Below are positions 1-64,000 of a stretch of DNA of 64,000 nt, piece by piece (within the stretch, counting starts at the first letter, position 1; the number at the start of each line of letters is the position of its first letter). A program made the translations under genes and the position numbers. Under the pieces are notes generated by a model. That model was not told the origin of the DNA and made no database searches. It was given only the letters and a program-made list of their open reading frames with translations. The DNA comes from Actinoplanes flavus. Lineage in GTDB: Bacteria; Actinomycetota; Actinomycetes; Mycobacteriales; Micromonosporaceae. The stretch covers positions 208,391 to 272,390 of the forward strand of contig NZ_JAGFNS010000007.1 in assembly GCF_017592555.1 (NCBI RefSeq). The letters run 5' to 3'.

Positions 1-233
1 GGAACGCGGCCAAGGCGACACGGGTGTCCCGCGCTTCCGGGGCCAACGCGGTGGCGAGCGGTGCCCCAGGTGGTGCCCGGAGTGCTCGTAACACCGCCAA
101 GACCGAACCGGCGACAGCCTCGCGAGCGGCCACTCGCCGCCGGTGAGCGAAACGCGGGCCATGCCGATCGGCGTGGCCCGCGCTGTCCCGGCCTTCCGTG
201 CGCCCGCGATGGGCCAGGCAGCCGCGCATTGTG

Positions 234-500
234 GTTGATCTTGCCCAGCTGGCCGTGGGTGTTGTCTCGGAGCGCTCGAAACTGCCCCCACAACCAACTG
301 GGGTTGATCGGCTGGTTCTTGGTGCGGTTTGAGCGGTGTTGCGGCGTCCCTCACGGCCGGCTGGAGTTGATCGCCTGGTTCTCGGTGCTGTTTCGGCGGT
401 GTTGGGGCGGCGCTCACGGCCGGCTGGAGTTGATCGGCTGCGGTTCGGTGGTGTGGGAGAGCGCTGACGGTCGGCTGGGCGAGATCGGCTGTTGATGCGG
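234..500. repeat. Degenerate 63-bp tandem repeats in a gene-free left edge
   Basis: The first 660 bases contain no gene I can support. The motif GTTGATCG recurs at 303, 366 and 429, giving a 63-bp period, with weaker copies near 234 and 491. Each unit also shares a stretch like CACGGCCGGCTGGA. The copies have diverged, so this is an old array. An open frame of 144 codons crosses it, but its residues follow the repeat and resemble no protein I know. Confidence 0.6.
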
Positions 501-660
501 ACAGTTCGCTGTGAATGTGGTGGGGGCGCCTTCTGGGAAGGGACGGGTGCTTCGGGCGGGGGTGTCGCGGGTGGGCGAGCGGGGGTATGACTGGGCGGGG
601 CTTCGTTGCGGGGAGTGGTGGAGCCGGGCTTGAAGGACGCCGGCCTGATAGGAATGTCGC

Positions 661-2130
661 GTGCCGATCAAAGTGGTGGTGGCTCCGCAGATCGACTTCT
701 CGGGGCTGCGGCGGGAGCTGGGGTTGCCGGGTGAGTTCTCGGCGGCTGTGCTGTCCGAGGCTGAGGAGAGCGCGCGGGTCACGTCGCTGCCGGAGGTGGA
801 TCGGACCGGGGTCGAGTTCGTGACTCTCGATCCGGCCTCGTCCCGGGATCTCGACCAGGCGGTTCATCTGAGCCGGCGGGCCGGGGGCGGCTATCGGGTG
901 CGGTATGCGATCGCCGATGTGGCGGCGTACGTGCGGCCCGGTGGGGTGCTGGAGGCGGAGAGCTGGGCTCGGGGGCAGACCGTCTATCTGCCGGACGGGC
1001 GGATTCCGTTGCATCCGCCGGTGCTCAGTGAGGGCGCGGTGAGCCTGCTGCCGGACGGGGACCGGGCGGCCGTGGTCTGGACGATCGACCTGGACGGTGA
1101 CGGGGAGACGGTCGCGGTCGAGGTGGAGCGGGGCCGGGTTCGCAGCCGCGCCAAACTGGACTATGAGACGGTGCAGCGGCAGATCGGCGCGGGCACCGTG
1201 CCGGAGCCGCTGGCGTTGCTGCCGGAGATCGGTGGGCTGCTGGCCCGGCGGGCCGCTGAGCGGGGCGCGGTGAATCTGCCACTGCCCGCGCAGGAGGTCG
1301 AGCGGGACGGCGACGGCTGGCGGCTGGTGCTGCGGGCGCCGTTGCCGGTCGAGGAGCACAACGCGCAGATCTCGCTGCTCACCGGTATGGCCGCGGCCCG
1401 GATCATGCTGGCCGGTGGGATCGGGCTGTTGCGTACCATGCCGGCGCCGAAACCGGAGGCCGTGCGGACGTTGCGGGCCGCCGCCGAGCCGCTCGGTGTG
1501 ACGTGGCCGGCCGGCGCCTCGGTGGGTGCGGTGGTCGCGTCGGTGGACCCGTCCGGCCCGCGCGGGGCCGCCTTCCTGGATCAGGCCGCCGATCTGCTGC
1601 GCGGGGCCGCCTACACCGCCTTCGGCGCTGACACGCCGTCGGCGCCCGGCGCGCGGGCCGAGGCCGGAGACGGTGGGCCGGGACTGCCCGCGGAGACCGG
1701 GCACGGCGGGGTGGGCGCGCCGTACGCGCATGTCACGGCGCCGTTGCGGCGGCTCGCGGATCGGTACGCCACGGAGATCTGTCTCGCGCTGCACGCCGGA
1801 CGGCCCGTCCCGGACTGGGCGATGGAGGCTCTGCCCCGGCTGCCGAAGGCGATGTCGTCCACGGACCGGGTCGCCTCGGCGGCCGACCGGGGCGCGATCG
1901 ACCTGGCCGAGGCGGTTCTGCTGGCGGGCCGGGTCGGGGAGGTGTTCGAGGCGGCGGTCCTGGACCGGGACGAGCCGTCCGGCAAGCGGCCGGCCGGCGG
2001 CACGATCGCGCTGGACGATCCGGCGGTTCGGGCCAAGTGCCTGGGTGACCTGCCGCTGGGCAGCCGGATCGAGGTCCGGCTCACCGCGGCCGACCCCGCC
2101 ACCCGCACGGTCCGTTTCGAGCGCGCGTGA
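661..2130 (+). CDS. RNB-domain ribonuclease (RNase II/R family, short actinobacterial form)
   Basis: This 489-residue protein matches the catalytic RNB domain of the RNase II/R 3'-5' exoribonucleases. These enzymes hydrolyse single-stranded RNA in the cytoplasm using acidic residues and Mg2+. The signature LDPASSRDLDQA (about residues 56-67) carries the metal-binding aspartates, followed by the YAIADVAAYV strand typical of the domain. One canonical Asp of the DLDDA motif is Gln here, which I recall as usual for the actinobacterial branch. No long N-terminal cold-shock or C-terminal S1 domain is evident, so the protein is shorter than E. coli RNase II (about 640 residues). The GTG start is preceded by AGGA about nine bases upstream. 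It converges on panB across a shared hairpin. Confidence 0.88.
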   Translation: MPIKVVVAPQIDFSGLRRELGLPGEFSAAVLSEAEESARVTSLPEVDRTGVEFVTLDPASSRDLDQAVHLSRRAGGGYRVRYAIADVAAYVRPGGVLEAESWARGQTVYLPDGRIPLHPPVLSEGAVSLLPDGDRAAVVWTIDLDGDGETVAVEVERGRVRSRAKLDYETVQRQIGAGTVPEPLALLPEIGGLLARRAAERGAVNLPLPAQEVERDGDGWRLVLRAPLPVEEHNAQISLLTGMAAARIMLAGGIGLLRTMPAPKPEAVRTLRAAAEPLGVTWPAGASVGAVVASVDPSGPRGAAFLDQAADLLRGAAYTAFGADTPSAPGARAEAGDGGPGLPAETGHGGVGAPYAHVTAPLRRLADRYATEICLALHAGRPVPDWAMEALPRLPKAMSSTDRVASAADRGAIDLAEAVLLAGRVGEVFEAAVLDRDEPSGKRPAGGTIALDDPAVRAKCLGDLPLGSRIEVRLTAADPATRTVRFERA

Positions 2131-2170
2131 CCGATGGCCCCGCGGTGAGCCGGCCGGGCGCGGCGGAGCC

Positions 2171-2224
2171 TCCGGGGACAGGACGGGGTCCGTGGCTGGG
2201 AAGCGCCGCGGACCCCGTACCGGA
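2171..2224. terminator. Bidirectional hairpin terminator between RNB gene and panB
   Basis: Arms ACGGGGTCCG (2183-2192) and CGGACCCCGT (2209-2218) are perfect complements. Outer TCCGG/CCGGA bases can extend the stem. It lies between the convergent stops of the ribonuclease gene and panB and has no strong T tract, which is normal for high-GC actinobacterial terminators. Confidence 0.6.
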
Positions 2225-2236
2225 GATGGGTTTGAT

Positions 2237-3067
2237 CTAGAAGGTGTGCTCCGCGGCCGGGAACTCGCCGCCGCGGACCTCGGCGGCGAATTGTCGCGTG
2301 GCCTCGGTCAGGGCGCCGGCCAGGTCGGCGTAGCGTTTGACGAAGCGCGGCGCCTTGCCGGTGCGGAGGCCGGCCATGTCCTGCCAGACCAGCACCTGGG
2401 CGTCGGTGTCGGGGCCGGCGCCGATGCCGACCGTGGGGATCGGCAGTTCCTTGGTGACCTGCTTGGCGACGTCGCCGGGGACCATCTCCAGGACCACGGC
2501 GAAGGCGCCCGCGTCGGCGACCGCGCGGGCGTCGGAGAGGACTTCGGCGCCCTCGTTCTCCCGGCCCTGGACGCGGTAGCCGCCGATGGCGTGCTCGCGC
2601 TGCGGGGTGAAGCCGATGTGTGCCATCACCGGGATGCCGGCGCCGGTGATCGCCTCGATCTGCGGTGCCATCCGGCGGCCGCCCTCGAGTTTGACGGCGT
2701 GGCAGCCGCCCTCCTTCATGAACCGGACGGCGGTGCGCAGGGCCTGGGTGGGGCCCTCCTCGTAGCTGCCGAACGGCAGGTCGCCGACGATCAGTGCGGT
2801 CTTCGTGGCCCGGACGACGGCGCGGACCAGCGGCAACAGTTCGTCGACGGTGACCGGGACGGTGGTTTCGTACCCGTAGACGTTGTTGGCCGCCGAGTCA
2901 CCGACGAGCAGCACCGGTACGCCGGACTGGTCGAAGATCTGCGCGGTGTACATGTCGTAGGACGTGAGCATCGGCCAGCGGTCGCCGCGGACCTTGGCGT
3001 TGAGCAGGTCGCGGGTGCGGACCCGGCGGGTGGGCGGGCCGCCGTACAGGGTCGGAATCTCCGACAT
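2237..3067 (-). CDS. panB: 3-methyl-2-oxobutanoate hydroxymethyltransferase (ketopantoate hydroxymethyltransferase)
   Basis: PanB transfers a hydroxymethyl group from 5,10-methylene-tetrahydrofolate to 2-oxoisovalerate, giving ketopantoate. This is the first committed step of pantothenate and CoA synthesis in the cytoplasm. The 276 residues cover the whole TIM-barrel family length. Visible family motifs are [17 protein letters not shown] near the start, [17 protein letters not shown], the KLEGG segment, [10 protein letters not shown] and the late [19 protein letters not shown] loop. The start ATG at 3067 is preceded by a GGGAGGAG-like ribosome site. The gene lies just downstream of nadE on the same strand (61 bp apart), so co-transcription is possible. 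Confidence 0.97.
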
Positions 3068-3128
3068 CGTTCAACTCCTCCCTCGAGGCCGCGCGGATGC
3101 GGTCCCCGGGTCCGCCCATCCTCGCACT

Positions 3129-4871
3129 TCAGCTGCCTTCGCGAAAAGAATTGGTGATCGGGAGGCGACGATCACGGCCGAACGCCTTCCCGGAGATCTT
3201 GGTGCCCGGGGCGGACTGGCGCCGCTTGTACTCCGCGAGGTCGATCATGCGGAGCGTCCGGTCGACCAGTGCCGGGTCGTTGCCGGCCGCGATCAGCTCG
3301 TCGCGGCCCAGGTCGCGGTCCACGTACCCCTTGATGATCGGGTCGAGGATCTCGTAGTCGGGCAGCGAGTCGGAGTCCTTCTGGCCGGGCCGCAGCTCGG
3401 CGCTCGGCGCCTTGGTGATCGAGTTCTCCGGGATCGGAGGCGTGCCGGGCTGAGTGTTCCGCCACCGTGCGAGCTGCCACACCATGGTCTTCGGCACATC
3501 CTTGAGCGGATTGAACCCGCCGACCGAATCGCCGTAGAGGGTCGAGTAGCCGACCGCCAGCTCGCTCTTGTTGCCGGTGGTCAGGACCAGGTGGCCCTCC
3601 TGGTTGGAGAGCGCCATCAGGATCACGCCGCGGACCCGGGCCTGGAGGTTCTCCACCGCGAGGCCGGAGAGCGACATGTTCGCCAGGAAGCCGTCGACCA
3701 TCGCCTGGATGGGCTCGGTGCGGTAGTCGAGGCCGGTGCGTTTGGCGAGATCGGCGGCGTCGTCCCGGGAATGGTCCGACGAATAGCCGCTGGGCAGGGA
3801 GACGCCGACCACCCGCTCCGGGCCGAGGGCGTCGACGGCGATGGCGGCGACCACCGCGGAGTCGATGCCGCCGGACAGGCCGAGGATCACCGAGCGGAAA
3901 CGGTTCTTGTTCACGTAGTCGCGCAGGCCCAGCACCAGGGCGGACCAGATCTCGGCCGCGTCGTCGATCCGGCCGGCGATGCCGCCGCTGCGACGTTCGG
4001 CGGAGATGTCCGTCCGGAGGGCGATCTCCCGGCGGGAGATCCTCATCCCGTCGCCGTGCTCCGGGGCCGGCGGCCCGTCAGCCGCCCGCGGAAGGTCCAG
4101 GTCGTGGACCAACAGCTCCTCGACGAACTGACCGGTACGGGCGAGCAGCTCCCCCTCCGCGGACACGATCATCGAGTCGCCGTCGAAGACCAGCTCGTCC
4201 TGCCCGCCGACCATGTTCACGAACGCGACCGTGGCGCCCGCCTCGACCGCCCGCCGCTGGACCAGCGCGAGGCGGACGTCGTCCTTGTTCAGCTCGTACG
4301 GCGAGGCGTTGATGTTGACGACCAGCCCGACGCGGGCCCGCCGTGCCGCGGTGAACGGCCCGCCGGCCTGCCAGATGTCCTCGCAGACGGTGAGCGCCAC
4401 GTCCACCCCGCCGAGCCGGACCACGGTGAGGGTGTCGCCGGGTTCGAAATACCGGTCCTCGTCGAAGACGCCGTAGTTGGGCAGGTGGTGCTTGTAGTAG
4501 GTGGCCACCACCTCGCCGCGGTGCAGCAGGGCGGACGCGTCCCGCCGGCCGGCGCCGGGCTCGGCGTCGGAGCTGATCGCGGCCGGGCCGTCGGCGTCCA
4601 CGTAACCGACCACGACGGCCACCTCGCCCAGCCCGTCGGCCGCGAGATCGGCGGCCAGCGATCGCAGCGCCCGCCGGGAGGCCTCCACGAACGAGTTGCG
4701 GAACACCAGATCCTCGATGGGATAGCCGGTCAGCATCATCTCCGGGAACGCCACCAGGTGCGCGCCGGCGCCGGCCGCCTCCCGTGTCCAGCGGCGCACC
4801 GCGGCCGCGTTGCCGGAGACGTCACCGACTGTCGAGTTCACCTGTGCGAGGGCGATGCGCAGCGTGGGCAT
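3129..4871 (-). CDS. nadE: Glutamine-dependent NAD+ synthase
   Basis: NadE converts deamido-NAD+ to NAD+ with ATP, using ammonia released from glutamine. The 580 residues show an N-terminal nitrilase-type amidase with the catalytic triad Glu44 (AFPEM), Lys127 (YYKHHLPN) and Cys163 (TVCEDIW). The C-terminal synthetase domain has the ATP PP-loop LGLSGGIDSAV and the TTGNKSELAVGYSTLYGD motif. I chose the ATG at 4871 because MPTLRIALAQVN is the family's usual beginning. An open frame continues upstream without protein-like sequence and overlaps the divergent glutamine synthetase gene. The 108-bp divergent region before 4980 should hold both promoters. Confidence 0.95.
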   Translation of the reverse strand: MPTLRIALAQVNSTVGDVSGNAAAVRRWTREAAGAGAHLVAFPEMMLTGYPIEDLVFRNSFVEASRRALRSLAADLAADGLGEVAVVVGYVDADGPAAISSDAEPGAGRRDASALLHRGEVVATYYKHHLPNYGVFDEDRYFEPGDTLTVVRLGGVDVALTVCEDIWQAGGPFTAARRARVGLVVNINASPYELNKDDVRLALVQRRAVEAGATVAFVNMVGGQDELVFDGDSMIVSAEGELLARTGQFVEELLVHDLDLPRAADGPPAPEHGDGMRISRREIALRTDISAERRSGGIAGRIDDAAEIWSALVLGLRDYVNKNRFRSVILGLSGGIDSAVVAAIAVDALGPERVVGVSLPSGYSSDHSRDDAADLAKRTGLDYRTEPIQAMVDGFLANMSLSGLAVENLQARVRGVILMALSNQEGHLVLTTGNKSELAVGYSTLYGDSVGGFNPLKDVPKTMVWQLARWRNTQPGTPPIPENSITKAPSAELRPGQKDSDSLPDYEILDPIIKGYVDRDLGRDELIAAGNDPALVDRTLRMIDLAEYKRRQSAPGTKISGKAFGRDRRLPITNSFREGS

Positions 4872-4979
4872 GCCCCTCATTCTTCCCTGGAGAACCGGTG
4901 ATCCGATCCTGACCCGGGCCGACGTCACAGGGCGCGCGCAGCGTAGTCTCACCTCGATAGGTAGACATCCGGCCGAGGG

Positions 4980-6338
4980 GTGGCAGTGGACCGACAGCAG
5001 GAGTTCGTGCTTCGCACGCTCGAGGAGCGCGACATCCGTTTCGTCCGGCTCTGGTTCACCGATGTGCTGGGCACGCTGAAGAGCGTCTCGGTGGCTCCCG
5101 CCGAGCTCGAGTCCGCCTTCGAGGAGGGCATCGGCATCGACGGCTCGGCGATCGAGGGCTTCGCCCGGGTCTACGAGTCCGACATGATCGCCATGCCGGA
5201 TCCCACCACGTTCCAGGTCTTCCCGTTCGAGGGCGGCTCCAGCGGTGAGAGCGCCCGGATGTTCTGCGACATCCTCATGCCGGACGGCAGCGCCGCCTGG
5301 GCCGACCCGCGCCACGTGCTGCGCCGCGCCCTGGCCAAGGCCGCCGAGAAGGGCTTCACCTTCTACACCCACCCCGAGGTCGAGTTCTTCCTGATCCAGG
5401 ACGGGGCGAACGACGGCTCGGTGCCGATCCCGGTGGACAGCGGCGGCTACTTCGACCACACCACCCACGCGGTGGCCCGCGACTTCCGCCGCCAGGCCGT
5501 GCTGGCCCTGGAGCGGATCGGCATCTCGGTCGAGTTCAGCCACCACGAGGTCGCGCCCGGCCAGCAGGAGATCGATCTCCGGTACGCGGACGCCCTCACC
5601 ACGGCCGACAACATCATGACGTTCCGGCACGTGGTCAAGGAGGTGGCGCTGTCGCAGGGCGTCAAGGCCACCTTCATGCCGAAGCCGTACACCGATCAGC
5701 CCGGCTCCGGCATGCACACCCACCTGTCGTTGATGGAGGGCGAGCGCAACGCCTTCTTCGACAGCGAGGACCCGCAGCGACTGTCCAAGACGGCGCGCGC
5801 GTTCATCGCCGGTCTGCTGGTGCACGCCCGCGAGTACACGGCCATCACCAACCAGTGGGTGAACTCCTACAAGCGGCTCTTCCCGCTCCAGCTGCCGGAC
5901 CGGATCACCGAGTCCCCGGCGTTCGTGAGCTGGGGCCACCTGAACCGGTCGGCGCTGGTCCGGGTGCCGGCGTTCGGCAAGCCCAGCTCGGCCCGGGTCG
6001 AGGTGCGGTCGATCGACTCCGCGGCGAACCCGTACCTGGCCTTCGCGGTCATGCTCGGCGCCGGCCTCAAGGGCATCGAGGAGGGGTACGAACTTCCGCC
6101 CGGCGCCGAGGACGACGTCTGGTCGCTGTCGCCGGCCGAGCGCAAGGCCGCCGGCTACGAGGCCCTCCCGGAGAACCTGTCCGAGGCGATCGACGTGATG
6201 GCCGGCTCGGAGCTGGTCGCCGAGGTGCTCGGCGAGCACGTCTTCGACTTCTTCCTGCGCAACAAGCGTCAGGAGTGGGAGCAGTTCCGCCGCGAGGTCA
6301 CGCCGTACGAGCGTCAGCGGTACCTGGGCGCCCTCTGA
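4980..6338 (+). CDS. glnA2: Glutamine synthetase, GlnA2 type (non-adenylylated class I)
   Basis: This class I glutamine synthetase homolog has 452 residues and would join glutamate and ammonia, or a related amine, with ATP. Family motifs are present: FEEGIGIDGSAIEGF, the EVEFFL metal-binding strand, MPKPYTDQPGSGMHTHLSL, the NSYKRL arginine loop and RVEVRSIDSAANPYLAF. The region that holds the adenylylation tyrosine in GlnA1 reads DDVWSLSPAERKAAGY, so the NLYDLPPEE-type target is missing and GlnE should not modify it. The GTG start at 4980 follows CCGAGGGG. Its place near panB, nadE and glnE resembles glnA2 in other actinobacteria. Some GlnA paralogs act on polyamines, so the true substrate is uncertain. 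Confidence 0.9.
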   Translation: MAVDRQQEFVLRTLEERDIRFVRLWFTDVLGTLKSVSVAPAELESAFEEGIGIDGSAIEGFARVYESDMIAMPDPTTFQVFPFEGGSSGESARMFCDILMPDGSAAWADPRHVLRRALAKAAEKGFTFYTHPEVEFFLIQDGANDGSVPIPVDSGGYFDHTTHAVARDFRRQAVLALERIGISVEFSHHEVAPGQQEIDLRYADALTTADNIMTFRHVVKEVALSQGVKATFMPKPYTDQPGSGMHTHLSLMEGERNAFFDSEDPQRLSKTARAFIAGLLVHAREYTAITNQWVNSYKRLFPLQLPDRITESPAFVSWGHLNRSALVRVPAFGKPSSARVEVRSIDSAANPYLAFAVMLGAGLKGIEEGYELPPGAEDDVWSLSPAERKAAGYEALPENLSEAIDVMAGSELVAEVLGEHVFDFFLRNKRQEWEQFRREVTPYERQRYLGAL

Positions 6339-6339
6339 G

Positions 6340-6393
6340 CCTACGGAACGAGAGAAGGGCCGGGAGTGTGCGCTCCCGGCCCTTCTCCGTAGG
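6340..6393 (+). terminator. Strong rho-independent-like terminator after glnA2
   Basis: A perfect 15-bp stem, GAGAAGGGCCGGGAG (6352-6366) with its complement (6373-6387) and a 6-base loop, is extended by CCTACG/CGTAGG at its base. It begins right after the glnA2 stop codon. Confidence 0.85.
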
Positions 6394-6395
6394 CG

Positions 6396-6431
6396 CCAGA
6401 CGGCGGCGGTGTCCGAGCCGCCGCCGTCTGG
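6396..6431. terminator. Second hairpin in the glnA2 / anti-sigma intergenic region
   Basis: CCAGACGGCGGCGG (6396-6409) pairs perfectly with bases 6418-6431 over an 8-base loop. It follows the first terminator by two bases and may back it up on either strand. Confidence 0.6.
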
Positions 6432-6490
6432 CTGGTGCAGCCGCCGGGCGCAGGGTGGGGGCGACCCATGACCGGCAACTGACCGGTAAA

Positions 6491-6537
6491 GGCACCCGGT
6501 GGACCGCCCGTTCCCCAGATCCGGTCCACCGGGTGCC
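6491..6537 (-). terminator. Hairpin terminator after the sigma/anti-sigma operon
   Basis: A perfect 15-bp stem, GGCACCCGGTGGACC (6491-6505) with its complement (6523-6537) and a 17-base loop, lies directly beyond the stop of the minus-strand gene that ends at 6541. It is the third perfect hairpin within 200 bp. Confidence 0.7.
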
Positions 6538-6540
6538 GGC

Positions 6541-7275
6541 TCATTCGCGGCGTGGCTCCGTGCCGCCGCGTGTCCTCGGCCGGTTCGGCGGCCTCCGGTC
6601 GCCGTGCCAGGAGGTGGGGCGGGTGTCGACCGAGCCGCTGTGCCGGGTGCCGGCCGAACCGCTGGGCCGGATGCCGCAGAACCCCTCCACCCGGTCACGG
6701 TCCTTCTCGCCGGCCTGCCGGATCAGTTCGCGGAAGCGCTCGTCGTCCAGCGCCCGGCGGCGGTGCTCCCGGTTCCGGCCGCTGAACTCGCGGCAGAGGT
6801 CGGCGACCCGGCCGGGGCCGGCGCTCGGCGAGCCGGACGACCGGGGGCGGACCGACAGGGACGGCGTGGGCGACGGGGACGGCGGGGACGGCGACGGCTT
6901 CGGCTCGGGGGTGGCGCTCGGTGAGACGGACGCCGCCGGGGCGCCGACCGGGCCGGGAAGGGTTCCGGTGTTCGCGGCCAGGGCGACCCCGCCGACCGTC
7001 GCGGTCGTCGCGAAGGCGGCCGCCGCCACCTTGACGGTGAGCAGCTTCGACAACGTCGACCAGAGGATGGGGAATCTGCGGGTGTGCCGGGCGGAGGACG
7101 CGGCGGCCGCGCGGAACGCGGCCACGGCGGCGGCCTCACCGGTCAGCTCCCGCGCGGTGGCGGGGGCCTTCGCGGCGGCCAGCACCCGGTCCAGGGGCAG
7201 CCCGGTCCGGTCGCCGCGCAGCATGCTGTCCGCGGTCGTCCGGTCCATCGGGGTCCACTCCTCGTCGCTGGTCAT
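6541..7275 (-). CDS. Membrane-anchored partner of the ECF sigma factor (putative anti-sigma-like protein)
   Basis: This is a 244-residue protein of unknown family. The cytoplasmic N-terminus (about residues 1-80) contains an RVLAAAKAPATARELTGE stretch with repeated alanine helices. One membrane helix follows at about 90-110 (LLTVKVAAAAFATTATVGG). The outer part begins with a Pro/Ser-rich linker and ends in a charged Arg-rich tail. Its ATG overlaps the sigma-factor stop as ATGA, so translation is coupled. Cytoplasmic domain, single helix and coupled sigma gene together suggest an anti-sigma or sigma-associated sensor role. No ZAS zinc motif (HxxxCxxC) is seen, so that role is inferred from context only. 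Confidence 0.7.
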   Translation of the reverse strand: MTSDEEWTPMDRTTADSMLRGDRTGLPLDRVLAAAKAPATARELTGEAAAVAAFRAAAASSARHTRRFPILWSTLSKLLTVKVAAAAFATTATVGGVALAANTGTLPGPVGAPAASVSPSATPEPKPSPSPPSPSPTPSLSVRPRSSGSPSAGPGRVADLCREFSGRNREHRRRALDDERFRELIRQAGEKDRDRVEGFCGIRPSGSAGTRHSGSVDTRPTSWHGDRRPPNRPRTRGGTEPRRE

Positions 7276-7907
7276 CTCATCTCCTTCAGCGCCGCGGCCG
7301 CCGAAGTCGTCACAGCGGGTTTCCAGGAGGGGGGCCGGGGCGGCTCGGGTGGGTGCCGTGGGTCCCGCTGGGCGAGCTTGGCGGCGAGCTGGCGCAGCCC
7401 CCGGTACGCGGCGGTCCGGACCGTCCCGGCCCGGCGCCCGAGGATCCGGCCGGTGCTCGTGGCGTCCAGGCCGACGACCACCCGCAGCATCACCGCCTCG
7501 GCCATCTCCGGCGGCAGCGACGCGATCAGGGCCACCGCGTCCTCGGTGGTGACCAGCTCCAGGGCCCGGTCGGCGGTGTCGTCGCCGGCGCTCATCTCGG
7601 CCAGGAACTCGACCGGGACACCGGCTTGCGGCCGGCGGCGCTGGGCCCGCAGCAGATCCATGGCCCGGTGCCGGGCGATCGTCGCGGTCCAGCCCCGGAA
7701 CCCGTCCCAGTCGCCGGAGAACGTCCGCAGGTCCCGGGCGATCTGCAACCACGACTCGGAGGCGACGTCCTCGGCGTCGTCGCCGACCAGTACCCGGAGG
7801 TAGCGCACCAGCGCCGGTTGCTGGGCCCGGTAGAGCCGGCGGAACGCCTCGTCGTCGCCGGCTTGCGCCGCGGCGACGACGGCGTCGAGGTCCTCCGATG
7901 CCACCAT
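7272..7907 (-). CDS. ECF-type RNA polymerase sigma factor
   Basis: The 211 residues fit an extracytoplasmic-function sigma-70 factor. Region 2 covers DEAFRRLYRAQQPALVRYLRVLVGDDAEDVASESWLQIARDL together with the FRGWTATIARHRAMDLLR helix. Region 4 contains LPPEMAEAVMLRVVVGLDATSTGRILGRRAGTVRTAAYRGL, a helix-turn-helix that reads the -35 element. I chose the ATG at 7907 because GGAGG lies seven bases upstream; a longer open frame to 8063 lacks such a site. It is the first gene of a two-gene operon with the membrane protein that ends at 6541. The C-terminus is rich in proline, with no extra domain. Confidence 0.9.
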   Translation of the reverse strand: MVASEDLDAVVAAAQAGDDEAFRRLYRAQQPALVRYLRVLVGDDAEDVASESWLQIARDLRTFSGDWDGFRGWTATIARHRAMDLLRAQRRRPQAGVPVEFLAEMSAGDDTADRALELVTTEDAVALIASLPPEMAEAVMLRVVVGLDATSTGRILGRRAGTVRTAAYRGLRQLAAKLAQRDPRHPPEPPRPPSWKPAVTTSAAAALKEMR

Positions 7908-8074
7908 CCAAAGACCTCCGAGCCTCTCGTCGGCCACACCCCGGCATGCGGCCTCCTCTGGTACAGCGCCTCCTGACCGAAAAACGTCACCACCATGATC
8001 GATCCGGCCGATCGACGGGGTAGAGCCGCTCCGATACGGTCTGGGTCGACGATTTCGCGACAAGGGAGTTTGCC

Positions 8075-8500
8075 GTGCTGGAGGAACTGCTCGAGGGCGC
8101 CGGGCGCAGCATAGTGTTCGGGCTGACCGGTATCGGGTTGATGGCGGTCGGGTTCGTGCTGATCGATGTGCTCACGCCGGGCAAGTTGCGCGACCTGATC
8201 TGGGTGGAGAAGAACCCGAACGCCGCCCTGCTGCTGGCCTCGAATCAGCTCGGCATCGCCGCCATCGTGTTCACCTCGATCTTCACCACGTGGGATTCGT
8301 TCGGTGAGGGGCTGGCCTCGACCGCGCTGTTCGGCCTGGTCGGCATCGGCATCATGGGCCTGGCCTTCCTGGTGCTGGACTGGCTGACCCCGGGCAAGCT
8401 GGGCGAGGTCATCTGCACCCAGGAGAGGCACCCGGGGGCGCTGGTCAGCGCCGCGTCGCACTTCGGCGCCGCGGTCATCGTCTGCGCCTGCATCGCCTGA
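8075..8500 (+). CDS. DUF350 family membrane protein
   Basis: This 141-residue protein has four predicted membrane helices arranged as two similar halves. Each half contains a helix followed by the matching segment VLIDVLTPGKLRDLIW or VLDWLTPGKLGEVIC, so the protein is an internal duplication, as in DUF350 (UPF0719) proteins. Function is unknown; in other bacteria such proteins often sit beside stress or envelope genes. The GTG start at 8075 follows AAGGGAG. Its stop is two bases from the stop of the convergent LtrA-type gene. It is divergent from the ECF sigma gene, with about 165 bp between the two. Confidence 0.85.
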   Translation: MLEELLEGAGRSIVFGLTGIGLMAVGFVLIDVLTPGKLRDLIWVEKNPNAALLLASNQLGIAAIVFTSIFTTWDSFGEGLASTALFGLVGIGIMGLAFLVLDWLTPGKLGEVICTQERHPGALVSAASHFGAAVIVCACIA

Positions 8501-8501
8501 C

Positions 8502-9653
8502 CTAGCTCGCGTTGCGGCCGAAGTCTCCGATGGCTTCGGCCATGCCCAGACGACGGATCCGGGGCAGATCCTCGGCGATCGCCCCGGCCGCCATGATCAG
8601 TGGGATGGCGGCCAGCTGCGCCACCGCGACCAGGTGGCCGAGCGGCGTCACCGCGAGCACCAGCACCGCCCCGGCCACCCGGTGCCACACCCCGGAGAGC
8701 CGCAGCAGCCGCAGGAAGGCGGCGTGCCCCAGCAGGTAGAGGGCCACGCCGCCGCTCAGCGCGAAGGCCGGGCCCCAGTGCAGCGGCTCGAACGCGTGCC
8801 CCACCGTCTTCTTGATGCCGACCGCCGTGACCACGATGCCGAGCAGCATCGGCACGTGCCCGTAGCCCCAGGCGTTCAGCGCCAGCCGGGCCCGGCGCAG
8901 CGGGTCGGACATGCCGGCCAGCACGTGCTCGGCCCGCTTGTCGTCGCCCGCGAAGTAGCACCACCACAGGTAGTAGGCGATGCCCAGGCCGAGGACCGCG
9001 ACCAGGATCGCGCCGCCGTCCAGGTGCACCTCCCGGAAGCCCAGCCCGATCGCGATGATCGACTCACCGATCGCGATGATCATGACGAGGCTGTGCCGTT
9101 CGGCGAAGTGGCCCGCGGAGATCGAGTGCATCTCGGCCGGGTGCACGTAGCCCGCGGTGATCTGCACCAGCGGCGCGGCGATCCAGCACAGGTGCCGCCA
9201 CGGCTCCGGCAACAGGCCGCCGGCCAGCACCAGGGCGGCGGCCAGCAGGTTGAGCGGGCCGAGCGTGCGCATCATCCGGACGGCCGCCGGGCCGGCGTGC
9301 AGGAACAGCACCGAGTGGACCACGTTCACCAGCAGGTAGCTGACCCCGAAGATCCAGCCGTACGCCCCGAACGCCTCCGGGATCGCCAGCGCCATCACCA
9401 GGAACCCGGCCATCCCGGCGAGCAGCAGGGTGCGCCGGGTGGTGGTGGTCGGCGCCACCGCGTTGGTGAGCCAGGCGTATCCCGAGTACATCCACCAGAC
9501 GACGGTCAGGATCAGGGTGGCGTCGATCAGACCGCGCGGTGACAGGTCGTGGGCGAGCGCGTCGGCGAGCTGGGTGACGGTGAAGACGAAGACCAGATCG
9601 AAGAACAGCTCCAATGTGGAGACGCGAATGCCGGCGGAGTCGCTCGTCGTCAT
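8502..9653 (-). CDS. Low temperature requirement protein A (LtrA) family membrane protein
   Basis: The 383-residue integral membrane protein begins with STLELFFDLVFVFTVTQLADAL, the signature opening of the LtrA family. About ten to twelve hydrophobic helices follow, including LFAERHSLVMIIAIGESIIAIG-like sequence with the conserved HFAERHSL and GES motifs. LtrA was named in Listeria for growth in the cold, but its biochemical activity is not established. The ATG at 9653 faces a divergent WYL-domain regulator that starts at 9710, leaving only 56 bp for both promoters. That arrangement makes LtrA a plausible regulatory target. Confidence 0.9.
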   Translation of the reverse strand: MTTSDSAGIRVSTLELFFDLVFVFTVTQLADALAHDLSPRGLIDATLILTVVWWMYSGYAWLTNAVAPTTTTRRTLLLAGMAGFLVMALAIPEAFGAYGWIFGVSYLLVNVVHSVLFLHAGPAAVRMMRTLGPLNLLAAALVLAGGLLPEPWRHLCWIAAPLVQITAGYVHPAEMHSISAGHFAERHSLVMIIAIGESIIAIGLGFREVHLDGGAILVAVLGLGIAYYLWWCYFAGDDKRAEHVLAGMSDPLRRARLALNAWGYGHVPMLLGIVVTAVGIKKTVGHAFEPLHWGPAFALSGGVALYLLGHAAFLRLLRLSGVWHRVAGAVLVLAVTPLGHLVAVAQLAAIPLIMAAGAIAEDLPRIRRLGMAEAIGDFGRNAS

Positions 9654-9709
9654 GCCGGGAGCCTAGGCGAGAACTGTTTCTGTCGTACCCCCGCTCTAGC
9701 GTGCGAGGG

Positions 9710-10426
9710 GTGAACCGAACGGATCGGCTGTACGCGCTCGTCGAGGAGCTGCGGGCGGTGGCGCCCCGCCCGCGCAGCGCCCGCTGGCTGGCCGAGCGCT
9801 TCGAGGTGAGCGTGCGCACGGTGGAGCGCGACATCTCGGCCCTCCAACAGTCCGGCACCCCGGTCTACGCCGAGACCGGCCGCACCGGCGGCTACTGCCT
9901 GGACCGCTCGCACACGCTGCCCCCGGTCAATCTGACCCCGGAGGAGGCGGTCGCCATGGCCCTCGCCCTGCGCTCGATGGGCGGGAGCCCGTTCCGGCAG
10001 CCCGCGGCCAGCGCGCTGCGCAAACTGGTCGCCGCCATGCGGCCGGCGGACGTGGCGGCCGCGCGCGCCCTGGCCGGGCGGATCCACCTGGCCGGTGATC
10101 CGCCGCCGACCCCGGTGCCACGGCTGGCCGGCCGGGCCGTCGGGGTGGACCGGGTCCTCCGGATCGGCTATGCCGACCGCCACGGCGTGGTGACCGAGCG
10201 GGAGGTCGAGCCGCTCGGCTACGCCGGGATCGGCGACCGCTGGTATCTGATCGCCTGGTGCCGGCTGCGGGACGCGGTGCGGGTGTTCCGGCCCGACCGG
10301 ATCACCACGGCGACACCGACACGGGAGGCGGTGCGGCACCGGCCACTCAGCGAGACCGGCCTGGACATCCCGCACCACCTCTCCCCGTTCAGCCTGACCG
10401 GCGACCTCAGCCCGCGGGCGGGGTGA
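9710..10426 (+). CDS. YafY-type transcriptional regulator with HTH and WYL domains
   Basis: This 238-residue protein has an N-terminal winged helix-turn-helix (RLYALVEELRAVAPRPRSARWLAERFEVSVRTVERDISALQ region, residues 5-45) and a C-terminal WYL domain (about 140-220), which includes GDRWYLIAWCRLRDAVRVFRPDRI. WYL domains bind ligands or nucleic acid, and such proteins regulate diverse genes in actinobacteria. The GTG at 9710, after GCGAGGG, gives the typical start MNRTDRLYALVEEL. It is divergent from the ltrA-type gene, and its 3' end overlaps the convergent VOC gene by 20 bp. Confidence 0.92.
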   Translation: MNRTDRLYALVEELRAVAPRPRSARWLAERFEVSVRTVERDISALQQSGTPVYAETGRTGGYCLDRSHTLPPVNLTPEEAVAMALALRSMGGSPFRQPAASALRKLVAAMRPADVAAARALAGRIHLAGDPPPTPVPRLAGRAVGVDRVLRIGYADRHGVVTEREVEPLGYAGIGDRWYLIAWCRLRDAVRVFRPDRITTATPTREAVRHRPLSETGLDIPHHLSPFSLTGDLSPRAG

Positions 10427-10769
10427 AGACCTGGAACTGGTTGCCCGACGGGTCGAGCACGTGGGCGAGGGTCAGCCCGTCCGCCGTGGTGCGCTTCACC
10501 AGCACCTTGCCGCCGGCCGCCTCGGCCTGCCGGCAGGTGGCCTCGGTGTCGGCCACCACCACCGAGAAGACCGCGTGGTTCGGGCCCCCGCCGGTCGCGA
10601 GACCGCCCTGCAGGCCGCCCTCACCCGGCGTGGTGATGATCCGGTAGGCGGCGCCGGCCGTCTCGTCGTCGGCGAAGCTCCATCCGAACAGTTCGCCGTA
10701 GAACCGCTCGGCCGCCTCCGGCTGGTCGGTGCCGATCTGGAACCAGCCGATCTGGTTGACTGCCGTCAT
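10407..10769 (-). CDS. VOC superfamily (glyoxalase/bleomycin-resistance fold) protein
   Basis: The 120-residue protein has the paired beta-alpha-beta-beta-beta modules of the vicinal oxygen chelate fold. Typical segments are IGWFQIGTDQPEAAERFYGELFGW at the start and LVKRTTADGLTLAHVLDPSGNQFQVF at the end. The family includes glyoxalases, dioxygenases and antibiotic-binding proteins; nothing here identifies a substrate. GGGAGCAG precedes the ATG at 10769. The gene is divergent from the glutamine amidotransferase gene at 10874. It ends inside the last 20 bp of the WYL regulator on the other strand. Confidence 0.88.
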   Translation of the reverse strand: MTAVNQIGWFQIGTDQPEAAERFYGELFGWSFADDETAGAAYRIITTPGEGGLQGGLATGGGPNHAVFSVVVADTEATCRQAEAAGGKVLVKRTTADGLTLAHVLDPSGNQFQVFTPPAG

Positions 10770-10873
10770 CTGTCTGCTCCCTCGTGGTCGGTTGACTCCA
10801 GAACCACTCTGGTGAAGCGTCACGACAGCGTCCTGTCGGTGTTTCCGCGGGCGGCAACGGTTAGCCTCGACGG

Positions 10874-11659
10874 GTGGCCACCGCACTAGTCATCGAGAAC
10901 GACCCCAGTGACGACCTCCGGCGCCTCGGCGACTGGCTGACCGAAGCCGGCCTGGAGCTCACCGTGCTCCGGCCGCACGCCGGCGACCGGCTCCCCGAGA
11001 CGCTCGACGGCTATCTCGCCCTGATCGTGCTGGGCGGCGAGCAGAACGCCTACCCGGCGGCCGACGGCACCCCCGGCGCCCCCTGGTTCCCGGCCCTGGA
11101 GGGGCTGCTGCGCAAGGCGGTCCGGCACCGGGTGCCGACCCTCGGCGTGTGCCTGGGCGGGCAGCTGCTGGCCATCGCGCACGGCGGTCACGTCGAGCGC
11201 AGCACGGCCGGGCCGGAGATCGGTCCCGGGCTGGTCGGCAAACGCGACGCCGCCGACAACGACCCGCTGTTCAAGTGGGTGCCGCTGCTGCCCGACGTGA
11301 CCCAGTGGCACCGTGACGAGATCACCGAGCTGCCGTTGAACGCGACCCTGCTGGCCGCCTCCTCCCGCTACCCGAACCAGGCGTTCCGGATCGGCGACCG
11401 GGCCTGGGGCCTCCAGTTCCACATCGAGTGCGACGCCGACATGATCGCCGACTGGGTGCGCGCCGACAGCGCCACCCTGACCGAGCTCGGCTACGACCCG
11501 GAGGCCGTGGTGCTGGCCACCGCCGCGTCGCTCGCCGACGTGGAGGAGGTCTGGCAGCCGTTCGCGGTCCGCTTCGCCTCCCTGGCGCTCGGCACCCTGC
11601 CCGACGCCGACATCCCGAACCAGGTCGTCGGCCGGACCCTGCCACTGCTGGGGCAGTGA
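10874..11659 (+). CDS. Class I glutamine amidotransferase-like protein
   Basis: The 261 residues form a single class I (triad) glutamine amidotransferase domain like that of GMP synthase. The nucleophile elbow is GVCLGGQ with Cys93, and the His-Glu pair is in LQFHIE (His183, Glu185). It would release ammonia from glutamine for an unknown acceptor or act as a gamma-glutamyl hydrolase. The stop overlaps the glnE start as TGATG, so the two are translationally coupled. That position beside the glutamine synthetase modifier suggests a link to glutamine metabolism. Start is GTG at 10874. Confidence 0.88.
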   Translation: MATALVIENDPSDDLRRLGDWLTEAGLELTVLRPHAGDRLPETLDGYLALIVLGGEQNAYPAADGTPGAPWFPALEGLLRKAVRHRVPTLGVCLGGQLLAIAHGGHVERSTAGPEIGPGLVGKRDAADNDPLFKWVPLLPDVTQWHRDEITELPLNATLLAASSRYPNQAFRIGDRAWGLQFHIECDADMIADWVRADSATLTELGYDPEAVVLATAASLADVEEVWQPFAVRFASLALGTLPDADIPNQVVGRTLPLLGQ

Positions 11660-14610
11660 TGACCAGGCCCACCCGCCTGGCCCGGTACGGGTTCGCCGAC
11701 AACGGCGCCCGGGCCACCGATCTGCTCGGCCCGCAGGGGCTGCGACTGTGGGACACCGAGGCACAGGCGCCGGTCGACGAGCGGGCCGCCGGGCTGCTCG
11801 AGGCGCTCTCCAAGGCCGCCGACCCGAACCTCGCGCTGCGCCAGCTGCACCGCATCGTCGAGTCGGTGGAACGGCACGGCGACGACCCCGGCGACCTGCT
11901 CGGGGCGCTGGCCGACGACCACGGCCTGCGGCGGCGGCTGCTCGCCGTGCTGGGCGCGTCGTCCACCCTCGGCGACCTGCTGGTGGCCAACCCGGGGGAG
12001 TGGCGGACGCTGGCCACCGGGCGCAGCGGCGGGCCACCGGACGCCGACGGGGGCCTGGCCGACTTCACGGAGTTGACCGTTCCGGCACTGCGTACCGCGT
12101 ACCGGATCTCGCTTTTGAGAATCGCGGCCGCCGACCTGACCGGCGGCAGAGGGCTGGAACCCACCATGGCCGCCCTCTCCCGCCTGGCCGACGAGACGCT
12201 GGCCGCCGCCTACGCGATCGCGGTGGCCGCCCTGCCGGAGAGCGTGGCGGAGCCGCGCCTCGCGGTCGTCGCGATGGGCAAGTGCGGCGGCAACGAGCTG
12301 AACTACGTCTCCGACGTCGACGTGATCTTCGTGGCCGCGAGTGACGAGGATCTGAGCGCCGCCACCACGATCGCCGCGCGGATCATCGAGATCGGCGGCC
12401 AGGTGGCCTGGCCGGTGGACGCCGCGCTGCGCCCGGAGGGCAGTCGCGGCCCGCTCGTGCGCACCCTCGCCAGCCATCAGGCCTACTACCGGCGCTGGGC
12501 CCGGACGTGGGAGTTCCAGGCGCTGCTCAAGGCCCGTCCGGCGGCCGGCGATCTGGCCCTGGCGCAGGAGTGGATCGCCGATCTGGCGCCGCTGGTCTGG
12601 CACGCGGCCGAGCGGCCCGAGGCGGTCGCCGACGTGCGCGACATGCGCCGCAAGATCATCGAGAACGTGCCGAAGAAGGAACTGGACCGCGAGATCAAAC
12701 GCGGTCCGGGCGGGCTGCGCGACATCGAGTTCGCGGTGCAGCTGCTCCAGCTCGTGCACGGCCGGGTGGACGAGACGCTGCGCGGCGGCGGCACGCTCCC
12801 GGCGCTGCGCGCCCTGGTCGCCGGCGGCTACGTGGGCCGCGAGGACGGCGAGACGCTGCTGCGTGGCTACCGGTTCCTGCGCGGCGTCGAACACCGGCTG
12901 CAACTTCAACACCTGCGGCGTACGCACACCGTGCCGGACGATCCGGACGGACTCCGCTGGCTCGCGGCCGCCCTGGGGTATACCGCCCTGCCCGGTCAGG
13001 GCGCCGTCGAGGCCTTCCGGTCCGACTGGGTGGGACACGCCGCCAACGTTCGCCGCCTGCACGTCAAGCTGCTCTACCGGCCGCTGCTGGAGGCGGTCGC
13101 CCGGGTCCCCGCCGAGGAACTGCGGATGACCCCGGAGTCGGCCCGCCGCCGGCTGGAGATCCTCGGGTTCGCCGACCCGGCCGCCGCGCTACGGCATCTG
13201 GAGGCGCTGACCGGGGGCGTCACCCGTACCTCGGCGATCCAGCGCACCCTGCTGCCGATGCTGCTCCAGGACTTCGCCGACGCCCCGGAACCCGACCGTG
13301 GCCTGCTCAACTACCGCCAGGTGTCGGACAAACTGGGCAGCACGCCGTGGTATCTGCGGCTGCTGCGCGACGGCGGACCGGTGGCCCGCCGCCTGGCCCG
13401 GGTGCTGAGCCTCTCCCGGTACGCCACCGACCTGCTCACCCGCGACCCGGAGGCGCTGCGCCTGCTCGCCGAGGACACCGAACTCCAGCCCCGGCCGCGG
13501 GAGACGCTGCTGGACGGGTTCGCGGCGGCCGGCGACCGGCACACCGACCCGGTGAAGGCCATCGGCGCGGTCCGGGCGCTGCGCCGCCGGGAGCTGTTCC
13601 GGCTGGCCAGCGCGGACATCCTGAGCCACGGCGGCGACCTGGCCCCGGACCGTCCGCTCGGCGTCGACGCCATCGGGGTGGCCCTCTCCGACGTCACCGA
13701 CGCCACCCTGAACGCGGCGCTGCGGATCGCCCGGCGCGCCAAACCCGGCCCGGACGGGCTGCGGTTCGCGGTCATCGGCATGGGCCGGCTCGGCGGGTAC
13801 GAGATGAGCTACCCCTCCGACGCCGACGTGCTGTTCGTCTACGAGCCGCCGGCCGGCTGCCCCGAGGCTGAGGCCAGCGCCGCGGCGCACGCCATCGCCG
13901 AGGAGATGCGCCGGCTGCTCAACGCCCCCGCCCCGGACCCGGCCCTGGGCGTCGACGCCGACCTGCGCCCGGAGGGCCGGCAGGGGCCGCTGGTGCGCAG
14001 CCTCCAGGCGTACCGGCAGTACTACGACCGCTGGTCGAAGGTGTGGGAGGCGCAGGCGCTGCTGCGGGCCCGGTTCGTCTGCGGCGACGTGGAGCTGGGG
14101 CAGCGGTTCGAGGCGCTGGCCGACCGGATGCGCTACCCGTCCGGTGGCCTCACCCGCGAGCAGGTGGTCGAGATCCGCCGGATCAAGGCCCGGGTGGAGA
14201 CCGAGCGGCTGCCCCGCGGCGCCGACCCGAACACGCACACCAAACTCGGCCGGGGCGGACTCGCCGACGTCGAGTGGGCGGTCCAGCTCACCCAGCTGCG
14301 GTACGCCCACGAGCTGCCCGGGCTGCGCCGCACCCGGACCCTGGAGGCGCTGTCCGAGGCCGCCGGAGCCGAGCTGGTCAGCGAACCGGACGCGGCCGAG
14401 ATGGCGGCCGGCTGGACACTGGCGGCCCAGGTCCGCAACGCGCTCACCCTGGTCCGCGGCCGCCCCACCGACCAGCTGCCGCGCCACGGGGTCGAGCTGG
14501 CGGGCGCGGTGCTCCTGCTGGGCGGCGGCGACCCGGGTGAGTTCGTGGACCGGTACCTACGGTTGACCCGGCGATCCCGGGCCGCGATGGAGCGGGTGCT
14601 GGAGTCCTGA
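11659..14610 (+). CDS. glnE: Bifunctional glutamine synthetase adenylyltransferase/adenylyl-removing enzyme
   Basis: GlnE adds AMP to a tyrosine of glutamine synthetase and removes it, setting the enzyme's activity to nitrogen status. The 983-residue protein has the expected tandem layout of two nucleotidyltransferase domains. The N-terminal half shows GKCGGNELNYVSDVDVIF, with its DxD near residue 218. The C-terminal half shows GMGRLGGYEMSYPSDADVLF, with its DxD near residue 721. Repeated LRPEGxxGPLVRSL and GRGGLxDVEWAVQL motifs follow each one. The ATG at 11659 overlaps the amidotransferase stop. Its substrate in this window is the GlnA at 33183, which keeps the target tyrosine. Confidence 0.97.
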   Translation: MTRPTRLARYGFADNGARATDLLGPQGLRLWDTEAQAPVDERAAGLLEALSKAADPNLALRQLHRIVESVERHGDDPGDLLGALADDHGLRRRLLAVLGASSTLGDLLVANPGEWRTLATGRSGGPPDADGGLADFTELTVPALRTAYRISLLRIAAADLTGGRGLEPTMAALSRLADETLAAAYAIAVAALPESVAEPRLAVVAMGKCGGNELNYVSDVDVIFVAASDEDLSAATTIAARIIEIGGQVAWPVDAALRPEGSRGPLVRTLASHQAYYRRWARTWEFQALLKARPAAGDLALAQEWIADLAPLVWHAAERPEAVADVRDMRRKIIENVPKKELDREIKRGPGGLRDIEFAVQLLQLVHGRVDETLRGGGTLPALRALVAGGYVGREDGETLLRGYRFLRGVEHRLQLQHLRRTHTVPDDPDGLRWLAAALGYTALPGQGAVEAFRSDWVGHAANVRRLHVKLLYRPLLEAVARVPAEELRMTPESARRRLEILGFADPAAALRHLEALTGGVTRTSAIQRTLLPMLLQDFADAPEPDRGLLNYRQVSDKLGSTPWYLRLLRDGGPVARRLARVLSLSRYATDLLTRDPEALRLLAEDTELQPRPRETLLDGFAAAGDRHTDPVKAIGAVRALRRRELFRLASADILSHGGDLAPDRPLGVDAIGVALSDVTDATLNAALRIARRAKPGPDGLRFAVIGMGRLGGYEMSYPSDADVLFVYEPPAGCPEAEASAAAHAIAEEMRRLLNAPAPDPALGVDADLRPEGRQGPLVRSLQAYRQYYDRWSKVWEAQALLRARFVCGDVELGQRFEALADRMRYPSGGLTREQVVEIRRIKARVETERLPRGADPNTHTKLGRGGLADVEWAVQLTQLRYAHELPGLRRTRTLEALSEAAGAELVSEPDAAEMAAGWTLAAQVRNALTLVRGRPTDQLPRHGVELAGAVLLLGGGDPGEFVDRYLRLTRRSRAAMERVLES

Positions 14611-15348
14611 TCAGCACGGTTCGCTGGTGGCGTCCCCGCGCAGCAGGCGATAGGTGTTCCCGGTGGTGCTGAGCACGTAGACGGCCCGCCACCGGGTGCA
14701 GGTCTCGTCGAGCCGTTCCGGCGGGCCGTGCCCGTCCTTCTGCTCGCTGCGGAAGGTGACCTCGGCCCGCAGCCGCCCGGACGCCGCCTCGGCCAGCCGG
14801 ACCAGTACGACGTCCGAGTCCCGGGTCGTCGACGTGCCCTCGGCGAACGCCGCCATCTGCCGGGCGTCCGCCGGGTCGATCTCACCGGCCGGGTCGAGCA
14901 CCCCGGCGACGGCCCGGTAGTCCCGCTCGTTGATTCCGGTGAAGTACGTGTCCAGCATGTCCGCCACGTCGCCGGCCCGCGGGTCGGTGACCGCCGCGGC
15001 CACGGTGACCAGGCCGGCCCGGTCGTTCTCCAGGACCGGGACGGGCGCGGCCGACGCCACCGGGCGGCCCGGGGCACTCGGCTGGTGGTCCGTGCCGAGC
15101 AGGCGCGGCCCGCCCACGACGGCCGCCGTCACCAGGGCCGCGATGAGGACCACGATCGGCAGGGCGGGCAACAGGCGGCTGCGGGCCGGCGGTGCGGGCG
15201 GTCCCGGATCGGCCGGTTCGGGAATCCACAGCGGAGCCGGTTCGGGCGGCTCCCAGATGGCCGCCCGCGGTGGGCGGGGGCGGTGACAGACCGCGCACTC
15301 GTCCGGCGTGCCGGAGTTCCGTTCCCCGCAGTCGATACAGACCCACAT
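14611..15348 (-). CDS. Zinc-ribbon membrane protein of unknown function
   Basis: The protein has 245 residues and an unknown family. Its N-terminus holds a small zinc finger, with Cys4, Cys7, Cys18 and Cys21 spaced CxxC-x10-CxxC, similar to RanBP2-type or rubredoxin-like ribbons. A proline-rich linker and one membrane helix (about 60-80, LPALPIVVLIAALVTAAVV) come next. The remaining 160 residues should be outside the cell, contain YFTGINERDYRAVAGVLDP, and resemble the NTF2-like/SnoaL-type folds often found in such proteins. It converges on glnE with no intergenic gap. Function cannot be assigned. Confidence 0.75.
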   Translation of the reverse strand: MWVCIDCGERNSGTPDECAVCHRPRPPRAAIWEPPEPAPLWIPEPADPGPPAPPARSRLLPALPIVVLIAALVTAAVVGGPRLLGTDHQPSAPGRPVASAAPVPVLENDRAGLVTVAAAVTDPRAGDVADMLDTYFTGINERDYRAVAGVLDPAGEIDPADARQMAAFAEGTSTTRDSDVVLVRLAEAASGRLRAEVTFRSEQKDGHGPPERLDETCTRWRAVYVLSTTGNTYRLLRGDATSEPC

Positions 15349-15403
15349 GTATCTGCCAACGAGCCCGGGTCATCCAGGGCCGCGGATGTCACGCGTGCGG
15401 GTG

Positions 15404-15847
15404 TCAGCCGGTCGCGGCCGTTATCACTCTTGTCAGTGCGGCGTGCACCTGGCGAAGGTCCTCGATCGGCATGCCGAGCCGTTCGACCACCGCGGGCGGG
15501 ATCCGCTCCGCCTCGGCCCGCAGCTCCCGGCCCCGCCCGGTCAGCGTGATCGCCAGGCTGCGCTCGTCGGCCCGGTCCCGTTCCCGGCGCAGGTAGCCGA
15601 TCGCCTCCAGCCGTTTGAGCAGCGGGGACAGCGTGCCCGGGTCGAGTTGCAGCAGCTCGGAGAGACGGCGGACGGAGAGCGGGGCGTGCTGCCAGAGGGC
15701 GAGCATCACCAGGTACTGAGGATGGGTCAGGCCCATCGGCTCCAGCAGCGGGCGGTAGATCGCCACGACGCTGCGGGCGGCCACCGACAGCGCGAAGCAG
15801 ACCTGCTGCTCCAGCGCCAACGGGTCTTCCACGGGTTCGCTCATCAC
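15404..15847 (-). CDS. MarR family transcriptional regulator
   Basis: The 147-residue protein has the MarR winged helix: LTHPQYLVMLALWQHAPLSVRRLSELLQLDPGTLSPLLKRLEAIGYLRRERD (about 40-92), with the DER-type wing that follows. Members bind palindromes as dimers and release them when they sense phenolics, oxidants or other ligands. No conserved N-terminal Cys of the OhrR type is obvious, although one Cys occurs near residue 14. Translation may start at GTG 15847 or at the ATG one codon further in. A 10+10 bp palindrome lies 13 bases upstream, so it is very likely autoregulated together with the divergent small gene at 15912. Confidence 0.92.
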   Translation of the reverse strand: MMSEPVEDPLALEQQVCFALSVAARSVVAIYRPLLEPMGLTHPQYLVMLALWQHAPLSVRRLSELLQLDPGTLSPLLKRLEAIGYLRRERDRADERSLAITLTGRGRELRAEAERIPPAVVERLGMPIEDLRQVHAALTRVITAATG

Positions 15848-15859
15848 CGGCTACTCTAG

Positions 15860-15883
15860 CAATCATTGGTGTACCAATGATTG
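15860..15883. promoter_or_regulatory. Palindromic operator for the MarR regulator
   Basis: CAATCATTGG (15860-15869) and CCAATGATTG (15874-15883) are perfect inverted repeats with a 4-base spacer (TGTA). The site lies between the divergent marR-type gene and the 77-residue gene at 15912. Its AT-rich arms stand out from the surroundings. Arm length and spacing fit MarR-family dimers. Confidence 0.85.
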
Positions 15884-15911
15884 GCCTGCAAACTGTTTCA
15901 GGAGGCGCGTC

Positions 15912-16145
15912 GTGTCCCGTTTGTCGGAGTGGTATCACCGCACCTTCGACGACTGGTTCTTCCGGTCCTTCATCGGCCCGGCCCAGACCAAGGGCGCCGT
16001 CCAGGGGTGCGACGAGCCCGCACGTGAGCAGTGGAAACGCGACCTGGAGAACCGCAAGCGCTACACCCGCGAACAGCGCGAGCGCAAACGCGCCGAACGC
16101 GAGGCCCGGCACAACTCCAGCAGCCGTTCATCGGCACGTACCTGA
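15912..16145 (+). CDS. Small basic protein of unknown function
   Basis: This 77-residue protein starts MSRLSEWYHRTFDDWFFRSFIGPAQ and ends in a highly charged Arg/Lys/Glu helix. There is no membrane segment and I recognise no family. AGGAGG lies six bases before the GTG at 15912, one of the best ribosome sites in the window. The gene shares the MarR operator with the divergent regulator, so it may be its main target. Its last 85 bp overlap the 3' end of the convergent HEAT-repeat gene, which is unusual but possible. Confidence 0.7.
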   Translation: MSRLSEWYHRTFDDWFFRSFIGPAQTKGAVQGCDEPAREQWKRDLENRKRYTREQRERKRAEREARHNSSSRSSART

Positions 16146-18097
16146 TCCGACGACCACCCGTTGTCCCGGACGTTGTGCCGCCGGGAGGCCGCCAGCTCCG
16201 CCTCGAAGAGCGGATCCAGGGCGGCCGCCAGCGGGCCGTCCGCCGCCTCGACGATGTCGGGCCGGGTGTGGGCGTTGCCCTGCCACGCGGCGGTCAGGAC
16301 CGGGGTCACCGGCCCGGCCTCGCCGGTGATCCGCCACAGCGCCAGGGCGGCCCGGACCGGCGGCCAGTGCTCGCCGGCCGGGCCGTCCAGGTAGGTCTCG
16401 ACAAGCGGGGCGGCCGCGGCAGCCGCCGGCCCCATCGCGCCGATCTCGCCGAGCGCCGCGCCGGAGGCTGGACCGTCCAGCCGGGCGGTCAGCAGGGACA
16501 GGGCGTCCGGGGCCCGCTCGATCCGCCACAGCGCCCCGGCCGCGGCCACCGCGAGCCCCGGATCGTCGCCGGACGCGGCCTCGCGCAGGGCGGGCAGCGC
16601 CGCCGCGGCTGCCGGACCGATCCGGCCCAGCGTTCCGGCCGACCAGTCGTCCAGCGGGGAGGCCAGTAGCCGGGGCACGGCCGGGGCGGCGGCCGGTCCG
16701 ACGGCGCGCAGCGCGGTCTGGAGGCCGTACCACTCCGACGGGACGCGCTCGCCGGGCGCCAGGACCGGGAACACCGAAAGGATCTCGGGGACGATGCGGT
16801 CGGCCGATCCGGGGTACCGGGCGAGCAGATGTCCGGCGGAGCTCGGCCGTTGCGGCAACCGCAGGGCGGTGAGCAGCAGCGGCAGGGCCCGCTCGTCGCC
16901 GAGATCGCCGAGCAGCTCCAGGTAGGGGTGCAGGCCCGGCAGGTCACGGGAATAGCGGACCGTCCACTCCGGAAGACCGTCCCGCCAGGGCAGCGCGTCG
17001 ATCGCGGCCAGCCGCCGGGCCATCGTCTCCACGGCCGGGGCGGCGACGTGGCCCCAATACCGGAGCATGCCCGCCGCGGTCTCGGCCGTCCTCGGTGACC
17101 GGTCCAGCAGCGCCGCGATGCCGGCCACCGCCTCCCGGAAGTCGCCGCGCCACCTTTCGATCAGCTTGTTCGCGGCGAACAGCGCGTCCTCGGCGAGGTC
17201 GTCGTGTTTCGAGGCCAGCAGCGGGGTGATGATCGCGATCCGGTCCGCCACGCGCGGGCCGAGCGGGTCGGTGAGGTCCTCGATGACGCGGGCGCAGTGC
17301 GGCGCCCGCCGCCCCTCGGCGCTCTGCTCCCACATCGTCCGGATCGATCCGATCATGGTGTTCGTCGTGAAGCCGGCCGGCTCGGCCGGGACGCCCGGTT
17401 CGGCGTAGGCCCTCTCGAACAGGCTGGTCACGCCGTCGAGCGGGACCCGGTACGGATCGGTGTGCGCCACGGCCGCCAGCGCGGCCACCGAGGTGGAGGC
17501 GGGGCCGTTGGCGGCGATGTCGAGGAGGCGAGCGATCGCGGCGTCGTCGAGATCCACCTGGCCCAGCGCGGCGAACAGGGCCCGGCGTGCCCCGGCGTCC
17601 TCCTCCGTGCCCAGGAGGCCGGTGAGCAGCGCGGCGACGTTCGCGACGGCCGGGCCGAGAGCGATCAGCAGTTTCGGCATGGCGCCGCGCATCTCCGGAT
17701 CCGGCTCGGCGAGCAGGCCGATCAGGTCCGGCGCCGCCGCCACCACCAGCTCGTGTGCCCGTGTCGCCTGCCGCAGCATCTCGGCGCCGTCCCCGTCGAG
17801 CTCCTCCTCGTCCGGCCATTCACGGAGGTCGGCGATGCTCGCCAGCAACGCGGTGATCCCGTCCCGGCCGGGCCGGCCCGGAGTGGTCACCGCCTCGATC
17901 AGGTACGGCACCGCCGCCACCGTCGAGTCGTAGACGTCGCCCTGGTGGTGGACGCAGCCGTACATGGCGTCCAGAGACTCCTCGCGGGTCGCCGGATCCG
18001 GGTCGACCAGGCCGCGGATCCAGTCCGGCACGTCCTCGGCCGAACCGTAGGCGTGTTCCAGCGAACCCCAGTCGACGTCGTCCAGCCCGGCGAACAT
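16061..18097 (-). CDS. HEAT-repeat protein
   Basis: The 678-residue protein is built of alpha-helical repeats of about 35-45 residues, rich in Ala, Leu and Pro. Examples are VAALLTGLLGTEEDAGARRALFAALGQVDLDDAAIARLL and LPALREAASGDDPGLAVAAAGALWRIE, which fit HEAT or PBS-lyase-type repeats. Such solenoids mediate protein-protein contacts. No signal peptide or membrane helix is seen, so it is probably cytoplasmic. It starts nine bases after the stop of the polytopic membrane protein at 18107-19681, so the two form an operon. The C-terminal 28 codons overlap a convergent small gene. Confidence 0.85.
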   Translation of the reverse strand: MFAGLDDVDWGSLEHAYGSAEDVPDWIRGLVDPDPATREESLDAMYGCVHHQGDVYDSTVAAVPYLIEAVTTPGRPGRDGITALLASIADLREWPDEEELDGDGAEMLRQATRAHELVVAAAPDLIGLLAEPDPEMRGAMPKLLIALGPAVANVAALLTGLLGTEEDAGARRALFAALGQVDLDDAAIARLLDIAANGPASTSVAALAAVAHTDPYRVPLDGVTSLFERAYAEPGVPAEPAGFTTNTMIGSIRTMWEQSAEGRRAPHCARVIEDLTDPLGPRVADRIAIITPLLASKHDDLAEDALFAANKLIERWRGDFREAVAGIAALLDRSPRTAETAAGMLRYWGHVAAPAVETMARRLAAIDALPWRDGLPEWTVRYSRDLPGLHPYLELLGDLGDERALPLLLTALRLPQRPSSAGHLLARYPGSADRIVPEILSVFPVLAPGERVPSEWYGLQTALRAVGPAAAPAVPRLLASPLDDWSAGTLGRIGPAAAAALPALREAASGDDPGLAVAAAGALWRIERAPDALSLLTARLDGPASGAALGEIGAMGPAAAAAAPLVETYLDGPAGEHWPPVRAALALWRITGEAGPVTPVLTAAWQGNAHTRPDIVEAADGPLAAALDPLFEAELAASRRHNVRDNGWSSDQVRADERLLELCRASRSARLRSRCSRV

Positions 18098-18106
18098 CGA
18101 CGCAGC

Positions 18107-19681
18107 CTAGATCAGGCGGCTGGTCAGCGTGTACCGGCCGGCCGCGGGCACCCGCACCCGGGTCCACTCGCCGTCGGCGGTGACCGTGGCGCCGCCGGAG
18201 GCGGTCAGGCGGCGGTGATGTCGCACCCGGACCGGCACCTCGCCGGCTGCGGGGGCGTCGAAGACGATCGTCGCGCCGTCCTGCCGGACCAGTGTCGCCG
18301 GGGCGGCCACGATCGGGCGCGGATCGGCCACCTTGTAGAGCCGCCAGTGGGCGTCGCTCCAGATCAGCGACAGGTACGGCAGGCCGGCGGTGACCATCTC
18401 CGCCTCCTGTCGGCCGGGCCACGCCAGCTCCACGTCGGGGACGGCCACGAACTGGACCGCCTCCTCGTCCAGCCAGGCCCGGTAGGAGTCGGGGGTCAAC
18501 TCCACGCCTGTCCCGGCGGCCCCCGGGACGGTGGTGAAGAACAGCGGGTTCCGGTCGATGTCGGCCTGCCGCAGCCAGCCCCGGGCCAGCGGGATCCCGC
18601 CCATCGAGGCGGCCTCCCAGTAGGACCGGGTGGTCGGGATCTCCACCCGCCCGGTCAGCGTCTCGGCCGCCAGCCGGTCCCGCAGCGGCCGGAAGTAGGC
18701 CTCGTCCGCCGACGGGTTCCCGATGTCGCGCACGTCACCCGGCACGACCATCGGCTGCCACCACGCCACCGCGACGATCAACGCGATCAATCCCGCTCTT
18801 TCCCACCCCGCGGATGTACGCGTGAGCGCGCGCCGTGGCAGCACCGCGTAGGCGGCCAGCACCGGAAGGGCGAACATGGTCGCGAGGCGGGTGGCGTTCA
18901 ATCCGACCGGGGTGTGGATCAGCGCGGCGGCCAGCACCCCGGCCGACGACAGCAGCGCCCCGATCCGGACCGGCCGCAGAGGCACGAGCAGCGCCACCAC
19001 CAGCCCGGTCACCACCGCGTGCAGGGTGTCGGCGCGGCTGATGTTCATCCACCCGCCGTCCCCGAAGAGCAGTGCCGTCACCGCGAGCGGCACGGCGGCC
19101 GGTACGGCGAGCAGGAGCCCGTCCCGGAGCCGGCGGCCGCCGGCGGGGAGGGCGCTCAGCATCAGGGCGACGCCGGCCAGGCCGGTGAACAGGCCGGCGA
19201 CCGGGCTGGTCGCGCCGGCCAGGAAGGCGGGGACCACGGCGAGGCGGCGCCGTCGGGGGACGGTGAGCAGGACCACCGCCGCGAGGCCGAAGCAGACCCC
19301 GAGGCCGTACGTCACCCGGCCGCTGACCAGGTTCCCGGCGAATCCGGCCACCCCGAGGAGGGCACCCAGCAGGGGCCGGGCCGCACCGGTCCGCCGGAAC
19401 AGCACCGCCATCAGCACCGGCCCGGCGATCAGGGTGAGCACGCCGGTCACCCGCACGCCGAGCACGGCCATCACCGGCTGTGACACGAGGCTGTAGCCGA
19501 ACTGTTCGACCCCGGCGTACCAGCGCAGGTCGACCGGGGTGAGGCCGTGTTCGGTGAAGAAGCCGGCCCGGGCGACCTGGGCGGCCAGGTCCGAGCCCAT
19601 CGGGGGCAGCAGCAGGTAGCCGGCGCCGAGGAGCACCGCGACCAGCGCGGTGATCCACTCCACCCGGTGCCGGACCCACAT
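18107..19681 (-). CDS. Polytopic membrane protein with C-terminal extracellular domain
   Basis: This 524-residue protein has roughly nine to ten membrane helices in its first 320 residues, then a soluble region that includes YFRPLRDRLAAE, RVEIPTTRSYWEAASM and FFTTVPGAAGTGVELTPDSYRAWLDEEAVQFVAVPD. This plan resembles GT-C-type glycosyltransferases or their relatives, where an outer domain follows the membrane core. I do not see a diagnostic catalytic motif. Start ATG at 19681 (MWVRHRVEWIT) is chosen because upstream sequence is not protein-like. It is divergent from the MptB-type gene with 57 bp between, and co-transcribed with the HEAT-repeat gene. Confidence 0.8.
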   Translation of the reverse strand: MWVRHRVEWITALVAVLLGAGYLLLPPMGSDLAAQVARAGFFTEHGLTPVDLRWYAGVEQFGYSLVSQPVMAVLGVRVTGVLTLIAGPVLMAVLFRRTGAARPLLGALLGVAGFAGNLVSGRVTYGLGVCFGLAAVVLLTVPRRRRLAVVPAFLAGATSPVAGLFTGLAGVALMLSALPAGGRRLRDGLLLAVPAAVPLAVTALLFGDGGWMNISRADTLHAVVTGLVVALLVPLRPVRIGALLSSAGVLAAALIHTPVGLNATRLATMFALPVLAAYAVLPRRALTRTSAGWERAGLIALIVAVAWWQPMVVPGDVRDIGNPSADEAYFRPLRDRLAAETLTGRVEIPTTRSYWEAASMGGIPLARGWLRQADIDRNPLFFTTVPGAAGTGVELTPDSYRAWLDEEAVQFVAVPDVELAWPGRQEAEMVTAGLPYLSLIWSDAHWRLYKVADPRPIVAAPATLVRQDGATIVFDAPAAGEVPVRVRHHRRLTASGGATVTADGEWTRVRVPAAGRYTLTSRLI

Positions 19682-19738
19682 CCCGCCGACCCTACCGCCA
19701 CCGTCTTGGTAGCAGCCTGTCACGGTAGGGTCCCTGTC

Positions 19739-21136
19739 ATGCCCCGTCCCCGTCTCGTCCGTTACCTGGGCCTGGCAGGGAGTCTGTTCCTGGCGGGTGC
19801 GGCCTGGCTGGGCGGCGCGAGCAGCCCGTGGGAACCCACGGTGACGCCGCGCACCATCCTGGCCGGGCGCGACGGCGTGCTGCTGCCGCTCTGCTGGCTG
19901 CTCGGCACGGTGCTGCTGATCGGCGCGTGGTGGGCCGGGCGCCGGTCGGTTCCGCATCCGCGGTGGGCCTACGTCACCGCCGGGTTGTGGGCTCTGCCAC
20001 TGCTGCCGTTCCTGCCGCTGGGCAGCTACGACGTCTACTCGTACGCCTGTCAGGGTTGGCAGCAGGCGGCCGGGCTCGACCCGTACGCCGGCGGTGTCGA
20101 TCTTCTGGGTTGTCCCTGGGCCGACGCCGTGGCGCCGACCTGGCGCACCTCCCCGGCCCCGTACGGCCCGGTGTTCCTCGTCCTGGCGGCGATCGCCGCG
20201 AAGCTGGGCGGCTCGCTCACCGGGACCGTCGCCCTGCTCCGCCTGATCGCCGTGCTCGGCGTCGTGGCACTCGGCTGGTGTCTCCCGAGGATCGCGCACC
20301 GGGCCGGGGTGCCGCCGGAGCGTGCCGTGTGGCTGGTGCTGGCGTGCCCTCTCGTACCGATCCATCTGGTCTCCGGCGCCCACAACGAGGCGGTGATGCT
20401 CGCGCTGATGGTCGGCGGGCTGACCGCGGCCGTCGCCCGCCGTCCGCTGCTCGCCGGGGTTCTGCTGGGGCTGGCCGTCGGGGTGAAGGCGACCGCGGTC
20501 GTGGTGCTGCCGTTCGTGGTGCTGCTGTTCCCGGGGCTGTCGCGGAAGGCGATGGTCGCCGGGGGAGCGGCGGGCGCGCTGGCGGCCGTCTCGTTCGGTT
20601 CCGGGCTGGGCCTGGGCTGGCTGTCCGGCCTGGCGGGCAGTGGGGTGTCGGTGCAGTGGACCGCTCCGCCGACCGCGATCGGCATGACACTGGAGCTGTT
20701 CGGCGTGCCCGGCGCGGTGGCTGTCACCCGGATCCTGGGGATGATCGCGCTGGCCGGGGTACTCCTGCTGCTGTGGCTGCGTGCCCGGAGAAGCGCCCGG
20801 ACCGGCGACCCGCTGCGCTACACCGGCCTGGCGCTGGCCGCGACCGTGCTGCTCGCGCCGGTGTTCCATCCCTGGTACGCGCTGTGGCCGCTGGCCGTCC
20901 TGGCCGCCACGGTCCGGCGCGACACCCGGTGGCTGGTGGTCCCGCCCGCGGTGGCCGCCGCCCTGTGCCTGCCGGACGGCTACAACCTCGCCCTCGCCAC
21001 CAAGGCGCAGGGCGCGATCGTGATGACCCTGCTCGCCGGTTTTCTAGCGTGGAAAGTAGTGCATGAAGCGAAAAGCGATAGTCGCCGTCCTGGCGCTGAT
21101 CACGGTGGCACTGATCGTCATCGCGGGGTTCCGTAA
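19739..21136 (+). CDS. mptB: Polyprenol-phosphomannose-dependent alpha-1,6-mannosyltransferase, MptA/MptB family
   Basis: The 465-residue membrane protein matches the MptA/B family of GT-C mannosyltransferases, which extend the alpha-1,6 mannan backbone of lipomannan-type glycolipids at the outer face using polyprenyl-phosphate-mannose. The segment GSYDVYSYACQGWQQAAGLDPYAGG after the third helix is the family's acidic catalytic loop. VSGAHNEAVMLALMVGG and VFHPWYALWPLAVLA further on are also typical. About 12 membrane helices are visible. The ATG at 19739 is preceded by TAGGGT. Its last 74 bp overlap the next gene, so the two are probably co-transcribed. MptA and MptB cannot be told apart from sequence reading alone. 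Confidence 0.85.
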   Translation: MPRPRLVRYLGLAGSLFLAGAAWLGGASSPWEPTVTPRTILAGRDGVLLPLCWLLGTVLLIGAWWAGRRSVPHPRWAYVTAGLWALPLLPFLPLGSYDVYSYACQGWQQAAGLDPYAGGVDLLGCPWADAVAPTWRTSPAPYGPVFLVLAAIAAKLGGSLTGTVALLRLIAVLGVVALGWCLPRIAHRAGVPPERAVWLVLACPLVPIHLVSGAHNEAVMLALMVGGLTAAVARRPLLAGVLLGLAVGVKATAVVVLPFVVLLFPGLSRKAMVAGGAAGALAAVSFGSGLGLGWLSGLAGSGVSVQWTAPPTAIGMTLELFGVPGAVAVTRILGMIALAGVLLLLWLRARRSARTGDPLRYTGLALAATVLLAPVFHPWYALWPLAVLAATVRRDTRWLVVPPAVAAALCLPDGYNLALATKAQGAIVMTLLAGFLAWKVVHEAKSDSRRPGADHGGTDRHRGVP

Positions 21137-22199
21137 CACGTACTTCGACTCCCGGGTCTACTACGGGGCGATCGTCTACTGGTTCCGCGACGGCGGCATG
21201 GTCTACGACTTCCTGCGGCCGGGCACCCCGTACGGGTTCACCTATCCGCCGTTCGCCGGGCTGGTCATGTACCCGATGGCGCTGCTGCCGCTGCTCGGTG
21301 TGATGACCGTCGCGACGATCATGACGGTGGCCACCACGGCGCTGCTGGTGCACTGGCTGGTCGGCCCGGAGATCGAGCGCCGGGGCTGGACGCGGTGGTT
21401 CGCCCTGTCCGTGGCGGTCTGCCTGGCGCTGTCGTTCGAGCCGGTCCGCGAGACGATCACCTTCGGTCAGGTCAACGTGCTGCTGCTGGCGCTGGTCGCC
21501 GGCGACATGCTGTTCGGGCTGGCCCGTGGCCGGAAGTGGGCCGGTGTCGGCATCGGCCTGGCCACCGCGATCAAGCTGACTCCCGGCGTCTTCATCCTCT
21601 ACCTGCTGGTCACCCGGCGCTGGCGGGCCCTCGGCACGGCGATCGGCGCGGCGGCCGGGGCCACCCTGCTGGCCGGGGCGATCTTCCCGGACGAGTCCCG
21701 GGAGTTCTGGACGTCGGCGCTGTGGGACACCAACCGGGTCGGCCTGCTCTACTACCTGTCCAACCAGTCGGAGCGCGGTCTGCTGGCCCGGCTGCCGATC
21801 GAGCTCGTCGAGTCACGGGTGTGGCTGGTCTGCGTGCTCGCCACGTGCGCGGTGTGGGCCTGGCGGGTGGCGAGGAGCCGCGACGACGTGGTCGGCGGCC
21901 TGGCGCTGACCGGCATCCTCGGCTGCCTGATCAGCCCGGTCACCTGGATCCACCACTGCGTGTGGCTGATTCCGGCGCTGGTCCTGTGCATTCTCCACGG
22001 TCGTCCCTATCTGGGCTGGTCGGCGTACCTTCTGATGACGTCGCACGTGACGTGGCTGTGGGAGAGGCGGCCGCGACCACCGCTGGAGCTCCTCGGCGCC
22101 AACCTCTATGTCTGGTTCAGCCTGGCTCTGCTCATCTGGACACCGGTCGGCACGCGCCGTTCGTCCGGCCTCCACGAACCGGACAAGATCATCGCGTAG
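21063..22199 (+). CDS. GT87 family mannosyltransferase
   Basis: This 378-residue membrane protein fits glycosyltransferase family 87, which contains PimE and related alpha-1,2-mannosyltransferases that use polyprenyl-phosphate-mannose. It begins with a membrane helix, then the acidic loop FDSRVYYGAIVYWFRDGGMVYDFL and YGFTYPPFAGLVMYP, which are family hallmarks. GQVNVLLLALVAGD and SPVTWIHHCVWLIPALVL are also characteristic. The start lies inside the 3' end of the mptB-type gene (74-bp overlap). The two likely act in sequence on the same envelope mannolipid: backbone extension, then side-branch addition. Confidence 0.87.
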   Translation: MKRKAIVAVLALITVALIVIAGFRNTYFDSRVYYGAIVYWFRDGGMVYDFLRPGTPYGFTYPPFAGLVMYPMALLPLLGVMTVATIMTVATTALLVHWLVGPEIERRGWTRWFALSVAVCLALSFEPVRETITFGQVNVLLLALVAGDMLFGLARGRKWAGVGIGLATAIKLTPGVFILYLLVTRRWRALGTAIGAAAGATLLAGAIFPDESREFWTSALWDTNRVGLLYYLSNQSERGLLARLPIELVESRVWLVCVLATCAVWAWRVARSRDDVVGGLALTGILGCLISPVTWIHHCVWLIPALVLCILHGRPYLGWSAYLLMTSHVTWLWERRPRPPLELLGANLYVWFSLALLIWTPVGTRRSSGLHEPDKIIA

Positions 22200-22298
22200 T
22201 CGGAGCGCAGGTCCCCGACCCGTCCGGCAAGCTCGTCGTGATCGACACCGCGACCCGGAAGACCGTCCGCGAGATCGGCCTCGGCTGCTCTGATAGCC

Positions 22299-22338
22299 GC
22301 TGACACGGCGCCGACCCGCAGATCAGCGCCGTGTCAGC
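22299..22338. promoter_or_regulatory. Perfect 13-bp inverted repeat upstream of drrA-type gene
   Basis: GCTGACACGGCGC (22299-22311) pairs perfectly with GCGCCGTGTCAGC (22326-22338) over a 14-base loop. It lies 100 bp after the GT87 stop and 21 bp before the ABC ATPase start. It could terminate the mannosyltransferase transcript or act as an operator for the exporter; the closeness to the start codon makes the operator reading attractive. The ABC gene itself shows no clear ribosome site. Confidence 0.55.
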
Positions 22339-22359
22339 GCCGCCGGGCACCGTGTCCAC

Positions 22360-23295
22360 ATGGATGACACGAACGCGATCGTCGCCGAGGGCCTGGTGAA
22401 ACGCTACGGCGACACCACCGCCCTGGACGGCGTCGACCTGACCGTCCGGGCCGGGACGGTGCTCGGCCTGCTCGGTCCCAACGGCGCCGGCAAGACCACC
22501 GCCGTACGGGTGCTGGCCACCCTGCTCCCGCCGGACGCCGGCCACGCGACCGTCGGCGGCCACGACGTGGTGCGGCGGCCGGGCGAGGTCCGCAGGCTGA
22601 TCGGCCTCACCGGCCAGTACGCCTCGGTCGACGAGTCCCTGACCGGCGCCGAGAACCTGCTCATGATCGGCCGGCTGCTCGGCCTCTCCCGCCCGGCCGC
22701 CCGCGACCGGGCCCGTACCCTGCTGGAGCGTTTCGACCTGTCGGACGCCGCCGGCCGGGCCGCCGGAAAGTACTCCGGGGGCATGCGCCGCCGCCTCGAC
22801 CTGGCCGCCAGCCTCGTCGGCCACCCCCGCGTCCTCTACCTGGACGAACCCACCACCGGCCTGGACCCGCGCAGCCGCAACGAGGTCTGGGACATCGTCC
22901 GCGGCCTGGTCCGCGAGGGTGTGACCGTGCTGCTCACCACCCAGTACCTGGACGAAGCCGACCAGTTGGCCGACGAGATCGTGGTGATCGACCACGGCCG
23001 GGTCATCGCCACCGGCACGCCCGCCTCGCTGAAAGCCCGGACCGCCGCGCAGACCGTCACCGTCCGCCCGGCCTTCGCCGACCAGCTCACCCGGGTCCGG
23101 GACGCGGTGGGCCGGGTCGCCGCCGGGCCGGCCGTGGTGACCGGCGAGATCGTCACCGCCCCGGTCAGCGACCCCGGCGCCCTCGCGAAACTGGTCCGCG
23201 ACCTCGACGAGCACGGTCTCACCGTCGACGAGCTGGCGCTGCGCGGACCCAGCCTGGACGAGGTCTTCCTGAGCCTGACCGGAGGCCGGCCGTGA
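22360..23295 (+). CDS. Daunorubicin-resistance-type ABC transporter ATP-binding protein (DrrA family)
   Basis: The 311-residue ATPase has Walker A GPNGAGKTT near residue 41, signature YSGGMRRRLDLAASL and Walker B VLYLDEPTTGLDPRSR, then the H-loop. After residue 220 it has the C-terminal extension found in DrrA-type exporters, with LRGPSLDEVFLSLTG near the end. It would energise export of a hydrophobic compound together with the permease at 23292. The two overlap by four bases (GTGA), so they are coupled. Substrate is unknown. No biosynthetic cluster lies alongside, so it may serve in self-protection against external compounds or in envelope lipid export. Confidence 0.93.
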   Translation: MDDTNAIVAEGLVKRYGDTTALDGVDLTVRAGTVLGLLGPNGAGKTTAVRVLATLLPPDAGHATVGGHDVVRRPGEVRRLIGLTGQYASVDESLTGAENLLMIGRLLGLSRPAARDRARTLLERFDLSDAAGRAAGKYSGGMRRRLDLAASLVGHPRVLYLDEPTTGLDPRSRNEVWDIVRGLVREGVTVLLTTQYLDEADQLADEIVVIDHGRVIATGTPASLKARTAAQTVTVRPAFADQLTRVRDAVGRVAAGPAVVTGEIVTAPVSDPGALAKLVRDLDEHGLTVDELALRGPSLDEVFLSLTGGRP

Positions 23296-24053
23296 CCACC
23301 ATGCCGCTGCGCAACACCGCGACCCTGGCCTGGCGCACCCTGGTCCAGATCAAGCACAACCCGTTCGAGCTGATCGACTTCAGCGTCCAGCCGATCATGT
23401 TCCTGCTGCTGTTCACCTACGTCTTCGGCGGCGCGATGGCGGGCAGCCCGGCCGAATACCTGATCTTCGCCCTGCCCGGGATCATCGTCCAGAACCTGAT
23501 CTTCGCGACCATGAACACCGGCATCGGCCTGAACACCGACATCAGCAAGGGTGTCTTCGACCGGCTCCGGTCCCTGCCGATCAGCCGGTTCGCCCCGCTC
23601 GCCGGGCGGATCAGCGCCGACGTGATCAAGCAGGCCTGGGCGATCGCCCTGCTGCTCGGGATCGGCATGGTCCTCGGCTTCCGGATCGAGACCGGACCGG
23701 CGGCGGTGCTCGCCGCGTTCGGGCTGCTGCTCGTCTTCGCGATGTCACTGTCCTGGGTGTCGGTGCTGGTCGCGATGCTGGCCTCCGCCCCGGAGAAGGT
23801 GCAGATCTTCGGGTTCGTGCTGTTCTTCCCGATCACCATGGCCAGCGGCGCCTTCGTCGACCCGTCCACCATGCCCGGCTGGCTGGAGGCGTTCGCCGAG
23901 ATCAACCCGACCACGGTCCTCGCCGACGCGGTCCGCGGGCTGCTCAGCGGCGGCCCGGTCGCCGAGCCGGTCACCTGGTCACTGGCCTGGGCCGCGGGAC
24001 TCCTGCTGATCTTCGCCCCGCTCTCCGTCCGGGCCTTCCGCCGCCGCGTCTGA
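23292..24053 (+). CDS. ABC-2 type transporter permease (DrrB family)
   Basis: The 253-residue permease has six membrane helices and the ABC-2 pattern. It starts RNTATLAWRTLVQIKHNPFELIDFSVQPIMFLLLFTYVFGGAM and contains the FDRLRSLPISRFAPLAGRISADVIKQ coupling segment. SGAFVDPSTMPGWLEAFAEINPTT near the end is typical of DrrB proteins. It forms the membrane half of the exporter with the preceding ATPase. Its last 75 bp overlap the 3' end of the convergent BTAD regulator gene. Confidence 0.92.
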   Translation: MTTMPLRNTATLAWRTLVQIKHNPFELIDFSVQPIMFLLLFTYVFGGAMAGSPAEYLIFALPGIIVQNLIFATMNTGIGLNTDISKGVFDRLRSLPISRFAPLAGRISADVIKQAWAIALLLGIGMVLGFRIETGPAAVLAAFGLLLVFAMSLSWVSVLVAMLASAPEKVQIFGFVLFFPITMASGAFVDPSTMPGWLEAFAEINPTTVLADAVRGLLSGGPVAEPVTWSLAWAAGLLLIFAPLSVRAFRRRV

Positions 24054-27000
24054 AACCCCTTTCCCGGTACGCGTGACGTCGTCCCCTTCCTTCGGGCCGT
24101 CCCGCCGGTGCGGCGCGAGCCCGGACGGGACGAGGTCACGCCTACCAGAAAGGACGGTGAAAGTCTCCAGGGCGGTCCGCATGGTGACGCCGTCTCCCCG
24201 CTCGTAGGCCTGCTCGAAGCCCGCGTCGCCCAGCGCGGCGCGGGCCTCGCGTTCCACCCGGCCGGCGTGCGGATCGGAGCGGTCGCGAGAGCCGCGGACC
24301 GCGTCGGCGGCGCCGAGCAGCGTCGCGGCGCGCGCCGGATCGCCGGACCGTGCCGCATGGTCGGCGGCGCCGGCCAGCGCCGCCGCGACGACCGGACCGT
24401 CCATGACCGCCGTGCTGATCCGTAGCGCCTCCCCGTGCAGCGCGGCCGCCCGGTCCAGATCGCCCCCGGCGCCTTCGGCCAGCGCCGCGGTGGTGTGCGC
24501 CAGCGCCTGGAACTGCGGCGCCACGGTCGACCGCCCGATCACCCGCAGGGTCGTCGCGGCCAGCTCGCGGGCCTCGCCGATCCGGCCCTCGGCGAGCGCG
24601 ATCGTGGCGCGCCCGTGGTTCACGGCCGCGGTCACCGCCGCCCCGCCGTCCTCCCGGGCGTGCTCCTCGGCCCGGTCCAGCGTCTCCCGGGCCCCGTCCA
24701 GATCCCCGGCCAGCCACAGCTGATGCGCCAGCTTCACCCGGAACTGCGGCAACTCCTCCCGCAGACCGACCTCCTCGATCAGCGCCAGCGCCTCCCGCTG
24801 GCACGCGATCGCCTGCTCCCGGTCGCCGCGGGCGGCCGCCAGGTCGGCCATCGCGGTCAGCGTGAACCCGGTGCCCCAGCGCTCGCCGATCGCCCGGAAC
24901 CCGGCGAGGGCCTGCCGCAGTTCGGCCTCGGCGGTAGCCGGCTCCTCACCGAAGTTCAGCCGGATCTGGGCGATGAACATGACCGCCACCGCCCGCAGCC
25001 ACGGATCCGGATCGTCCAGCAGCGCCCGCGCCCCACCGAACGAGTCGCCGCCCCGCTCCGCCGACGAGAGCGTCACCAACGGCCGGATCAGGCGCAACAG
25101 CGGATGCGTGCCCTCGACGCCGGCGGCCGCCTCCTCCGCGTTCCGGAACGCGGCCCTCACCTCGGTGAACTCCATCGCGCCCTCGATGCCGTTGAGGGCG
25201 GAGAACGCGTGGACCAGGGCCAGTTCGGCACGGTCCGCCGTGCCGGGCAGGGCCAGCGCCCCGGCGCACAGGGTCGCGCCCTCCATCCGGTTTCCGCCCA
25301 GCCACCAGTAGAAGCCGAGCGCCGCGCAGAGCGACACGGCCGTGGCCCGGTCCGCCGCCGTGATCGCCGCCCGCACCGAGGCGTGCAGGTTGTCGCGTTC
25401 CTCGGTGAGCCGGCGCATCCAGGTCAGCTGGTCGGCCCGGCGCAGCCGTGGCTCCGCCTCCCGGGCCAGCGCCAGCAGGTGAGCGGCGATCGCCCGGCGC
25501 GCGTCCTCCCCGTCGCCGGACTCGTCGAGGCGCTCCAGGCCGTACTCGCGGATCGTCTCCAGCATCCGGTAACGGCCGTCCGTGCCCAGGACCAGCAACG
25601 ACTTGTCGACCAGGGCGGCCAGCGGATCCAGGTCGGGGCCGCACACCCGCTCCACCGCGGTCACGTCGGCGCCGCCCGGCAGCAGCGCCAGCCGCCGCCA
25701 CGTCCGCCGCTCCTCCTCGGACAGCGGGTCCCAGCTCCAGTCCACCACCGCGCGCAGTGTGCGATGCCGGGGCAGGGCGGTCCGGCTGCCGCCGGTCAGC
25801 AGCCGGAACCGGTCGGTCAGACGGTCGGCGAGCACGTCGACGGGCAGGGTCCGGGACCGGGCCGCCGCCAGTTCGATGGCCAGCGGAATCCCGTCCAGGG
25901 CACGGCACACGCGGACCACCGCGGGAGTGTCGTCAGGCGTCAGCGTGAGAGCGGGCGCCCGGTCGAGCAGCAACCGGACCGCCGGGGCCCGGCCCGCCGC
26001 CTCCGGCCCGGCATCCGCCGGAGGCAGACCGAGCGGCTCCACCGGGAACAGCCGCTCACCCGGGATGCCCAGCGGCTCCCGGCTGGTCGCCACGATCCGC
26101 AGCCCCGGCGCGGCCCGCAGCAGCGTGTCGGCGAGCTCCGCGGCGGCGGCGATCAGATGCTCGCAGTTGTCCAGGATCAGCAGCATCTCCCGGGTGGCGA
26201 CGGCCTCCCGCAGCCGGTCCAGCGGGGGCGCCTGCTCCCGGCCGATCAGCACCGGGCTCCGCAGGTCCAGGGCGGTCAGCACGGCCCGCGGCAGCTCGGC
26301 CGGATCGCGGACCGGCGCCAGCTCGGCCAGCCACACCGGACCCGGCAGCCGGGCGCCCACCTCGACCGCCAGCCGGGTCTTCCCGCTGCCGCCCGGACCG
26401 GTCAGCGTGACCAGCCGGTGCGCGCCGGTCAGGCCGCGCACCGCCCGCACGTCGTCGTCACGGCCCACGAAACTGCTCACCTCGGCCGGCAGATTGCCGC
26501 GGCGACCGGTCTCCCGCAGCAGGTCCAGGTGCAGCGCGGCCAGCTCCTCCGACGGGTCCACGCCGAGGTCGTCGGCCAGCCGCTGCCGCACCCCGGCGAA
26601 GACCTCCAGCGCCCGCGCCCGGTCCCCGGACCGCCGCAGCGCCCGGATCAGCAGCGCGGCCAGTGTCTCGTCCAGCGGATGCTCGGCGGCCAGCGCCGCC
26701 AGCTCGGCGACGACGTCCCGGTCGGCCATCTCGCCGGCCAGCCACGCCTTCCGGGCGGTCAGCCACAGGCTCCGCAACCGGATCGCCTCGGCCTCGGCCA
26801 CCTCGGGAAACTCCGGGTCGCCGCGCCACAGCCCGAGAGCCTTCGCCGGATCCTCCGCGACCAGCCGGGCGAACCGGTGCGCGTCCACCCGGTCCGGCTC
26901 CAGGGCCAGCCGATATCCGTTCGGCGCGGTCTCGATCACCAGGTCCGGCACGGCGCGGCGCAGCCGGGACACCAGCGCCTGCAACGCGTTCGCGGTGGCG

Positions 27001-27170
27001 GCCGGCGGCGCCGCACCCCAGACCCCGTCGATCAACCGTTCGGCGGAGACGGTCCGGCCCGCGTCCAAAGCCAGAAGCACCACGAGGGTACGGAGACGAG
27101 CACCCGGAATCGAGAACGGCCGCCCGTCGCCGCTCTCCACCCGGACTGGCCCCAGCACCCCGATCTCCAC
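23979..27170 (-). CDS. BTAD/NB-ARC/TPR regulator (AfsR/SARP-like)
   Basis: This 1063-residue protein has an OmpR-like DNA-binding domain (1-95), a bacterial transcriptional activator domain (about 95-225, with HRFARLV and ALLIRALRRSGDRARALEVFAGVRQRLADDLGVDPSEEL), and an NB-ARC-type ATPase with Walker A TGPGGSGKTRL (about 257-267) and LLILDNCEHL. The C-terminal 450 residues form alpha-helical TPR-like repeats. Such proteins activate secondary-metabolite or transport genes, with ATP binding as a switch. I chose the GTG at 27170 because the DNA-binding domain begins there (VEIGVLGPVRV). The C-terminus overlaps drrB by 75 bp. The convergent exporter next door is a candidate target. Confidence 0.92.
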   Translation of the reverse strand: MEIGVLGPVRVESGDGRPFSIPGARLRTLVVLLALDAGRTVSAERLIDGVWGAAPPAATANALQALVSRLRRAVPDLVIETAPNGYRLALEPDRVDAHRFARLVAEDPAKALGLWRGDPEFPEVAEAEAIRLRSLWLTARKAWLAGEMADRDVVAELAALAAEHPLDETLAALLIRALRRSGDRARALEVFAGVRQRLADDLGVDPSEELAALHLDLLRETGRRGNLPAEVSSFVGRDDDVRAVRGLTGAHRLVTLTGPGGSGKTRLAVEVGARLPGPVWLAELAPVRDPAELPRAVLTALDLRSPVLIGREQAPPLDRLREAVATREMLLILDNCEHLIAAAAELADTLLRAAPGLRIVATSREPLGIPGERLFPVEPLGLPPADAGPEAAGRAPAVRLLLDRAPALTLTPDDTPAVVRVCRALDGIPLAIELAAARSRTLPVDVLADRLTDRFRLLTGGSRTALPRHRTLRAVVDWSWDPLSEEERRTWRRLALLPGGADVTAVERVCGPDLDPLAALVDKSLLVLGTDGRYRMLETIREYGLERLDESGDGEDARRAIAAHLLALAREAEPRLRRADQLTWMRRLTEERDNLHASVRAAITAADRATAVSLCAALGFYWWLGGNRMEGATLCAGALALPGTADRAELALVHAFSALNGIEGAMEFTEVRAAFRNAEEAAAGVEGTHPLLRLIRPLVTLSSAERGGDSFGGARALLDDPDPWLRAVAVMFIAQIRLNFGEEPATAEAELRQALAGFRAIGERWGTGFTLTAMADLAAARGDREQAIACQREALALIEEVGLREELPQFRVKLAHQLWLAGDLDGARETLDRAEEHAREDGGAAVTAAVNHGRATIALAEGRIGEARELAATTLRVIGRSTVAPQFQALAHTTAALAEGAGGDLDRAAALHGEALRISTAVMDGPVVAAALAGAADHAARSGDPARAATLLGAADAVRGSRDRSDPHAGRVEREARAALGDAGFEQAYERGDGVTMRTALETFTVLSGRRDLVPSGLAPHRRDGPKEGDDVTRTGKGVSDAAAEGPDGERGEDQQESRGPGQ

Positions 27171-27230
27171 CCGACAGATTGTGCCGCCCGCAGTCCCGTC
27201 CCAGGGAGGGATCGTCGGACCTAGGATCGT

Positions 27231-27273
27231 GCTCCCAGCGCCGTCTCGACGGTGCCGAGACAGCGCTGGGAGC
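27231..27273. promoter_or_regulatory. Long hairpin upstream of the BTAD regulator gene
   Basis: GCTCCCAGCGC (27231-27241) pairs with GCGCTGGGAGC (27263-27273), and the inner GTCTCG (27243-27248) with CGAGAC (27256-27261). This gives an 18-bp stem with one mismatch and a 7-base loop. It lies 61 bp before the regulator's start. It could be an operator or a leader-RNA structure. The rest of 27274-27455 holds nothing I can support. Confidence 0.55.
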
Positions 27274-27455
27274 CAGCCGGGCGAATCGGCCGTTGTCCGG
27301 GCAGTCGACGTGCCGGTCATGTGGCGCGGCCACAGTGGACCGCTGGAGGTGTTTCGGTGGACCGGCCGGCGTCGCGGGACTCCCGGAGCGGGCCTGCTCG
27401 AAGGGATCACCAGCGGCCGGCCATGACGCCGAGTCCCACGTTTCGCCGGACCGGT

Positions 27456-28718
27456 CTAGGGGCGGCGCGGTGCCGGTTCGAGGGGTGGGGAGGGCTCGTC
27501 CAGGAGCATGATCGGAGGGCCGGGTTCGAGCGGCTCCGGTGGGGTGTGCAGCCGGGGTGGCAGACCGGGTCGCCAGTGGCGGCGGCGGCTCCGGCGCAGG
27601 GCGGCGGCCGCCAGCAGGATGGCCAGAACCAGGACGGCGGCTATCGCGGCGCCGGTCAGGGCTATGGCGCGCCGCTGGGGTTCGGTGGCGTCGGCGGAGG
27701 GCGGGGGCGCCTGCAACGCCGGGAGGCGGCGGGCCTCGGTGTCCACCACCTGAGCGGTCAGTGCCGCGTACGGGTTGATCACGCCGGCGCCGAACGCCGG
27801 GCCGATGGGGGCGGGACTGGCGGTCGCCACCAGGTGACGGGCGATGTCGCCGGCGTTCAGGTCGGGATGGCGGGCCCGGGTCAGGGCGGCCGCCGCGCCC
27901 ACGAAACCGGCGGCCACCGCGGTGCCGTCCACTTCGACCAGGCCGCGGCCGGTCTGCAGGGTGGGGACCGCGACGCCGGGGGCCACCAGGTCGACGTAGT
28001 CGCCGCGCTGGGAGTCCGGCCAGTTCCGGCCGGTCTGGTCGATGGCGCCCACCCCGAGAACGTTCGGGTAGGAGGCGGGGTACGGCTGGGGGTTGGGCTC
28101 GTCGGGTCCGCCCAGATCGCCGACCGCGGCGACCACGACGACGTTCCGTGCGGCCGCGGCGGCGACGGCGGCCTCGAGGTCGCGGTCGTCGTCGTGAACC
28201 GGCGCGGCGACCACCACCACGTCGGCGCCGTTCTGTACGGCGACGGTGATGCCCTGGGCCAGCGAGTCCGGGGTGGGCTCGGAACCGGCCGGGTCGTCCA
28301 GCATCACCCGGACCGGCAGGATCCGTGACGCCGGGGACAGTCCGGCCACGTCGTTGTCGCCGCCGGCGCGCTGGCCGCTGATGACGCCGGCGACCTGGGT
28401 CCCGGTGCCGGTGCAGTCCTGGTTCGCGCGACCGGCCCCGATGACGCCGGCGCCGGCCAGGACCCGGTTGCCGAACTGTGGCTGGCCGGCGTCGACGCCG
28501 GTGGAGAGGACGGCCACGGTGATTCCGGCGCCATTCTCCAGCGGGGTGACGGCATCGGCCTGCAACATCGCCCTCGGCCATGATCCGTTTATTCGATCAC
28601 GGCCGGGATCGGCGCAATTCTGGCCGGGCGCGGCGAGTGCGGGAACGGGTGCGGAAAAGATCGGAACAATGATCGACAGGAACAGCGCCGCGAGCCTCAT
28701 GACGCACATCCTCCGCAC
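27456..28718 (-). CDS. Mycosin-like S8 protein of a type VII secretion locus, catalytically dead
   Basis: This 420-residue protein has the mycosin plan: signal peptide (to about residue 30), subtilisin fold, Pro-rich linker and a C-terminal membrane helix (about 354-376) followed by Arg residues. Mycosins are membrane-anchored serine proteases that stabilise ESX machinery. Here all key residues are changed. The VAVLDTG Asp is Ser72 (VAVLSTGVD), the DGHGT His is Thr105 (DCTGTGTQVAG), the GTS Ser is Ala267 (VDGTAVAAGF) and the oxyanion Asn is Asp201 (VVAAVGD). The fold motifs around them remain, so it is not a decayed gene. It is likely a structural pseudoprotease. It lies downstream of the two WXG100 genes on the same strand. 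Confidence 0.88.
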   Translation of the reverse strand: MRRMCVMRLAALFLSIIVPIFSAPVPALAAPGQNCADPGRDRINGSWPRAMLQADAVTPLENGAGITVAVLSTGVDAGQPQFGNRVLAGAGVIGAGRANQDCTGTGTQVAGVISGQRAGGDNDVAGLSPASRILPVRVMLDDPAGSEPTPDSLAQGITVAVQNGADVVVVAAPVHDDDRDLEAAVAAAAARNVVVVAAVGDLGGPDEPNPQPYPASYPNVLGVGAIDQTGRNWPDSQRGDYVDLVAPGVAVPTLQTGRGLVEVDGTAVAAGFVGAAAALTRARHPDLNAGDIARHLVATASPAPIGPAFGAGVINPYAALTAQVVDTEARRLPALQAPPPSADATEPQRRAIALTGAAIAAVLVLAILLAAAALRRSRRRHWRPGLPPRLHTPPEPLEPGPPIMLLDEPSPPLEPAPRRP

Positions 28719-28861
28719 TCATCGACAATGATTCCATTGAATGCCGGAAAGTCGCGGACCCATGGCGATCGTGGACTCCTGGCCACCGGATTCGGTGGGC
28801 GATCGTCCACGATCCGCACAGGGCGGCCGCCGGTGGGCGCCGGCGGCCGGTGGCCGGTCGG

Positions 28862-29146
28862 TCACATGCTGCCGGCGATCTGCGCGTCCACCTGCTGCAT
28901 GCGCTCGGCCGAGGCGCCCAGCCGGACACCGACGCCGGCCAGCGCGGACTTGATCTCGGTGGCGCCCTGGTTCCACTTCTGCCGGGCCTCGTCGCAGGCG
29001 GTGCCCGCGGCGCCGGTCCAGTCCTGGGCGAACAGCTGGGTGAAGGCGGTGTAGAGGTCGTTGAGCTCGCGGTCCATCTGCCCCTGGAAGGTGTTGATGG
29101 CGGCCGACACGTCGGCGATCTGCCCGAAGTTGTAGGTGATGTTCAT
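28862..29146 (-). CDS. WXG100 family protein (ESAT-6-like)
   Basis: This 94-residue protein fits the helical-hairpin WXG100 family of type VII substrates. The turn motif is DWTGAAG with Trp43 and Gly45, flanked by amphipathic helices (IADVSAAINTFQGQMDRELNDLYTAFTQLF and CDEARQKWNQGATEIKSALAGVGVRLG). No YxxxD/E secretion signal is seen at its C-terminus, so it probably travels as the partner of the next protein. GGAGACC precedes the ATG at 29146. It lies 20 bp downstream of the second WXG100 gene, with the mycosin gene beyond, so an operon is likely. Confidence 0.92.
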   Translation of the reverse strand: MNITYNFGQIADVSAAINTFQGQMDRELNDLYTAFTQLFAQDWTGAAGTACDEARQKWNQGATEIKSALAGVGVRLGASAERMQQVDAQIAGSM

Positions 29147-29166
29147 GGTCGGGTCTCCGTTCCGGG

Positions 29167-29526
29167 TCAGCCACGAAGGGCGGTGATGACGGAGCTGTCG
29201 ACGCCACCGGCAGCGGCGGCTCGCAGGTCCTGGGCGGCTTCCTCGTCGTTGGTGCCGTAGGTCTGGGAGGCGGCCGACATCTTGCCGCCGAGTTCCTCGA
29301 GCGCCTGCATGATCTTCGTGAGACCGTCGTTGAGCTGCGCCGAGACGTCCTGGAGGGCGTTGTTCGCGGTTCCGGCGAAGGCGCCGCCGCTGAGGCCCTG
29401 GATCTGGCCGAGGAGTCGGTTCATCCCGCTGGAGATGTTCTGTCCGGTGTCCGAGCACCGGCCGGCCATCGCGCTGAGCTGTTCCTGTGTGGCATGGACC
29501 TGACCCATGCCCGGCGTTCCTGCCAC
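29167..29526 (-). CDS. WXG100 family protein (CFP-10-like) with an FAG turn and a YxxxD signal
   Basis: This 119-residue protein has the same helical hairpin, but the turn reads GGAFAGTANN, so Phe50 replaces the usual Trp. The C-terminal helix is followed by TYGTNDEE, where Tyr90 and Asp94 form the YxxxD signal that EccC recognises. The tail after it is about 25 residues long. It probably pairs with the ESAT-6-like protein encoded next to it and carries the export signal for the heterodimer. It is the first gene of the minus-strand run; its promoter should lie in 29527-29700, shared with the divergent gene at 29704. Confidence 0.9.
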   Translation of the reverse strand: MAGTPGMGQVHATQEQLSAMAGRCSDTGQNISSGMNRLLGQIQGLSGGAFAGTANNALQDVSAQLNDGLTKIMQALEELGGKMSAASQTYGTNDEEAAQDLRAAAAGGVDSSVITALRG

Positions 29527-29703
29527 GATCTTCTCCCCGATTCTCGTGAGTGGGTTATGCCAGTCCGTACGCCGCCCGCCCGGATCCGGTTCGAAGCTTT
29601 TTCGAGGAATTCTCGTCGAACCCGTTCCGGGACCCCGGCGTACTCTTCTGCGTCACCGATCACCGCGATCGACGAATCATTGTGATCCATTGGGGGAGGC
29701 GTG

Positions 29704-30714
29704 ATGGGTGCGGACAATCCTTACGCGGACCAGACCGCGAAGAACACGCGCACGCCGTGGCTCGGCGGCGGCCCGTCGGTGGACGTCGACCTGGACGGCC
29801 TCCGCGACTACGCGACCCTCATGGGGAAACAGCAGACGGACATCATGTCCCGCACCGGGTACCTGGCGCCGCTCGGCCAGATGCCGGCCGCCGCCTTCGA
29901 TGGTGACGTGCTGGGTGAGGCGGACGCGGTGCGGGCGCGGCTGGTGGCGAACGCCGGCGAGCTGACCGTCTACCTGCAGAAGCTGGCCGAGTCGGTGGGC
30001 AACATCGGCAACGCGGCCCGGACCGTCGCGGACAGCTACCGCGGCGGCGACGCCCTCTCCGCGGCCTCCCTCAACGACGTGCTGTTCGCGTACGGCGACA
30101 AGAGCGTGCCCCGGCCGGCGGGCCTGCCGGAGGGTGTCGGCGTGACCTTCCAGGAGCGGCAGGCGGCCGCGCGGCCGGCGGTCCCGGCCGCGGACAGTGG
30201 CGAGTGGACGACGACGTCGGTCACCCCGCTGTCGGCGTACCAGTCGCTGGAGACGGCGGCCGGGCCGAACGGCGAGCGCCGCGAGGTGACGACGTTCAGC
30301 GCGCCGGGCAGCGGGATCACCACGGTCACCACCACGGTGTTCGGCAGCGACGGCGAGACGGTGTCGTCGGTCACCACCCGTACCTCGACCCGGGTGACCG
30401 GAGACGTCGAGATCAACGTCGAGGAGACCTTCGGACCCGACGGCCGGCAGACCGGGACGACGGAGACCCGGACACGGTACGACGGCGAGCACGTGACCGG
30501 CCGCAGCACCGAGATCCGCGACGCCGACGGGCAGACCGTGCACCGGACCGTCGAGACCACCGACGCGGACACTCGCGAGCAGGTCACCGTCACGTCGGAA
30601 CGCGACGCCGACGGCGTGATCGTGGAGACGAACCGGGTGGTCACCGGGATCGCCACCCAGGGGCAGGAGGTTCCCACCCCGTCCATCGCCGAGAAGTACC
30701 GAGTGAACGGCTGA
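29704..30714 (+). CDS. Type VII secretion-associated protein with helical N-terminus and Thr-rich beta repeats
   Basis: The 336-residue protein has no family I recognise. The first 120 residues are helical and WXG100-like (VDLDGLRDYATLMGKQQTDIMSRTGYL, LVANAGELTVYLQKLAESVGNIGNAARTVADSYRGGD). From about 160 on it is rich in Thr, Val and Asp, with repeating strands such as TTVTTTVFGSDGETVSSVTTRTSTRVTGD and EETFGPDGRQTGTTETRTRYDG, suggesting a beta-rich repeat domain. No signal peptide is present. GGGGGAGG lies four bases before the ATG at 29704. It is divergent from the WXG100 operon and four bases from the next gene, so it is probably a secreted substrate or partner. Confidence 0.82.
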   Translation: MGADNPYADQTAKNTRTPWLGGGPSVDVDLDGLRDYATLMGKQQTDIMSRTGYLAPLGQMPAAAFDGDVLGEADAVRARLVANAGELTVYLQKLAESVGNIGNAARTVADSYRGGDALSAASLNDVLFAYGDKSVPRPAGLPEGVGVTFQERQAAARPAVPAADSGEWTTTSVTPLSAYQSLETAAGPNGERREVTTFSAPGSGITTVTTTVFGSDGETVSSVTTRTSTRVTGDVEINVEETFGPDGRQTGTTETRTRYDGEHVTGRSTEIRDADGQTVHRTVETTDADTREQVTVTSERDADGVIVETNRVVTGIATQGQEVPTPSIAEKYRVNG

Positions 30715-30718
30715 TCCG

Positions 30719-32875
30719 ATGGCTGACTACTACGGCGCGACCGCCGACCCCAACTACGGGTACAGCCCGTACAGCGGACAGACGCACTACGGCAGCTACC
30801 CGTCCTCGCAGACGCCGTTCACCGGCGCGCCCGGCGGCGGCAACACCACCGGCATCGAGGAGATCCGTCAGCGGATCCGGAACATGCACCCGGAGCAGAT
30901 GGCGGCGCTCGCCGACCAGTGGCAGAACGCCTGGTCGTTCCTGGCGGACGTGAAGACGTTCCTGCTGAACCAGAGCAACGTGCTGCGGGACGAGGCCTGG
31001 CAGTCCCCGGCCGCCCGGGACGCGTTCCTGCGACGGGGACCCGGGGAGACGCTCGCCTACCTGGACGTGTGGATGGACGCCGCCCAGCAGAACGTGACCG
31101 CCCTGCGCCACCTGGTCAACGTCTCCACCGAGGCCCGGTACGCGATGGAGCGGCTGGTCAGGGACTACGAGGACGAGCTGCGGGAGGCCCGGAACGTCGA
31201 CTTCCTGGAGCACGTCGGCGCCTTCTTCACCGAGGGCGTCGGCTGGGACGCGGCGAGGCTGGAGGAGATCGAGGAGGACCAGTCACGGGTCCAGGAGAAG
31301 TACCGGTACGAGGCGCAGAAGCTGGCCTTCTACTACGGCGACCAGTTCTTCGACTACATCGGCACGCTCGCCAGCGGCGTCGGCCCGCCGGTGCAGCCGA
31401 TGAACGCGGTGCTCAGCCAGCCGGCCGGGCTGCCCGGTGGGGGCGGCCTGCCGGGTGGGGCGGGGCCGGGACAGCCGGGTCCCGGGTTCCAGCCGCTGCC
31501 GGTCGGCAACCCGCCGGCGGCGCAGCTTCCGCCGGGCACGACGCCGCCCGGGCAGCTGCCGCCGGGTCTGCTCCCGCCCGGAGCCGCGCTTCCGCTCCCG
31601 GTGGCGCCGGGCACCGTACCCCCGGGGTCTCTGCCGCCCGGTGTGACGCCTCCCGGAAGTCTGCCGCCGGGCCTGTCGCCCGGTCTTCCGGCGCCGATCG
31701 GCCAGTTGCCGCCCGGTGTTCCGCCGCCGGCGCCCGGAACGCTGCCGCCGGGGACGTTGCCACCCGGAACGCTGCCGCCGGGCACCCTCCAGCCGGGGAC
31801 GGTGCCGCCGGGCAGCGGGCCGTCGGTGATCCCGCCGGCAAGTGTGCGGCCCGGTCTGCCTCCGCGGCTGGGGCGGCCGGAGCAAAACGTGACGGTTCCG
31901 CCGGGCGGGCTGCCGCCGGGGCGGACCATCCGGCGCCCGAGCGCTCCGAGCGCGCCCGTCGTGCCGCCGGGCGGGCGGGAGATCCGGCGCACCGCTCCGG
32001 CGACCGTGCCGCCGACCTCCCCGGCCGCGCGCCCCGGGCGTACCACTCCGGGGGTGACGCCGCCGCCCGGCCAGACCGGGCGTCCCGGCCGGACCACTCC
32101 GGGGGTGACGCCGCCGCCCGGCCAGACCGGGCGTCCCGGCCGGACCACCCCGGGGGTGACGCCGCCCGGCCAGACCGGGCGTCCCGGCCGGACCACCACC
32201 GGGGCGACGCCGCCGGCCCGGACCTCTCCTCCCGGGGTCACGCCGCCGGGACAGACGGGACGGCCCGGGGATCGCGATCGCGGGCGTCCGGGGACACCGG
32301 CCCGGCCCACCGGGTCCGGAGTGGACGCGTTCGGCCGTCCGCCGGGGCAGGCCGCTCCGCCCGTACTGAAGAATCCGGGTGAGGGACGCGGAGCCCGGCC
32401 CGGCAGCGAGGCCGAGATGCGCCGCCCGGCCGCCCCGCAGCGTCCCGGCGGCGCCGCGCCGCCGGTGCTGAACCGGCCCACCTCGCCGGCCGCTCCTCCG
32501 CCCTACCGGCCGACCCGCCGGGATCGCGGTCTGCCGCCCTGGTCCGATCTGTTCGGCGCCGAGGAGGCCCGCAGGCGTGGTGGCTCCGGGACGATCGACG
32601 CGCCGGAGCGGGCCCGTCCGGACGGCGGTCCGTGGGGTCTGCGCAGCCGCGCGGCGACCCGGCCGGAGACACCGGCCGAGCCGAACCGGCCCGGCACGGT
32701 CGCGCCCGAGCTGGGCCGGCGGCGCGGGGGCGGCGAGCCGGTTCCGGTCCGCGAGGACCACGAGCTGGTCACCGACCAGCAGGCCTTCGGGGTACGGACG
32801 CCGGGCGGCAACGTGGTGACCGGCCGGGGCGAGGAGCCGCCGGAACCGGAGATCCGCCGGGCGTTCCGGTCGTGA
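30719..32875 (+). CDS. Large Pro/Gly-repeat type VII secretion substrate candidate
   Basis: This 718-residue protein has a structured N-terminal half (about 40-220) that is helical, with NMHPEQMAALADQWQNAWSFLADVKTFLLNQSNVLRDEAWQSPAARDAF, comparable to the long WXG/PPE-like domains of ESX substrates. After residue 220 it is low complexity: many LPPGT/LPPGV-type units (220-380) and a 17-residue repeat (VTPPPGQTGRPGRTTPG) encoded by three 51-bp units near 32040-32200. Basic and proline-rich sequence continues to the end. No signal peptide or membrane helix is visible. It is next to the gene at 29704 and the mycosin, so secretion through this system is likely but inferred. Confidence 0.82.
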   Translation: MADYYGATADPNYGYSPYSGQTHYGSYPSSQTPFTGAPGGGNTTGIEEIRQRIRNMHPEQMAALADQWQNAWSFLADVKTFLLNQSNVLRDEAWQSPAARDAFLRRGPGETLAYLDVWMDAAQQNVTALRHLVNVSTEARYAMERLVRDYEDELREARNVDFLEHVGAFFTEGVGWDAARLEEIEEDQSRVQEKYRYEAQKLAFYYGDQFFDYIGTLASGVGPPVQPMNAVLSQPAGLPGGGGLPGGAGPGQPGPGFQPLPVGNPPAAQLPPGTTPPGQLPPGLLPPGAALPLPVAPGTVPPGSLPPGVTPPGSLPPGLSPGLPAPIGQLPPGVPPPAPGTLPPGTLPPGTLPPGTLQPGTVPPGSGPSVIPPASVRPGLPPRLGRPEQNVTVPPGGLPPGRTIRRPSAPSAPVVPPGGREIRRTAPATVPPTSPAARPGRTTPGVTPPPGQTGRPGRTTPGVTPPPGQTGRPGRTTPGVTPPGQTGRPGRTTTGATPPARTSPPGVTPPGQTGRPGDRDRGRPGTPARPTGSGVDAFGRPPGQAAPPVLKNPGEGRGARPGSEAEMRRPAAPQRPGGAAPPVLNRPTSPAAPPPYRPTRRDRGLPPWSDLFGAEEARRRGGSGTIDAPERARPDGGPWGLRSRAATRPETPAEPNRPGTVAPELGRRRGGGEPVPVREDHELVTDQQAFGVRTPGGNVVTGRGEEPPEPEIRRAFRS
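32035..32205 (+). repeat. 51-bp coding tandem repeat in the Pro/Gly-rich substrate gene
   Basis: Three nearly identical 51-bp units encode TTPGVTPPPGQTGRPGR-type sequence. The third unit has lost one Pro codon. The period keeps the frame, so copy number can change protein length without destroying it. Confidence 0.75.
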
Positions 32876-33061
32876 GCCTCAGGCCCGGGGTACGGGTACC
32901 ACAGTCGAGCCGGCGGCCCGGTCGTGCAGTCCCCGGCCTCCTCGTCGAACAAGCCGCGGCCGAGGCCGGCCCCGTTTGTTGATGCGGCCACGGCGGCTGA
33001 GCGCACGCGATAGTGTCCGAAGAGCGGCTCGCGGCCTCGCCATGCCTGCTCGAAGCGTTAC

Positions 33062-33099
33062 GTAACACGGCGGAAACAATAGGGATACGCCGGGGCAAC
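33062..33099 (+). promoter_or_regulatory. GlnR binding site upstream of glnA
   Basis: The four half-sites GTAAC (33062-33066), GAAAC (33073-33077), GATAC (33084-33088) and GCAAC (33095-33099) are each separated by exactly six bases. This matches the actinobacterial GlnR consensus gTnAc-n6-GaAAc repeated twice: the first pair is perfect and the second has one change per half-site. It lies 84 bp before the glnA start. The rest of the 306-bp gap (32876-33182) contains no gene. Confidence 0.85.
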
Positions 33100-33182
33100 T
33101 CCGTACCCATAACGTCGCGACCAGCCCTGCCAGGTGGCGGCATGTGCCGCCCGGTATCGGAAATACTGTGCCAGGAGGACGT

Positions 33183-34607
33183 GTGTTCGCCAATCCCGAG
33201 GAACTCCTGCGATACCTCAAAGACGAGGACGTCAAGTTCGTCGACGTACGTTTCTGTGACCTCCCGGGTGTGATGCAGCACTTCAACATCCCGGTCGAGT
33301 CGTTCGACGACAGTGTGGTGACCGACGGCCTCGCCTTCGACGGGTCCTCGATCCGCGGATTCCAGGCCATCCACGAGTCCGACATGATGCTGCTTCCGGA
33401 CGTCGCCACCGCCTTCGTGGACCCGTTCCGGATCCAGAAGACGCTCGCGCTGAACTTCTTCATCCACGACCCGTTCACCCGCGAGGCCTACTCGCGTGAC
33501 CCGCGGAACGTGGCCAAGAAGGCCGAGGCCTACCTGGCCGCCAGCGGCATCGCCGACACCGCCTACTTCGGCGCCGAGGCGGAGTTCTACATCTTCGACT
33601 CGATCCGCCACGAGACCTCGGCCCACCAGTCGTTCTACTACATCGACTCGATCGAGGGCGCGTGGAACTCGGGTCGTGAGGAGCCGGGCGGCAACCTCGG
33701 CTACAAGACCACCTTCAAGGGTGGCTACTTCCCGGTCTCCCCGGTCGACCACTACTCGGACCTGCGCGACATCATGGTCCGCAAGCTGATCGACTCCGGT
33801 TTCACCGTCGAGCGCTCGCACCACGAGGTCGGCACCGCGGGCCAGGCCGAGATCAACTACAAGTTCTCGACCCTGCTGCACGCCGGCGACCAGATGCAGC
33901 TGTTCAAGTACATCATCAAGAACACCGCGCGGGCCGAGGGCAAGACCGTCACGTTCATGCCGAAGCCGCTCTTCGGTGACAACGGCTCCGGCATGCACAC
34001 CCACCAGAGCCTGTGGCTGAACGGCGAGCCGCTGTTCTACGACGAGACCGGTTACGCGGGTCTGTCCGACATGGCCCGGTGGTACATCGGCGGCCTCCTG
34101 CACCACTCGCCGTCGCTGCTCGCGTTCACCAACCCGACCGTCAACTCGTACCGGCGTCTCGTGCCCGGCTACGAGGCCCCGGTCAACCTGGTGTACTCGC
34201 AGCGCAACCGCTCCGCCTGCACCCGTATCCCGGTGACCGGCAGCAACCCGAAGGCCAAGCGCGTCGAGTTCCGCGTCCCGGACCCGTCGTCGAACCCGTA
34301 CCTGGCGTTCTCGGCGATGATGATGGCCGGCCTGGACGGCATCAAGAACAAGATCGAGCCGCCGGCCCCGATCGACAAGGACCTGTACGACCTGCCGCCG
34401 GAGGAGTGGGGCAACGTCAAGCAGGTGCCCGGCTCCCTCGACGCCGTGCTGAACTCGCTCGAGGACGACCACGAGTACCTGACGGCCGGTGGCGTCTTCA
34501 CCGAGGACCTGATCTCCACCTGGATCGACTACAAGCGCACCAACGAGGTCGACCCGGTCCGGCTCCGCCCGACCCCCCACGAGTTCGAGATGTACTACAA
34601 CGTGTGA
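33183..34607 (+). CDS. glnA: Glutamine synthetase type I-beta
   Basis: The main assimilatory glutamine synthetase makes glutamine from glutamate, ammonia and ATP as a cytoplasmic dodecamer. The 474 residues match the usual length. Motifs in order are [17 protein letters not shown], the AEAEFYIFD metal site, NKGGYFP-type loop ([10 protein letters not shown]), [51 protein letters not shown] and the adenylylation site [10 protein letters not shown] with Tyr402. It is therefore the probable target of GlnE. The GTG at 33183 follows CAGGAGG. Transcription is probably controlled by GlnR through the four-box site at 33062-33099. Confidence 0.98.
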
Positions 34608-34669
34608 CCCTCTCCAAGGTCGTGACCAGCGGTTTCATCCGCTGATCTGATCTTGGGCACAACGTGAGG

Positions 34670-34710
34670 AACGGCGGTCATGCTCGGCTCCCGGCCGGGT
34701 GGCCGCCGTT
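34670..34710 (+). terminator. Probable terminator after glnA
   Basis: AACGGCGG (34670-34677) pairs with CCGCCGTT (34703-34710), and a G-U pair plus one G-C pair can extend the stem. A TTT run follows. It lies 62 bp after the glnA stop. Confidence 0.55.
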
Positions 34711-34759
34711 TCGCGTGTGCCGAACACCCGATGACGGTTGCCGGGTGACGGATGCGGAG

Positions 34760-34780
34760 ATACTGTGTATGAAACAGTAT
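34760..34780. promoter_or_regulatory. Palindromic operator upstream of the PadR regulator
   Basis: ATACTGT (34760-34766) and ACAGTAT (34774-34780) are perfect inverted repeats with a 7-base spacer. The site ends 14 bp before the GTG start of the PadR-type gene and overlaps an AT-rich, -10-like stretch. That is the usual position for PadR autorepression. Confidence 0.8.
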
Positions 34781-34794
34781 GAGGTGACACTAGG

Positions 34795-35115
34795 GTGACG
34801 ATCGAGGGGAAGCTGGAGGCCGAGCTGCGGCGCGGCGTCCTCGTGCTCGCGGTCCTCACCCGGCTGCGCACCCGACAGTACGGCTACTCGTTACGCCAGG
34901 CCCTCGCCGACGCCGGCATGCCGGTCGAGGAGGGCACGCTCTACCCACTGCTGCGCCGCCTGGAGGCGCAGGGGCTGCTGGAGAGCTCGTGGGACACCGA
35001 CGGCGCCTCACCCCGGCGCTACTACTGGCTCAGCCCGGAGGGCAAGCGCGTTCTCGAGACGATGAGTGAGACGTGGCGGCGTCAGGTCCGGGTGATGGAT
35101 TCGCTCCTGGATTAG
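34795..35115 (+). CDS. PadR family transcriptional regulator
   Basis: This 106-residue protein is a short PadR winged helix: LRRGVLVLAVLTRLRTRQYGYSLRQALADAGMPVEEGTLYPLLRRLEAQGLLESSW, with the wing ASPRRYYWLSPEGKRVLE. PadR proteins are dimeric repressors. The GTG start at 34795 follows TAGG. The next gene, 12 bp downstream, encodes a membrane protein with an N-terminal helical domain typical of partners of PadR regulators (HAAS domain). A palindrome directly upstream suggests autorepression of the pair. Confidence 0.92.
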   Translation: MTIEGKLEAELRRGVLVLAVLTRLRTRQYGYSLRQALADAGMPVEEGTLYPLLRRLEAQGLLESSWDTDGASPRRYYWLSPEGKRVLETMSETWRRQVRVMDSLLD

Positions 35116-35127
35116 GAGGCGATCGGC

Positions 35128-35961
35128 ATGGACGCCGACGACGTCATCGAGAGCTACGTGCACGATGTGGCGCGACGGCTGCCGCCGCGCAAACGGGACG
35201 ATGTCGCTTTCGAGCTGCGTGCGCTGCTGCGGGAGGATCTGCGGTCCCGGCCCGGCGGGAGTACGCCGGAGTCCGCCGTGGAGATGCTGCGCGAGCTGGG
35301 CCGCCCCGCCGAGACCGCGGCCCGCTATCACCGCCCGTTCACCCTCGTCGAGCCGAGTGACACGTGGAGTTTCCTGGTCGCCGCGGTGGCCGGCGGTGTC
35401 GTGGCATGGGTCATGATCCCGCCGGAGTGGATGTCGGTGGCGACGCTCGCCTGGTTCGGGCTGCTGGTGATCGGGTTCGCGGTCCGGGGCCTGATCCTGC
35501 GGCGCGACCCGGAGGCGTTCGCCTGGCGGCCGCACCGGGTCCGGCGAACCGGCCGGGCGAACCGGGCCGGTGTGCTCGCACAGGTCACGGCGTGGGCGGC
35601 GCTGCTGATGGTGTACCTGAACCCGGGCTCACTGACCTACACCGACGACTTCGCCGGCCCGCTGCGGATGCCCTGGCTGGTGGTGATCCTCGCGCTGCAT
35701 CTGGCGCTGCTGGTCCTGGTGTTCCAGCGCGGCCGCTGGCAGCCGTGGACCCGCTGGTCACGGCTCCTGCTGACGCTGGAGGCCGGGATCCAGCTGGGCT
35801 GGCACTGCCGCTACGGCGACGTCTTCGCCGATCCGGGGGCCGACGCGCTGGTGTTGCCGTGGGTGGCCGCGCTGGCCGGGATCCTGGTGCTGGTGGCGGC
35901 TCTGATGTTCTACCGCGAGGTCACCCGGGTCGAGCCGGCGCCGAGGATGTCAGTGGTATGA
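35128..35961 (+). CDS. HAAS-domain membrane protein (DUF1700-like)
   Basis: The 277-residue protein starts with a charged helical domain of about 65 residues (VIESYVHDVARRLPPRKRDDVAFELRALLREDL, then SAVEMLRELGRPAETAARY). This is the HAAS/DUF1700 pattern that accompanies PadR regulators. Five or six membrane helices follow. AGGAGG precedes the ATG. The partner regulator probably senses or controls the membrane state through it, but the pathway is unknown. Its final 19 codons lie in a 69-bp sequence that is repeated twice more downstream, so the gene end has been tandemly duplicated. Confidence 0.85.
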   Translation: MDADDVIESYVHDVARRLPPRKRDDVAFELRALLREDLRSRPGGSTPESAVEMLRELGRPAETAARYHRPFTLVEPSDTWSFLVAAVAGGVVAWVMIPPEWMSVATLAWFGLLVIGFAVRGLILRRDPEAFAWRPHRVRRTGRANRAGVLAQVTAWAALLMVYLNPGSLTYTDDFAGPLRMPWLVVILALHLALLVLVFQRGRWQPWTRWSRLLLTLEAGIQLGWHCRYGDVFADPGADALVLPWVAALAGILVLVAALMFYREVTRVEPAPRMSVV

Positions 35962-36108
35962 GCGCCGGCCCTGATGTTCTACCGCGAGGTCACCCGGGTC
36001 GAGCCGGCGCCGAGAATGTCAGTGGTATGAGCGCCGGCCCTGATGTTCTACCGCGAGGTCACCCGGGTCGAGCCGGCGCCGAGAATGTCAGTGGTATGAG
36101 CGCCGGCC
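35902..36108. repeat. Three tandem 69-bp repeats made from two convergent gene ends
   Basis: Units start at 35902, 35971 and 36040, each 69 bp, and are almost identical; the first has G where the other two have A near their middle. Each unit contains the last codons and stop of the HAAS protein gene on the plus strand. In the third unit the same DNA holds the last codons and stop of the minus-strand DUF218 gene. The unit is 23 codons long, so it is in frame. Confidence 0.9.
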
Positions 36109-36738
36109 CAGCCGCCGGGCGAGGCCCCACAGGCGTTCGGCGCGCCGGGTGGCGGTGGTGATCGCGAGCGCCGGCTCCCGGGGCAGGCCGGCACAGATCA
36201 GCCGGCTCACCGGCCTGGCCAGGGGGTGCTCCGGGACGCCGCCGGGGACGACGACGCCGAGGTAGGGGCGGCGCAGCGTCCGGGGTGCGACCACCGCCAG
36301 GATGCGCCGCAGATGGCCGGCCTGGGCGACGATCGCAACCGGGCGATCGTCGCCGAAATGGCCCTCGTGCTCGGCCCGCAGCAGGTTGGTGACGGTGTCG
36401 ACGGAATGCCGTTCGACACGGATCGACGAGTCGCCGATCCCGGCCGCCACCAGCCGGTCCCGCATCAGATCGGCCTCCGGCACACCGCGGAAGGTTTCGC
36501 CGGCCGCGCCCGGGCCGGTCCACGGGTCACCCTTGCCGTCGACGGGCGACTTGTACCCGGAGCAGACGATGAGCCCACGCCCGAGCCGCCGGTGCAGGTC
36601 GGCCGCCGTCCGGCAGCGGTCCACCCCACCCGGAGTGAGGCCGGTTCCGGCGGCGTCACGGCCGTGCCCGGGAACCAGAATGTGCGTCACCCGCGCCAGC
36701 GTCAGCCCGGCCGTCCCCGGCAACACCTCGAACTCCAC
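36088..36738 (-). CDS. DUF218 (YdcF/ElyC-like) family protein
   Basis: This 216-residue protein matches the DUF218 fold: ILVPGHGR near the start, GRGLIVCSGYKSPVDG, the ERHSVDTVTNLLRAE motif and PVAIVAQAGHLRRI. YdcF-like proteins bind nucleotide cofactors, and ElyC/SanA members act in envelope homeostasis; there is no membrane anchor here. I place the start at GTG 36738, where family similarity begins. An in-frame extension to 37017 would run through the 8-bp repeat array and is unlikely to be protein. Its stop lies inside the third 69-bp repeat. Confidence 0.8.
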   Translation of the reverse strand: MEFEVLPGTAGLTLARVTHILVPGHGRDAAGTGLTPGGVDRCRTAADLHRRLGRGLIVCSGYKSPVDGKGDPWTGPGAAGETFRGVPEADLMRDRLVAAGIGDSSIRVERHSVDTVTNLLRAEHEGHFGDDRPVAIVAQAGHLRRILAVVAPRTLRRPYLGVVVPGGVPEHPLARPVSRLICAGLPREPALAITTATRRAERLWGLARRLGRRSYH

Positions 36739-36817
36739 GCCGATCAGTCTGCCGCGCCGGTGCCGCTTGACGTCGCTCCCGCCAGCCCACCTATCCAATA
36801 CGGCGCGGTCACCACCC

Positions 36818-38455
36818 TCAGCCACTTCGATGGCGCTCAAACACAGACCCGAACCCCGACGCGTCGACACAATCCGGTGGCCCGGTGGCCCGGTGGCCCG
36901 GTGGCCCGGTGGCCCGGTGGCCCGGTGGCCCGGTGGCCCGGTGGCCCGGTGGCCCGGTGGCCCGGTGGCCCGGTGGCCCGGTGGCCCGGTGGCCCGGTGG
37001 CCCGGTGTCTTCCACATGAGACTGCGGCTCGGAAGGCGTTGGTCTTCCAGCGCACGGTGCGATGCTGTCAGCCGTATGTGGGATCGGCATGTGCGTCGGG
37101 TTTCGTGGCAGCGTCACACGGCTCGGGCCTCGTTTCCGGACGGCCGGTGTGGCTTCGTTGATGAATCCGTGAACCGAAGCGCCCCGGTGCGTTTTGCCGC
37201 AGGTCGGTGGTCGCGGGAGCGGCGGGCTGATCGCCGCCGTAGGTGCCGTCAGTTCGATGGGATGGAGAAAGGCGGCGTCGCTGACGGCCCAGGTCGAATA
37301 CTGGATTGGCGATGGATAAGCCGCCTCGGATATCGCCGCTTGAAATACAGATGACGGCCGGTCATATTTGTGCTGATGGGGACGGAATCCCGTGGACCGC
37401 TTGTGGGCAAATTTTGACGTTGTTTTATCAACGTTGACCCGCGGGCGGATGATTACCTTACGTGGCGATGTGGCTGGAGTGCCGAGGTCGTTGACGTCGC
37501 TACTCTCGGTAGGCGGCCTGGCCGACTGCTCCTGCCGAGTCCGCGCCGTCTGTTGACTTCGCTGCTTGGCAGGCGGCGGTTCCGATGGCAAGTGGTGCCC
37601 GGCCCGTGCAGCGCTCTCGTCCATGAATTCGGTCGCCGGAGGACGATGCCGAATGGCCTGATGAGCTGCGGTGCGGCTTTGCTTGGTGTGCTTAGTCGCG
37701 GTCCAGCTTCGGCTGGAGTGTCTAGCTGCTGTGTGGCTTCGGCCGGTATGGCTCGTTGCGGTGAGGTCTCGGCTGGCCTGCTTGGTGGCGGTGCGGTCTC
37801 GGCTGGCCTGCTTGGTGGCGGTGCGGCTTTGCCTGGTGTGCCTGGTTGCGGTGCGGCTTGGGCTGGCGTGCCTGGTTGCGGTGCGGCTTGGGCTGGCGTG
37901 CCTGGTCGCGGTGTGGCTTGGGCTGGTGTGCCTGGTCGCGGTGAGGTCTTGGCTGGTGTGCTCGGTTGCGATGAGATCTCGGCTGGTGTGCTCGGTCACG
38001 GCGTGGCTCAGGCCGGCCAGCTCGGCCGTCGTGTGGCTCTGATCTGCGGGGTCGGCCGGCGAGGGGTGCTGTCGAGTGACGCTTTGACGCTCGGAGGAAG
38101 CCGGTGAATCCCCGTGGTCGCGGTGGGGCGGCTCCGGGATGACGCGGAGGGGGCGTTGGTCGGTGGTCGGCGCATCTTCGCATCTGCGCGGTGCCGGGTC
38201 GGTCCGAGTCGTCGCCTCGGCGGACGGAATGAGTGTCGCTGATGACGGCTCGTCCGTGTTCGCCTCCGCTGTGCGGGCTGCTGCAGCGGCTTGGGCGTGG
38301 CGGAGTCGCTGAGTGTGACGCTGAGTCAAACCCCAATCGCGGTGACGCTTGTGCTCGGTCCGGAATCGCTCAGCGGTTGGGGAATAGTTTCGCCGCGCGG
38401 TCCGGTCACGCATTACGGCTATCTCTCGCCGGGTGAACAACTGGAGCTGCGGCAT
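36818..38455 (-). CDS. Possible repeat-containing protein of unknown function
   Basis: The open frame has 545 codons. Only the first 60 or so residues look like a folded or helical protein (MPQLQLFTRREIAVMRDRT, then RRNYSPTAERFRTEHKRHRDWGLTQRH). A 10-residue repeat (consensus RTATRHASPS) encoded by the 30-bp array at 37651-38040 follows, then a stretch of lower GC, and the C-terminus runs through the 8-bp microsatellite. AGGA lies about 13 bases before the ATG. Staying open across the AT-richer part supports coding, but the tail may be non-coding or frameshifted. No function can be proposed. It could also be a small gene ending near the array. Confidence 0.35.
   Translation of the reverse strand: MPQLQLFTRREIAVMRDRTARRNYSPTAERFRTEHKRHRDWGLTQRHTQRLRHAQAAAAARTAEANTDEPSSATLIPSAEATTRTDPAPRRCEDAPTTDQRPLRVIPEPPHRDHGDSPASSERQSVTRQHPSPADPADQSHTTAELAGLSHAVTEHTSRDLIATEHTSQDLTATRHTSPSHTATRHASPSRTATRHASPSRTATRHTRQSRTATKQASRDRTATKQASRDLTATSHTGRSHTAARHSSRSWTATKHTKQSRTAAHQAIRHRPPATEFMDESAARAGHHLPSEPPPAKQRSQQTARTRQEQSARPPTESSDVNDLGTPATSPRKVIIRPRVNVDKTTSKFAHKRSTGFRPHQHKYDRPSSVFQAAISEAAYPSPIQYSTWAVSDAAFLHPIELTAPTAAISPPLPRPPTCGKTHRGASVHGFINEATPAVRKRGPSRVTLPRNPTHMPIPHTADSIAPCAGRPTPSEPQSHVEDTGPPGHRATGPPGHRATGPPGHRATGPPGHRATGPPGHRATGPPDCVDASGFGSVFERHRSG
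36874..37007. repeat. 8-bp microsatellite, about 16.75 copies
   Basis: The octamer CCGGTGGC is repeated perfectly 16 times from 36874 to 37001, followed by a partial copy. Because eight is not a multiple of three, each gain or loss of a unit would shift any frame running through it. Both strands stay open through the array and would encode 8-residue repeats. The lack of any divergence implies recent expansion or active turnover. Confidence 0.95.
37300..37450. other. AT-richer patch with imperfect dyad between repeat arrays
   Basis: This stretch falls to roughly half GC while its surroundings exceed 65 percent. It contains ACGTTG-N6-CAACGT (near 37419-37436). It may be a promoter-like or acquired segment. 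I can assign no gene with confidence on the plus strand. Confidence 0.4.
37651..38040. repeat. 30-bp minisatellite, 13 units
   Basis: Thirteen contiguous units of exactly 30 bp run without spacers, with a consensus near GGCTGGTGTGCCTGGTCGCG followed by GTGYGGCTTG. The outer units are more diverged than the central ones, which include identical neighbours (37771 and 37801). The plus strand is rich in G and T. The period is ten codons, so the minus-strand frame is preserved. Confidence 0.9.
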
Positions 38456-38889
38456 ACTTCAATTGTCCTGCGCCCGCGCCGAAAACTGTAAGAGCGATGG
38501 GAAAGTGGATCATGCCAATCTTAAAGATCCTTTTGGCCCGATTTGCGGGTCAAGGTGATTGTGGGCATGTCTGAATCGAGGAAGGGGAGGGCGCGGCTTT
38601 GGCGATTGATGTGGGTGGGTTCGGGCCATTCGGGTAGGTGGGCGCGAGGCTGAGTATGGCGGTGGCGACGATCGCGCCGGAGGTACGGAAGCCGATCCTC
38701 GGCGGATGATCAGCCCGGATCCCGATGCCTGACGATGCGGCCAGGACTTTGGGCCGCCGGTTGCTGATGGCAGCGACGACCGCTGCTCGGGTGCGGGTGA
38801 CGTTGTAGGCGAGCTTGGCGAACTGAGGTACCCCGCAACGGCAGGCGCAGTAGACCGAGCTGTCCGGCGTCTCGATGCGTGAGTAGTGG

Positions 38890-39445
38890 GTGATGGCCTC
38901 AGGTGGTGGCCGATGGTTGGCGGCTGCTGGGTGATGGGCGATGGCTGACGGCTGGCAGGTGATGGCCGTTAGGCGATTGTCGATGGCTAACGGCTGGTGG
39001 CTGGCGGCTGGTGGCTGGTGGCCGAGCGCAGGTGGCCGAGCGCTGGTGGGTGATGGCGGCTGGTGGCTGGTGGTCGATGGCTGGCGGCTGGTGGCCGAGG
39101 GCTGGTGGGTGATGGCTGGCGGCTGGTGGCCGGTGGCTGGTGGCCGAGGGCTGGTGGGTGATGGCTGGTGGCTGGTGGTCGATGGCTGGCGGCTGGTGGC
39201 CGAGGGCTGGTGGGTGATGGCTGGCGGCTGGTGGCCGGTGGCTGGTGGCCGAGGGCTGGTGGGTGATGGCTGGCGGCTGGTGGCCGGTGGCTGGTGGTCG
39301 AGGGCTGGTGGCCGAGGGCTGGTGGCCGGTGGCTGGTGGTCGAGGGCTGGTGGCCGAGGGCTGGTGGCCGAGGGCTGGTGGGTGATCGCTGACGGCTGGT
39401 GGCTGGCGGTGAACGGCTGGCGGCCGATGGCCGATGGCCGAGGGG
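38890..39445. repeat. Degenerate heptanucleotide array, roughly 78 units
   Basis: The plus strand reads as successive 7-mers of the pattern NYGRNGG, chiefly CTGGTGG, CTGGCGG, CCGAGGG, GTGATGG, CCGGTGG and TCGATGG, with only a few slips in phase. Higher-order blocks of about seven heptads recur. By hand count the octamer GCTGGTGG occurs about 27 times. No frame looks like a protein; all three frames encode a 7-residue repeat. The flanks 38456-38889 and 39446-39639 hold no gene I can support. Confidence 0.9.
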
Positions 39446-39639
39446 CGATGCGATGGTCGCTGGCCGACGGGGTGGGGCGGTGGCCTACGGGTGATGGGTG
39501 ATGGCCGGGACGCTGAGTGATGGCCCACGGGCAACGGTTGATGGCTGCTCGTCGATGGCCGCCTGGTGATCGGCGTTGGTGAAGGTGGTGTGACGGTCCT
39601 CTGGCAGGGCCGAGCGCGACCATCTGCCGACGCCGGCGC

Positions 39640-41007
39640 CTAATCGGGGTTGGCGGCCGGCTGGGTGGCGGCCGCCGGATCGAGGGTGACGCCCGCCGGG
39701 AGGGAGTTGATCAAGGCGGTGGGGATCTCGATGGCGTTCGCGGCGGAGTAGCCGAGGCGGGCCACCGTGTCGGCGTCGGGGAGCGCGTGGCGCAAGCCGA
39801 TGTCGGTGATCAGCGTGAAGCCACCGGACCCCGGTACGCGGACCAGCTCGAACCGTCCCGCCGGGACCTGGACCGCGTCGGCGATCGGGCGGCCGTTGCC
39901 GGTGGCGCCGCCGGTCGGGATGGTGGCGCCGAACGCGGTGGCGGGAGCGCCCATCGAGATCGCCGGGGGCTTGTCCGCGGCCGTGGTCACCGCGCAGGCC
40001 GATGCGCCCGGGTCGATGGTGGCCAGCGGGGGCACGACCTGCGGGCCGCGGACGGACGGGTCGTCGTTCGGCAGGGCGCGGCTCTCCGGGATGGCGGTCA
40101 GGTCGTTGACCGAGATCTGCCGGGGGCGGTCCGGGAAGCCGGCGTTGAGGACCGCCTGCTGGAGCGGGGTGATGGCGGCGCGGCCGTCGTTCAGGATCAG
40201 GTAGAACTGCTGGCCGCTGCCGGTCGGGGTGACCAGGATGTCGCCGTTGTCGAAGCCGGGCGCGGCCGGGGACCGGTTGCCGCGGCCGTTGACGTCGACG
40301 GGGGCGATGTCGGCGCCGGACGGGAGGGCGTCGAGCCAGGCGGTGCCCGTCCGGGTGGGCTGGGCGGCTCCGAACAGGGCCTGCACCGTCGTACGCGCGT
40401 CTTTGATCTCATGTTTGCGGCCCTGCCAGATCAGGTGCACGTCGCCGGTGATGACGTCTGTGGTGAGCAGGGCGCGGTCGCCGGCCGGAGTGGCCGCGGG
40501 GGCGCCCGCGCCGACCAGCAGGACGGTGCTGGGGCGGTTGCCGGGGACCGCGCACACGGTCCATGGCAGGCGGGCCTGGCGGGCCGCCTCGGGCAGGGAG
40601 GCGGGGGCGCCGGCGATGCCGATGGTGACGCCGCGCGGGGTGCCGGTCAGGGACTTGGCGGCGATCCGGAAGACCGGTGGGTCGGGACGGCCGGCGGCCA
40701 GTTTCGCGGAGGTGAAGTTGAGTGTGGGGTTGAGCCGGCCGCGCAGGTAGACGAAGCTGGCGCCGGTCTCGCGTTCGACCACCACCGAGCCTTCCCGCTG
40801 CCACTGGTTCGCGCCGGTCCGGGTGAGCAGGCCGTAGATGCCGAACCCGGCGGCGACCAGGATCGCCACCATGACACCGCCGAAGAGGGCGCCGATGCCG
40901 CGGCGCAGCGGCGACTGGGCCGGGTCGGTCTCGCGCATCACCAGCGCCGAGATCACCCGCTGGTTCATGAACTGGTACGACTGCAACTGGTCGCGGCGCG
41001 AGATCAC
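39640..41007 (-). CDS. eccB: Type VII secretion protein EccB
   Basis: EccB is a core subunit of the ESX membrane complex, with one membrane helix and a large periplasmic-side domain. The 455 residues begin SRRDQLQSYQFMNQRVISALV, the family's signature cytoplasmic start, and have the single helix at about 40-62. The outer domain contains repeated motifs such as WTVCAVPG and a Cys pair (near 152 and 345) of the kind that forms a disulfide. The GTG at 41007 lies seven bases after the eccD stop, so the two are co-transcribed. The plus strand beyond its stop is the heptad array. Confidence 0.95.
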   Translation of the reverse strand: MISRRDQLQSYQFMNQRVISALVMRETDPAQSPLRRGIGALFGGVMVAILVAAGFGIYGLLTRTGANQWQREGSVVVERETGASFVYLRGRLNPTLNFTSAKLAAGRPDPPVFRIAAKSLTGTPRGVTIGIAGAPASLPEAARQARLPWTVCAVPGNRPSTVLLVGAGAPAATPAGDRALLTTDVITGDVHLIWQGRKHEIKDARTTVQALFGAAQPTRTGTAWLDALPSGADIAPVDVNGRGNRSPAAPGFDNGDILVTPTGSGQQFYLILNDGRAAITPLQQAVLNAGFPDRPRQISVNDLTAIPESRALPNDDPSVRGPQVVPPLATIDPGASACAVTTAADKPPAISMGAPATAFGATIPTGGATGNGRPIADAVQVPAGRFELVRVPGSGGFTLITDIGLRHALPDADTVARLGYSAANAIEIPTALINSLPAGVTLDPAAATQPAANPD

Positions 41008-41013
41008 CGCCGG

Positions 41014-42465
41014 TCACCCGCCGAACGACGCGAACAGGCCGCGGATGTCGTCGAAGACGCCGATCACCGCGCAGGCGAGCGGGATCAGCGCCATGATCGC
41101 GACGATGTCCAGGATGTCGGCGGCGCGTCCCAGGTACGGCGACGGCGCCTTGCGGCTGTAGATCAGCGCCGACGGCAGGGCCACCGCGACCACCACGGCC
41201 GCGCCGGCGACCAGCACCACCCCGGAGACGGCGCCGGTGACGACCGGGCCGACACCGATTCCGGCCAGCCCGGCCAGCCCGGCGGTGAGCAGCGGCACCC
41301 GCTGCTGCGGGGTGGGCAGCAGCCGGGCCCGCAGCAGCAGCGCGGCGATCGCGGCGACCATCAGCAGCACGGCCGCGGTGTCCGGACCGGACAGCGCCAG
41401 CCAGGTCATCGCCACCACACTGCAGATCGCCGCCGACAGGATGAACCCGGTCAGCATCTCGGCGGCCCGGACCACGGCGGCGAACACGTCCGCCCGGCGC
41501 GGCATCGGCTTGTCCGCCAGGATCTCCTCGGCCCGGTTCGGCAGTTCCGGGAACGGCAGCCGGCCCAGCCAGCCGGCCAGCACCGGGTACGCCGGGAGCA
41601 GCCCGATCGCGGCGGTCAGCGCCACCGCGGCGGCGCCCTCCGCGGACATCCCGGCGAGCGCCAGCGTGGCGGCCAGCAGACCGGTCAGGGCGGCCGCCAT
41701 GCCGGCCACGAAGAGACGGGCCGGCCCGGCCACCCCGGCGTGCCCGATCACGCTGACCACCAGCAGCGCGGACGAGCCGAGGACCAGGCCGGGCGCGCCG
41801 ATGCCGAGGAACCCGCCGCCGGGTTCGGTGAGCAGCCAGGCGCCACCGAAGAACGCGTACGGCAGCCCGCTCGCGGCGACCACGCCACCGGCGCCGGCGT
41901 CCCCGAACGCCCGGGACAGCAGGATCCCCAGGACCGCGCAGGCCAGCGACACGACCAGGGCGACCACGCCGGGCAGCACCCAGGCGGGGCCGGTGGCGGC
42001 CAGCCCGGCCAGGCCGAGCAGCAGGGCGGCGGCGGTGACCGCGAGCCCGCAGCGCCGGGTGGCGGCCGGGCCCCACGACCGGGCGGCCCGGCGGGAGCCG
42101 CTGGCGATCACCTCGACCACGTCGTCGTACGCCAGCTCCGGCCAGTCCTCCCGGGCCGGGTCGAGGTGCAGCAGCTCCCCGTCGCGGACGCCCTGCGCGG
42201 CCAGGTTGCGCCCGGGTTCGAGGGCGGTGCCGGTGGCGCGGCGCAGCACCCATCCGCCGTACCGTTCGGCCGGTTCGCCCAGCGCGCCCTCGGCGTGCCG
42301 GAGCAGGTGCGGCAGCAGTTCGGCGACGAGCATGTTGTCGGGCAGCGCGAGGTCGAGGCGGCGGGTCGGCGCCGCGATGGTGACCCGGGCCAGCGAGGGC
42401 CCGCCGGATGCGGGTGCGCTCACAGTGGACAACGTAGCAAGCTGCGAAGATCCATTCACGTGCAC
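41014..42465 (-). CDS. eccD: Type VII secretion protein EccD
   Basis: EccD forms the membrane vestibule of the ESX channel. The 483 residues comprise an N-terminal ubiquitin-like (YukD) domain (about 20-105, ARVTIAAPTRRLDLALPDNMLVAELLPHLL and ELLHLDP) and 11 membrane helices. The GTG at 42465 may be too early; internal GTG codons near residues 3 and 15 are alternatives, since the family similarity begins around residue 24. It is divergent from eccC with 49 bp between, so both transcripts share a small promoter region. Confidence 0.94.
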   Translation of the reverse strand: MHVNGSSQLATLSTVSAPASGGPSLARVTIAAPTRRLDLALPDNMLVAELLPHLLRHAEGALGEPAERYGGWVLRRATGTALEPGRNLAAQGVRDGELLHLDPAREDWPELAYDDVVEVIASGSRRAARSWGPAATRRCGLAVTAAALLLGLAGLAATGPAWVLPGVVALVVSLACAVLGILLSRAFGDAGAGGVVAASGLPYAFFGGAWLLTEPGGGFLGIGAPGLVLGSSALLVVSVIGHAGVAGPARLFVAGMAAALTGLLAATLALAGMSAEGAAAVALTAAIGLLPAYPVLAGWLGRLPFPELPNRAEEILADKPMPRRADVFAAVVRAAEMLTGFILSAAICSVVAMTWLALSGPDTAAVLLMVAAIAALLLRARLLPTPQQRVPLLTAGLAGLAGIGVGPVVTGAVSGVVLVAGAAVVVAVALPSALIYSRKAPSPYLGRAADILDIVAIMALIPLACAVIGVFDDIRGLFASFGG

Positions 42466-42514
42466 GAATGACGGATAGGATGGTCGTCGCTACGTCACTC
42501 ACGGGGAGCCCAGT

Positions 42515-45500
42515 GTGACAGTAACGATCATCAAGCGACCGCCGCGCCGGCCCGCGCCCGTGATGCCGTCCGGCGAGGTTCCGCTCGACCCGCCGCCCGA
42601 GGTGCCGCCGCCGCAAGGTAAGGGCTGGCAGCGGATGCTGATGATCCTGCCGATGGGCGCCGGGGCGGCCGCCATGGGCCTGATGATGGGCACCCAGCGC
42701 AGCGGCCCGATCGCCTACGTGGCCGGCGCGATGTACGGCGTCTCCATCCTCGGCATGATCGCGATGATGGCGGGCAACCAGAGCGGCCCCGGCAAACGCG
42801 AGATGATCGAGGCGCGGCGGCAGTACCTGCGGCATCTCTCCCAGCTCCGGGCCCAGCTGCGGGACACCATCCGCCGCCAGCGGGAGGCGCTCTACTACCG
42901 CAACCCGGATCCGGGGACACTCTGGACGTTCACCGAGAGCGGCCGCCTCTGGGAGCGCCGCCGCGGCGACGCCGACTTCACCGTGGTCCGGATCGCGGTC
43001 GGCCCGCAGGAGGTGGCCACCCGTCTCGTCCCGCCGCAGACCCGGCCGGTCGACGAGCTGGAGCCGCTCTGCGCCATGGCCCTGCGCCGGTTCGTGAGCA
43101 CCTACTCGGTGGTGCCGGATCTGCCGGTCTCGGTGGCGCTGCGCGACTTCTCGCACATCTACGTGCGCGGCGCCGACCAGCCGGTGCACGACTTCAGCCG
43201 GGCCCTGATCGCCCAGATGGCCACCTTCCACGCCCCCGACGACCTGCGGATCGGCGTCTGCGTGCCGGACCACGACCGCCCCCGCTGGGAGTGGGTGAAG
43301 TGGCTGCCGCACGGCCAGCATCCGGGCAAGACCGACGCCATCGGCCCGGTCCGGCTGGTCGCGCCGAGCGTCCCGGCGCTCGAGGCGATGCTCGACGACG
43401 TGCTGGTCAACCGGCCCCGGTTCGACCCGGCCGGCGCGCCCGGCGGCGGCCCGCACGTCATGGTGATCATCGACGGCGGTTCGACGGCCGGCTCCGACCA
43501 CCTGATGACCGAGGGCGGCGTCGCCGGGGTCACCATCGTCGACCTGTCGGTGCCGCCGCCCCGGCTGCTCGACGACAGCTCGGTGGTCCTGGAGATCGCC
43601 GCCGACGGCACGGTCACCGGCACCACGATGGACGGTCCCACCGAGGTTGGCCGGGCCGACGTGCTCAGCCTGCCGGAGGCCGAGGTGCTGGCCCGGGAGC
43701 TGGCGCCGCTGCGGCTGTCGGCCGCCTCGTTCGCCGACCAGCCGGCCATCTCCCAGGACACCGGGCTGGCCGAGCTGCTGGAACAAGCCGACCCGTACGG
43801 CATCGATCTCAACGAGCTGTGGGCCAGCCGCCCCAACCGGGACCGCCTGCGCGTCCCGATCGGGGTCGGTCTCGACGGCCGCCCGGTCGAGCTGGACCTG
43901 AAGGAGTCCGCGCAGGACGGCATGGGCCCCCACGGCCTGCTCGTCGGCGCCACCGGCTCCGGCAAGTCCGAGCTGCTGCGCACCCTGGTTCTGGCGCTCG
44001 CCATGACGCACAGCCCGGAGATCCTCAACCTGCTGCTGGTCGACTTCAAGGGCGGCGCCACGTTCGCCTCGCTGGACCGGCTGCCGCACACCGCCGCGAT
44101 GATCACCAACCTGGAGGACGAGCTGCCCCTGGTCGACCGGATGCTCGGCGCCATCCAGGGCGAGCTGACCCGGCGGCAGGAGCTGCTGCGCAAGGCCGGC
44201 AACTACGCGTCCCAGCGCGACTACGAGCGGGCCCGCTCGGCCGGGGTGCCGCTGGCCCCGCTGCCCAGCCTGCTGTTCATCGTCGACGAGTTCTCCGAGC
44301 TGCTCAGCGCCCGGCCCGACTTCATCGACATGTTCGTCCAGATCGGACGGGTCGGCCGGTCACTCGGCATCCACCTGCTGCTGGCCTCGCAGAAACTCGA
44401 GGAGGGGCGGCTGCGCGGGCTCGAGTCGCACCTGTCGTACCGGATCGGGTTGCGCACCTTCTCGTCGATGGAGAGCCGGGCCGTGCTCGGCGTGCCGGAC
44501 GCCTATGAACTGCCCCGATCGCCGGGACACGGCTATCTGCGTACCGGAACCGAGGGTTTGATCCGGGTGAAGGCCGCCTATGTCTCCGGGGTCGTCCGGC
44601 AGAACGGCGACCTGCCCGGCGCCGGCGGCCGGGGCGGCAACCCGATCCGCGACTTCTCCACCTTCTACGTGGCGCCGTTGCGCGACGACCTGCCGCCGGA
44701 GGACGACACACCCCAGGAGGAGACGACCGTCGGCGACACCCTGATCGAGGTGCTGGTCCGGCAGATGGAGGGCAAGGGCGCGCCGGCCCACGAGGTGTGG
44801 CTGCCGCCGCTGGACAAGGCGCCCACCCTGGGCCAGATGCTGCCGCCGGTGGTCACCGTGCCGGAGCGCGGGCTCACCGTCGACACCGAGGAACGGTTCG
44901 GGGCCCTGCACGCGCTCGGCGGGATCATCGACAAGCCGTACGAGCAGCGCCGCGACCCGATGTGGCTGGACCTGTCCGGGGCGGCCGGCAACGTGATGGT
45001 GGTCGGGTCCGCCCAGTCCGGCAAGTCCAACCTGCTGCGCACCCTGGTGGTCAGCCTGGCGCTCACCCACACCCCGCGTGAGGCGCAGTTCTACGGGCTC
45101 GACTTCGGCGGCGGCCCGCTCAGCGCGCTCGCCGACCTGCCGCACGTCGGCGGCGTGGCCACCCGGCGGGACGTGGACAAGGTCCGCCGCACCATCGCCG
45201 AGCTGCACGGGCTGATGCGGGCCCGGGAGGAGATGTTCGCGCGGGAGAACGTGGAGGGCGTCGCGGCGTACCGGCGGGCCAAGGCGCAGGGCCGGTACGC
45301 CGAGGACGCGTTCGGTGACGTCTTCCTGGTGGTGGACGGCTGGTCCACCTTGCGCACCGAGTTCGAGGACCTGGAAGGCACCGTGCACGAGCTGGCCAAC
45401 CGCGGGCTCGGTTTCGGCATCCACATCCTGGCCGCCACGAACCGGTGGATGGACGTGCGGCCGCAGATCCGCGACGTCTTCGGCACCCGCGTCGAGCTGC

Positions 45501-46465
45501 GCCTCGGCGAGGCCAGCGACTCGGTGATCAACCGGCGGGAGGCGGTCAACGTGCCGGAGGCCGCGCCCGGCCGCGGCCTCACCCCGGACGGCTACCACTT
45601 CCTCGCCGCCCTGCCCCGCATCGACCGGGAGCAGCGCGTCGACGACCTGGCCGACGCGGTCGCCGACCTGGTCCGGCACGTCGCCGGCCACTGGACCACC
45701 ACACCCGCCCCGCCGGTGCGCCTGCTGCCGGCCGAGCTGCCGTTCGAGGCGCTGCCCCCGGCCCGCGGCGGCGCCGTCCCGATCGGCATCGCCGAGGTCG
45801 ACCTGCAACCCGTCCACCTCGACTTCGACGCCGAACCGCACGCGCTGCTCTTCGGTGACGTGGAGAGCGGCAAGAGCTCCTTCCTGCGCAGCCTGGCCCG
45901 GTCCATCGCCGCGTCGCACACCCCCGCCGAGGCCCGGCTGCTCCTCGTCGACCTGCGGCGCAGCCTGCTCGGCTGCGTCGCCCCCGAGCACACCATCGGC
46001 TACGGCACCTCACACCAGGTCACCGCCGACCTGATCAACCAGGTGGCGGTAGCCATGCGGGAACGCCTGCCCGGCCCGGACGTCACCCCCGAGATGCTCA
46101 GCAACCGCGGCTGGTGGAAGGGACCCGAGCTCTACGTCCTCGTCGACGACTTCGACCTGATCGCATCGGCCAGCCCGAACCCGCTCACCCCACTGCTCGA
46201 ATTCCTGCCCCAGGCCCGCGACATCGGCCTGCACGTGGTGATCACCCGCCGGATCGGCGGCGCCGCGCGGGCCATGTTCGACCCGGTCATCGGCCGTATC
46301 CGGGAACTCGCCTCACCCGGGATCATGATGTCCGGATCCCGCGAGGAGGGCCCGCTCTTCGGCACCATCAAACCCCAGCCGCTGCCGCCGGGCCGCGCGT
46401 GGATGATCACCCGACGGCACGGCGCGCGGTTGGTCCAGCTGGCGTGGTCCCCTCCGGCCCGTTGA
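42515..46465 (+). CDS. eccC: Type VII secretion ATPase EccC (fused EccCa-EccCb)
   Basis: EccC is the FtsK/SpoIIIE-type motor that recognises substrates and drives export. The 1316-residue protein has two N-terminal membrane helices (about 48-92) and three ATPase domains in a row. Walker A motifs are GATGSGKSE (about 478), GSAQSGKSN (about 830) and GDVESGKSS (about 1114). Walker B-like strands are LLLVDFKGG, FYGLDFGGG and LLLVDLRRS. The first domain also has FIVDEFSELL and LLASQKL, so it looks active. It is a single polypeptide, as in most non-mycobacterial systems, whereas some mycobacteria split it. The GTG start is preceded by GGGGAG. Confidence 0.96.
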   Translation: MTVTIIKRPPRRPAPVMPSGEVPLDPPPEVPPPQGKGWQRMLMILPMGAGAAAMGLMMGTQRSGPIAYVAGAMYGVSILGMIAMMAGNQSGPGKREMIEARRQYLRHLSQLRAQLRDTIRRQREALYYRNPDPGTLWTFTESGRLWERRRGDADFTVVRIAVGPQEVATRLVPPQTRPVDELEPLCAMALRRFVSTYSVVPDLPVSVALRDFSHIYVRGADQPVHDFSRALIAQMATFHAPDDLRIGVCVPDHDRPRWEWVKWLPHGQHPGKTDAIGPVRLVAPSVPALEAMLDDVLVNRPRFDPAGAPGGGPHVMVIIDGGSTAGSDHLMTEGGVAGVTIVDLSVPPPRLLDDSSVVLEIAADGTVTGTTMDGPTEVGRADVLSLPEAEVLARELAPLRLSAASFADQPAISQDTGLAELLEQADPYGIDLNELWASRPNRDRLRVPIGVGLDGRPVELDLKESAQDGMGPHGLLVGATGSGKSELLRTLVLALAMTHSPEILNLLLVDFKGGATFASLDRLPHTAAMITNLEDELPLVDRMLGAIQGELTRRQELLRKAGNYASQRDYERARSAGVPLAPLPSLLFIVDEFSELLSARPDFIDMFVQIGRVGRSLGIHLLLASQKLEEGRLRGLESHLSYRIGLRTFSSMESRAVLGVPDAYELPRSPGHGYLRTGTEGLIRVKAAYVSGVVRQNGDLPGAGGRGGNPIRDFSTFYVAPLRDDLPPEDDTPQEETTVGDTLIEVLVRQMEGKGAPAHEVWLPPLDKAPTLGQMLPPVVTVPERGLTVDTEERFGALHALGGIIDKPYEQRRDPMWLDLSGAAGNVMVVGSAQSGKSNLLRTLVVSLALTHTPREAQFYGLDFGGGPLSALADLPHVGGVATRRDVDKVRRTIAELHGLMRAREEMFARENVEGVAAYRRAKAQGRYAEDAFGDVFLVVDGWSTLRTEFEDLEGTVHELANRGLGFGIHILAATNRWMDVRPQIRDVFGTRVELRLGEASDSVINRREAVNVPEAAPGRGLTPDGYHFLAALPRIDREQRVDDLADAVADLVRHVAGHWTTTPAPPVRLLPAELPFEALPPARGGAVPIGIAEVDLQPVHLDFDAEPHALLFGDVESGKSSFLRSLARSIAASHTPAEARLLLVDLRRSLLGCVAPEHTIGYGTSHQVTADLINQVAVAMRERLPGPDVTPEMLSNRGWWKGPELYVLVDDFDLIASASPNPLTPLLEFLPQARDIGLHVVITRRIGGAARAMFDPVIGRIRELASPGIMMSGSREEGPLFGTIKPQPLPPGRAWMITRRHGARLVQLAWSPPAR

Positions 46466-46595
46466 TCTCCTTTCCGGTACGCGTGTCCCCGCCCCGCCGT
46501 ATTCCGGTCGTCCCCGTGAGTCCACGCGAGCATCTGCCCGGTCCGGGCCGTGCCGCGCCCGCCGGGCGTGAGTGGGTGGTCCGCCTGGGGTGGGG

Positions 46596-47579
46596 TCAGC
46601 GGCGGGGGAGGCCGATGTACTGCTGCTCGATCGAAGTCTGGTTCAGGAACAGGTAACGGTCGTCGCCGTCGCCGATCAGCGCCATCATGTCGTCGTTCAT
46701 CGACTGGAGGAGCCGGCCGCTCTGCGGGCGCAGCTTGAGGGCGGCCGCCGCCAGGGTCGCCTCGTCGCCACCGAGCCGCTGGAGGACCACCAGCCCGGCC
46801 TCCTGCACGGCCGCCACCCCGGGCCGGTCCAGTTGCCGCAGGATGGTGAGCTGGGTGTGCCACGGGCCCAGTGGCGGGCTCGCCGCCGGGCCGGTCATCC
46901 CCAGGTCGAAGACGGTCATCAGCGGTGTCTGGGCGGTCCCGCCGTACGGCCCGGCCGGCTCCTGCCCGATCACGGTGAGCCGATGCTGCTGCCCGGTGGC
47001 CCGCTCCCCGAACCCGGTCCACGCCCGTGGCTCGGTCGTCACCACGACCACCCGCACCCCGACCGAGAACGCCCGGAAGATCAACAGTTGGGCCGCCCAC
47101 ACACCGCCGACCAGCGTGACCCGGACCGGCTCGGGGGCGAACAACCGCAACGGCACCGGCGTCTGCCGCTGGTCCCGCCCGAGCAGCAGCCCCGGCGGCG
47201 CGGCCGGGGTGACCGTCACCCGGCGCAACCCGGCCCGCGGGACCGCGTGCCAGCCGATCCGCAGCCGGCTGACCCGCCCCGACGGCCCGGTCCGCTCCGG
47301 CCCGCCGGCACCGTCGCCCGGACCCGTCGGCGGCCCGTCCGGCGGGCGCTCCGGCGCGAACGTCCCCGGCCGGGCCAGCGGCGCCGCCGTCACCGCCGGA
47401 GCGGCAAGGCCCCGGGCCACCGGCTCGGCCACCGCCTGCTGATGGACGGACGGGTCGGCGGGCGCCGGCCGCTGCGCCGGCACCGAGGCCCGCCCCGACG
47501 TCACCTGCCCCGGCTGCCGGGGAGCGGGTGCCGGCTGCTGATAGGCGGCCCCACCCTCCTGCGGCCACGGCTGGCTCAT
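46596..47579 (-). CDS. Type VII secretion-associated protein of unknown function
   Basis: This 327-residue protein has a Pro/Gln/Ala-rich disordered N-terminus (about 1-110). A folded domain with beta-strand pattern follows (RLRIGWHAVPRAGLRRVTVTP, VRVTLVGGVWAAQLLIFRAFSVGVRVVVVTTEPRAW) and a C-terminal helix-rich region (VAAVQEAGLVVLQRLGGDEATLAAAALKL). The last strand contains DDRYLFLNQTSIEQQYIGLP. I recognise no family. It lies 46 bp downstream of eccE on the same strand and converges on eccC, so it probably belongs to the secretion complex or its cytoplasmic chaperones. Confidence 0.78.
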   Translation of the reverse strand: MSQPWPQEGGAAYQQPAPAPRQPGQVTSGRASVPAQRPAPADPSVHQQAVAEPVARGLAAPAVTAAPLARPGTFAPERPPDGPPTGPGDGAGGPERTGPSGRVSRLRIGWHAVPRAGLRRVTVTPAAPPGLLLGRDQRQTPVPLRLFAPEPVRVTLVGGVWAAQLLIFRAFSVGVRVVVVTTEPRAWTGFGERATGQQHRLTVIGQEPAGPYGGTAQTPLMTVFDLGMTGPAASPPLGPWHTQLTILRQLDRPGVAAVQEAGLVVLQRLGGDEATLAAAALKLRPQSGRLLQSMNDDMMALIGDGDDRYLFLNQTSIEQQYIGLPRR

Positions 47580-47625
47580 CGCCGGCCACCCCCGCTCAGC
47601 CGATGACCCGGTCCGTGTCCGTTGC

Positions 47626-48966
47626 TCATCCCGCGCCACCTCCGGTCGGGGCGGTCGCGTAGGCGGCCGGGCCCTGCTCGCCGTCGAGGGGGAGCAGCGC
47701 GCCGCCGGCCCGCCGGACGCCCTCCTGGAGAACCCGGTCCAGGGCGGCCAGGTCCGCGTCCGGGCGGGTCGCCATCCGGATGAACGCGCGCACCGCCACC
47801 TCGTCCCCGTCTCCGGCCCGCAGCAGCAGCGCCACACTGGTCTGCGCGGCCGGGGCGGTCGCCGCCCAGGCGAACAGCGACCCGATCTCGGCGGCCGACG
47901 CCGGCCAGGTCTGCAGCCAGTACGTCCGGTGGATCAGCCGCGCCGACCGCCAGTGCGTCCACGCCTCGTCCACGCCCGGGCCGTCGGCCAGCGCCCACGG
48001 CTCCACATCGCACGACCGGGCCAGCAGGGCCAGCAGCTGATCGGCGTCCAGCGGCTTGCCGGCGATCCCGAGCCGCCGGAGGTTGGCCGCCACCTTCCGG
48101 CCCAGCCCGGCGACCAGCGTGGCGGCCGCCTCCGGGTCGGCGGTGTGGTCGAGCAGCGCCTCGGCCAGCGCCTGCGCGTCGATCCGGACGCTGATCGACG
48201 TCTCCCGGTACGCCGGCACCGGCCCGGCGCTCACCGACTCCACCAACTGCCGGTACGACGCCCCGGACGGCGAGGCGGCCGGCACGTCCGGGCTGGGGGC
48301 CGGCACCGTGTGCGTGACCAGCTCCATCACGAGGCCCGGCTGCCCGGTGCCGGCGAGCGTTCCGGCCAGTGCGTCGAGTGGCATCTCGGTGACGGCCGGG
48401 CCGACGGCGACGACGCTGTACCAGCCGGCCTCGTCCCGGGCCACACCGACGGTGCCGTCCGCCGCGGTCACGTCCCGTACGGTCAGGCCGGGCGCCACCG
48501 AACGCAGCGCGGCCAGCACCGGCCCGGACCGCGGATCCCGCCGGGCGGCCCGGCGGCGGCGGTGCTCGGCGGCGACCCGCCGGTGCTCCAGCCACCAGCG
48601 GTGCTGCCGGCGGGAGAAGAAGACCAGCATCACCGCGGCCGCGCCGGCCACGGTGACCAGCAGGGTGGCGACGTCCTGTGTGACGGCGAAGACGAGGGCC
48701 AGCGCCGCCGCCTCGGCCGCCACGATCTGCGCCAGGCTGAACGGGCCCAGATGACCGCGCCGGGGCACGGCCCGGACCACGCCCTCCGGCGGCCGGGACT
48801 GCGGCGCGGGCCGCGACACCGGCCGTGGCGGGGGAAGAGGTGCCCCGGCGTTACCGCGAACCGGTGTGCCCGGGGGAGGAGGTGGAACGGCGCTGCCGCG
48901 AACCGGTGTGCCCGGCGGCCGCAGCGGCGCGGCGGCGCCGTACGTCGGTCCCTCACCCCGGTGCAC
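47626..48966 (-). CDS. eccE: Type VII secretion protein EccE
   Basis: EccE borders the ESX membrane complex. The 446 residues start with a Pro-rich tail, then two adjacent membrane helices (about 78-120: FSLAQIVAAEAAALALVFAVTQ and VATLLVTVAGAAAVMLVFFSRR), then a cytoplasmic domain with repeated strands and helices (WYSVVAVGP, TSISVRIDAQALAEALL, YWLQTWPA). This helix-pair-then-large-domain layout and its position among ecc genes identify it. The start is GTG at 48966. It is 49 bp downstream of the AAA gene and probably co-transcribed with it. Confidence 0.87.
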   Translation of the reverse strand: MHRGEGPTYGAAAPLRPPGTPVRGSAVPPPPPGTPVRGNAGAPLPPPRPVSRPAPQSRPPEGVVRAVPRRGHLGPFSLAQIVAAEAAALALVFAVTQDVATLLVTVAGAAAVMLVFFSRRQHRWWLEHRRVAAEHRRRRAARRDPRSGPVLAALRSVAPGLTVRDVTAADGTVGVARDEAGWYSVVAVGPAVTEMPLDALAGTLAGTGQPGLVMELVTHTVPAPSPDVPAASPSGASYRQLVESVSAGPVPAYRETSISVRIDAQALAEALLDHTADPEAAATLVAGLGRKVAANLRRLGIAGKPLDADQLLALLARSCDVEPWALADGPGVDEAWTHWRSARLIHRTYWLQTWPASAAEIGSLFAWAATAPAAQTSVALLLRAGDGDEVAVRAFIRMATRPDADLAALDRVLQEGVRRAGGALLPLDGEQGPAAYATAPTGGGAG

Positions 48967-49015
48967 CCGTCCGCCTCCCCGTACCGTCGGTATCGGTCTG
49001 CCGCCTCACCGTAGT

Positions 49016-50674
49016 TCAGCGGATCGCCACCCGCAGATCCGCGAGCATCAACGTCCGCAGATCGTCGCGGCTGGGCATCCGGCCCATCGCCCGCAGCCGG
49101 CCGGACTGCGCCTTCCGCATGCCCTCCAGCAGTTTGCGGGCCTCCCGGGCGTTGCCGAAGTTCCGGTCCCGCTCCAGCTGTCCGAAGTGCTCCCACAGCG
49201 CCTCCGGCAGGCCCTCGTCGAAGACGTAGTCGTCGTTGCGGGCGATCCGGTCGGCGATCCGCACGAGTTCGTCCGGCCCGTAGTTCTCGAACTCCAGGGT
49301 CTTGGCGAACCGGGACGCCAGACCGGAGTTGGCGTCCAGGAAGTCCGACATCTCCCGGGTGTAGCCGGCGACGATCACCGCGACCTGGTCCCGGTGGTCC
49401 TCCATCAACTTCACCAGGGTGTCGATCGCCTCCTGACCGAAGTCGGCGGCCGCCCCACCGGCGCGGGCCAGCGTGTACGCCTCGTCGATGAACAGCACGC
49501 CGCCCATCGCGTCCTCGAACACCTTGGTGGCCTTCTCCGCGGTGTGCCCGATGTACTGCCCGACCAGATCGCGGCGGGACACCTCACGGAACCGCCCGTT
49601 CGGCAGCACCCCCAGCGCTTTCAGCAGCTGGCCGTAGATCCGGGCCACGGTCGTCTTCCCGGTGCCGGGAGCGCCCGTGAAGATCAGGTGGTGGCTGACC
49701 GCGCCCACCGACAGGCCCGCACCGCGCCGCCACTCGTTCACCTGGATCTCGTCGATCAGGGCCCGGACCTCGTTCTTCACCCCGGCCAGGCCGATCATCG
49801 AGTCGAGTTCGGTGAGCAGCCGGTCCACCTCGGCGGCGTCCTGTGCGGCGCCGGCCGCGACCACGCCGGCCCGCGGCAGCCCGCCGGTGTCGGTCAGCGT
49901 CACCGTGGCCCGCGCGCCCGGGTCGACGGCGACCGGTGGCTCCGCGGTCTGCTCGACCCGGCACTGCTCGACGACCGCCGTGCAGCCCGGCCCGATCACG
50001 ATCCCGGAACCGTGCGTCTGATGCACCCAGGTCTCCACGATCCGGGTCACGCTCGCGTAGGCCACCACGATGCCCGCGTCACCGGTGCCGGAGACCTCGC
50101 AGCGCTCGATCACCGGGCGGGCCGACTGGTAGACGTAGACCCCCCGGTAGCCGCAGTCGCTCACCTTGGTGCCGCGGATCTCCGGGTCGGCGCCCAGCCG
50201 CACGATCACCCCGTCGTCGGAGACGCCGCGGATCTCGCACGAGTCGACCGTGCCGCCCGCGTCGGAGTAGACGAACCCGTGCTGACCGCGCACCACCCGC
50301 ACCTCGGTGGCGTCGACCAGGGATCCGCCGTCGGCGTGCAGGGCCGAGCCGTAGCCCGCGGACAGCTCGCAGCGCCGCAGCCGCACCCGGCCGCCGCCGA
50401 TCGCCACGGCCGGATAGTCGTCCGAGGTGAGGGCCAGCCCTTCCACCTCGACGTCGCCCGACGACACGGCCAGCGCCGGACCGTCCAGACCGGACGCGTC
50501 CACGACGGCGGAGCCGGGATCGCCGGAGGCGCGCACGGTGAGGCGGCGCCCGGTCAGATCGATGCGCTCCCGGTAGGTGCCGGGAGCCAGGACGACGGTG
50601 GCCCCGTCCGGGGCGACCTCGAGAGCGTCGCGGAGAGTCGGGTACGTGCCGGGGACCGCCAGGGTGCTGACCAC
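49016..50674 (-). CDS. Right-handed beta-helix/AAA ATPase fusion, EccA- and CbbX-like
   Basis: The 552-residue protein has an N-terminal right-handed parallel beta-helix (about 1-245) of short repeated strands such as GPALAVSSGDVEVEGLALTSDD and ARPVIERCEVSGTGDAGIVVAY. The C-terminal AAA domain (about 270-552) has Walker A GAPGTGKTTVARIYG (about 335), Walker B GGVLFIDEAYTLAR (about 393) and the sensor RFAKTLEFENYG segment. The AAA domain is the EccA/SpoVK/CbbX type. EccA of ESX systems normally has a TPR domain in front, so here the TPR is replaced by a beta-helix. It is the first gene of the run that leads to eccE. GTG start at 50674. Confidence 0.9.
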   Translation of the reverse strand: MVSTLAVPGTYPTLRDALEVAPDGATVVLAPGTYRERIDLTGRRLTVRASGDPGSAVVDASGLDGPALAVSSGDVEVEGLALTSDDYPAVAIGGGRVRLRRCELSAGYGSALHADGGSLVDATEVRVVRGQHGFVYSDAGGTVDSCEIRGVSDDGVIVRLGADPEIRGTKVSDCGYRGVYVYQSARPVIERCEVSGTGDAGIVVAYASVTRIVETWVHQTHGSGIVIGPGCTAVVEQCRVEQTAEPPVAVDPGARATVTLTDTGGLPRAGVVAAGAAQDAAEVDRLLTELDSMIGLAGVKNEVRALIDEIQVNEWRRGAGLSVGAVSHHLIFTGAPGTGKTTVARIYGQLLKALGVLPNGRFREVSRRDLVGQYIGHTAEKATKVFEDAMGGVLFIDEAYTLARAGGAAADFGQEAIDTLVKLMEDHRDQVAVIVAGYTREMSDFLDANSGLASRFAKTLEFENYGPDELVRIADRIARNDDYVFDEGLPEALWEHFGQLERDRNFGNAREARKLLEGMRKAQSGRLRAMGRMPSRDDLRTLMLADLRVAIR

Positions 50675-50870
50675 GAGCGGAGCTCCTTCGTGCGAGTCTG
50701 CGTCACCGTCCGGCGTGGACCGCCGGAAAGCGGCGTAGACCCGAGGCTAGCGCCCCGAACGAATCATGAAGGCCCCCGTCGATGAATCAACCCCCTTTTC
50801 GGTACGCCAGACAGCCCCCACCCCCAAAACGGCCAACCTCACCTGAGCGGCGGTGCACTCACCCTCCCCC

Positions 50871-50972
50871 GCAAAAAGCCGCCGGTGTCGAGGCAAGCGA
50901 TTTGCCGACGCCAGCGGGGTTTGCTGGCGGCGGCAAATCACCTGCCTCGACACCGGTTACAAGGCTTTTTGC
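50871..50972. repeat. Large 102-bp imperfect inverted repeat (long hairpin)
   Basis: Arms of 34 bases (50882-50915 and 50923-50956) match at 31 positions around a 7-base loop. An outer pair, GCAAAAAGCC (50871-50880) and GGCTTTTTGC (50963-50972), extends the structure with a bulge on the right side. No gene in 50675-51140 is supportable; open frames here follow the repeat. It could be a very strong structured RNA, a bidirectional terminator between the eccA-like and DUF4191 genes, or a mobile palindromic element. Confidence 0.85.
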
Positions 50973-51039
50973 CGCGGAGCGAAGCGGAGCAATCGAGCTC
51001 AGCTTTTGCCGCGGAGCGAAGCGAAGCAATCAGGCTCAG
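50964..51039. repeat. Two direct repeats of about 38 bp next to the long hairpin
   Basis: Two units starting at 50964 and 51002 share GCTTTT(T)GCCGCGGAGCGAA, then GCGRAGCAATC and CTCAG. They differ by one T and a few bases. Both contain the CCGCGG core, and the first overlaps the outer arm of the hairpin. Confidence 0.75.
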
Positions 51040-51140
51040 CCCGGCGGGCGCGGCACAGGCCTGACCCGGCAGCGGCTCGCGGGGCTCGGTGGGGCGATCC
51101 ACGTGCTTCTGTGGGCGCTCCACCGCGTACCGGAAAGGGG

Positions 51141-51833
51141 TTATCGGGGGCGCTGCTGGCGGAACGCGCCCTTGCTCGGCCGCATGTTCTTCGGGATCGC
51201 GCCCTTCGGCATCTGCGGGCGGGCCATGAGCGCGCCGAGCCGCTTGTCCAGCGCGTTCACGTCCTTGCCGGTGAGGTTGCGCGGCAGGCGCAGCATGGTC
51301 GAACGCAGCTTGCGGACCGGGAGCTGGCCCTCCTCGGTGCCGATCACGTAGTCGTAGAGCGGAGCGTTGCCGATCACCTTGACCAGCCGCTTGCGTTCCT
51401 GGCCGATGAGGCCGCGGACGCGCGCCGGGTCGCCCTCGCCGAGCAGGATGACGCCGGGCCGGCCGATCACCACGTGCACCATGTCGAACTGTGTGGTGGA
51501 GCTGGCCGCCGGGCGGACCCGCCAGTCACCGCGCATGTTCTCCATCAGCGAGGCGGCGGCGCCGGGCTGGCCCTCGGCGACGTTCATCATCGCGGTGTTC
51601 GACCGCAGGTTGAGCACGATCAGCACGGCCAGCAGCGTGAACAGGATGCCGACCGGGATCCAGAGGAAGCCATCCGTCAGGAGCACGACGACGACGGTGA
51701 TCGCCACCGGGATCGCCACCGCCGCGACGACCAGCGGGACGAACCATTTGTCCTGCTTCGCCGTGAACGCGAACACCTGGCCGATCTGCTTCAGCCGCTC
51801 GCGGAACGACACCTTCTCCTGGGGTTTTGCCAT
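51141..51833 (-). CDS. DUF4191 family membrane protein
   Basis: The 230-residue protein has two membrane helices (about 30-50 and 55-77), a cytoplasmic N-terminus (FRERLKQIGQVFAFTAKQDKWF) and a C-terminal domain that includes QFDMVHVVIGRPGVILLGEGDPARVRGLIGQERKRL. That matches DUF4191, a family I know only from actinobacteria, where it often lies between lipA and glnA. Here lipA is about 4 kb away. The ATG at 51833 has a weak ribosome site. The role is unknown. Confidence 0.9.
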   Translation of the reverse strand: MAKPQEKVSFRERLKQIGQVFAFTAKQDKWFVPLVVAAVAIPVAITVVVVLLTDGFLWIPVGILFTLLAVLIVLNLRSNTAMMNVAEGQPGAAASLMENMRGDWRVRPAASSTTQFDMVHVVIGRPGVILLGEGDPARVRGLIGQERKRLVKVIGNAPLYDYVIGTEEGQLPVRKLRSTMLRLPRNLTGKDVNALDKRLGALMARPQMPKGAIPKNMRPSKGAFRQQRPR

Positions 51834-51962
51834 AGCCGCAAAGTGTAGTGGGGCTCAGGTACCTTACGGCGTCCCGGGGACCTGGACGGCCGTGGGTAAG
51901 GAGGGGGCGACGTCGCGGATGAGGCGGCCGCCCCATGCCCCGCGACCGCCTTCGGGCGAAGA

Positions 51963-51979
51963 GTCGGTGTCACACCGAC
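51963..51979. promoter_or_regulatory. Short dyad before the small gene at 51997
   Basis: GTCGGTGT-C-ACACCGAC forms perfect 8-bp arms around one base. It lies 17 bases upstream of the small gene's ATG and overlaps its probable leader. It may be an operator for the LuxR-type regulator that follows. Confidence 0.5.
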
Positions 51980-51996
51980 CGACAGGAGCCCCACAG

Positions 51997-52173
51997 ATGA
52001 TTCCCTTCAGCGACCCCGACACTCAGTTCCGCCTGGTCCGCGATCACCTCGACGACCTCCTCCGGGACGCCCAGGACCACCGTCTCGTCCGGGAGGCCGC
52101 GACCGGACGGGCACGCCGTGCCGGCCGATGGCCCAGGTGGCGGCGAGACGATCGGCGGCCTCTCGCATCGTGA
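51997..52173 (+). CDS. Small protein encoded upstream of and overlapping the LuxR-type regulator leader
   Basis: The 58-residue product starts MIPFSDPDTQFRLVRDHLDDLLRDAQDHRL and ends in an Arg/Trp-rich tail. ACAGGAG lies about seven bases before the ATG, a good ribosome site. I recognise no family, although short proteins with a DPDTQ-LVRDHL-type start are familiar from actinobacterial genomes. Its stop is 33 bp before the preferred start of the LuxR-type gene, and overlaps longer versions of that gene. It may act as a translated leader or a partner peptide. Confidence 0.6.
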   Translation: MIPFSDPDTQFRLVRDHLDDLLRDAQDHRLVREAATGRARRAGRWPRWRRDDRRPLAS

Positions 52174-52205
52174 TCGGACCGGAGGTCCTGTCGTACGGGC
52201 GTGGC

Positions 52206-55200
52206 ATGCTCGACCTCATGGCGGTGAGCGCGCACAGCACGGTCCTGGTCGGACGGGAGGCCGACCTCGCGATCCTGCACGACGCGTTCGAGCGGGCCGG
52301 CGGCGGTGAGGCGCCGGCCCTGCTGATCGGGGGCGAGGCCGGCGTCGGCAAGACCCGGCTGGTCGAGGAGTTCGCCCGCGGGCTGGACGCGCGGGTCCTC
52401 GTCGGCCAGTGCCTCGAGCTGGGGGAGGAGGGCCTGCCCTTCGCCCCGTTCGCGGCAGCCCTGCGCGACCTGGCCCGGCACGAGGGCGGCGCCGTGTTCG
52501 CCGGGCGGGAGGCCGAGTTCGCCCGGCTGCTGCCCGAGCTGGGGTCGCCGCCGGAGCTCGGCGGCAGCCACCGGGGCCATCTGTTCGAGCTGGTCGGGTC
52601 GCTGTTCGCCCGGCTCGGCGAGCAGCGCCCGGTGGTCCTCGTGGTGGAGGACCTGCACTGGGCCGACCGGTCCACCCGTGATCTGATCGGGTTCCTGGTC
52701 CGCTCGGCCCGGGTGCCGCGCCTGCTGCTCGTCGCCACCTTCAGGACGGACGAGCTGCACCGCGGCCACCCGCTGCGGCCGTTCCTGGCCGAGCTGGAGC
52801 GGGTCCGCGGGGTGCGGCGTCACGACCTCGACCGGCTGGACCGCGACGGCACCGCCGAGCTGCTCGGCCACCTGCTCGGCGCCGAGCCCGACCGGCCCAC
52901 CGTCGATGCCGTCTGCCAGCGCGCCCAGGGCATCCCGTTCTTCATCGAGCAGTTCGCCGCCTCCGCCGACCCGCGCTGCGGCGACATCCCGGAGACGCTG
53001 CGCGACCTGCTGCTCGCCCGGGTCGACCAGCTGCCCGAGGCGGCCCAGCGGGTGCTGCGGGTGGCCGCGGTCGGCGGCATCCGGTTCGGCCACGAGCTGC
53101 TCGCCCGGGTCGCCGACGTCGACGACGCCGTCCTGGAGTCGGCGCTGCGGGCCGCCGTCGCCGCCCAGATGATCGTCTTCGACCCCGACGGGGGCTACGA
53201 GTTCCGGCACGCGCTGGTCCGTGAGGCGGTCCACGACGACCTGCTGCCCGGCGAGCGGGCCCGCCTGCACGCCCGCTACGCCCAGGCCATCGAGGCCGAG
53301 CCACGGCTGGTGGCGGCCGACCGGGCGCCCGCCGAGATCGCCCACCACTGGTTCAGCGCCCGCGACCACGCCCGGGCGCTCGTCGCCGCCGGCCGGGCCG
53401 CCGACGCGGCCGGTTGCCGTTACGCGTTCGCCGAGCAGGCCCGGCTGCTGGAGCGGGCCCTGGAGCTGTGGGAGCAGGTGCCCGACGCCGCCGAGCTGCT
53501 CGGCAAGTGCCACCTCGACCTGCTGGAGGAGGCGGCGCTCGCGGCCATCGACGCCGGTGACCACGGGCGGGCCGGCCGGCTCACCCGGGCCGCGCTCGCC
53601 GACCTGGACGGCGAGGCCGAGCCGACCCGGGCCGCCCGGCTGCTCATCCGGCGGGCCAAGCTGCTGCGCAACGCGGGGAAGAGCGACGGGGCGGCGGAGG
53701 CCCGCGAGGCGTACCGGTTGCTCCAGCTCGCCCCGCCCGACCTGGCCTGGCTGAAACTGCTCGGCGACGTGGCGTATGTGTTCTCCGGCATCGACGGCGA
53801 CGAGGCCGGCCGGATCGCGGCGCAGGTGATGGCGTGCGCCGGTGAGTTCGGTGACGAGGCCGCCCGGATCGCCGCCGAGATCACCTTCGGCAAGGTGTGC
53901 GGCGGCCACCTGCCGGCCGAGCAGAGCCTGCCCGCCGTGCGCCGGGCGATCGAACGCGCCCGCGCCTCCGGCGACATCCCGAACCTCGCGCACGGCCTGG
54001 TCAACATCTCCGACACGCTGTATGAGATGGGGGCGTATGAGGAGTCCGCCGCCGCGGCCGCCGAGGGCGTCCCGCACGCCGACCGGGTCGGGGTCAGCCG
54101 CACCACCGGCGTCTACCTGCTGGCCAACCACGCCGAGGCGCTGATGGCCCTGGGCCGGTGGGACGAGGCCGACGCCCGCCTCGCCGAGGCCGCCCGCCAC
54201 GACCCGCCCGGCACCCTGGCCGTGCCGTGGCTGCGATTGCGTGCCCGGCTGCGCCTGGCCCGCGGCCACGACGGCGCGGAGGCCCTGGTCGCACAGGCGG
54301 CCGCCTATCTGGCCAAGCCGTTCCTCAACCCCGACCTGCGGTTGGGCCTGCTGGAGCTGCGCATCCACGCGGCGCTCGCGGCGGGCGACCCGGCCACGGC
54401 CCGGGGCGCCGCCCGGCTCGCCCTGCGGGACCGCTATTTCCACCACCTGCCCCGCTACTCGTGGCCGTTGCTGGCGGCCGCGGCCCGCGCCCTGCCGGCG
54501 TCCCCACTTCCCGCGCCTCCCACCGCCGGCCCGTTCGCCGCCCCCGGGGTGACAACCACGGCGAGCTGGGTCGTGGTGAACCAGGCCGTCCCCGACGGCC
54601 CCGCGCCGGGATGGAGCCAGCCGGGCGCCGGCCCAGCGCCGGGGTGGGGCCAAACGGGCGCCGGGCCGGCGCCGGGCTGGGGGCAGCCAGGGCCGCTGAC
54701 CGCGGGCCACGTCCACGTGCTGACCGACGAAGCCCGCCCGGCGGCCCCGACCCAGGACCTGGCCGGTCTGATCCGCGCGGCGGCGGACCGCCTGCCCCGG
54801 CGTCATCCGGCCGAGACGGCCTACGCCGCGCAGGTGTCCGCGCTGCTCGACGGCGGCACCGACCGGTGGCGGGCGGCGGTCACGGCCTGGCGGGCGGATG
54901 GTCAGCCGTTCCCACTGGCCACGGTGCTGCTCGACTACGCGGAGGCGGTCGCCGCCGACCGTCCGGCGGCGACCGAGGCGATCACCGAGGCCGGCGCGAT
55001 CGCCACCGTGCTGGGCGCCCGGCCGCTGGCCGCCGCCGCCGACACCCTGGCCCGCCGGCTCGGTGTGGGCGGTGGCCCGGCCCCCGCCGCCGGGACCGAG
55101 GTGCTGACCGCCCGGGAGCGCGAGGTCCTGCGCCTGGTCGCCGAGGGGCAGAGCAACAGCCGGATCGCCCAGCGCCTGTTCATCTCCCCGAAGACGGCGA

Positions 55201-55295
55201 GCGTCCACGTCTCCCGGATCATCGCCAAGCTGGAGGTCACCAACCGGGTCGAGGCCGCCGCCGTGGCCCACCGCCTGGGCCTGCTCGACGGCTGA
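52206..55295 (+). CDS. LuxR family ATPase transcriptional regulator (LAL type)
   Basis: This large regulator of about 1029 residues has an N-terminal AAA ATPase with Walker A GGEAGVGKT (about 42-50) and Walker B VVLVVEDLHWADRST. A long helical TPR-like region follows, then a Pro/Gly-rich insert (about residues 798-830) made of three 11-residue units (GPAPGWGQPGA), and a C-terminal LuxR HTH (LTAREREVLRLVAEGQSNSRIAQRLFISPKTASVHV). LAL proteins activate metabolism or antibiotic genes. The start is uncertain: ATG 52206, 52218 or GTG 52224 are all in frame, and a frame to 52128 also exists. No target is adjacent. Confidence 0.88.
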   Translation: MLDLMAVSAHSTVLVGREADLAILHDAFERAGGGEAPALLIGGEAGVGKTRLVEEFARGLDARVLVGQCLELGEEGLPFAPFAAALRDLARHEGGAVFAGREAEFARLLPELGSPPELGGSHRGHLFELVGSLFARLGEQRPVVLVVEDLHWADRSTRDLIGFLVRSARVPRLLLVATFRTDELHRGHPLRPFLAELERVRGVRRHDLDRLDRDGTAELLGHLLGAEPDRPTVDAVCQRAQGIPFFIEQFAASADPRCGDIPETLRDLLLARVDQLPEAAQRVLRVAAVGGIRFGHELLARVADVDDAVLESALRAAVAAQMIVFDPDGGYEFRHALVREAVHDDLLPGERARLHARYAQAIEAEPRLVAADRAPAEIAHHWFSARDHARALVAAGRAADAAGCRYAFAEQARLLERALELWEQVPDAAELLGKCHLDLLEEAALAAIDAGDHGRAGRLTRAALADLDGEAEPTRAARLLIRRAKLLRNAGKSDGAAEAREAYRLLQLAPPDLAWLKLLGDVAYVFSGIDGDEAGRIAAQVMACAGEFGDEAARIAAEITFGKVCGGHLPAEQSLPAVRRAIERARASGDIPNLAHGLVNISDTLYEMGAYEESAAAAAEGVPHADRVGVSRTTGVYLLANHAEALMALGRWDEADARLAEAARHDPPGTLAVPWLRLRARLRLARGHDGAEALVAQAAAYLAKPFLNPDLRLGLLELRIHAALAAGDPATARGAARLALRDRYFHHLPRYSWPLLAAAARALPASPLPAPPTAGPFAAPGVTTTASWVVVNQAVPDGPAPGWSQPGAGPAPGWGQTGAGPAPGWGQPGPLTAGHVHVLTDEARPAAPTQDLAGLIRAAADRLPRRHPAETAYAAQVSALLDGGTDRWRAAVTAWRADGQPFPLATVLLDYAEAVAADRPAATEAITEAGAIATVLGARPLAAAADTLARRLGVGGGPAPAAGTEVLTAREREVLRLVAEGQSNSRIAQRLFISPKTASVHVSRIIAKLEVTNRVEAAAVAHRLGLLDG
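54598..54696 (+). repeat. 33-bp coding tandem repeat inside the LuxR-type gene
   Basis: Three units of 33 bp encode GPAPGWSQPGA, GPAPGWGQTGA and GPAPGWGQPGP. They sit in a linker before the C-terminal helical region. The period preserves the frame. Confidence 0.75.
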
Positions 55296-55447
55296 CCCGC
55301 CCGGCTCCCGTGCGCCGCGGGCGACGGCCGGCGTTCCTGTCAACCGGTTGGGAAACGCTAAGGACGCGTCGCCGGGGCCCGATATTGAGGGCCCGCTCTC
55401 CCTGAGGTGGACGTCAGCCCACCGAGCCCTTCCCCCGGAGTCAAGTG

Positions 55448-55660
55448 ATGGATGCCGCTGTCGAGGTGAGTCACAGCGTGGCCGAGATGCTCTTCGGGCC
55501 GAACGCGCTGGTGCCGTGGTGGGCCTGGCTGGCCCCGTTCGGCATGGTCTTTCTGAAGCTGTTCTCGCCGTTCCTGTTCCCGGAGGTCGTGAGGGACCAC
55601 GCGGCTTCCGAGAGGGCCGAGGAGAAGATCAGGAAGCCCGTGAAGTCCCGGAAGAAGTAG
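55448..55660 (+). CDS. Small membrane protein of unknown function
   Basis: The 70-residue product has one hydrophobic helix (NALVPWWAWLAPFGMVFLKLFSPFLFP) with aromatic residues at both ends and a basic tail (KIRKPVKSRKK). The tail should be cytoplasmic. GGAG lies seven bases before the ATG at 55448 (a GTG one codon earlier is possible). A perfect hairpin terminator follows it. I recognise no family. Confidence 0.72.
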   Translation: MDAAVEVSHSVAEMLFGPNALVPWWAWLAPFGMVFLKLFSPFLFPEVVRDHAASERAEEKIRKPVKSRKK

Positions 55661-55673
55661 CCGGTCACACGCC

Positions 55674-55706
55674 GAAGCCCCGCACCGGGTGGTGCGGGGC
55701 TTCTTT
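55674..55706 (+). terminator. Rho-independent terminator after the 70-residue gene
   Basis: GAAGCCCCGCACC (55674-55686) pairs perfectly with GGTGCGGGGCTTC (55691-55703) around GGGT, followed by TTTC. It is one of the clearest terminators in the window and may also stop transcription from lipA. Confidence 0.88.
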
Positions 55707-55730
55707 CGTGCCTGGCGGGGGCTCAGCCCG

Positions 55731-55816
55731 GGGCTTCGAGGGCCTGGCGGGAGGCCCAACCCGGGGCTTCGAGGGCCTGGCGGGAGGCTCAGCCCCGGGC
55801 TTCGAGGGCCTGACGG
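55731..55816. repeat. 33-bp tandem repeats at the 3' end of lipA
   Basis: The core GGGCTTCGAGGGCCTG recurs at 55731, 55764 and 55797, giving a 33-bp period. The third copy is the real end of lipA (codons for RQALEARG). The two outer copies lie beyond the stop and are slightly diverged. The 11-codon period is in frame with lipA. Confidence 0.85.
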
Positions 55817-56715
55817 TACAGACGGCCGGCCCGGTACGACGAGCGGACCAGTGGCCCGCTCATCACGCCGGCGAAGCCGATCTGCTCGGCCTCCTCGCGG
55901 AGCTCGACGAACTCCTCCGGCTTGACCCAGCGCTCGACCGGGTGGTGGCGCGGGGTGGGCCGGAGATACTGCGTGATGGTGATCAGCTCGCACCCGGCGG
56001 CGTGCAGGTCGCGGAGGGCGGCGGAGATCTCGGCGCGCTCCTCGCCCATGCCGAGGATCAGGTTGCTCTTGGTGACGAGGCCGGCCGCGCGGGCCTGGGT
56101 GATCACGTCGAGGGAGCGCTCGTAGCGGAAGCCGGGGCGGATGCGCTTGAAGATCCGCGGGACGGTCTCCACGTTGTGTGCCAGCACCTCGGGCGCGGCG
56201 CCGAAGACCTCGGCGAGCTGGGCCGGGTCGGCGTTGAAGTCGGGGATCAGCAGCTCGACGCCACAGCCGGGCTGGAGCTTGTGGATCTGGCGGACGGTCT
56301 CCGCGTAGAGCCAGGCGCCGCCGTCGGGCAGGTCGTCACGCGCGACGCCGGTGACGGTGGCGTAGCGCAGGCCCATGGTGGCGACGGACTCGCCGACCCG
56401 GCGTGGCTCGTCGGCGTCGAACTCGGCCGGCTTGCCGGTGTCGATCTGGCAGAAGTCGCAGCGACGGGTGCACTGGTCGCCGCCGATGAGGAAGGTGGCC
56501 TCGCGGTCTTCCCAGCACTCGTAGATGTTGGGGCAGCCGGCCTCCTGGCAGACCGTGTGCAGACCCTCTTTCTGCACCAGGCCGCGCATCTCCGTGTACT
56601 CAGGGCCCATCTTCGCCTTGACCTTGATCCACGGCGGTTTCCGCTCGATGGGAGTCTCGGCGTTGCGCGCCTCGATGCGCAGCATGCGGCGGCCCTCGGG
56701 AGCAATAGTCACCAT
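55789..56715 (-). CDS. lipA: Lipoyl synthase
   Basis: LipA is a radical-SAM enzyme that inserts two sulfurs into octanoyl groups on lipoyl domains. The 308 residues show the auxiliary-cluster motif Cys56-x4-Cys61-x5-Cys67 and the radical-SAM motif CTRRCDFC with Cys82, Cys86 and Cys89. A C-terminal RSSY serine (near residue 294) also fits. Typical sequence includes LLIPDFNAD and [12 protein letters not shown]. The ATG at 56715 is standard. The gene works with lipB at 59982, which supplies octanoylated substrate. Its 3' end is tandemly repeated. Confidence 0.97.
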
Positions 56716-56829
56716 CCGAAGATACGCCCGCCGCCGCCGGGCGCGATGCGGGGGCGACGAGGCTCACGTGGCCGGAGTTGTGACGGCTGTCACTCGATAT
56801 TCCGGCGATCGGCACATCGCGGACTGTTA

Positions 56830-57054
56830 ACGTGCCTGCACGGCGTTGATGGGACCGAGTAGCGCTTCGATCCGCCGGCCGAGAGAGCCACCCGGCAGCT
56901 GGGAAGGGTGGCCCGCGCGCCGGAGCGTGAAGACACCCCGGAGCCGCAGCACGACAAAGAGGCGCCCTCGTCGAGGGCGCGAAGGTGCGGTGGTACCGCG
57001 AGGATCCCGCTCGCCCGCACCTCCCTGGGGCCGCGTTGCAGCACCAGAGGAGGT
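56830..57054 (+). ncRNA. T-box riboswitch, translational type, controlling the aspartyl-tRNA synthetase gene
   Basis: The leader has the order of T-box elements: GGGACCGAGTAGCG (AGTA S-turn), AGAGAGCC, a stem III hairpin (GCGCCCTC...GAGGGCGC, 56962-56980) and the T-box GGTGCGGTGGTACCGCG (56984-57000). The end fits translational control. GGTGCGG (56984-56990) can pair with CCGCACC (57015-57021) as antisequestrator. In the alternative, ACCTCCCTGG (57019-57028) pairs with CCAG-A-GGAGGT (57044-57054), hiding the AGGAGG ribosome site nine bases before the ATG. Stem I is very short. A GAT in the loop at 56869-56871 is a candidate Asp specifier, inferred only. A TGTTAA -10-like box lies at 56825. 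Confidence 0.85.
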
Positions 57055-57062
57055 AACCCGCC

Positions 57063-58307
57063 ATGCAACGCATCCTCTCCACCCAGCTGGCGACCACGGA
57101 ACCCGGCACGAAGGTCACCATCGCCGGCTGGATCCACCGCAGGCGGCTGCTCAAGTCGGTGGCCTTCCTGATCGTCCGGGACGCCGCCGGGCTCAGCCAG
57201 GTGGTCGTCACCGACCCGGCCACCCGTGCACAGCTGGAACAGCTCACCGAGGAGACCGTCGTCGAGGTGACCGCCGTGGTCGCCGCCAACGAGCAGGCTC
57301 CGCAGGGTGTCGAGCTGGTCTCCCCGGCCGTTCAGGAAACGAGCCGGGTGGCCGTACCCCTGCCGTTCGAACTGCATCGGCCCGCGCTGAGCGCGAGCCT
57401 GCCCACCCAACTGGACCACGCGGCGCTGGCGCTGCGGCATCCGTCGCGGGCCGTGAGCCTGCGCATCGCGGCCGCCGTGACCAGGGGTTTCCGGCGGGCG
57501 CTGGAGGAGCGGCGGTTCGTCGAGATCCATACACCGAAGATCGTCGCCTCGGCGACCGAGTCGGGTGCGAACGTCTTCGAGCTCGACTACTTCGGGCGAC
57601 CCGCCTATCTGGCGCAGTCGCCGCAGTTCTACAAGCAGATGATGGTCGGCGTCTTCGAGCGGGTCTTCGAGGTGGGGCCGGTGTTCCGCGCCGAGCCGAG
57701 CGACACGGCCCGGCATCTCGCCCAGTACACGTCGCTGGACGCCGAGATGGGCTTCATCCGCGACCACCGGGACGTGATGGCGACGCTGACCGGGACGATC
57801 GCCGGGATGCTCGGCGAGGTCACCGACGTCGCGACGCCGGGCGTGCCGGACGAGATCCCCGCCGTGCACTTCAGCGAGGCCCTGCGGATCGCCGGGGCGC
57901 CGGAGGACGAGCCCGACCTCGCCCCCGCGCACGAGCGGGCGGTGGGCGAGTGGGCGCTGCGCGAGCACGGGTCGGAGTTCGTCTTCGTGACCGGCTACCC
58001 GATGCGCAAGCGGCCCTTCTACACCCACCCGGACCCGGCCGACCCGACCTGGTCGAACAGCTTCGACCTGCTGTTCCGCGGTCTGGAGATCGTCACCGGC
58101 GGCCAGCGGCTGCACCGGTACGAGGACTACGTCGCCGTCCTGGGAGAGTCCGGTGAGCAGGGCTACCTGGACGCGTTCCGCTACGGCATGCCCGCGCACG
58201 GCGGCTGGGCGATCGGCCTGGAACGCTTCGTGGCCCGGCTGACCGGCGCCGCCAACGTCCGGGAGGTGACGGCGTTCCCGCGGGACCTGCACCGGGTCGC
58301 GCCGTAG
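57063..58307 (+). CDS. aspS: Aspartate--tRNA ligase, archaeal-type (probably nondiscriminating, Asp/Asn)
   Basis: This 414-residue class II synthetase attaches aspartate to tRNA. It has the N-terminal OB fold (KVTIAGWIHRRRLLKSVAFLIVRDAAG) and catalytic motifs 2 (PVFRAEPSDTARHLAQYTSLDAEM) and 3 (GGWAIGLERFVARLTG). QSPQFYKQ is typical of the archaeal/eukaryotic group. It is much shorter than bacterial AspRS (about 590 residues) and lacks the GAD insertion. Enzymes of this type can also charge tRNA-Asn, with amidation by GatCAB; that specificity cannot be read here. The ATG follows AGGAGGT. Control by the T-box directly upstream is very likely. Confidence 0.92.
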   Translation: MQRILSTQLATTEPGTKVTIAGWIHRRRLLKSVAFLIVRDAAGLSQVVVTDPATRAQLEQLTEETVVEVTAVVAANEQAPQGVELVSPAVQETSRVAVPLPFELHRPALSASLPTQLDHAALALRHPSRAVSLRIAAAVTRGFRRALEERRFVEIHTPKIVASATESGANVFELDYFGRPAYLAQSPQFYKQMMVGVFERVFEVGPVFRAEPSDTARHLAQYTSLDAEMGFIRDHRDVMATLTGTIAGMLGEVTDVATPGVPDEIPAVHFSEALRIAGAPEDEPDLAPAHERAVGEWALREHGSEFVFVTGYPMRKRPFYTHPDPADPTWSNSFDLLFRGLEIVTGGQRLHRYEDYVAVLGESGEQGYLDAFRYGMPAHGGWAIGLERFVARLTGAANVREVTAFPRDLHRVAP

Positions 58308-58322
58308 TAGTTCAATGCCATC

Positions 58323-59468
58323 GTGATCATCGACCTCGATGTGCCGGGGCCGCCGCCCGAAACCGCGCGACGGCCCCGGCTCTGGCGCCCCGCATCGGCC
58401 CTGGTGCTGGCGCTGGCGCTGCTGTTCGGCCCGGACCACCCCGAACGGCCGGTCCCGCCGCTGGAACGGGTGGCCACCACCGAGAACGCCAGCGGCGCCT
58501 GGCTGCTCACCGAGGACACCGTCTACAGCACCCGGACCCTGGCGAACGGCCGGGTCGACGTGCTGGCTCACGATCTGGCCACGAACCGGCTCCGCTGGCA
58601 CCGGCGGACCGACTGGTTCGGTGGGATGCCGGCGCTGTCGGTGTCCGGTTCGGCCGTGCTGGTCGGTGGCAACATCGGCAGTGCGCCGGTGGTGGCCGAC
58701 ACGCGTACCGGTGCGGACGCGGCCACCGCGCTCCAGACGGCACTGCCCGCGGGCGACGCGCTCGCGCTCTGGGACGACGAGTCACGTCTCGGTCTCCGCG
58801 ACCCGGCGACCAACGAGGTCGCCTGGTGGCGGCCGTTCCATCAGGCTCCGGCGTCGGCCGCCGCCGACCGGCGGTACCTGGTCGTCCTCGAGGAGACCGG
58901 CGGTGCGGTCACCCTGCGGCGCTCCGACGGCCGGGTGGCCGGCCGCACCGATCAGGCGTCCCCCTACGGCGGGCCGTCCGAGATCCGGATCGTCGGTGAC
59001 CAGGCCTATGTCCTCGGCGAGTACTCCCTGACCGCCCTGCGTCTGCCCGATCTGCGCCAGATGTGGACGGTCCGCGCCGCCATCCCGAAGTCCGTCGAAC
59101 CCTGCGGCACCCGCATCTGTGTCTCCGGCGGTGGCGGCCTGCAAGCCATCCACCCCGGGGACGGTTCGGTGGCCTGGACCGACGTCCACTGGAAGAGCTG
59201 GACCGACGGCTTCGCGCTGACCATCGACGGGCAGGTCACCCTCCTCGACCCGGAGACCGGCGCCGCCGGTACCGGCCTCGGCCCCGGCCTGCCCTTCGGC
59301 GACCTGCTGCTGCGCCCGGCCGGTGACGGCCTGCGCCTGATCGACTGGCGTACCGGCCAGACCCGCGGCGCGATCTCCGGGACGCTCTCGACCGCCTGCC
59401 GCCGCACCGGCGTCCACCTGGCCTGCCAGCAGTCCGACGGCTTGATCCAGGTGTGGCGCCTCCCTTGA
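58323..59468 (+). CDS. Membrane-anchored PQQ-like beta-propeller protein
   Basis: The 381-residue protein has one membrane helix (about 21-40, LWRPASALVLALALLFG), then an extracellular domain of about 330 residues with repeated Trp-containing strands. Examples are LRWHRRTDWFG, EVAWWRPFH, LRQMWTVRAAIP, SVAWTDVHWK and HLACQQSDGLIQVWRLP. This is the PQQ-like or WD-type propeller pattern found in BamB-like and sensor proteins. The GTG start lies 15 bases after the aspS stop, so co-transcription is possible. Function is unknown. Confidence 0.82.
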   Translation: MIIDLDVPGPPPETARRPRLWRPASALVLALALLFGPDHPERPVPPLERVATTENASGAWLLTEDTVYSTRTLANGRVDVLAHDLATNRLRWHRRTDWFGGMPALSVSGSAVLVGGNIGSAPVVADTRTGADAATALQTALPAGDALALWDDESRLGLRDPATNEVAWWRPFHQAPASAAADRRYLVVLEETGGAVTLRRSDGRVAGRTDQASPYGGPSEIRIVGDQAYVLGEYSLTALRLPDLRQMWTVRAAIPKSVEPCGTRICVSGGGGLQAIHPGDGSVAWTDVHWKSWTDGFALTIDGQVTLLDPETGAAGTGLGPGLPFGDLLLRPAGDGLRLIDWRTGQTRGAISGTLSTACRRTGVHLACQQSDGLIQVWRLP

Positions 59469-59627
59469 AACCATTTCCTTTCGTACGGGCTACGTGTGCC
59501 GCCGTGGGCAGACGGCGATCTCCCTGCCGGGTCGCGCCTTTGCCGCCCGCGCCGGGCGGAGCTGCCCACTCACCCTCACCCACCTACTCCCGGCCGTAGA
59601 GCCGCTCCCGCCGGCCGCCAGCGCTTG

Positions 59628-59818
59628 ATCAAAAAGCCGGACCCGGGGACCCGTGCGGCGCCAGCCGCCCAGTCAGGCTGCTTGAACAAAAGCCGGACCC
59701 GGGGACCCGTGCGGCGCCAGCCGCCCAGTCAGGCTGCTTGAACAAAAGCCGGACCCGGAGACCCGTGCGGCGCCAGCCGCCCGGGTCGGACTGTGCGGCG
59801 CCAGCCGCCCAGTCAGGC
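59628..59818. repeat. 56-bp tandem repeats downstream of the lipB operon
   Basis: GCCGGACCCGGRGACCCGTG begins at 59636, 59692 and 59748, giving a 56-bp period. A partial unit follows to 59818. Each unit contains the small dyad GCGGC-GCCA-GCCGC and TCAGGCT. The array ends exactly at the stop codon of the 54-residue gene. The gap 59469-59817 holds no gene I can support. Confidence 0.88.
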
Positions 59819-59982
59819 TAGAGAAGGACGGCCAGGGTGACCACCGCGACGATCACGAAGGGGATGATCGTCGTGCTGACGAGGATGGCCCAGGCGATCG
59901 GGTGTCCGAAATTGAGCACCAGGCCGCCGTCCGGTTTGGGAACGAAGACCCGCTTGTCCTGTGGGTTGCGGTAGAGAGCCAT
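59818..59982 (-). CDS. Small membrane protein, DUF5808-like
   Basis: The 54-residue product starts [20 protein letters not shown] and has one membrane helix (AWAILVSTTIIPFVIVAVVTLAVLL). The motif VPKPDGGLVLNFGHPIAW recalls the DUF5808 pattern, in which a basic segment precedes LNFxHP. This similarity is from memory. Its ATG overlaps the lipB stop as TGATG, so translation is coupled with lipB. The role is unknown. Confidence 0.7.
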   Translation of the reverse strand: MALYRNPQDKRVFVPKPDGGLVLNFGHPIAWAILVSTTIIPFVIVAVVTLAVLL

Positions 59983-60611
59983 CAGATCAGCGTGGCCAGG
60001 TGGCGTTCGACGATCGGCATGACCTCGGTGACCGGGACCGGGCGGCCGACCTCGGCGCTGAGCGAGGTGACGGCGGCGTCGCGGATGCCGCACGGGATGA
60101 AGCGGTCGAAATTCGACAGGTCGCAGTCGCAGTTCAGGGCGAAACCGTGCAGCGTGACGCCGCGCGACACCCGGATGCCGATCTGGGCGATCTTGCGGTC
60201 CAGGCCGCCGTCGGTGGCCCGGACCCACGCGCCGCTGCGCCCCTCGATCCGCTCGGCCACCACGCCGAACTCGGCGCAGACGTCGATCAGCAGCTGCTCG
60301 GTGCGGCGGACGTAGGCGACCACGTCGACCGGGTCGGGCAGGCGCAGGATCGGGTACCCGACGAGCTGCCCCGGCCCGTGCCAAGTGATCTTGCCGCCGC
60401 GGTCGACGTCGACGACCGGGGTGCCGTCGAACGGGCGGTCGGCCGGCTCGGTGCGCTTTCCGGCGGTGAAGACGCTCGGGTGCTCCAGCAGCAGGATCGT
60501 GTCCGGCTGGGAACCGGCGACCACCGCCTCGTGCAGGCGTTTCTGCTCTTCCCAGGCTGCCAGGTAGTCGACCAGGCCGGGACGCAGGACGGTCAAGACG
60601 GAAGACGTCAC
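59982..60611 (-). CDS. lipB: Lipoyl(octanoyl) transferase
   Basis: LipB transfers octanoyl groups from acyl carrier protein to lipoyl domains of dehydrogenase complexes, the first step before LipA. The 209-residue protein has the [17 protein letters not shown] motif, the catalytic Lys140 in DRKIAQIG and the nucleophile Cys174 in FIPCGI. GTG start at 60611. It is 9 bp downstream of a large membrane protein gene and overlaps the following small gene, so the minus-strand run 64000 to 59818 reads as one operon. LipA lies 4 kb away in the same orientation. Confidence 0.96.
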
Positions 60612-60620
60612 GCCGCCAGC

Positions 60621-62567
60621 CTAGCCCTCTTCCGTCTGGTCGACCGGGTCCACTCCCGGCGTGATCCGCCACACCAGCACGTCCTGCACCTGCTCCGGCT
60701 CGCCCAGCAGCTCGGTGGTGAGCCGCAGCAGCGCGTCCCGGTTCAGCGGGCCCTTCGGGCCGGTCACCTCGGCGGGCAGGAAGATCGCCTGGAGCTTCCA
60801 GTAGCGGAAGTCGATCCGTGCCTGGGCCCGGTCCAGGTTCGTGATCCGCGGCACCTGGCCCCAGCGGGCGGCCTTGTAGAACAGCTTGTCGGTCGGCCGG
60901 TCCGGTGCGCCGACCCGGCCCACCAGGTGCCGGCCGGTCTCCAGGTAGTCCTGCGGACCGAGGAAATACCCGGCCGGGATCCGGAACTGGGCGTCGCCAC
61001 CGCGCGCCATCGTGTACGCCTGCCAGCGCATGCTGTCCACGGCCACGTCGATGGAGAGCGGCAGCGAGGTCATCACACCGTCACCGGTGACGTAGTCCTG
61101 CCATGTCCCGCTCGCGATGAACTCCGGCTCCGGCGCCCGCTCCAGGGTGCGCAGCGGCAGCGGGGCGATCGGGGCGAGCGCCGCCACGACCAGCACGCCG
61201 ACGGTGAGCTTGGCCAGCAGCCCGCGGGTGACGAACTCGTCGACCAGCAGCGCCAGCACGATCGCGAAGATCACCACCACGACCAGCGTGTACCGGACCG
61301 GCAGCGCCGAGTCGAACAGCGGGACGTCGACGAACAGCGCGTACAGCAGCGGGGTGTCGCTGTGCTCCTCGCCCATGAACCGCAGCCGCGGGCCGAGCGA
61401 GAGCAGGAAGAAGAAGAGCCCCACGACGGACAGCGCGCGCAGCGTGACCCGGCGCTCCGGCGACGACCGCCGCCACAGCAGGCCCAGCGCCACGGCGAAG
61501 AGCAGCACGAGCGGGGCGCCCAGGAACGAGGTGGCCTCGGTCGCGTTGGGCGCCAGGTCGGCGCCCCAGCCGAACAGACCGGCGACCGACCGCAGCGGGA
61601 ACGCCACGTACGACACCAGGTCCTCGGAGTAGAACCGCATCTTGAAGCCGGTGCCGGTGAACTTGAGCGGCCCGTTGAAGTGCATGTAGAGCGGCCAGGA
61701 CAGCAGCGCCCCGGCGACCGCCGCGGTCACGCCCAGCGACACCAGGACCCGGCCCGCCGACTCCTTCGCCGCGCGCAGGCCCGGCTTGGACAGCGCCCAC
61801 ACCGCGAGGAAGAGCGCGCAGGCCAGAGCGCAGAAGAACAGCGCCTCGGCGGCCACCGAGAAGCCCATGGTGCAGAGCAGGCCGAGGACCACGCCGTTGC
61901 GGACCCGGTGGCCCTTCTCCGGCAGCTTCAGCACCCACCACGCGACGATGCCGACCATCCAGCCGGACGTCCAGTTGAGGTGGCCGTTGGCGTGCGAGAC
62001 GAGACCGGGGGAGAACCCGAAGAGCAGGCCGCCGACCGCCGCGGCGAGCCCGCTGCGGACCAGCCAGCGGCGCAGGAACAGGTACCACACGAAGGCGGAG
62101 CCGGCCAGGTTCAGCGTCAGGATGGTGACGAAGGTGACCTGCGGGCCCGCGAAATGGGTCAGCGGCGCGAACAGCACCGCGTAGAACGTGCTGGACGTGT
62201 TCATCGCCAGGTTCACACCGCGCGGCGCGTTCAGCAGCGTGGTGAAGAACGGGTTGCTCATGTGCTGGAGCAGGTAGACGCCGTACGACATCATCCACTC
62301 GAACTGGCCCTGGTCGCTCACGTTGTCGGCGACCACGTGCCGGTACGGCGCCCGCCACAGCCCCTGGCACACGTAGACGGCCGCGGCCAGCGACACGAGC
62401 GCCATCGCGAGATGCGACTTCCAGGACCGCCACATCGAGGCGGGCCGGGCGGTGGGTGCGACCGTCGTCGGGTCGCCCGGATCCTCGGCATCCGGGGTCG
62501 TCGGGTCCGTCGTCGGGGCGGGCGCGGCGATCGTCACGTCGCGGAGATTATCCAGCCCCGAATTCAT
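60621..62567 (-). CDS. Polytopic membrane protein, GT-C glycosyltransferase-like (paralog 1)
   Basis: The 648-residue protein has about ten to twelve membrane helices after a disordered Thr/Pro-rich N-terminus (about 1-45). The first outer loop (HVVADNVSDQGQFEWMMSYGVYLLQHMSNPFFTTLLNAP, about 75-113) resembles the acidic catalytic loop of GT-C enzymes. The C-terminal 200 residues are soluble, with MRWQAYTMARGGDAQFRIPAGYFLGP. The ATG at 62567 overlaps the stop of its upstream paralog as ATGA. It is probably an envelope glycosyltransferase, but no activity can be specified. Confidence 0.82.
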   Translation of the reverse strand: MNSGLDNLRDVTIAAPAPTTDPTTPDAEDPGDPTTVAPTARPASMWRSWKSHLAMALVSLAAAVYVCQGLWRAPYRHVVADNVSDQGQFEWMMSYGVYLLQHMSNPFFTTLLNAPRGVNLAMNTSSTFYAVLFAPLTHFAGPQVTFVTILTLNLAGSAFVWYLFLRRWLVRSGLAAAVGGLLFGFSPGLVSHANGHLNWTSGWMVGIVAWWVLKLPEKGHRVRNGVVLGLLCTMGFSVAAEALFFCALACALFLAVWALSKPGLRAAKESAGRVLVSLGVTAAVAGALLSWPLYMHFNGPLKFTGTGFKMRFYSEDLVSYVAFPLRSVAGLFGWGADLAPNATEATSFLGAPLVLLFAVALGLLWRRSSPERRVTLRALSVVGLFFFLLSLGPRLRFMGEEHSDTPLLYALFVDVPLFDSALPVRYTLVVVVIFAIVLALLVDEFVTRGLLAKLTVGVLVVAALAPIAPLPLRTLERAPEPEFIASGTWQDYVTGDGVMTSLPLSIDVAVDSMRWQAYTMARGGDAQFRIPAGYFLGPQDYLETGRHLVGRVGAPDRPTDKLFYKAARWGQVPRITNLDRAQARIDFRYWKLQAIFLPAEVTGPKGPLNRDALLRLTTELLGEPEQVQDVLVWRITPGVDPVDQTEEG

Positions 62568-64000
62568 CGCTCGATCGGGTCCACGCCGGGACGAATGCGC
62601 CACACCAGAACATCGTCCACTTTTTCCGGCGGACCGAGCAGATCGGTCGCGGTCGTCTCCACCGCGCTACGGAACAGTGTCATGTGGTCGGAACCGGTGA
62701 TCTGCTCGGGCAGGAAGAGCAGCTCCACGTTCCAGTACGCGAAGTCACGCCGGGCCTGCTCGCGGTCGGCGTTGCTCAGCTGGGCGGCGTAGCCGTACAG
62801 GGCGGCGCGGGTGAACAGCCAGTCGGTCGGTCCGGGCGGCGCGCCGATCCGGCCGATCTGCCCGGCGCCCTCCTCGCCGTTGACCATCGGGCCGAGGAAG
62901 TAGCCGTCCGGGATCCGGAACTGCGGTCCGCCGCGCGCCATCGTGTACGCCTGCCAGCGCTGCCCGTCGGCCGTCACGTTGAGCGCGAACGGCAGGGCGG
63001 ACATCACCCCGTTCTCCGACACGTACCGCTGCCAGGTGCCGTTCGCGATGAAGTCCGGCTCCGGGGCCCGCTCCTGGTGGCGCACCGGCAGCGGGAAGAT
63101 CGGCAGGAGCGCGGCCACGATCGCCGCGGTCAGCCCGGTCTGCAGGTTGGCCGACAGCCGCTGGTCCACCAGCTCCTGGGTGATCAGGGCCAGCAGGACG
63201 CCGAAGACGCCCACCACGACCAGCGCCAGCCGCAGCGGCAGCGCCGAGTCGAACAGCGGCAGGTGGGCGAGCGCCGCGTAGGGCAGCGGGATGGGCAGCT
63301 CGTCGTCCATCCAGTTCATCCGCGGGCCCCAGGACAGCACCAGGAAGACGCCGCCGACCACCAGGATCGCCCGCAGCGTGGCCCGGCGGGCCGGCGCGGC
63401 GCGCCGCCACAGCACGACCGCGGAGACCACCATCAGGAAGATCAGGGGTACGCCGAAGAAGGACGACTCCTCGGTGCGGTTGGGCGCCAGGGTGGAGCCC
63501 AGCCCGAACAGCGCGGCCACCGACCGGCTCGGGAACGACAGGTACGCCGCCACGTCCTCGGCGAAGTAGCGCTGGTTGAACCCGGTCCCGGAGAACGTCT
63601 GCGGGCCGGCGAAGTGCATGTACAGCGGGTAGGCCAGCAGCGCCCCGGCCACCACGGCGGTGACCCCGAGCGCCCGCAGCACGGTGCCCGCCGCGGCCTT
63701 CGCCTCGGTCCGGACCGGCCCGGCCAGCGACCAGGTCACGATGAAGATGCCGCTGGCCAGGGCGGTGTAGAAGAGGCCCTCGGCGGCGATGGTGAAGCAG
63801 CCGGCCAGCATGACGCCGAGGATCAGCCCGTTGCGCAGCCAGCGGCCCGGCTGCCGCAGCCGCAGCACCTGCCAGATGACGACCGGGGCCACCCACCCGG
63901 CCGTCCAGTTCAGGTGGCCGTTGGCGTGCGAGATGAAACCGGGGGCGAACCCGCAGAACATGCCGCCCAGCCCGGCCGCGAGCGGGCTGCGGACCAGCCA
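62564..64000 (-). CDS. Polytopic membrane protein, GT-C-like (paralog 2), truncated by the window edge
   Basis: This is the 3' portion of a close paralog of the preceding protein. Shared sequence includes GFSPGLVSHANGHLNWTSGW versus GFAPGFISHANGHLNWTAGW, and WQAYTMARGG-FRIPxGYFLGP near the end. At least 478 codons are visible and the frame stays open to base 64000, so the start is outside. It ends in VDDVLVWRIRPGVDPIER. Stop and downstream start overlap as ATGA. The tandem pair arose by duplication. Confidence 0.85.
   Translation of the reverse strand, partial: WLVRSPLAAGLGGMFCGFAPGFISHANGHLNWTAGWVAPVVIWQVLRLRQPGRWLRNGLILGVMLAGCFTIAAEGLFYTALASGIFIVTWSLAGPVRTEAKAAAGTVLRALGVTAVVAGALLAYPLYMHFAGPQTFSGTGFNQRYFAEDVAAYLSFPSRSVAALFGLGSTLAPNRTEESSFFGVPLIFLMVVSAVVLWRRAAPARRATLRAILVVGGVFLVLSWGPRMNWMDDELPIPLPYAALAHLPLFDSALPLRLALVVVGVFGVLLALITQELVDQRLSANLQTGLTAAIVAALLPIFPLPVRHQERAPEPDFIANGTWQRYVSENGVMSALPFALNVTADGQRWQAYTMARGGPQFRIPDGYFLGPMVNGEEGAGQIGRIGAPPGPTDWLFTRAALYGYAAQLSNADREQARRDFAYWNVELLFLPEQITGSDHMTLFRSAVETTATDLLGPPEKVDDVLVWRIRPGVDPIER

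What the first reader, a model, noticed from the sequence alone, without database searches (positions are those of the whole stretch)
27456..28718. Mycosin with all three catalytic residues replaced in an otherwise intact type VII locus
Sequence shows Asp to Ser72, His to Thr105, Ser to Ala267 and oxyanion Asn to Asp201. The motifs around each site, the signal peptide and the C-terminal anchor are preserved. From known biology, mycosins stabilise ESX complexes partly independently of proteolysis. I infer a structural pseudoprotease that may cap or stabilise the membrane complex.
Basis: partly seen in the sequence, partly recalled or inferred. Interest (0 to 1): 0.75.

Follow-up and report, generated by a model that had tools for sequence, protein, structure and literature searches.

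The report
Protease-dead cap of a secretion machine
A soil bacterium's type VII secretion machine carries a protease-shaped cap protein that has lost all its cutting residues, and the same loss recurs across a subtype of this machine in related bacteria, which suggests that the cap is kept as a structural part and not as an enzyme.

Summary
The ORF at 27456-28718(-) is a mycosin homologue with Asp>Ser72, His>Thr105, Asn>Asp201 and Ser>Ala267 in an intact predicted subtilisin fold. It is not a private defect. A paralogue in the same genome has the same four changes. All 23 Actinoplanes loci (window plus 22 other genomes) lack the nucleophile. A careful tree gives a 49-row clade (99/95): 48 incomplete triads, one intact. 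With EccD as bait, 63 of 64 loci of this subtype have a mycosin without the catalytic serine (the EccD profile came from such loci). dN/dS is 0.24, like intact mycosins (0.26-0.40). A cytosolic tail motif, PxPPxxL[FL], is in 45 of the 48 rows and 0 of 35 intact neighbour rows. Intact mycosins exist elsewhere in the genome.

Best reading: a structural pseudoprotease that caps and stabilises the EccB ring, as engineered protease-dead MycP does in Mycobacterium. The function is inferred, not tested. I saw no report of it in nine literature searches. New variant of a known kind: a T7SS subtype marked by a dead mycosin.

The parts
27456..28718 (-). pseudo-mycosin (mycosin-like S8 fold, all catalytic residues replaced); likelier start ATG at 28700
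28503..28505 (-). codon of Ser72 (catalytic Asp position)
28404..28406 (-). codon of Thr105 (catalytic His position)
28116..28118 (-). codon of Asp201 (oxyanion-hole Asn position)
27918..27920 (-). codon of Ala267 (nucleophile Ser position)
27576..27695 (-). C-terminal hydrophobic helix, presumed transmembrane (residues 342-381 in the model)
27498..27536 (-). cytosolic tail motif EPLEPGPPIMLLD (clade motif PxPPxxL[FL])
28862..29147 (-). WXG100 (Esx) protein
29167..29526 (-). WXG100 (Esx/EspC-like) protein
29701..30714 (+). conserved locus protein, 337 aa, no Pfam or NCBIfam match
30719..32875 (+). conserved locus protein with long Pro-rich C-terminal part, 718 aa
39640..41007 (-). EccB
41014..42465 (-). 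EccD
42515..46465 (+). EccC (EccCa+EccCb in one chain)
47626..48966 (-). EccE (over the Pfam cut-off; below the NCBIfam cut-off)
49016..50674 (-). EccA/SpoVK/CbbX-like AAA protein (below each NCBIfam cut-off) with N-terminal right-handed beta-helix

Best explanation
It is a structural pseudoprotease. The protein is exported, stays anchored by one membrane helix, and keeps the subtilisin-like body that in mycobacterial ESX complexes sits on EccB as a trimeric cap and holds the EccB dimers together. In this T7SS subtype the proteolytic residues were lost, partly in some lineages and completely in others, while the body stayed under purifying selection. Shown here: loss of the residues, intact predicted fold, conservation, linkage to eccB/eccD/eccC, and near-restriction to one EccC/EccD clade. 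Inferred from mycobacterial work: that it caps and stabilises the complex. A further inference is that the conserved cytosolic PxPPxxL[FL] tail docks on the cytosolic side of the machine.
Against: No experiment on this protein or any member of the clade. One clade member (G120, L167) has an intact DHNS set; it lies about 24 kb from its EccD. The EccD profile was made from dead-mycosin loci and the 627-bit line was drawn after seeing the scores; just below it (503-605 bits) four of seven readable loci have an intact triad. In one one-contig genome (G046) the gene is split between two frames, so decay may occur. Conservation of Trp523 of MycP5, buried at the EccB5 interface, was not tested. dN/dS rests on single pairs by a simple method. 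The clade's mean column entropy in the catalytic domain is higher than that of intact rows (1.56 vs 1.31), which fits some relaxation.
Confidence: 0.72

Rival explanations
1. Substrate-binding gate: the dead cleft still binds a secreted Esx protein or peptide and gates or guides it without cutting.
For: The fold is kept; D or E stands at the oxyanion Asn in 41 of 48 clade rows. Other subtilase pseudoproteases work as sensors (C. difficile CspC; search listing only).
Against: Substrate-strand positions are relaxed too: N169 (34 of 35 intact rows) and S171 (35 of 35) are mostly V/A and A/S/P in the clade. A bulky residue in the pocket of mycobacterial MycP did not stop secretion (PMC5082899 passages).
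Confidence: 0.12
2. Division of labour: the dead mycosin assembles with, or beside, an intact mycosin encoded elsewhere, which does the cutting for this machine.
For: Each of the 16 genomes holds at least one other match over the mycosin cut-off; the loci read (L222-L249) have DHNS. In the window's own genome one intact mycosin sits beside a third eccC/eccD without eccB.
Against: The intact ones lie outside the clade, save L167. Mycobacterial MycPs act on their own ESX complex (PMC5082899 passages).
Confidence: 0.1
3. Decay: the gene is a relic losing function.
For: One split gene in G046; one divergent long-branch member in A. rectilineatus (L080).
Against: Open frames in many genera; dN/dS well below 1 and like intact mycosins; position in the locus kept.
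Confidence: 0.03
4. Non-canonical catalysis by other residues.
For: D or E is frequent at position 201.
Against: The nucleophile position is Ala or Gly in 41 of 48 clade rows, and one search shows no new conserved Ser or His (its one new Cys, position 35, depends on the alignment).
Confidence: 0.03

Closest known systems
Mycosin MycP1/MycP3 (TIGR03921; PDB 4hvl, 4j94, 4kg7, 4m1z) and MycP5
   Same: Fold, exported and membrane-anchored build, T7SS locus; in MycP1/MycP5 the structural role does not need proteolysis
   Different: All four catalytic-site residues replaced; cytosolic tail with PxPPxxL[FL]
C. difficile CspC/CspA subtilase pseudoproteases
   Same: Subtilisin-like pseudoproteases kept for a non-catalytic role (abstract openings in a search listing)
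   Different: Soluble spore-germination proteins, not secretion-complex parts
EssB/YukC pseudokinase of T7SSb
   Same: Enzyme-like fold used as a part of a type VII machine (title in a search listing)
   Different: Kinase fold, Bacillota system, unrelated

Membership tests
T7SS mycosin protease (TIGR03921 / S8 peptidase) | Asp-His-Ser triad and oxyanion Asn | tested here: not met
   STDA in place of DHNS
T7SS mycosin protease (TIGR03921 / S8 peptidase) | curated equivalog score 278.75 bits | tested here: not met
   230.7 bits; the intact own mycosin C16 also falls short, 276.2
T7SS mycosin-like pseudoprotease | subtilisin/MycP fold | tested here: met
T7SS mycosin-like pseudoprotease | signal peptide and C-terminal membrane helix | tested here: met
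   by eye on the sequence and helix 342-381 in the model; no dedicated predictor run
T7SS mycosin-like pseudoprotease | linkage to eccB/eccC/eccD and esx genes | tested here: met
T7SS mycosin-like pseudoprotease | binding to EccB and stabilisation of the complex | not testable with these tools
   inference from PMC8131196 and PMC5082899
T7SSa (ESX) system | EccB, EccC, EccD, WXG100 proteins; EccE | tested here: met
   EccB, EccC, EccD and both WXG100 over NCBIfam cut-offs, EccE over the Pfam cut-off only

The most novel reading that the evidence does not exclude
A distinct T7SSa subtype in several families of one order has turned its protease into a structural cap. Catalysis was lost at its base or several times within it, a cytosolic PxPPxxL[FL] tail became fixed, and the tail couples the periplasmic cap to EccD or the cytosolic motor. 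The subtype would then be a natural proof that ESX secretion needs the mycosin body and not its protease.
Probability: 0.4. Interest if true: 0.75.

Novelty: new variant of a known kind. Interest (0 to 1): 0.62.

Why it matters
Mutant studies in mycobacteria left open why mycosins keep a protease that secretion does not need. Here evolution has run the experiment in many genera: the body stays and the protease goes. Partial losses (DHND, DHDA, DTDG) stand beside complete ones (STDA), and the subtype offers soil bacteria in which the structural role can be studied apart from cutting.

Tried and rejected
Sequencing error: rejected, independent genomes agree. Private decay: rejected. Tail motif as unique to dead mycosins: corrected; a looser form occurs in 14 of 35 intact rows, and the one intact clade member has the strict form. 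Single loss: not decided. For 44 serine-less rows one clade was not rejected (AU p 0.22), but the last tree needs 3 changes of the triad, at least 2 of them forced by starred branches, one in L267 (DHSG) outside the clade. Trees disagree on one point: in the first L171, L172, L174 and L175 stood outside a 54-row clade (96); with more rows those of them that were kept fall inside. Cys35 as special to the clade was dropped because another alignment has Cys35 in all 74 rows.

Rows dropped before counts: one search left out both pieces of the split G046 gene, L081, two L086 ORFs and near-duplicates. (and so 68, 86, 89, 91) left out five more rows (L085, L106, L087, L031, L176) and thinned 18 named loci of close relatives. 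One search left out EccC rows of 600 aa or less (41 found, 39 used). All trees are rooted at the midpoint. In one search I read the 30 fetched loci, not all the matches listed. In the interval below the EccD line I fetched all nine loci (503-605 bits) and four of seven under 500 bits.

Literature: in nine searches I saw listings only; I opened seven papers in passages or parts. In what I saw none reports a triad-less mycosin; most listed papers were not opened and subscription papers are not held.

One search translated minus-strand loci on the wrong strand; one search replaces it. The output was cut in the middle; states of those rows come from the tree labels.

Full report

Surroundings. The window holds two WXG100 genes (28862-29147 and 29167-29526, minus), EccB and EccD (minus), EccC (plus), EccE (47626-48966, minus) and an EccA-like AAA protein with an N-terminal beta-helix (49016-50674, minus). 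In the window the block mycosin-esx-337 aa-718 aa-glnA is inverted and the mycosin lies 11 kb from eccB. In the closest relative (G020, L190) and the other Actinoplanes loci except A. philippinensis (L069), the mycosin is next to eccB.

Same genome. A second copy on contig C45 has the same four changes beside its own eccB, eccD, eccC. Intact mycosins are on C36 (beside a third eccC and eccD, no eccB within the 16 kb fetched), C16 and C7. A further degenerate mycosin-like gene is on C2. The genome has three EccB genes. The one-contig genome G022 has a single EccB match, beside its pseudo-mycosin.

Genus. The host genus is taken to be Actinoplanes because contigs of several same-genus genomes have the lengths and match positions of named Actinoplanes contigs. 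In 60 genus genomes, 25 loci in 23 genomes match at E 1.2e-80 or better. Of these, 23 were fetched (L037-L059: the window and 22 other genomes) and read together with the own C45 copy: none has the catalytic Ser, and those that cover all four sites have none of the four residues. L059 (G046) is split between frames; its N-terminal piece was read. The 25th locus, L084 (G027), reads STDA. Seven weaker hits (L060-L066) are intact.

Family and order. Other genera of the family and two further families of the order (group codes f13, f15; not named by the tool) have members of the same group. States range over one intact DHNS (L167), DHND, DHVD, DHTD, DHDA, DTDG, DTDA, DREA, DSNG, ETDG, GQDA, SLDG, STDA and others. 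In a careful tree of 93 rows built without the four columns, 49 rows form a clade (bootstrap 99, SH-aLRT 95): 48 with incomplete triads and L167. Another 36 rows form a weaker group (90/87) with 35 intact triads and one loss (L267, DHSG); 8 more distant rows are intact. The fewest changes are 3 for the triad, 4 for Ser, 3 for His, 6 for Asp and 7 for Asn. An earlier test did not reject one clade for 44 serine-less rows (p 0.22). In the first tree four rows (L171, L172, L174, L175) had stood outside the clade.

Machine subtype. In quick trees of EccC and EccD the loci with dead mycosins fall on one side of one branch (34 vs 5 loci, support 95; 36 vs 4, support 99). Those loci had been found through the mycosin, so I sampled again with an EccD profile in 300 family and 249 order genomes. 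The profile (A5) was itself made from dead-mycosin loci, and the line at 627 bits was drawn after seeing the scores. At 627 bits or more there are 59 loci in the family search and 5 more in the order search. In 63 of these 64 the mycosin assigned to the locus lacks the catalytic Ser; in one (G120) it is intact and about 24 kb away (states; positions). In 59 of the 64 the mycosin lies within 4 kb of EccD; the others are the window (12 kb), G025, G088 and G071 (9-10 kb) and G120. The nine loci between 503 and 605 bits gave DHNS (G094, G324, and G085 with two), DHDS (G337), STES (G398), GIAE (G082), DHSG (G103) and two without a readable mycosin (G100, G092). Of seven loci under 500 bits I fetched four: three have an intact mycosin in the locus (G162, G212, G217); in the fourth (G333:C2) only a weak mycosin-like match with DHNS lies in the stretch.

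Selection. Nei-Gojobori dN/dS of window against G020 is 0.236 for the pseudo-mycosin (dS 0.18), against 0.38 EccB, 0.30 EccD, 0.12 EccC and 0.06 GlnA. Six other serine-less pairs give 0.25-0.39, a DHTD/DHVD pair 0.19, and three intact pairs 0.26-0.40. Mean column entropy of the catalytic domain is somewhat higher in the clade than in intact rows (1.56 vs 1.31).

Sites. In 35 intact rows and 48 clade rows, 44 columns hold the same residue in at least 90% of both. Positions lost with the triad include N169 and S171 of the substrate strand and R318. D or E replaces the oxyanion Asn in 41 of 48, and Ala or Gly the nucleophile in 41 of 48. The strict tail motif PxPPxxL[FL] is in 45 of 48 clade rows and in L167, and in 0 of 35 intact rows, 0 of 8 distant rows and not in L267; a loose form is in 14 of 35 intact rows.

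Mechanism. In M. tuberculosis a MycP5 trimer caps the EccB5 chamber and stabilises the complex (PMC8131196, abstract and passages). Protease-dead MycP1 still supports, and even raises, secretion, and MycP is needed for complex stability (PMC5082899 passages; PMC5156307 part 1 of 2). The natural Ser>Ala of this clade resembles those engineered mutants. I therefore infer a structural cap. Supply of proteolysis in trans by an intact mycosin cannot be excluded.

Known or not. In nine searches of the open library and the passages opened I saw no report of a triad-less mycosin; most listed papers were not opened and subscription papers are not covered. Subtilase pseudoproteases are known (CspC, search listing), and so is the structural role of MycP. 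New here is a T7SS subtype marked by a dead mycosin.

Noticed in passing
window 27456-39640: The block mycosin-esx-337 aa-718 aa-glnA is inverted relative to eccB in the window and in A. philippinensis (L069), but not in the closest relative G020; arrays of tandem repeats lie between glnA and eccB.
   Followed up: partly
window 36874-37007: A 16.8-copy perfect 8-base repeat (CCGGTGGC) lies at the start of a DUF218 ORF (36088-37017 minus); further arrays at 37667-38008 and 38992-39438.
   Followed up: no
L032:8256-9437 (minus), own contig C2: Another mycosin-like protein with a degenerate active site (T/H/D/E at the four sites), beside genes that look by eye like a two-component pair; no match to the T7SS genes of the window in the 17 kb fetched.
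   Followed up: no
L031 (own contig C36) and L029 (own contig C3): A second kind of locus: eccC, intact mycosin and eccD without eccB in the stretch fetched; an eccB stands apart on another contig.
   Followed up: partly
window 49016-50674: EccA/SpoVK/CbbX-like AAA ATPase with a right-handed beta-helix N-terminal part.
   Followed up: no
L256:8126-9507 (G046): The pseudo-mycosin gene is split between two reading frames in a one-contig genome; decay or an assembly error.
   Followed up: partly
L268:13198-15818 (G085): Two intact mycosin genes in tandem beside one eccB.
   Followed up: no
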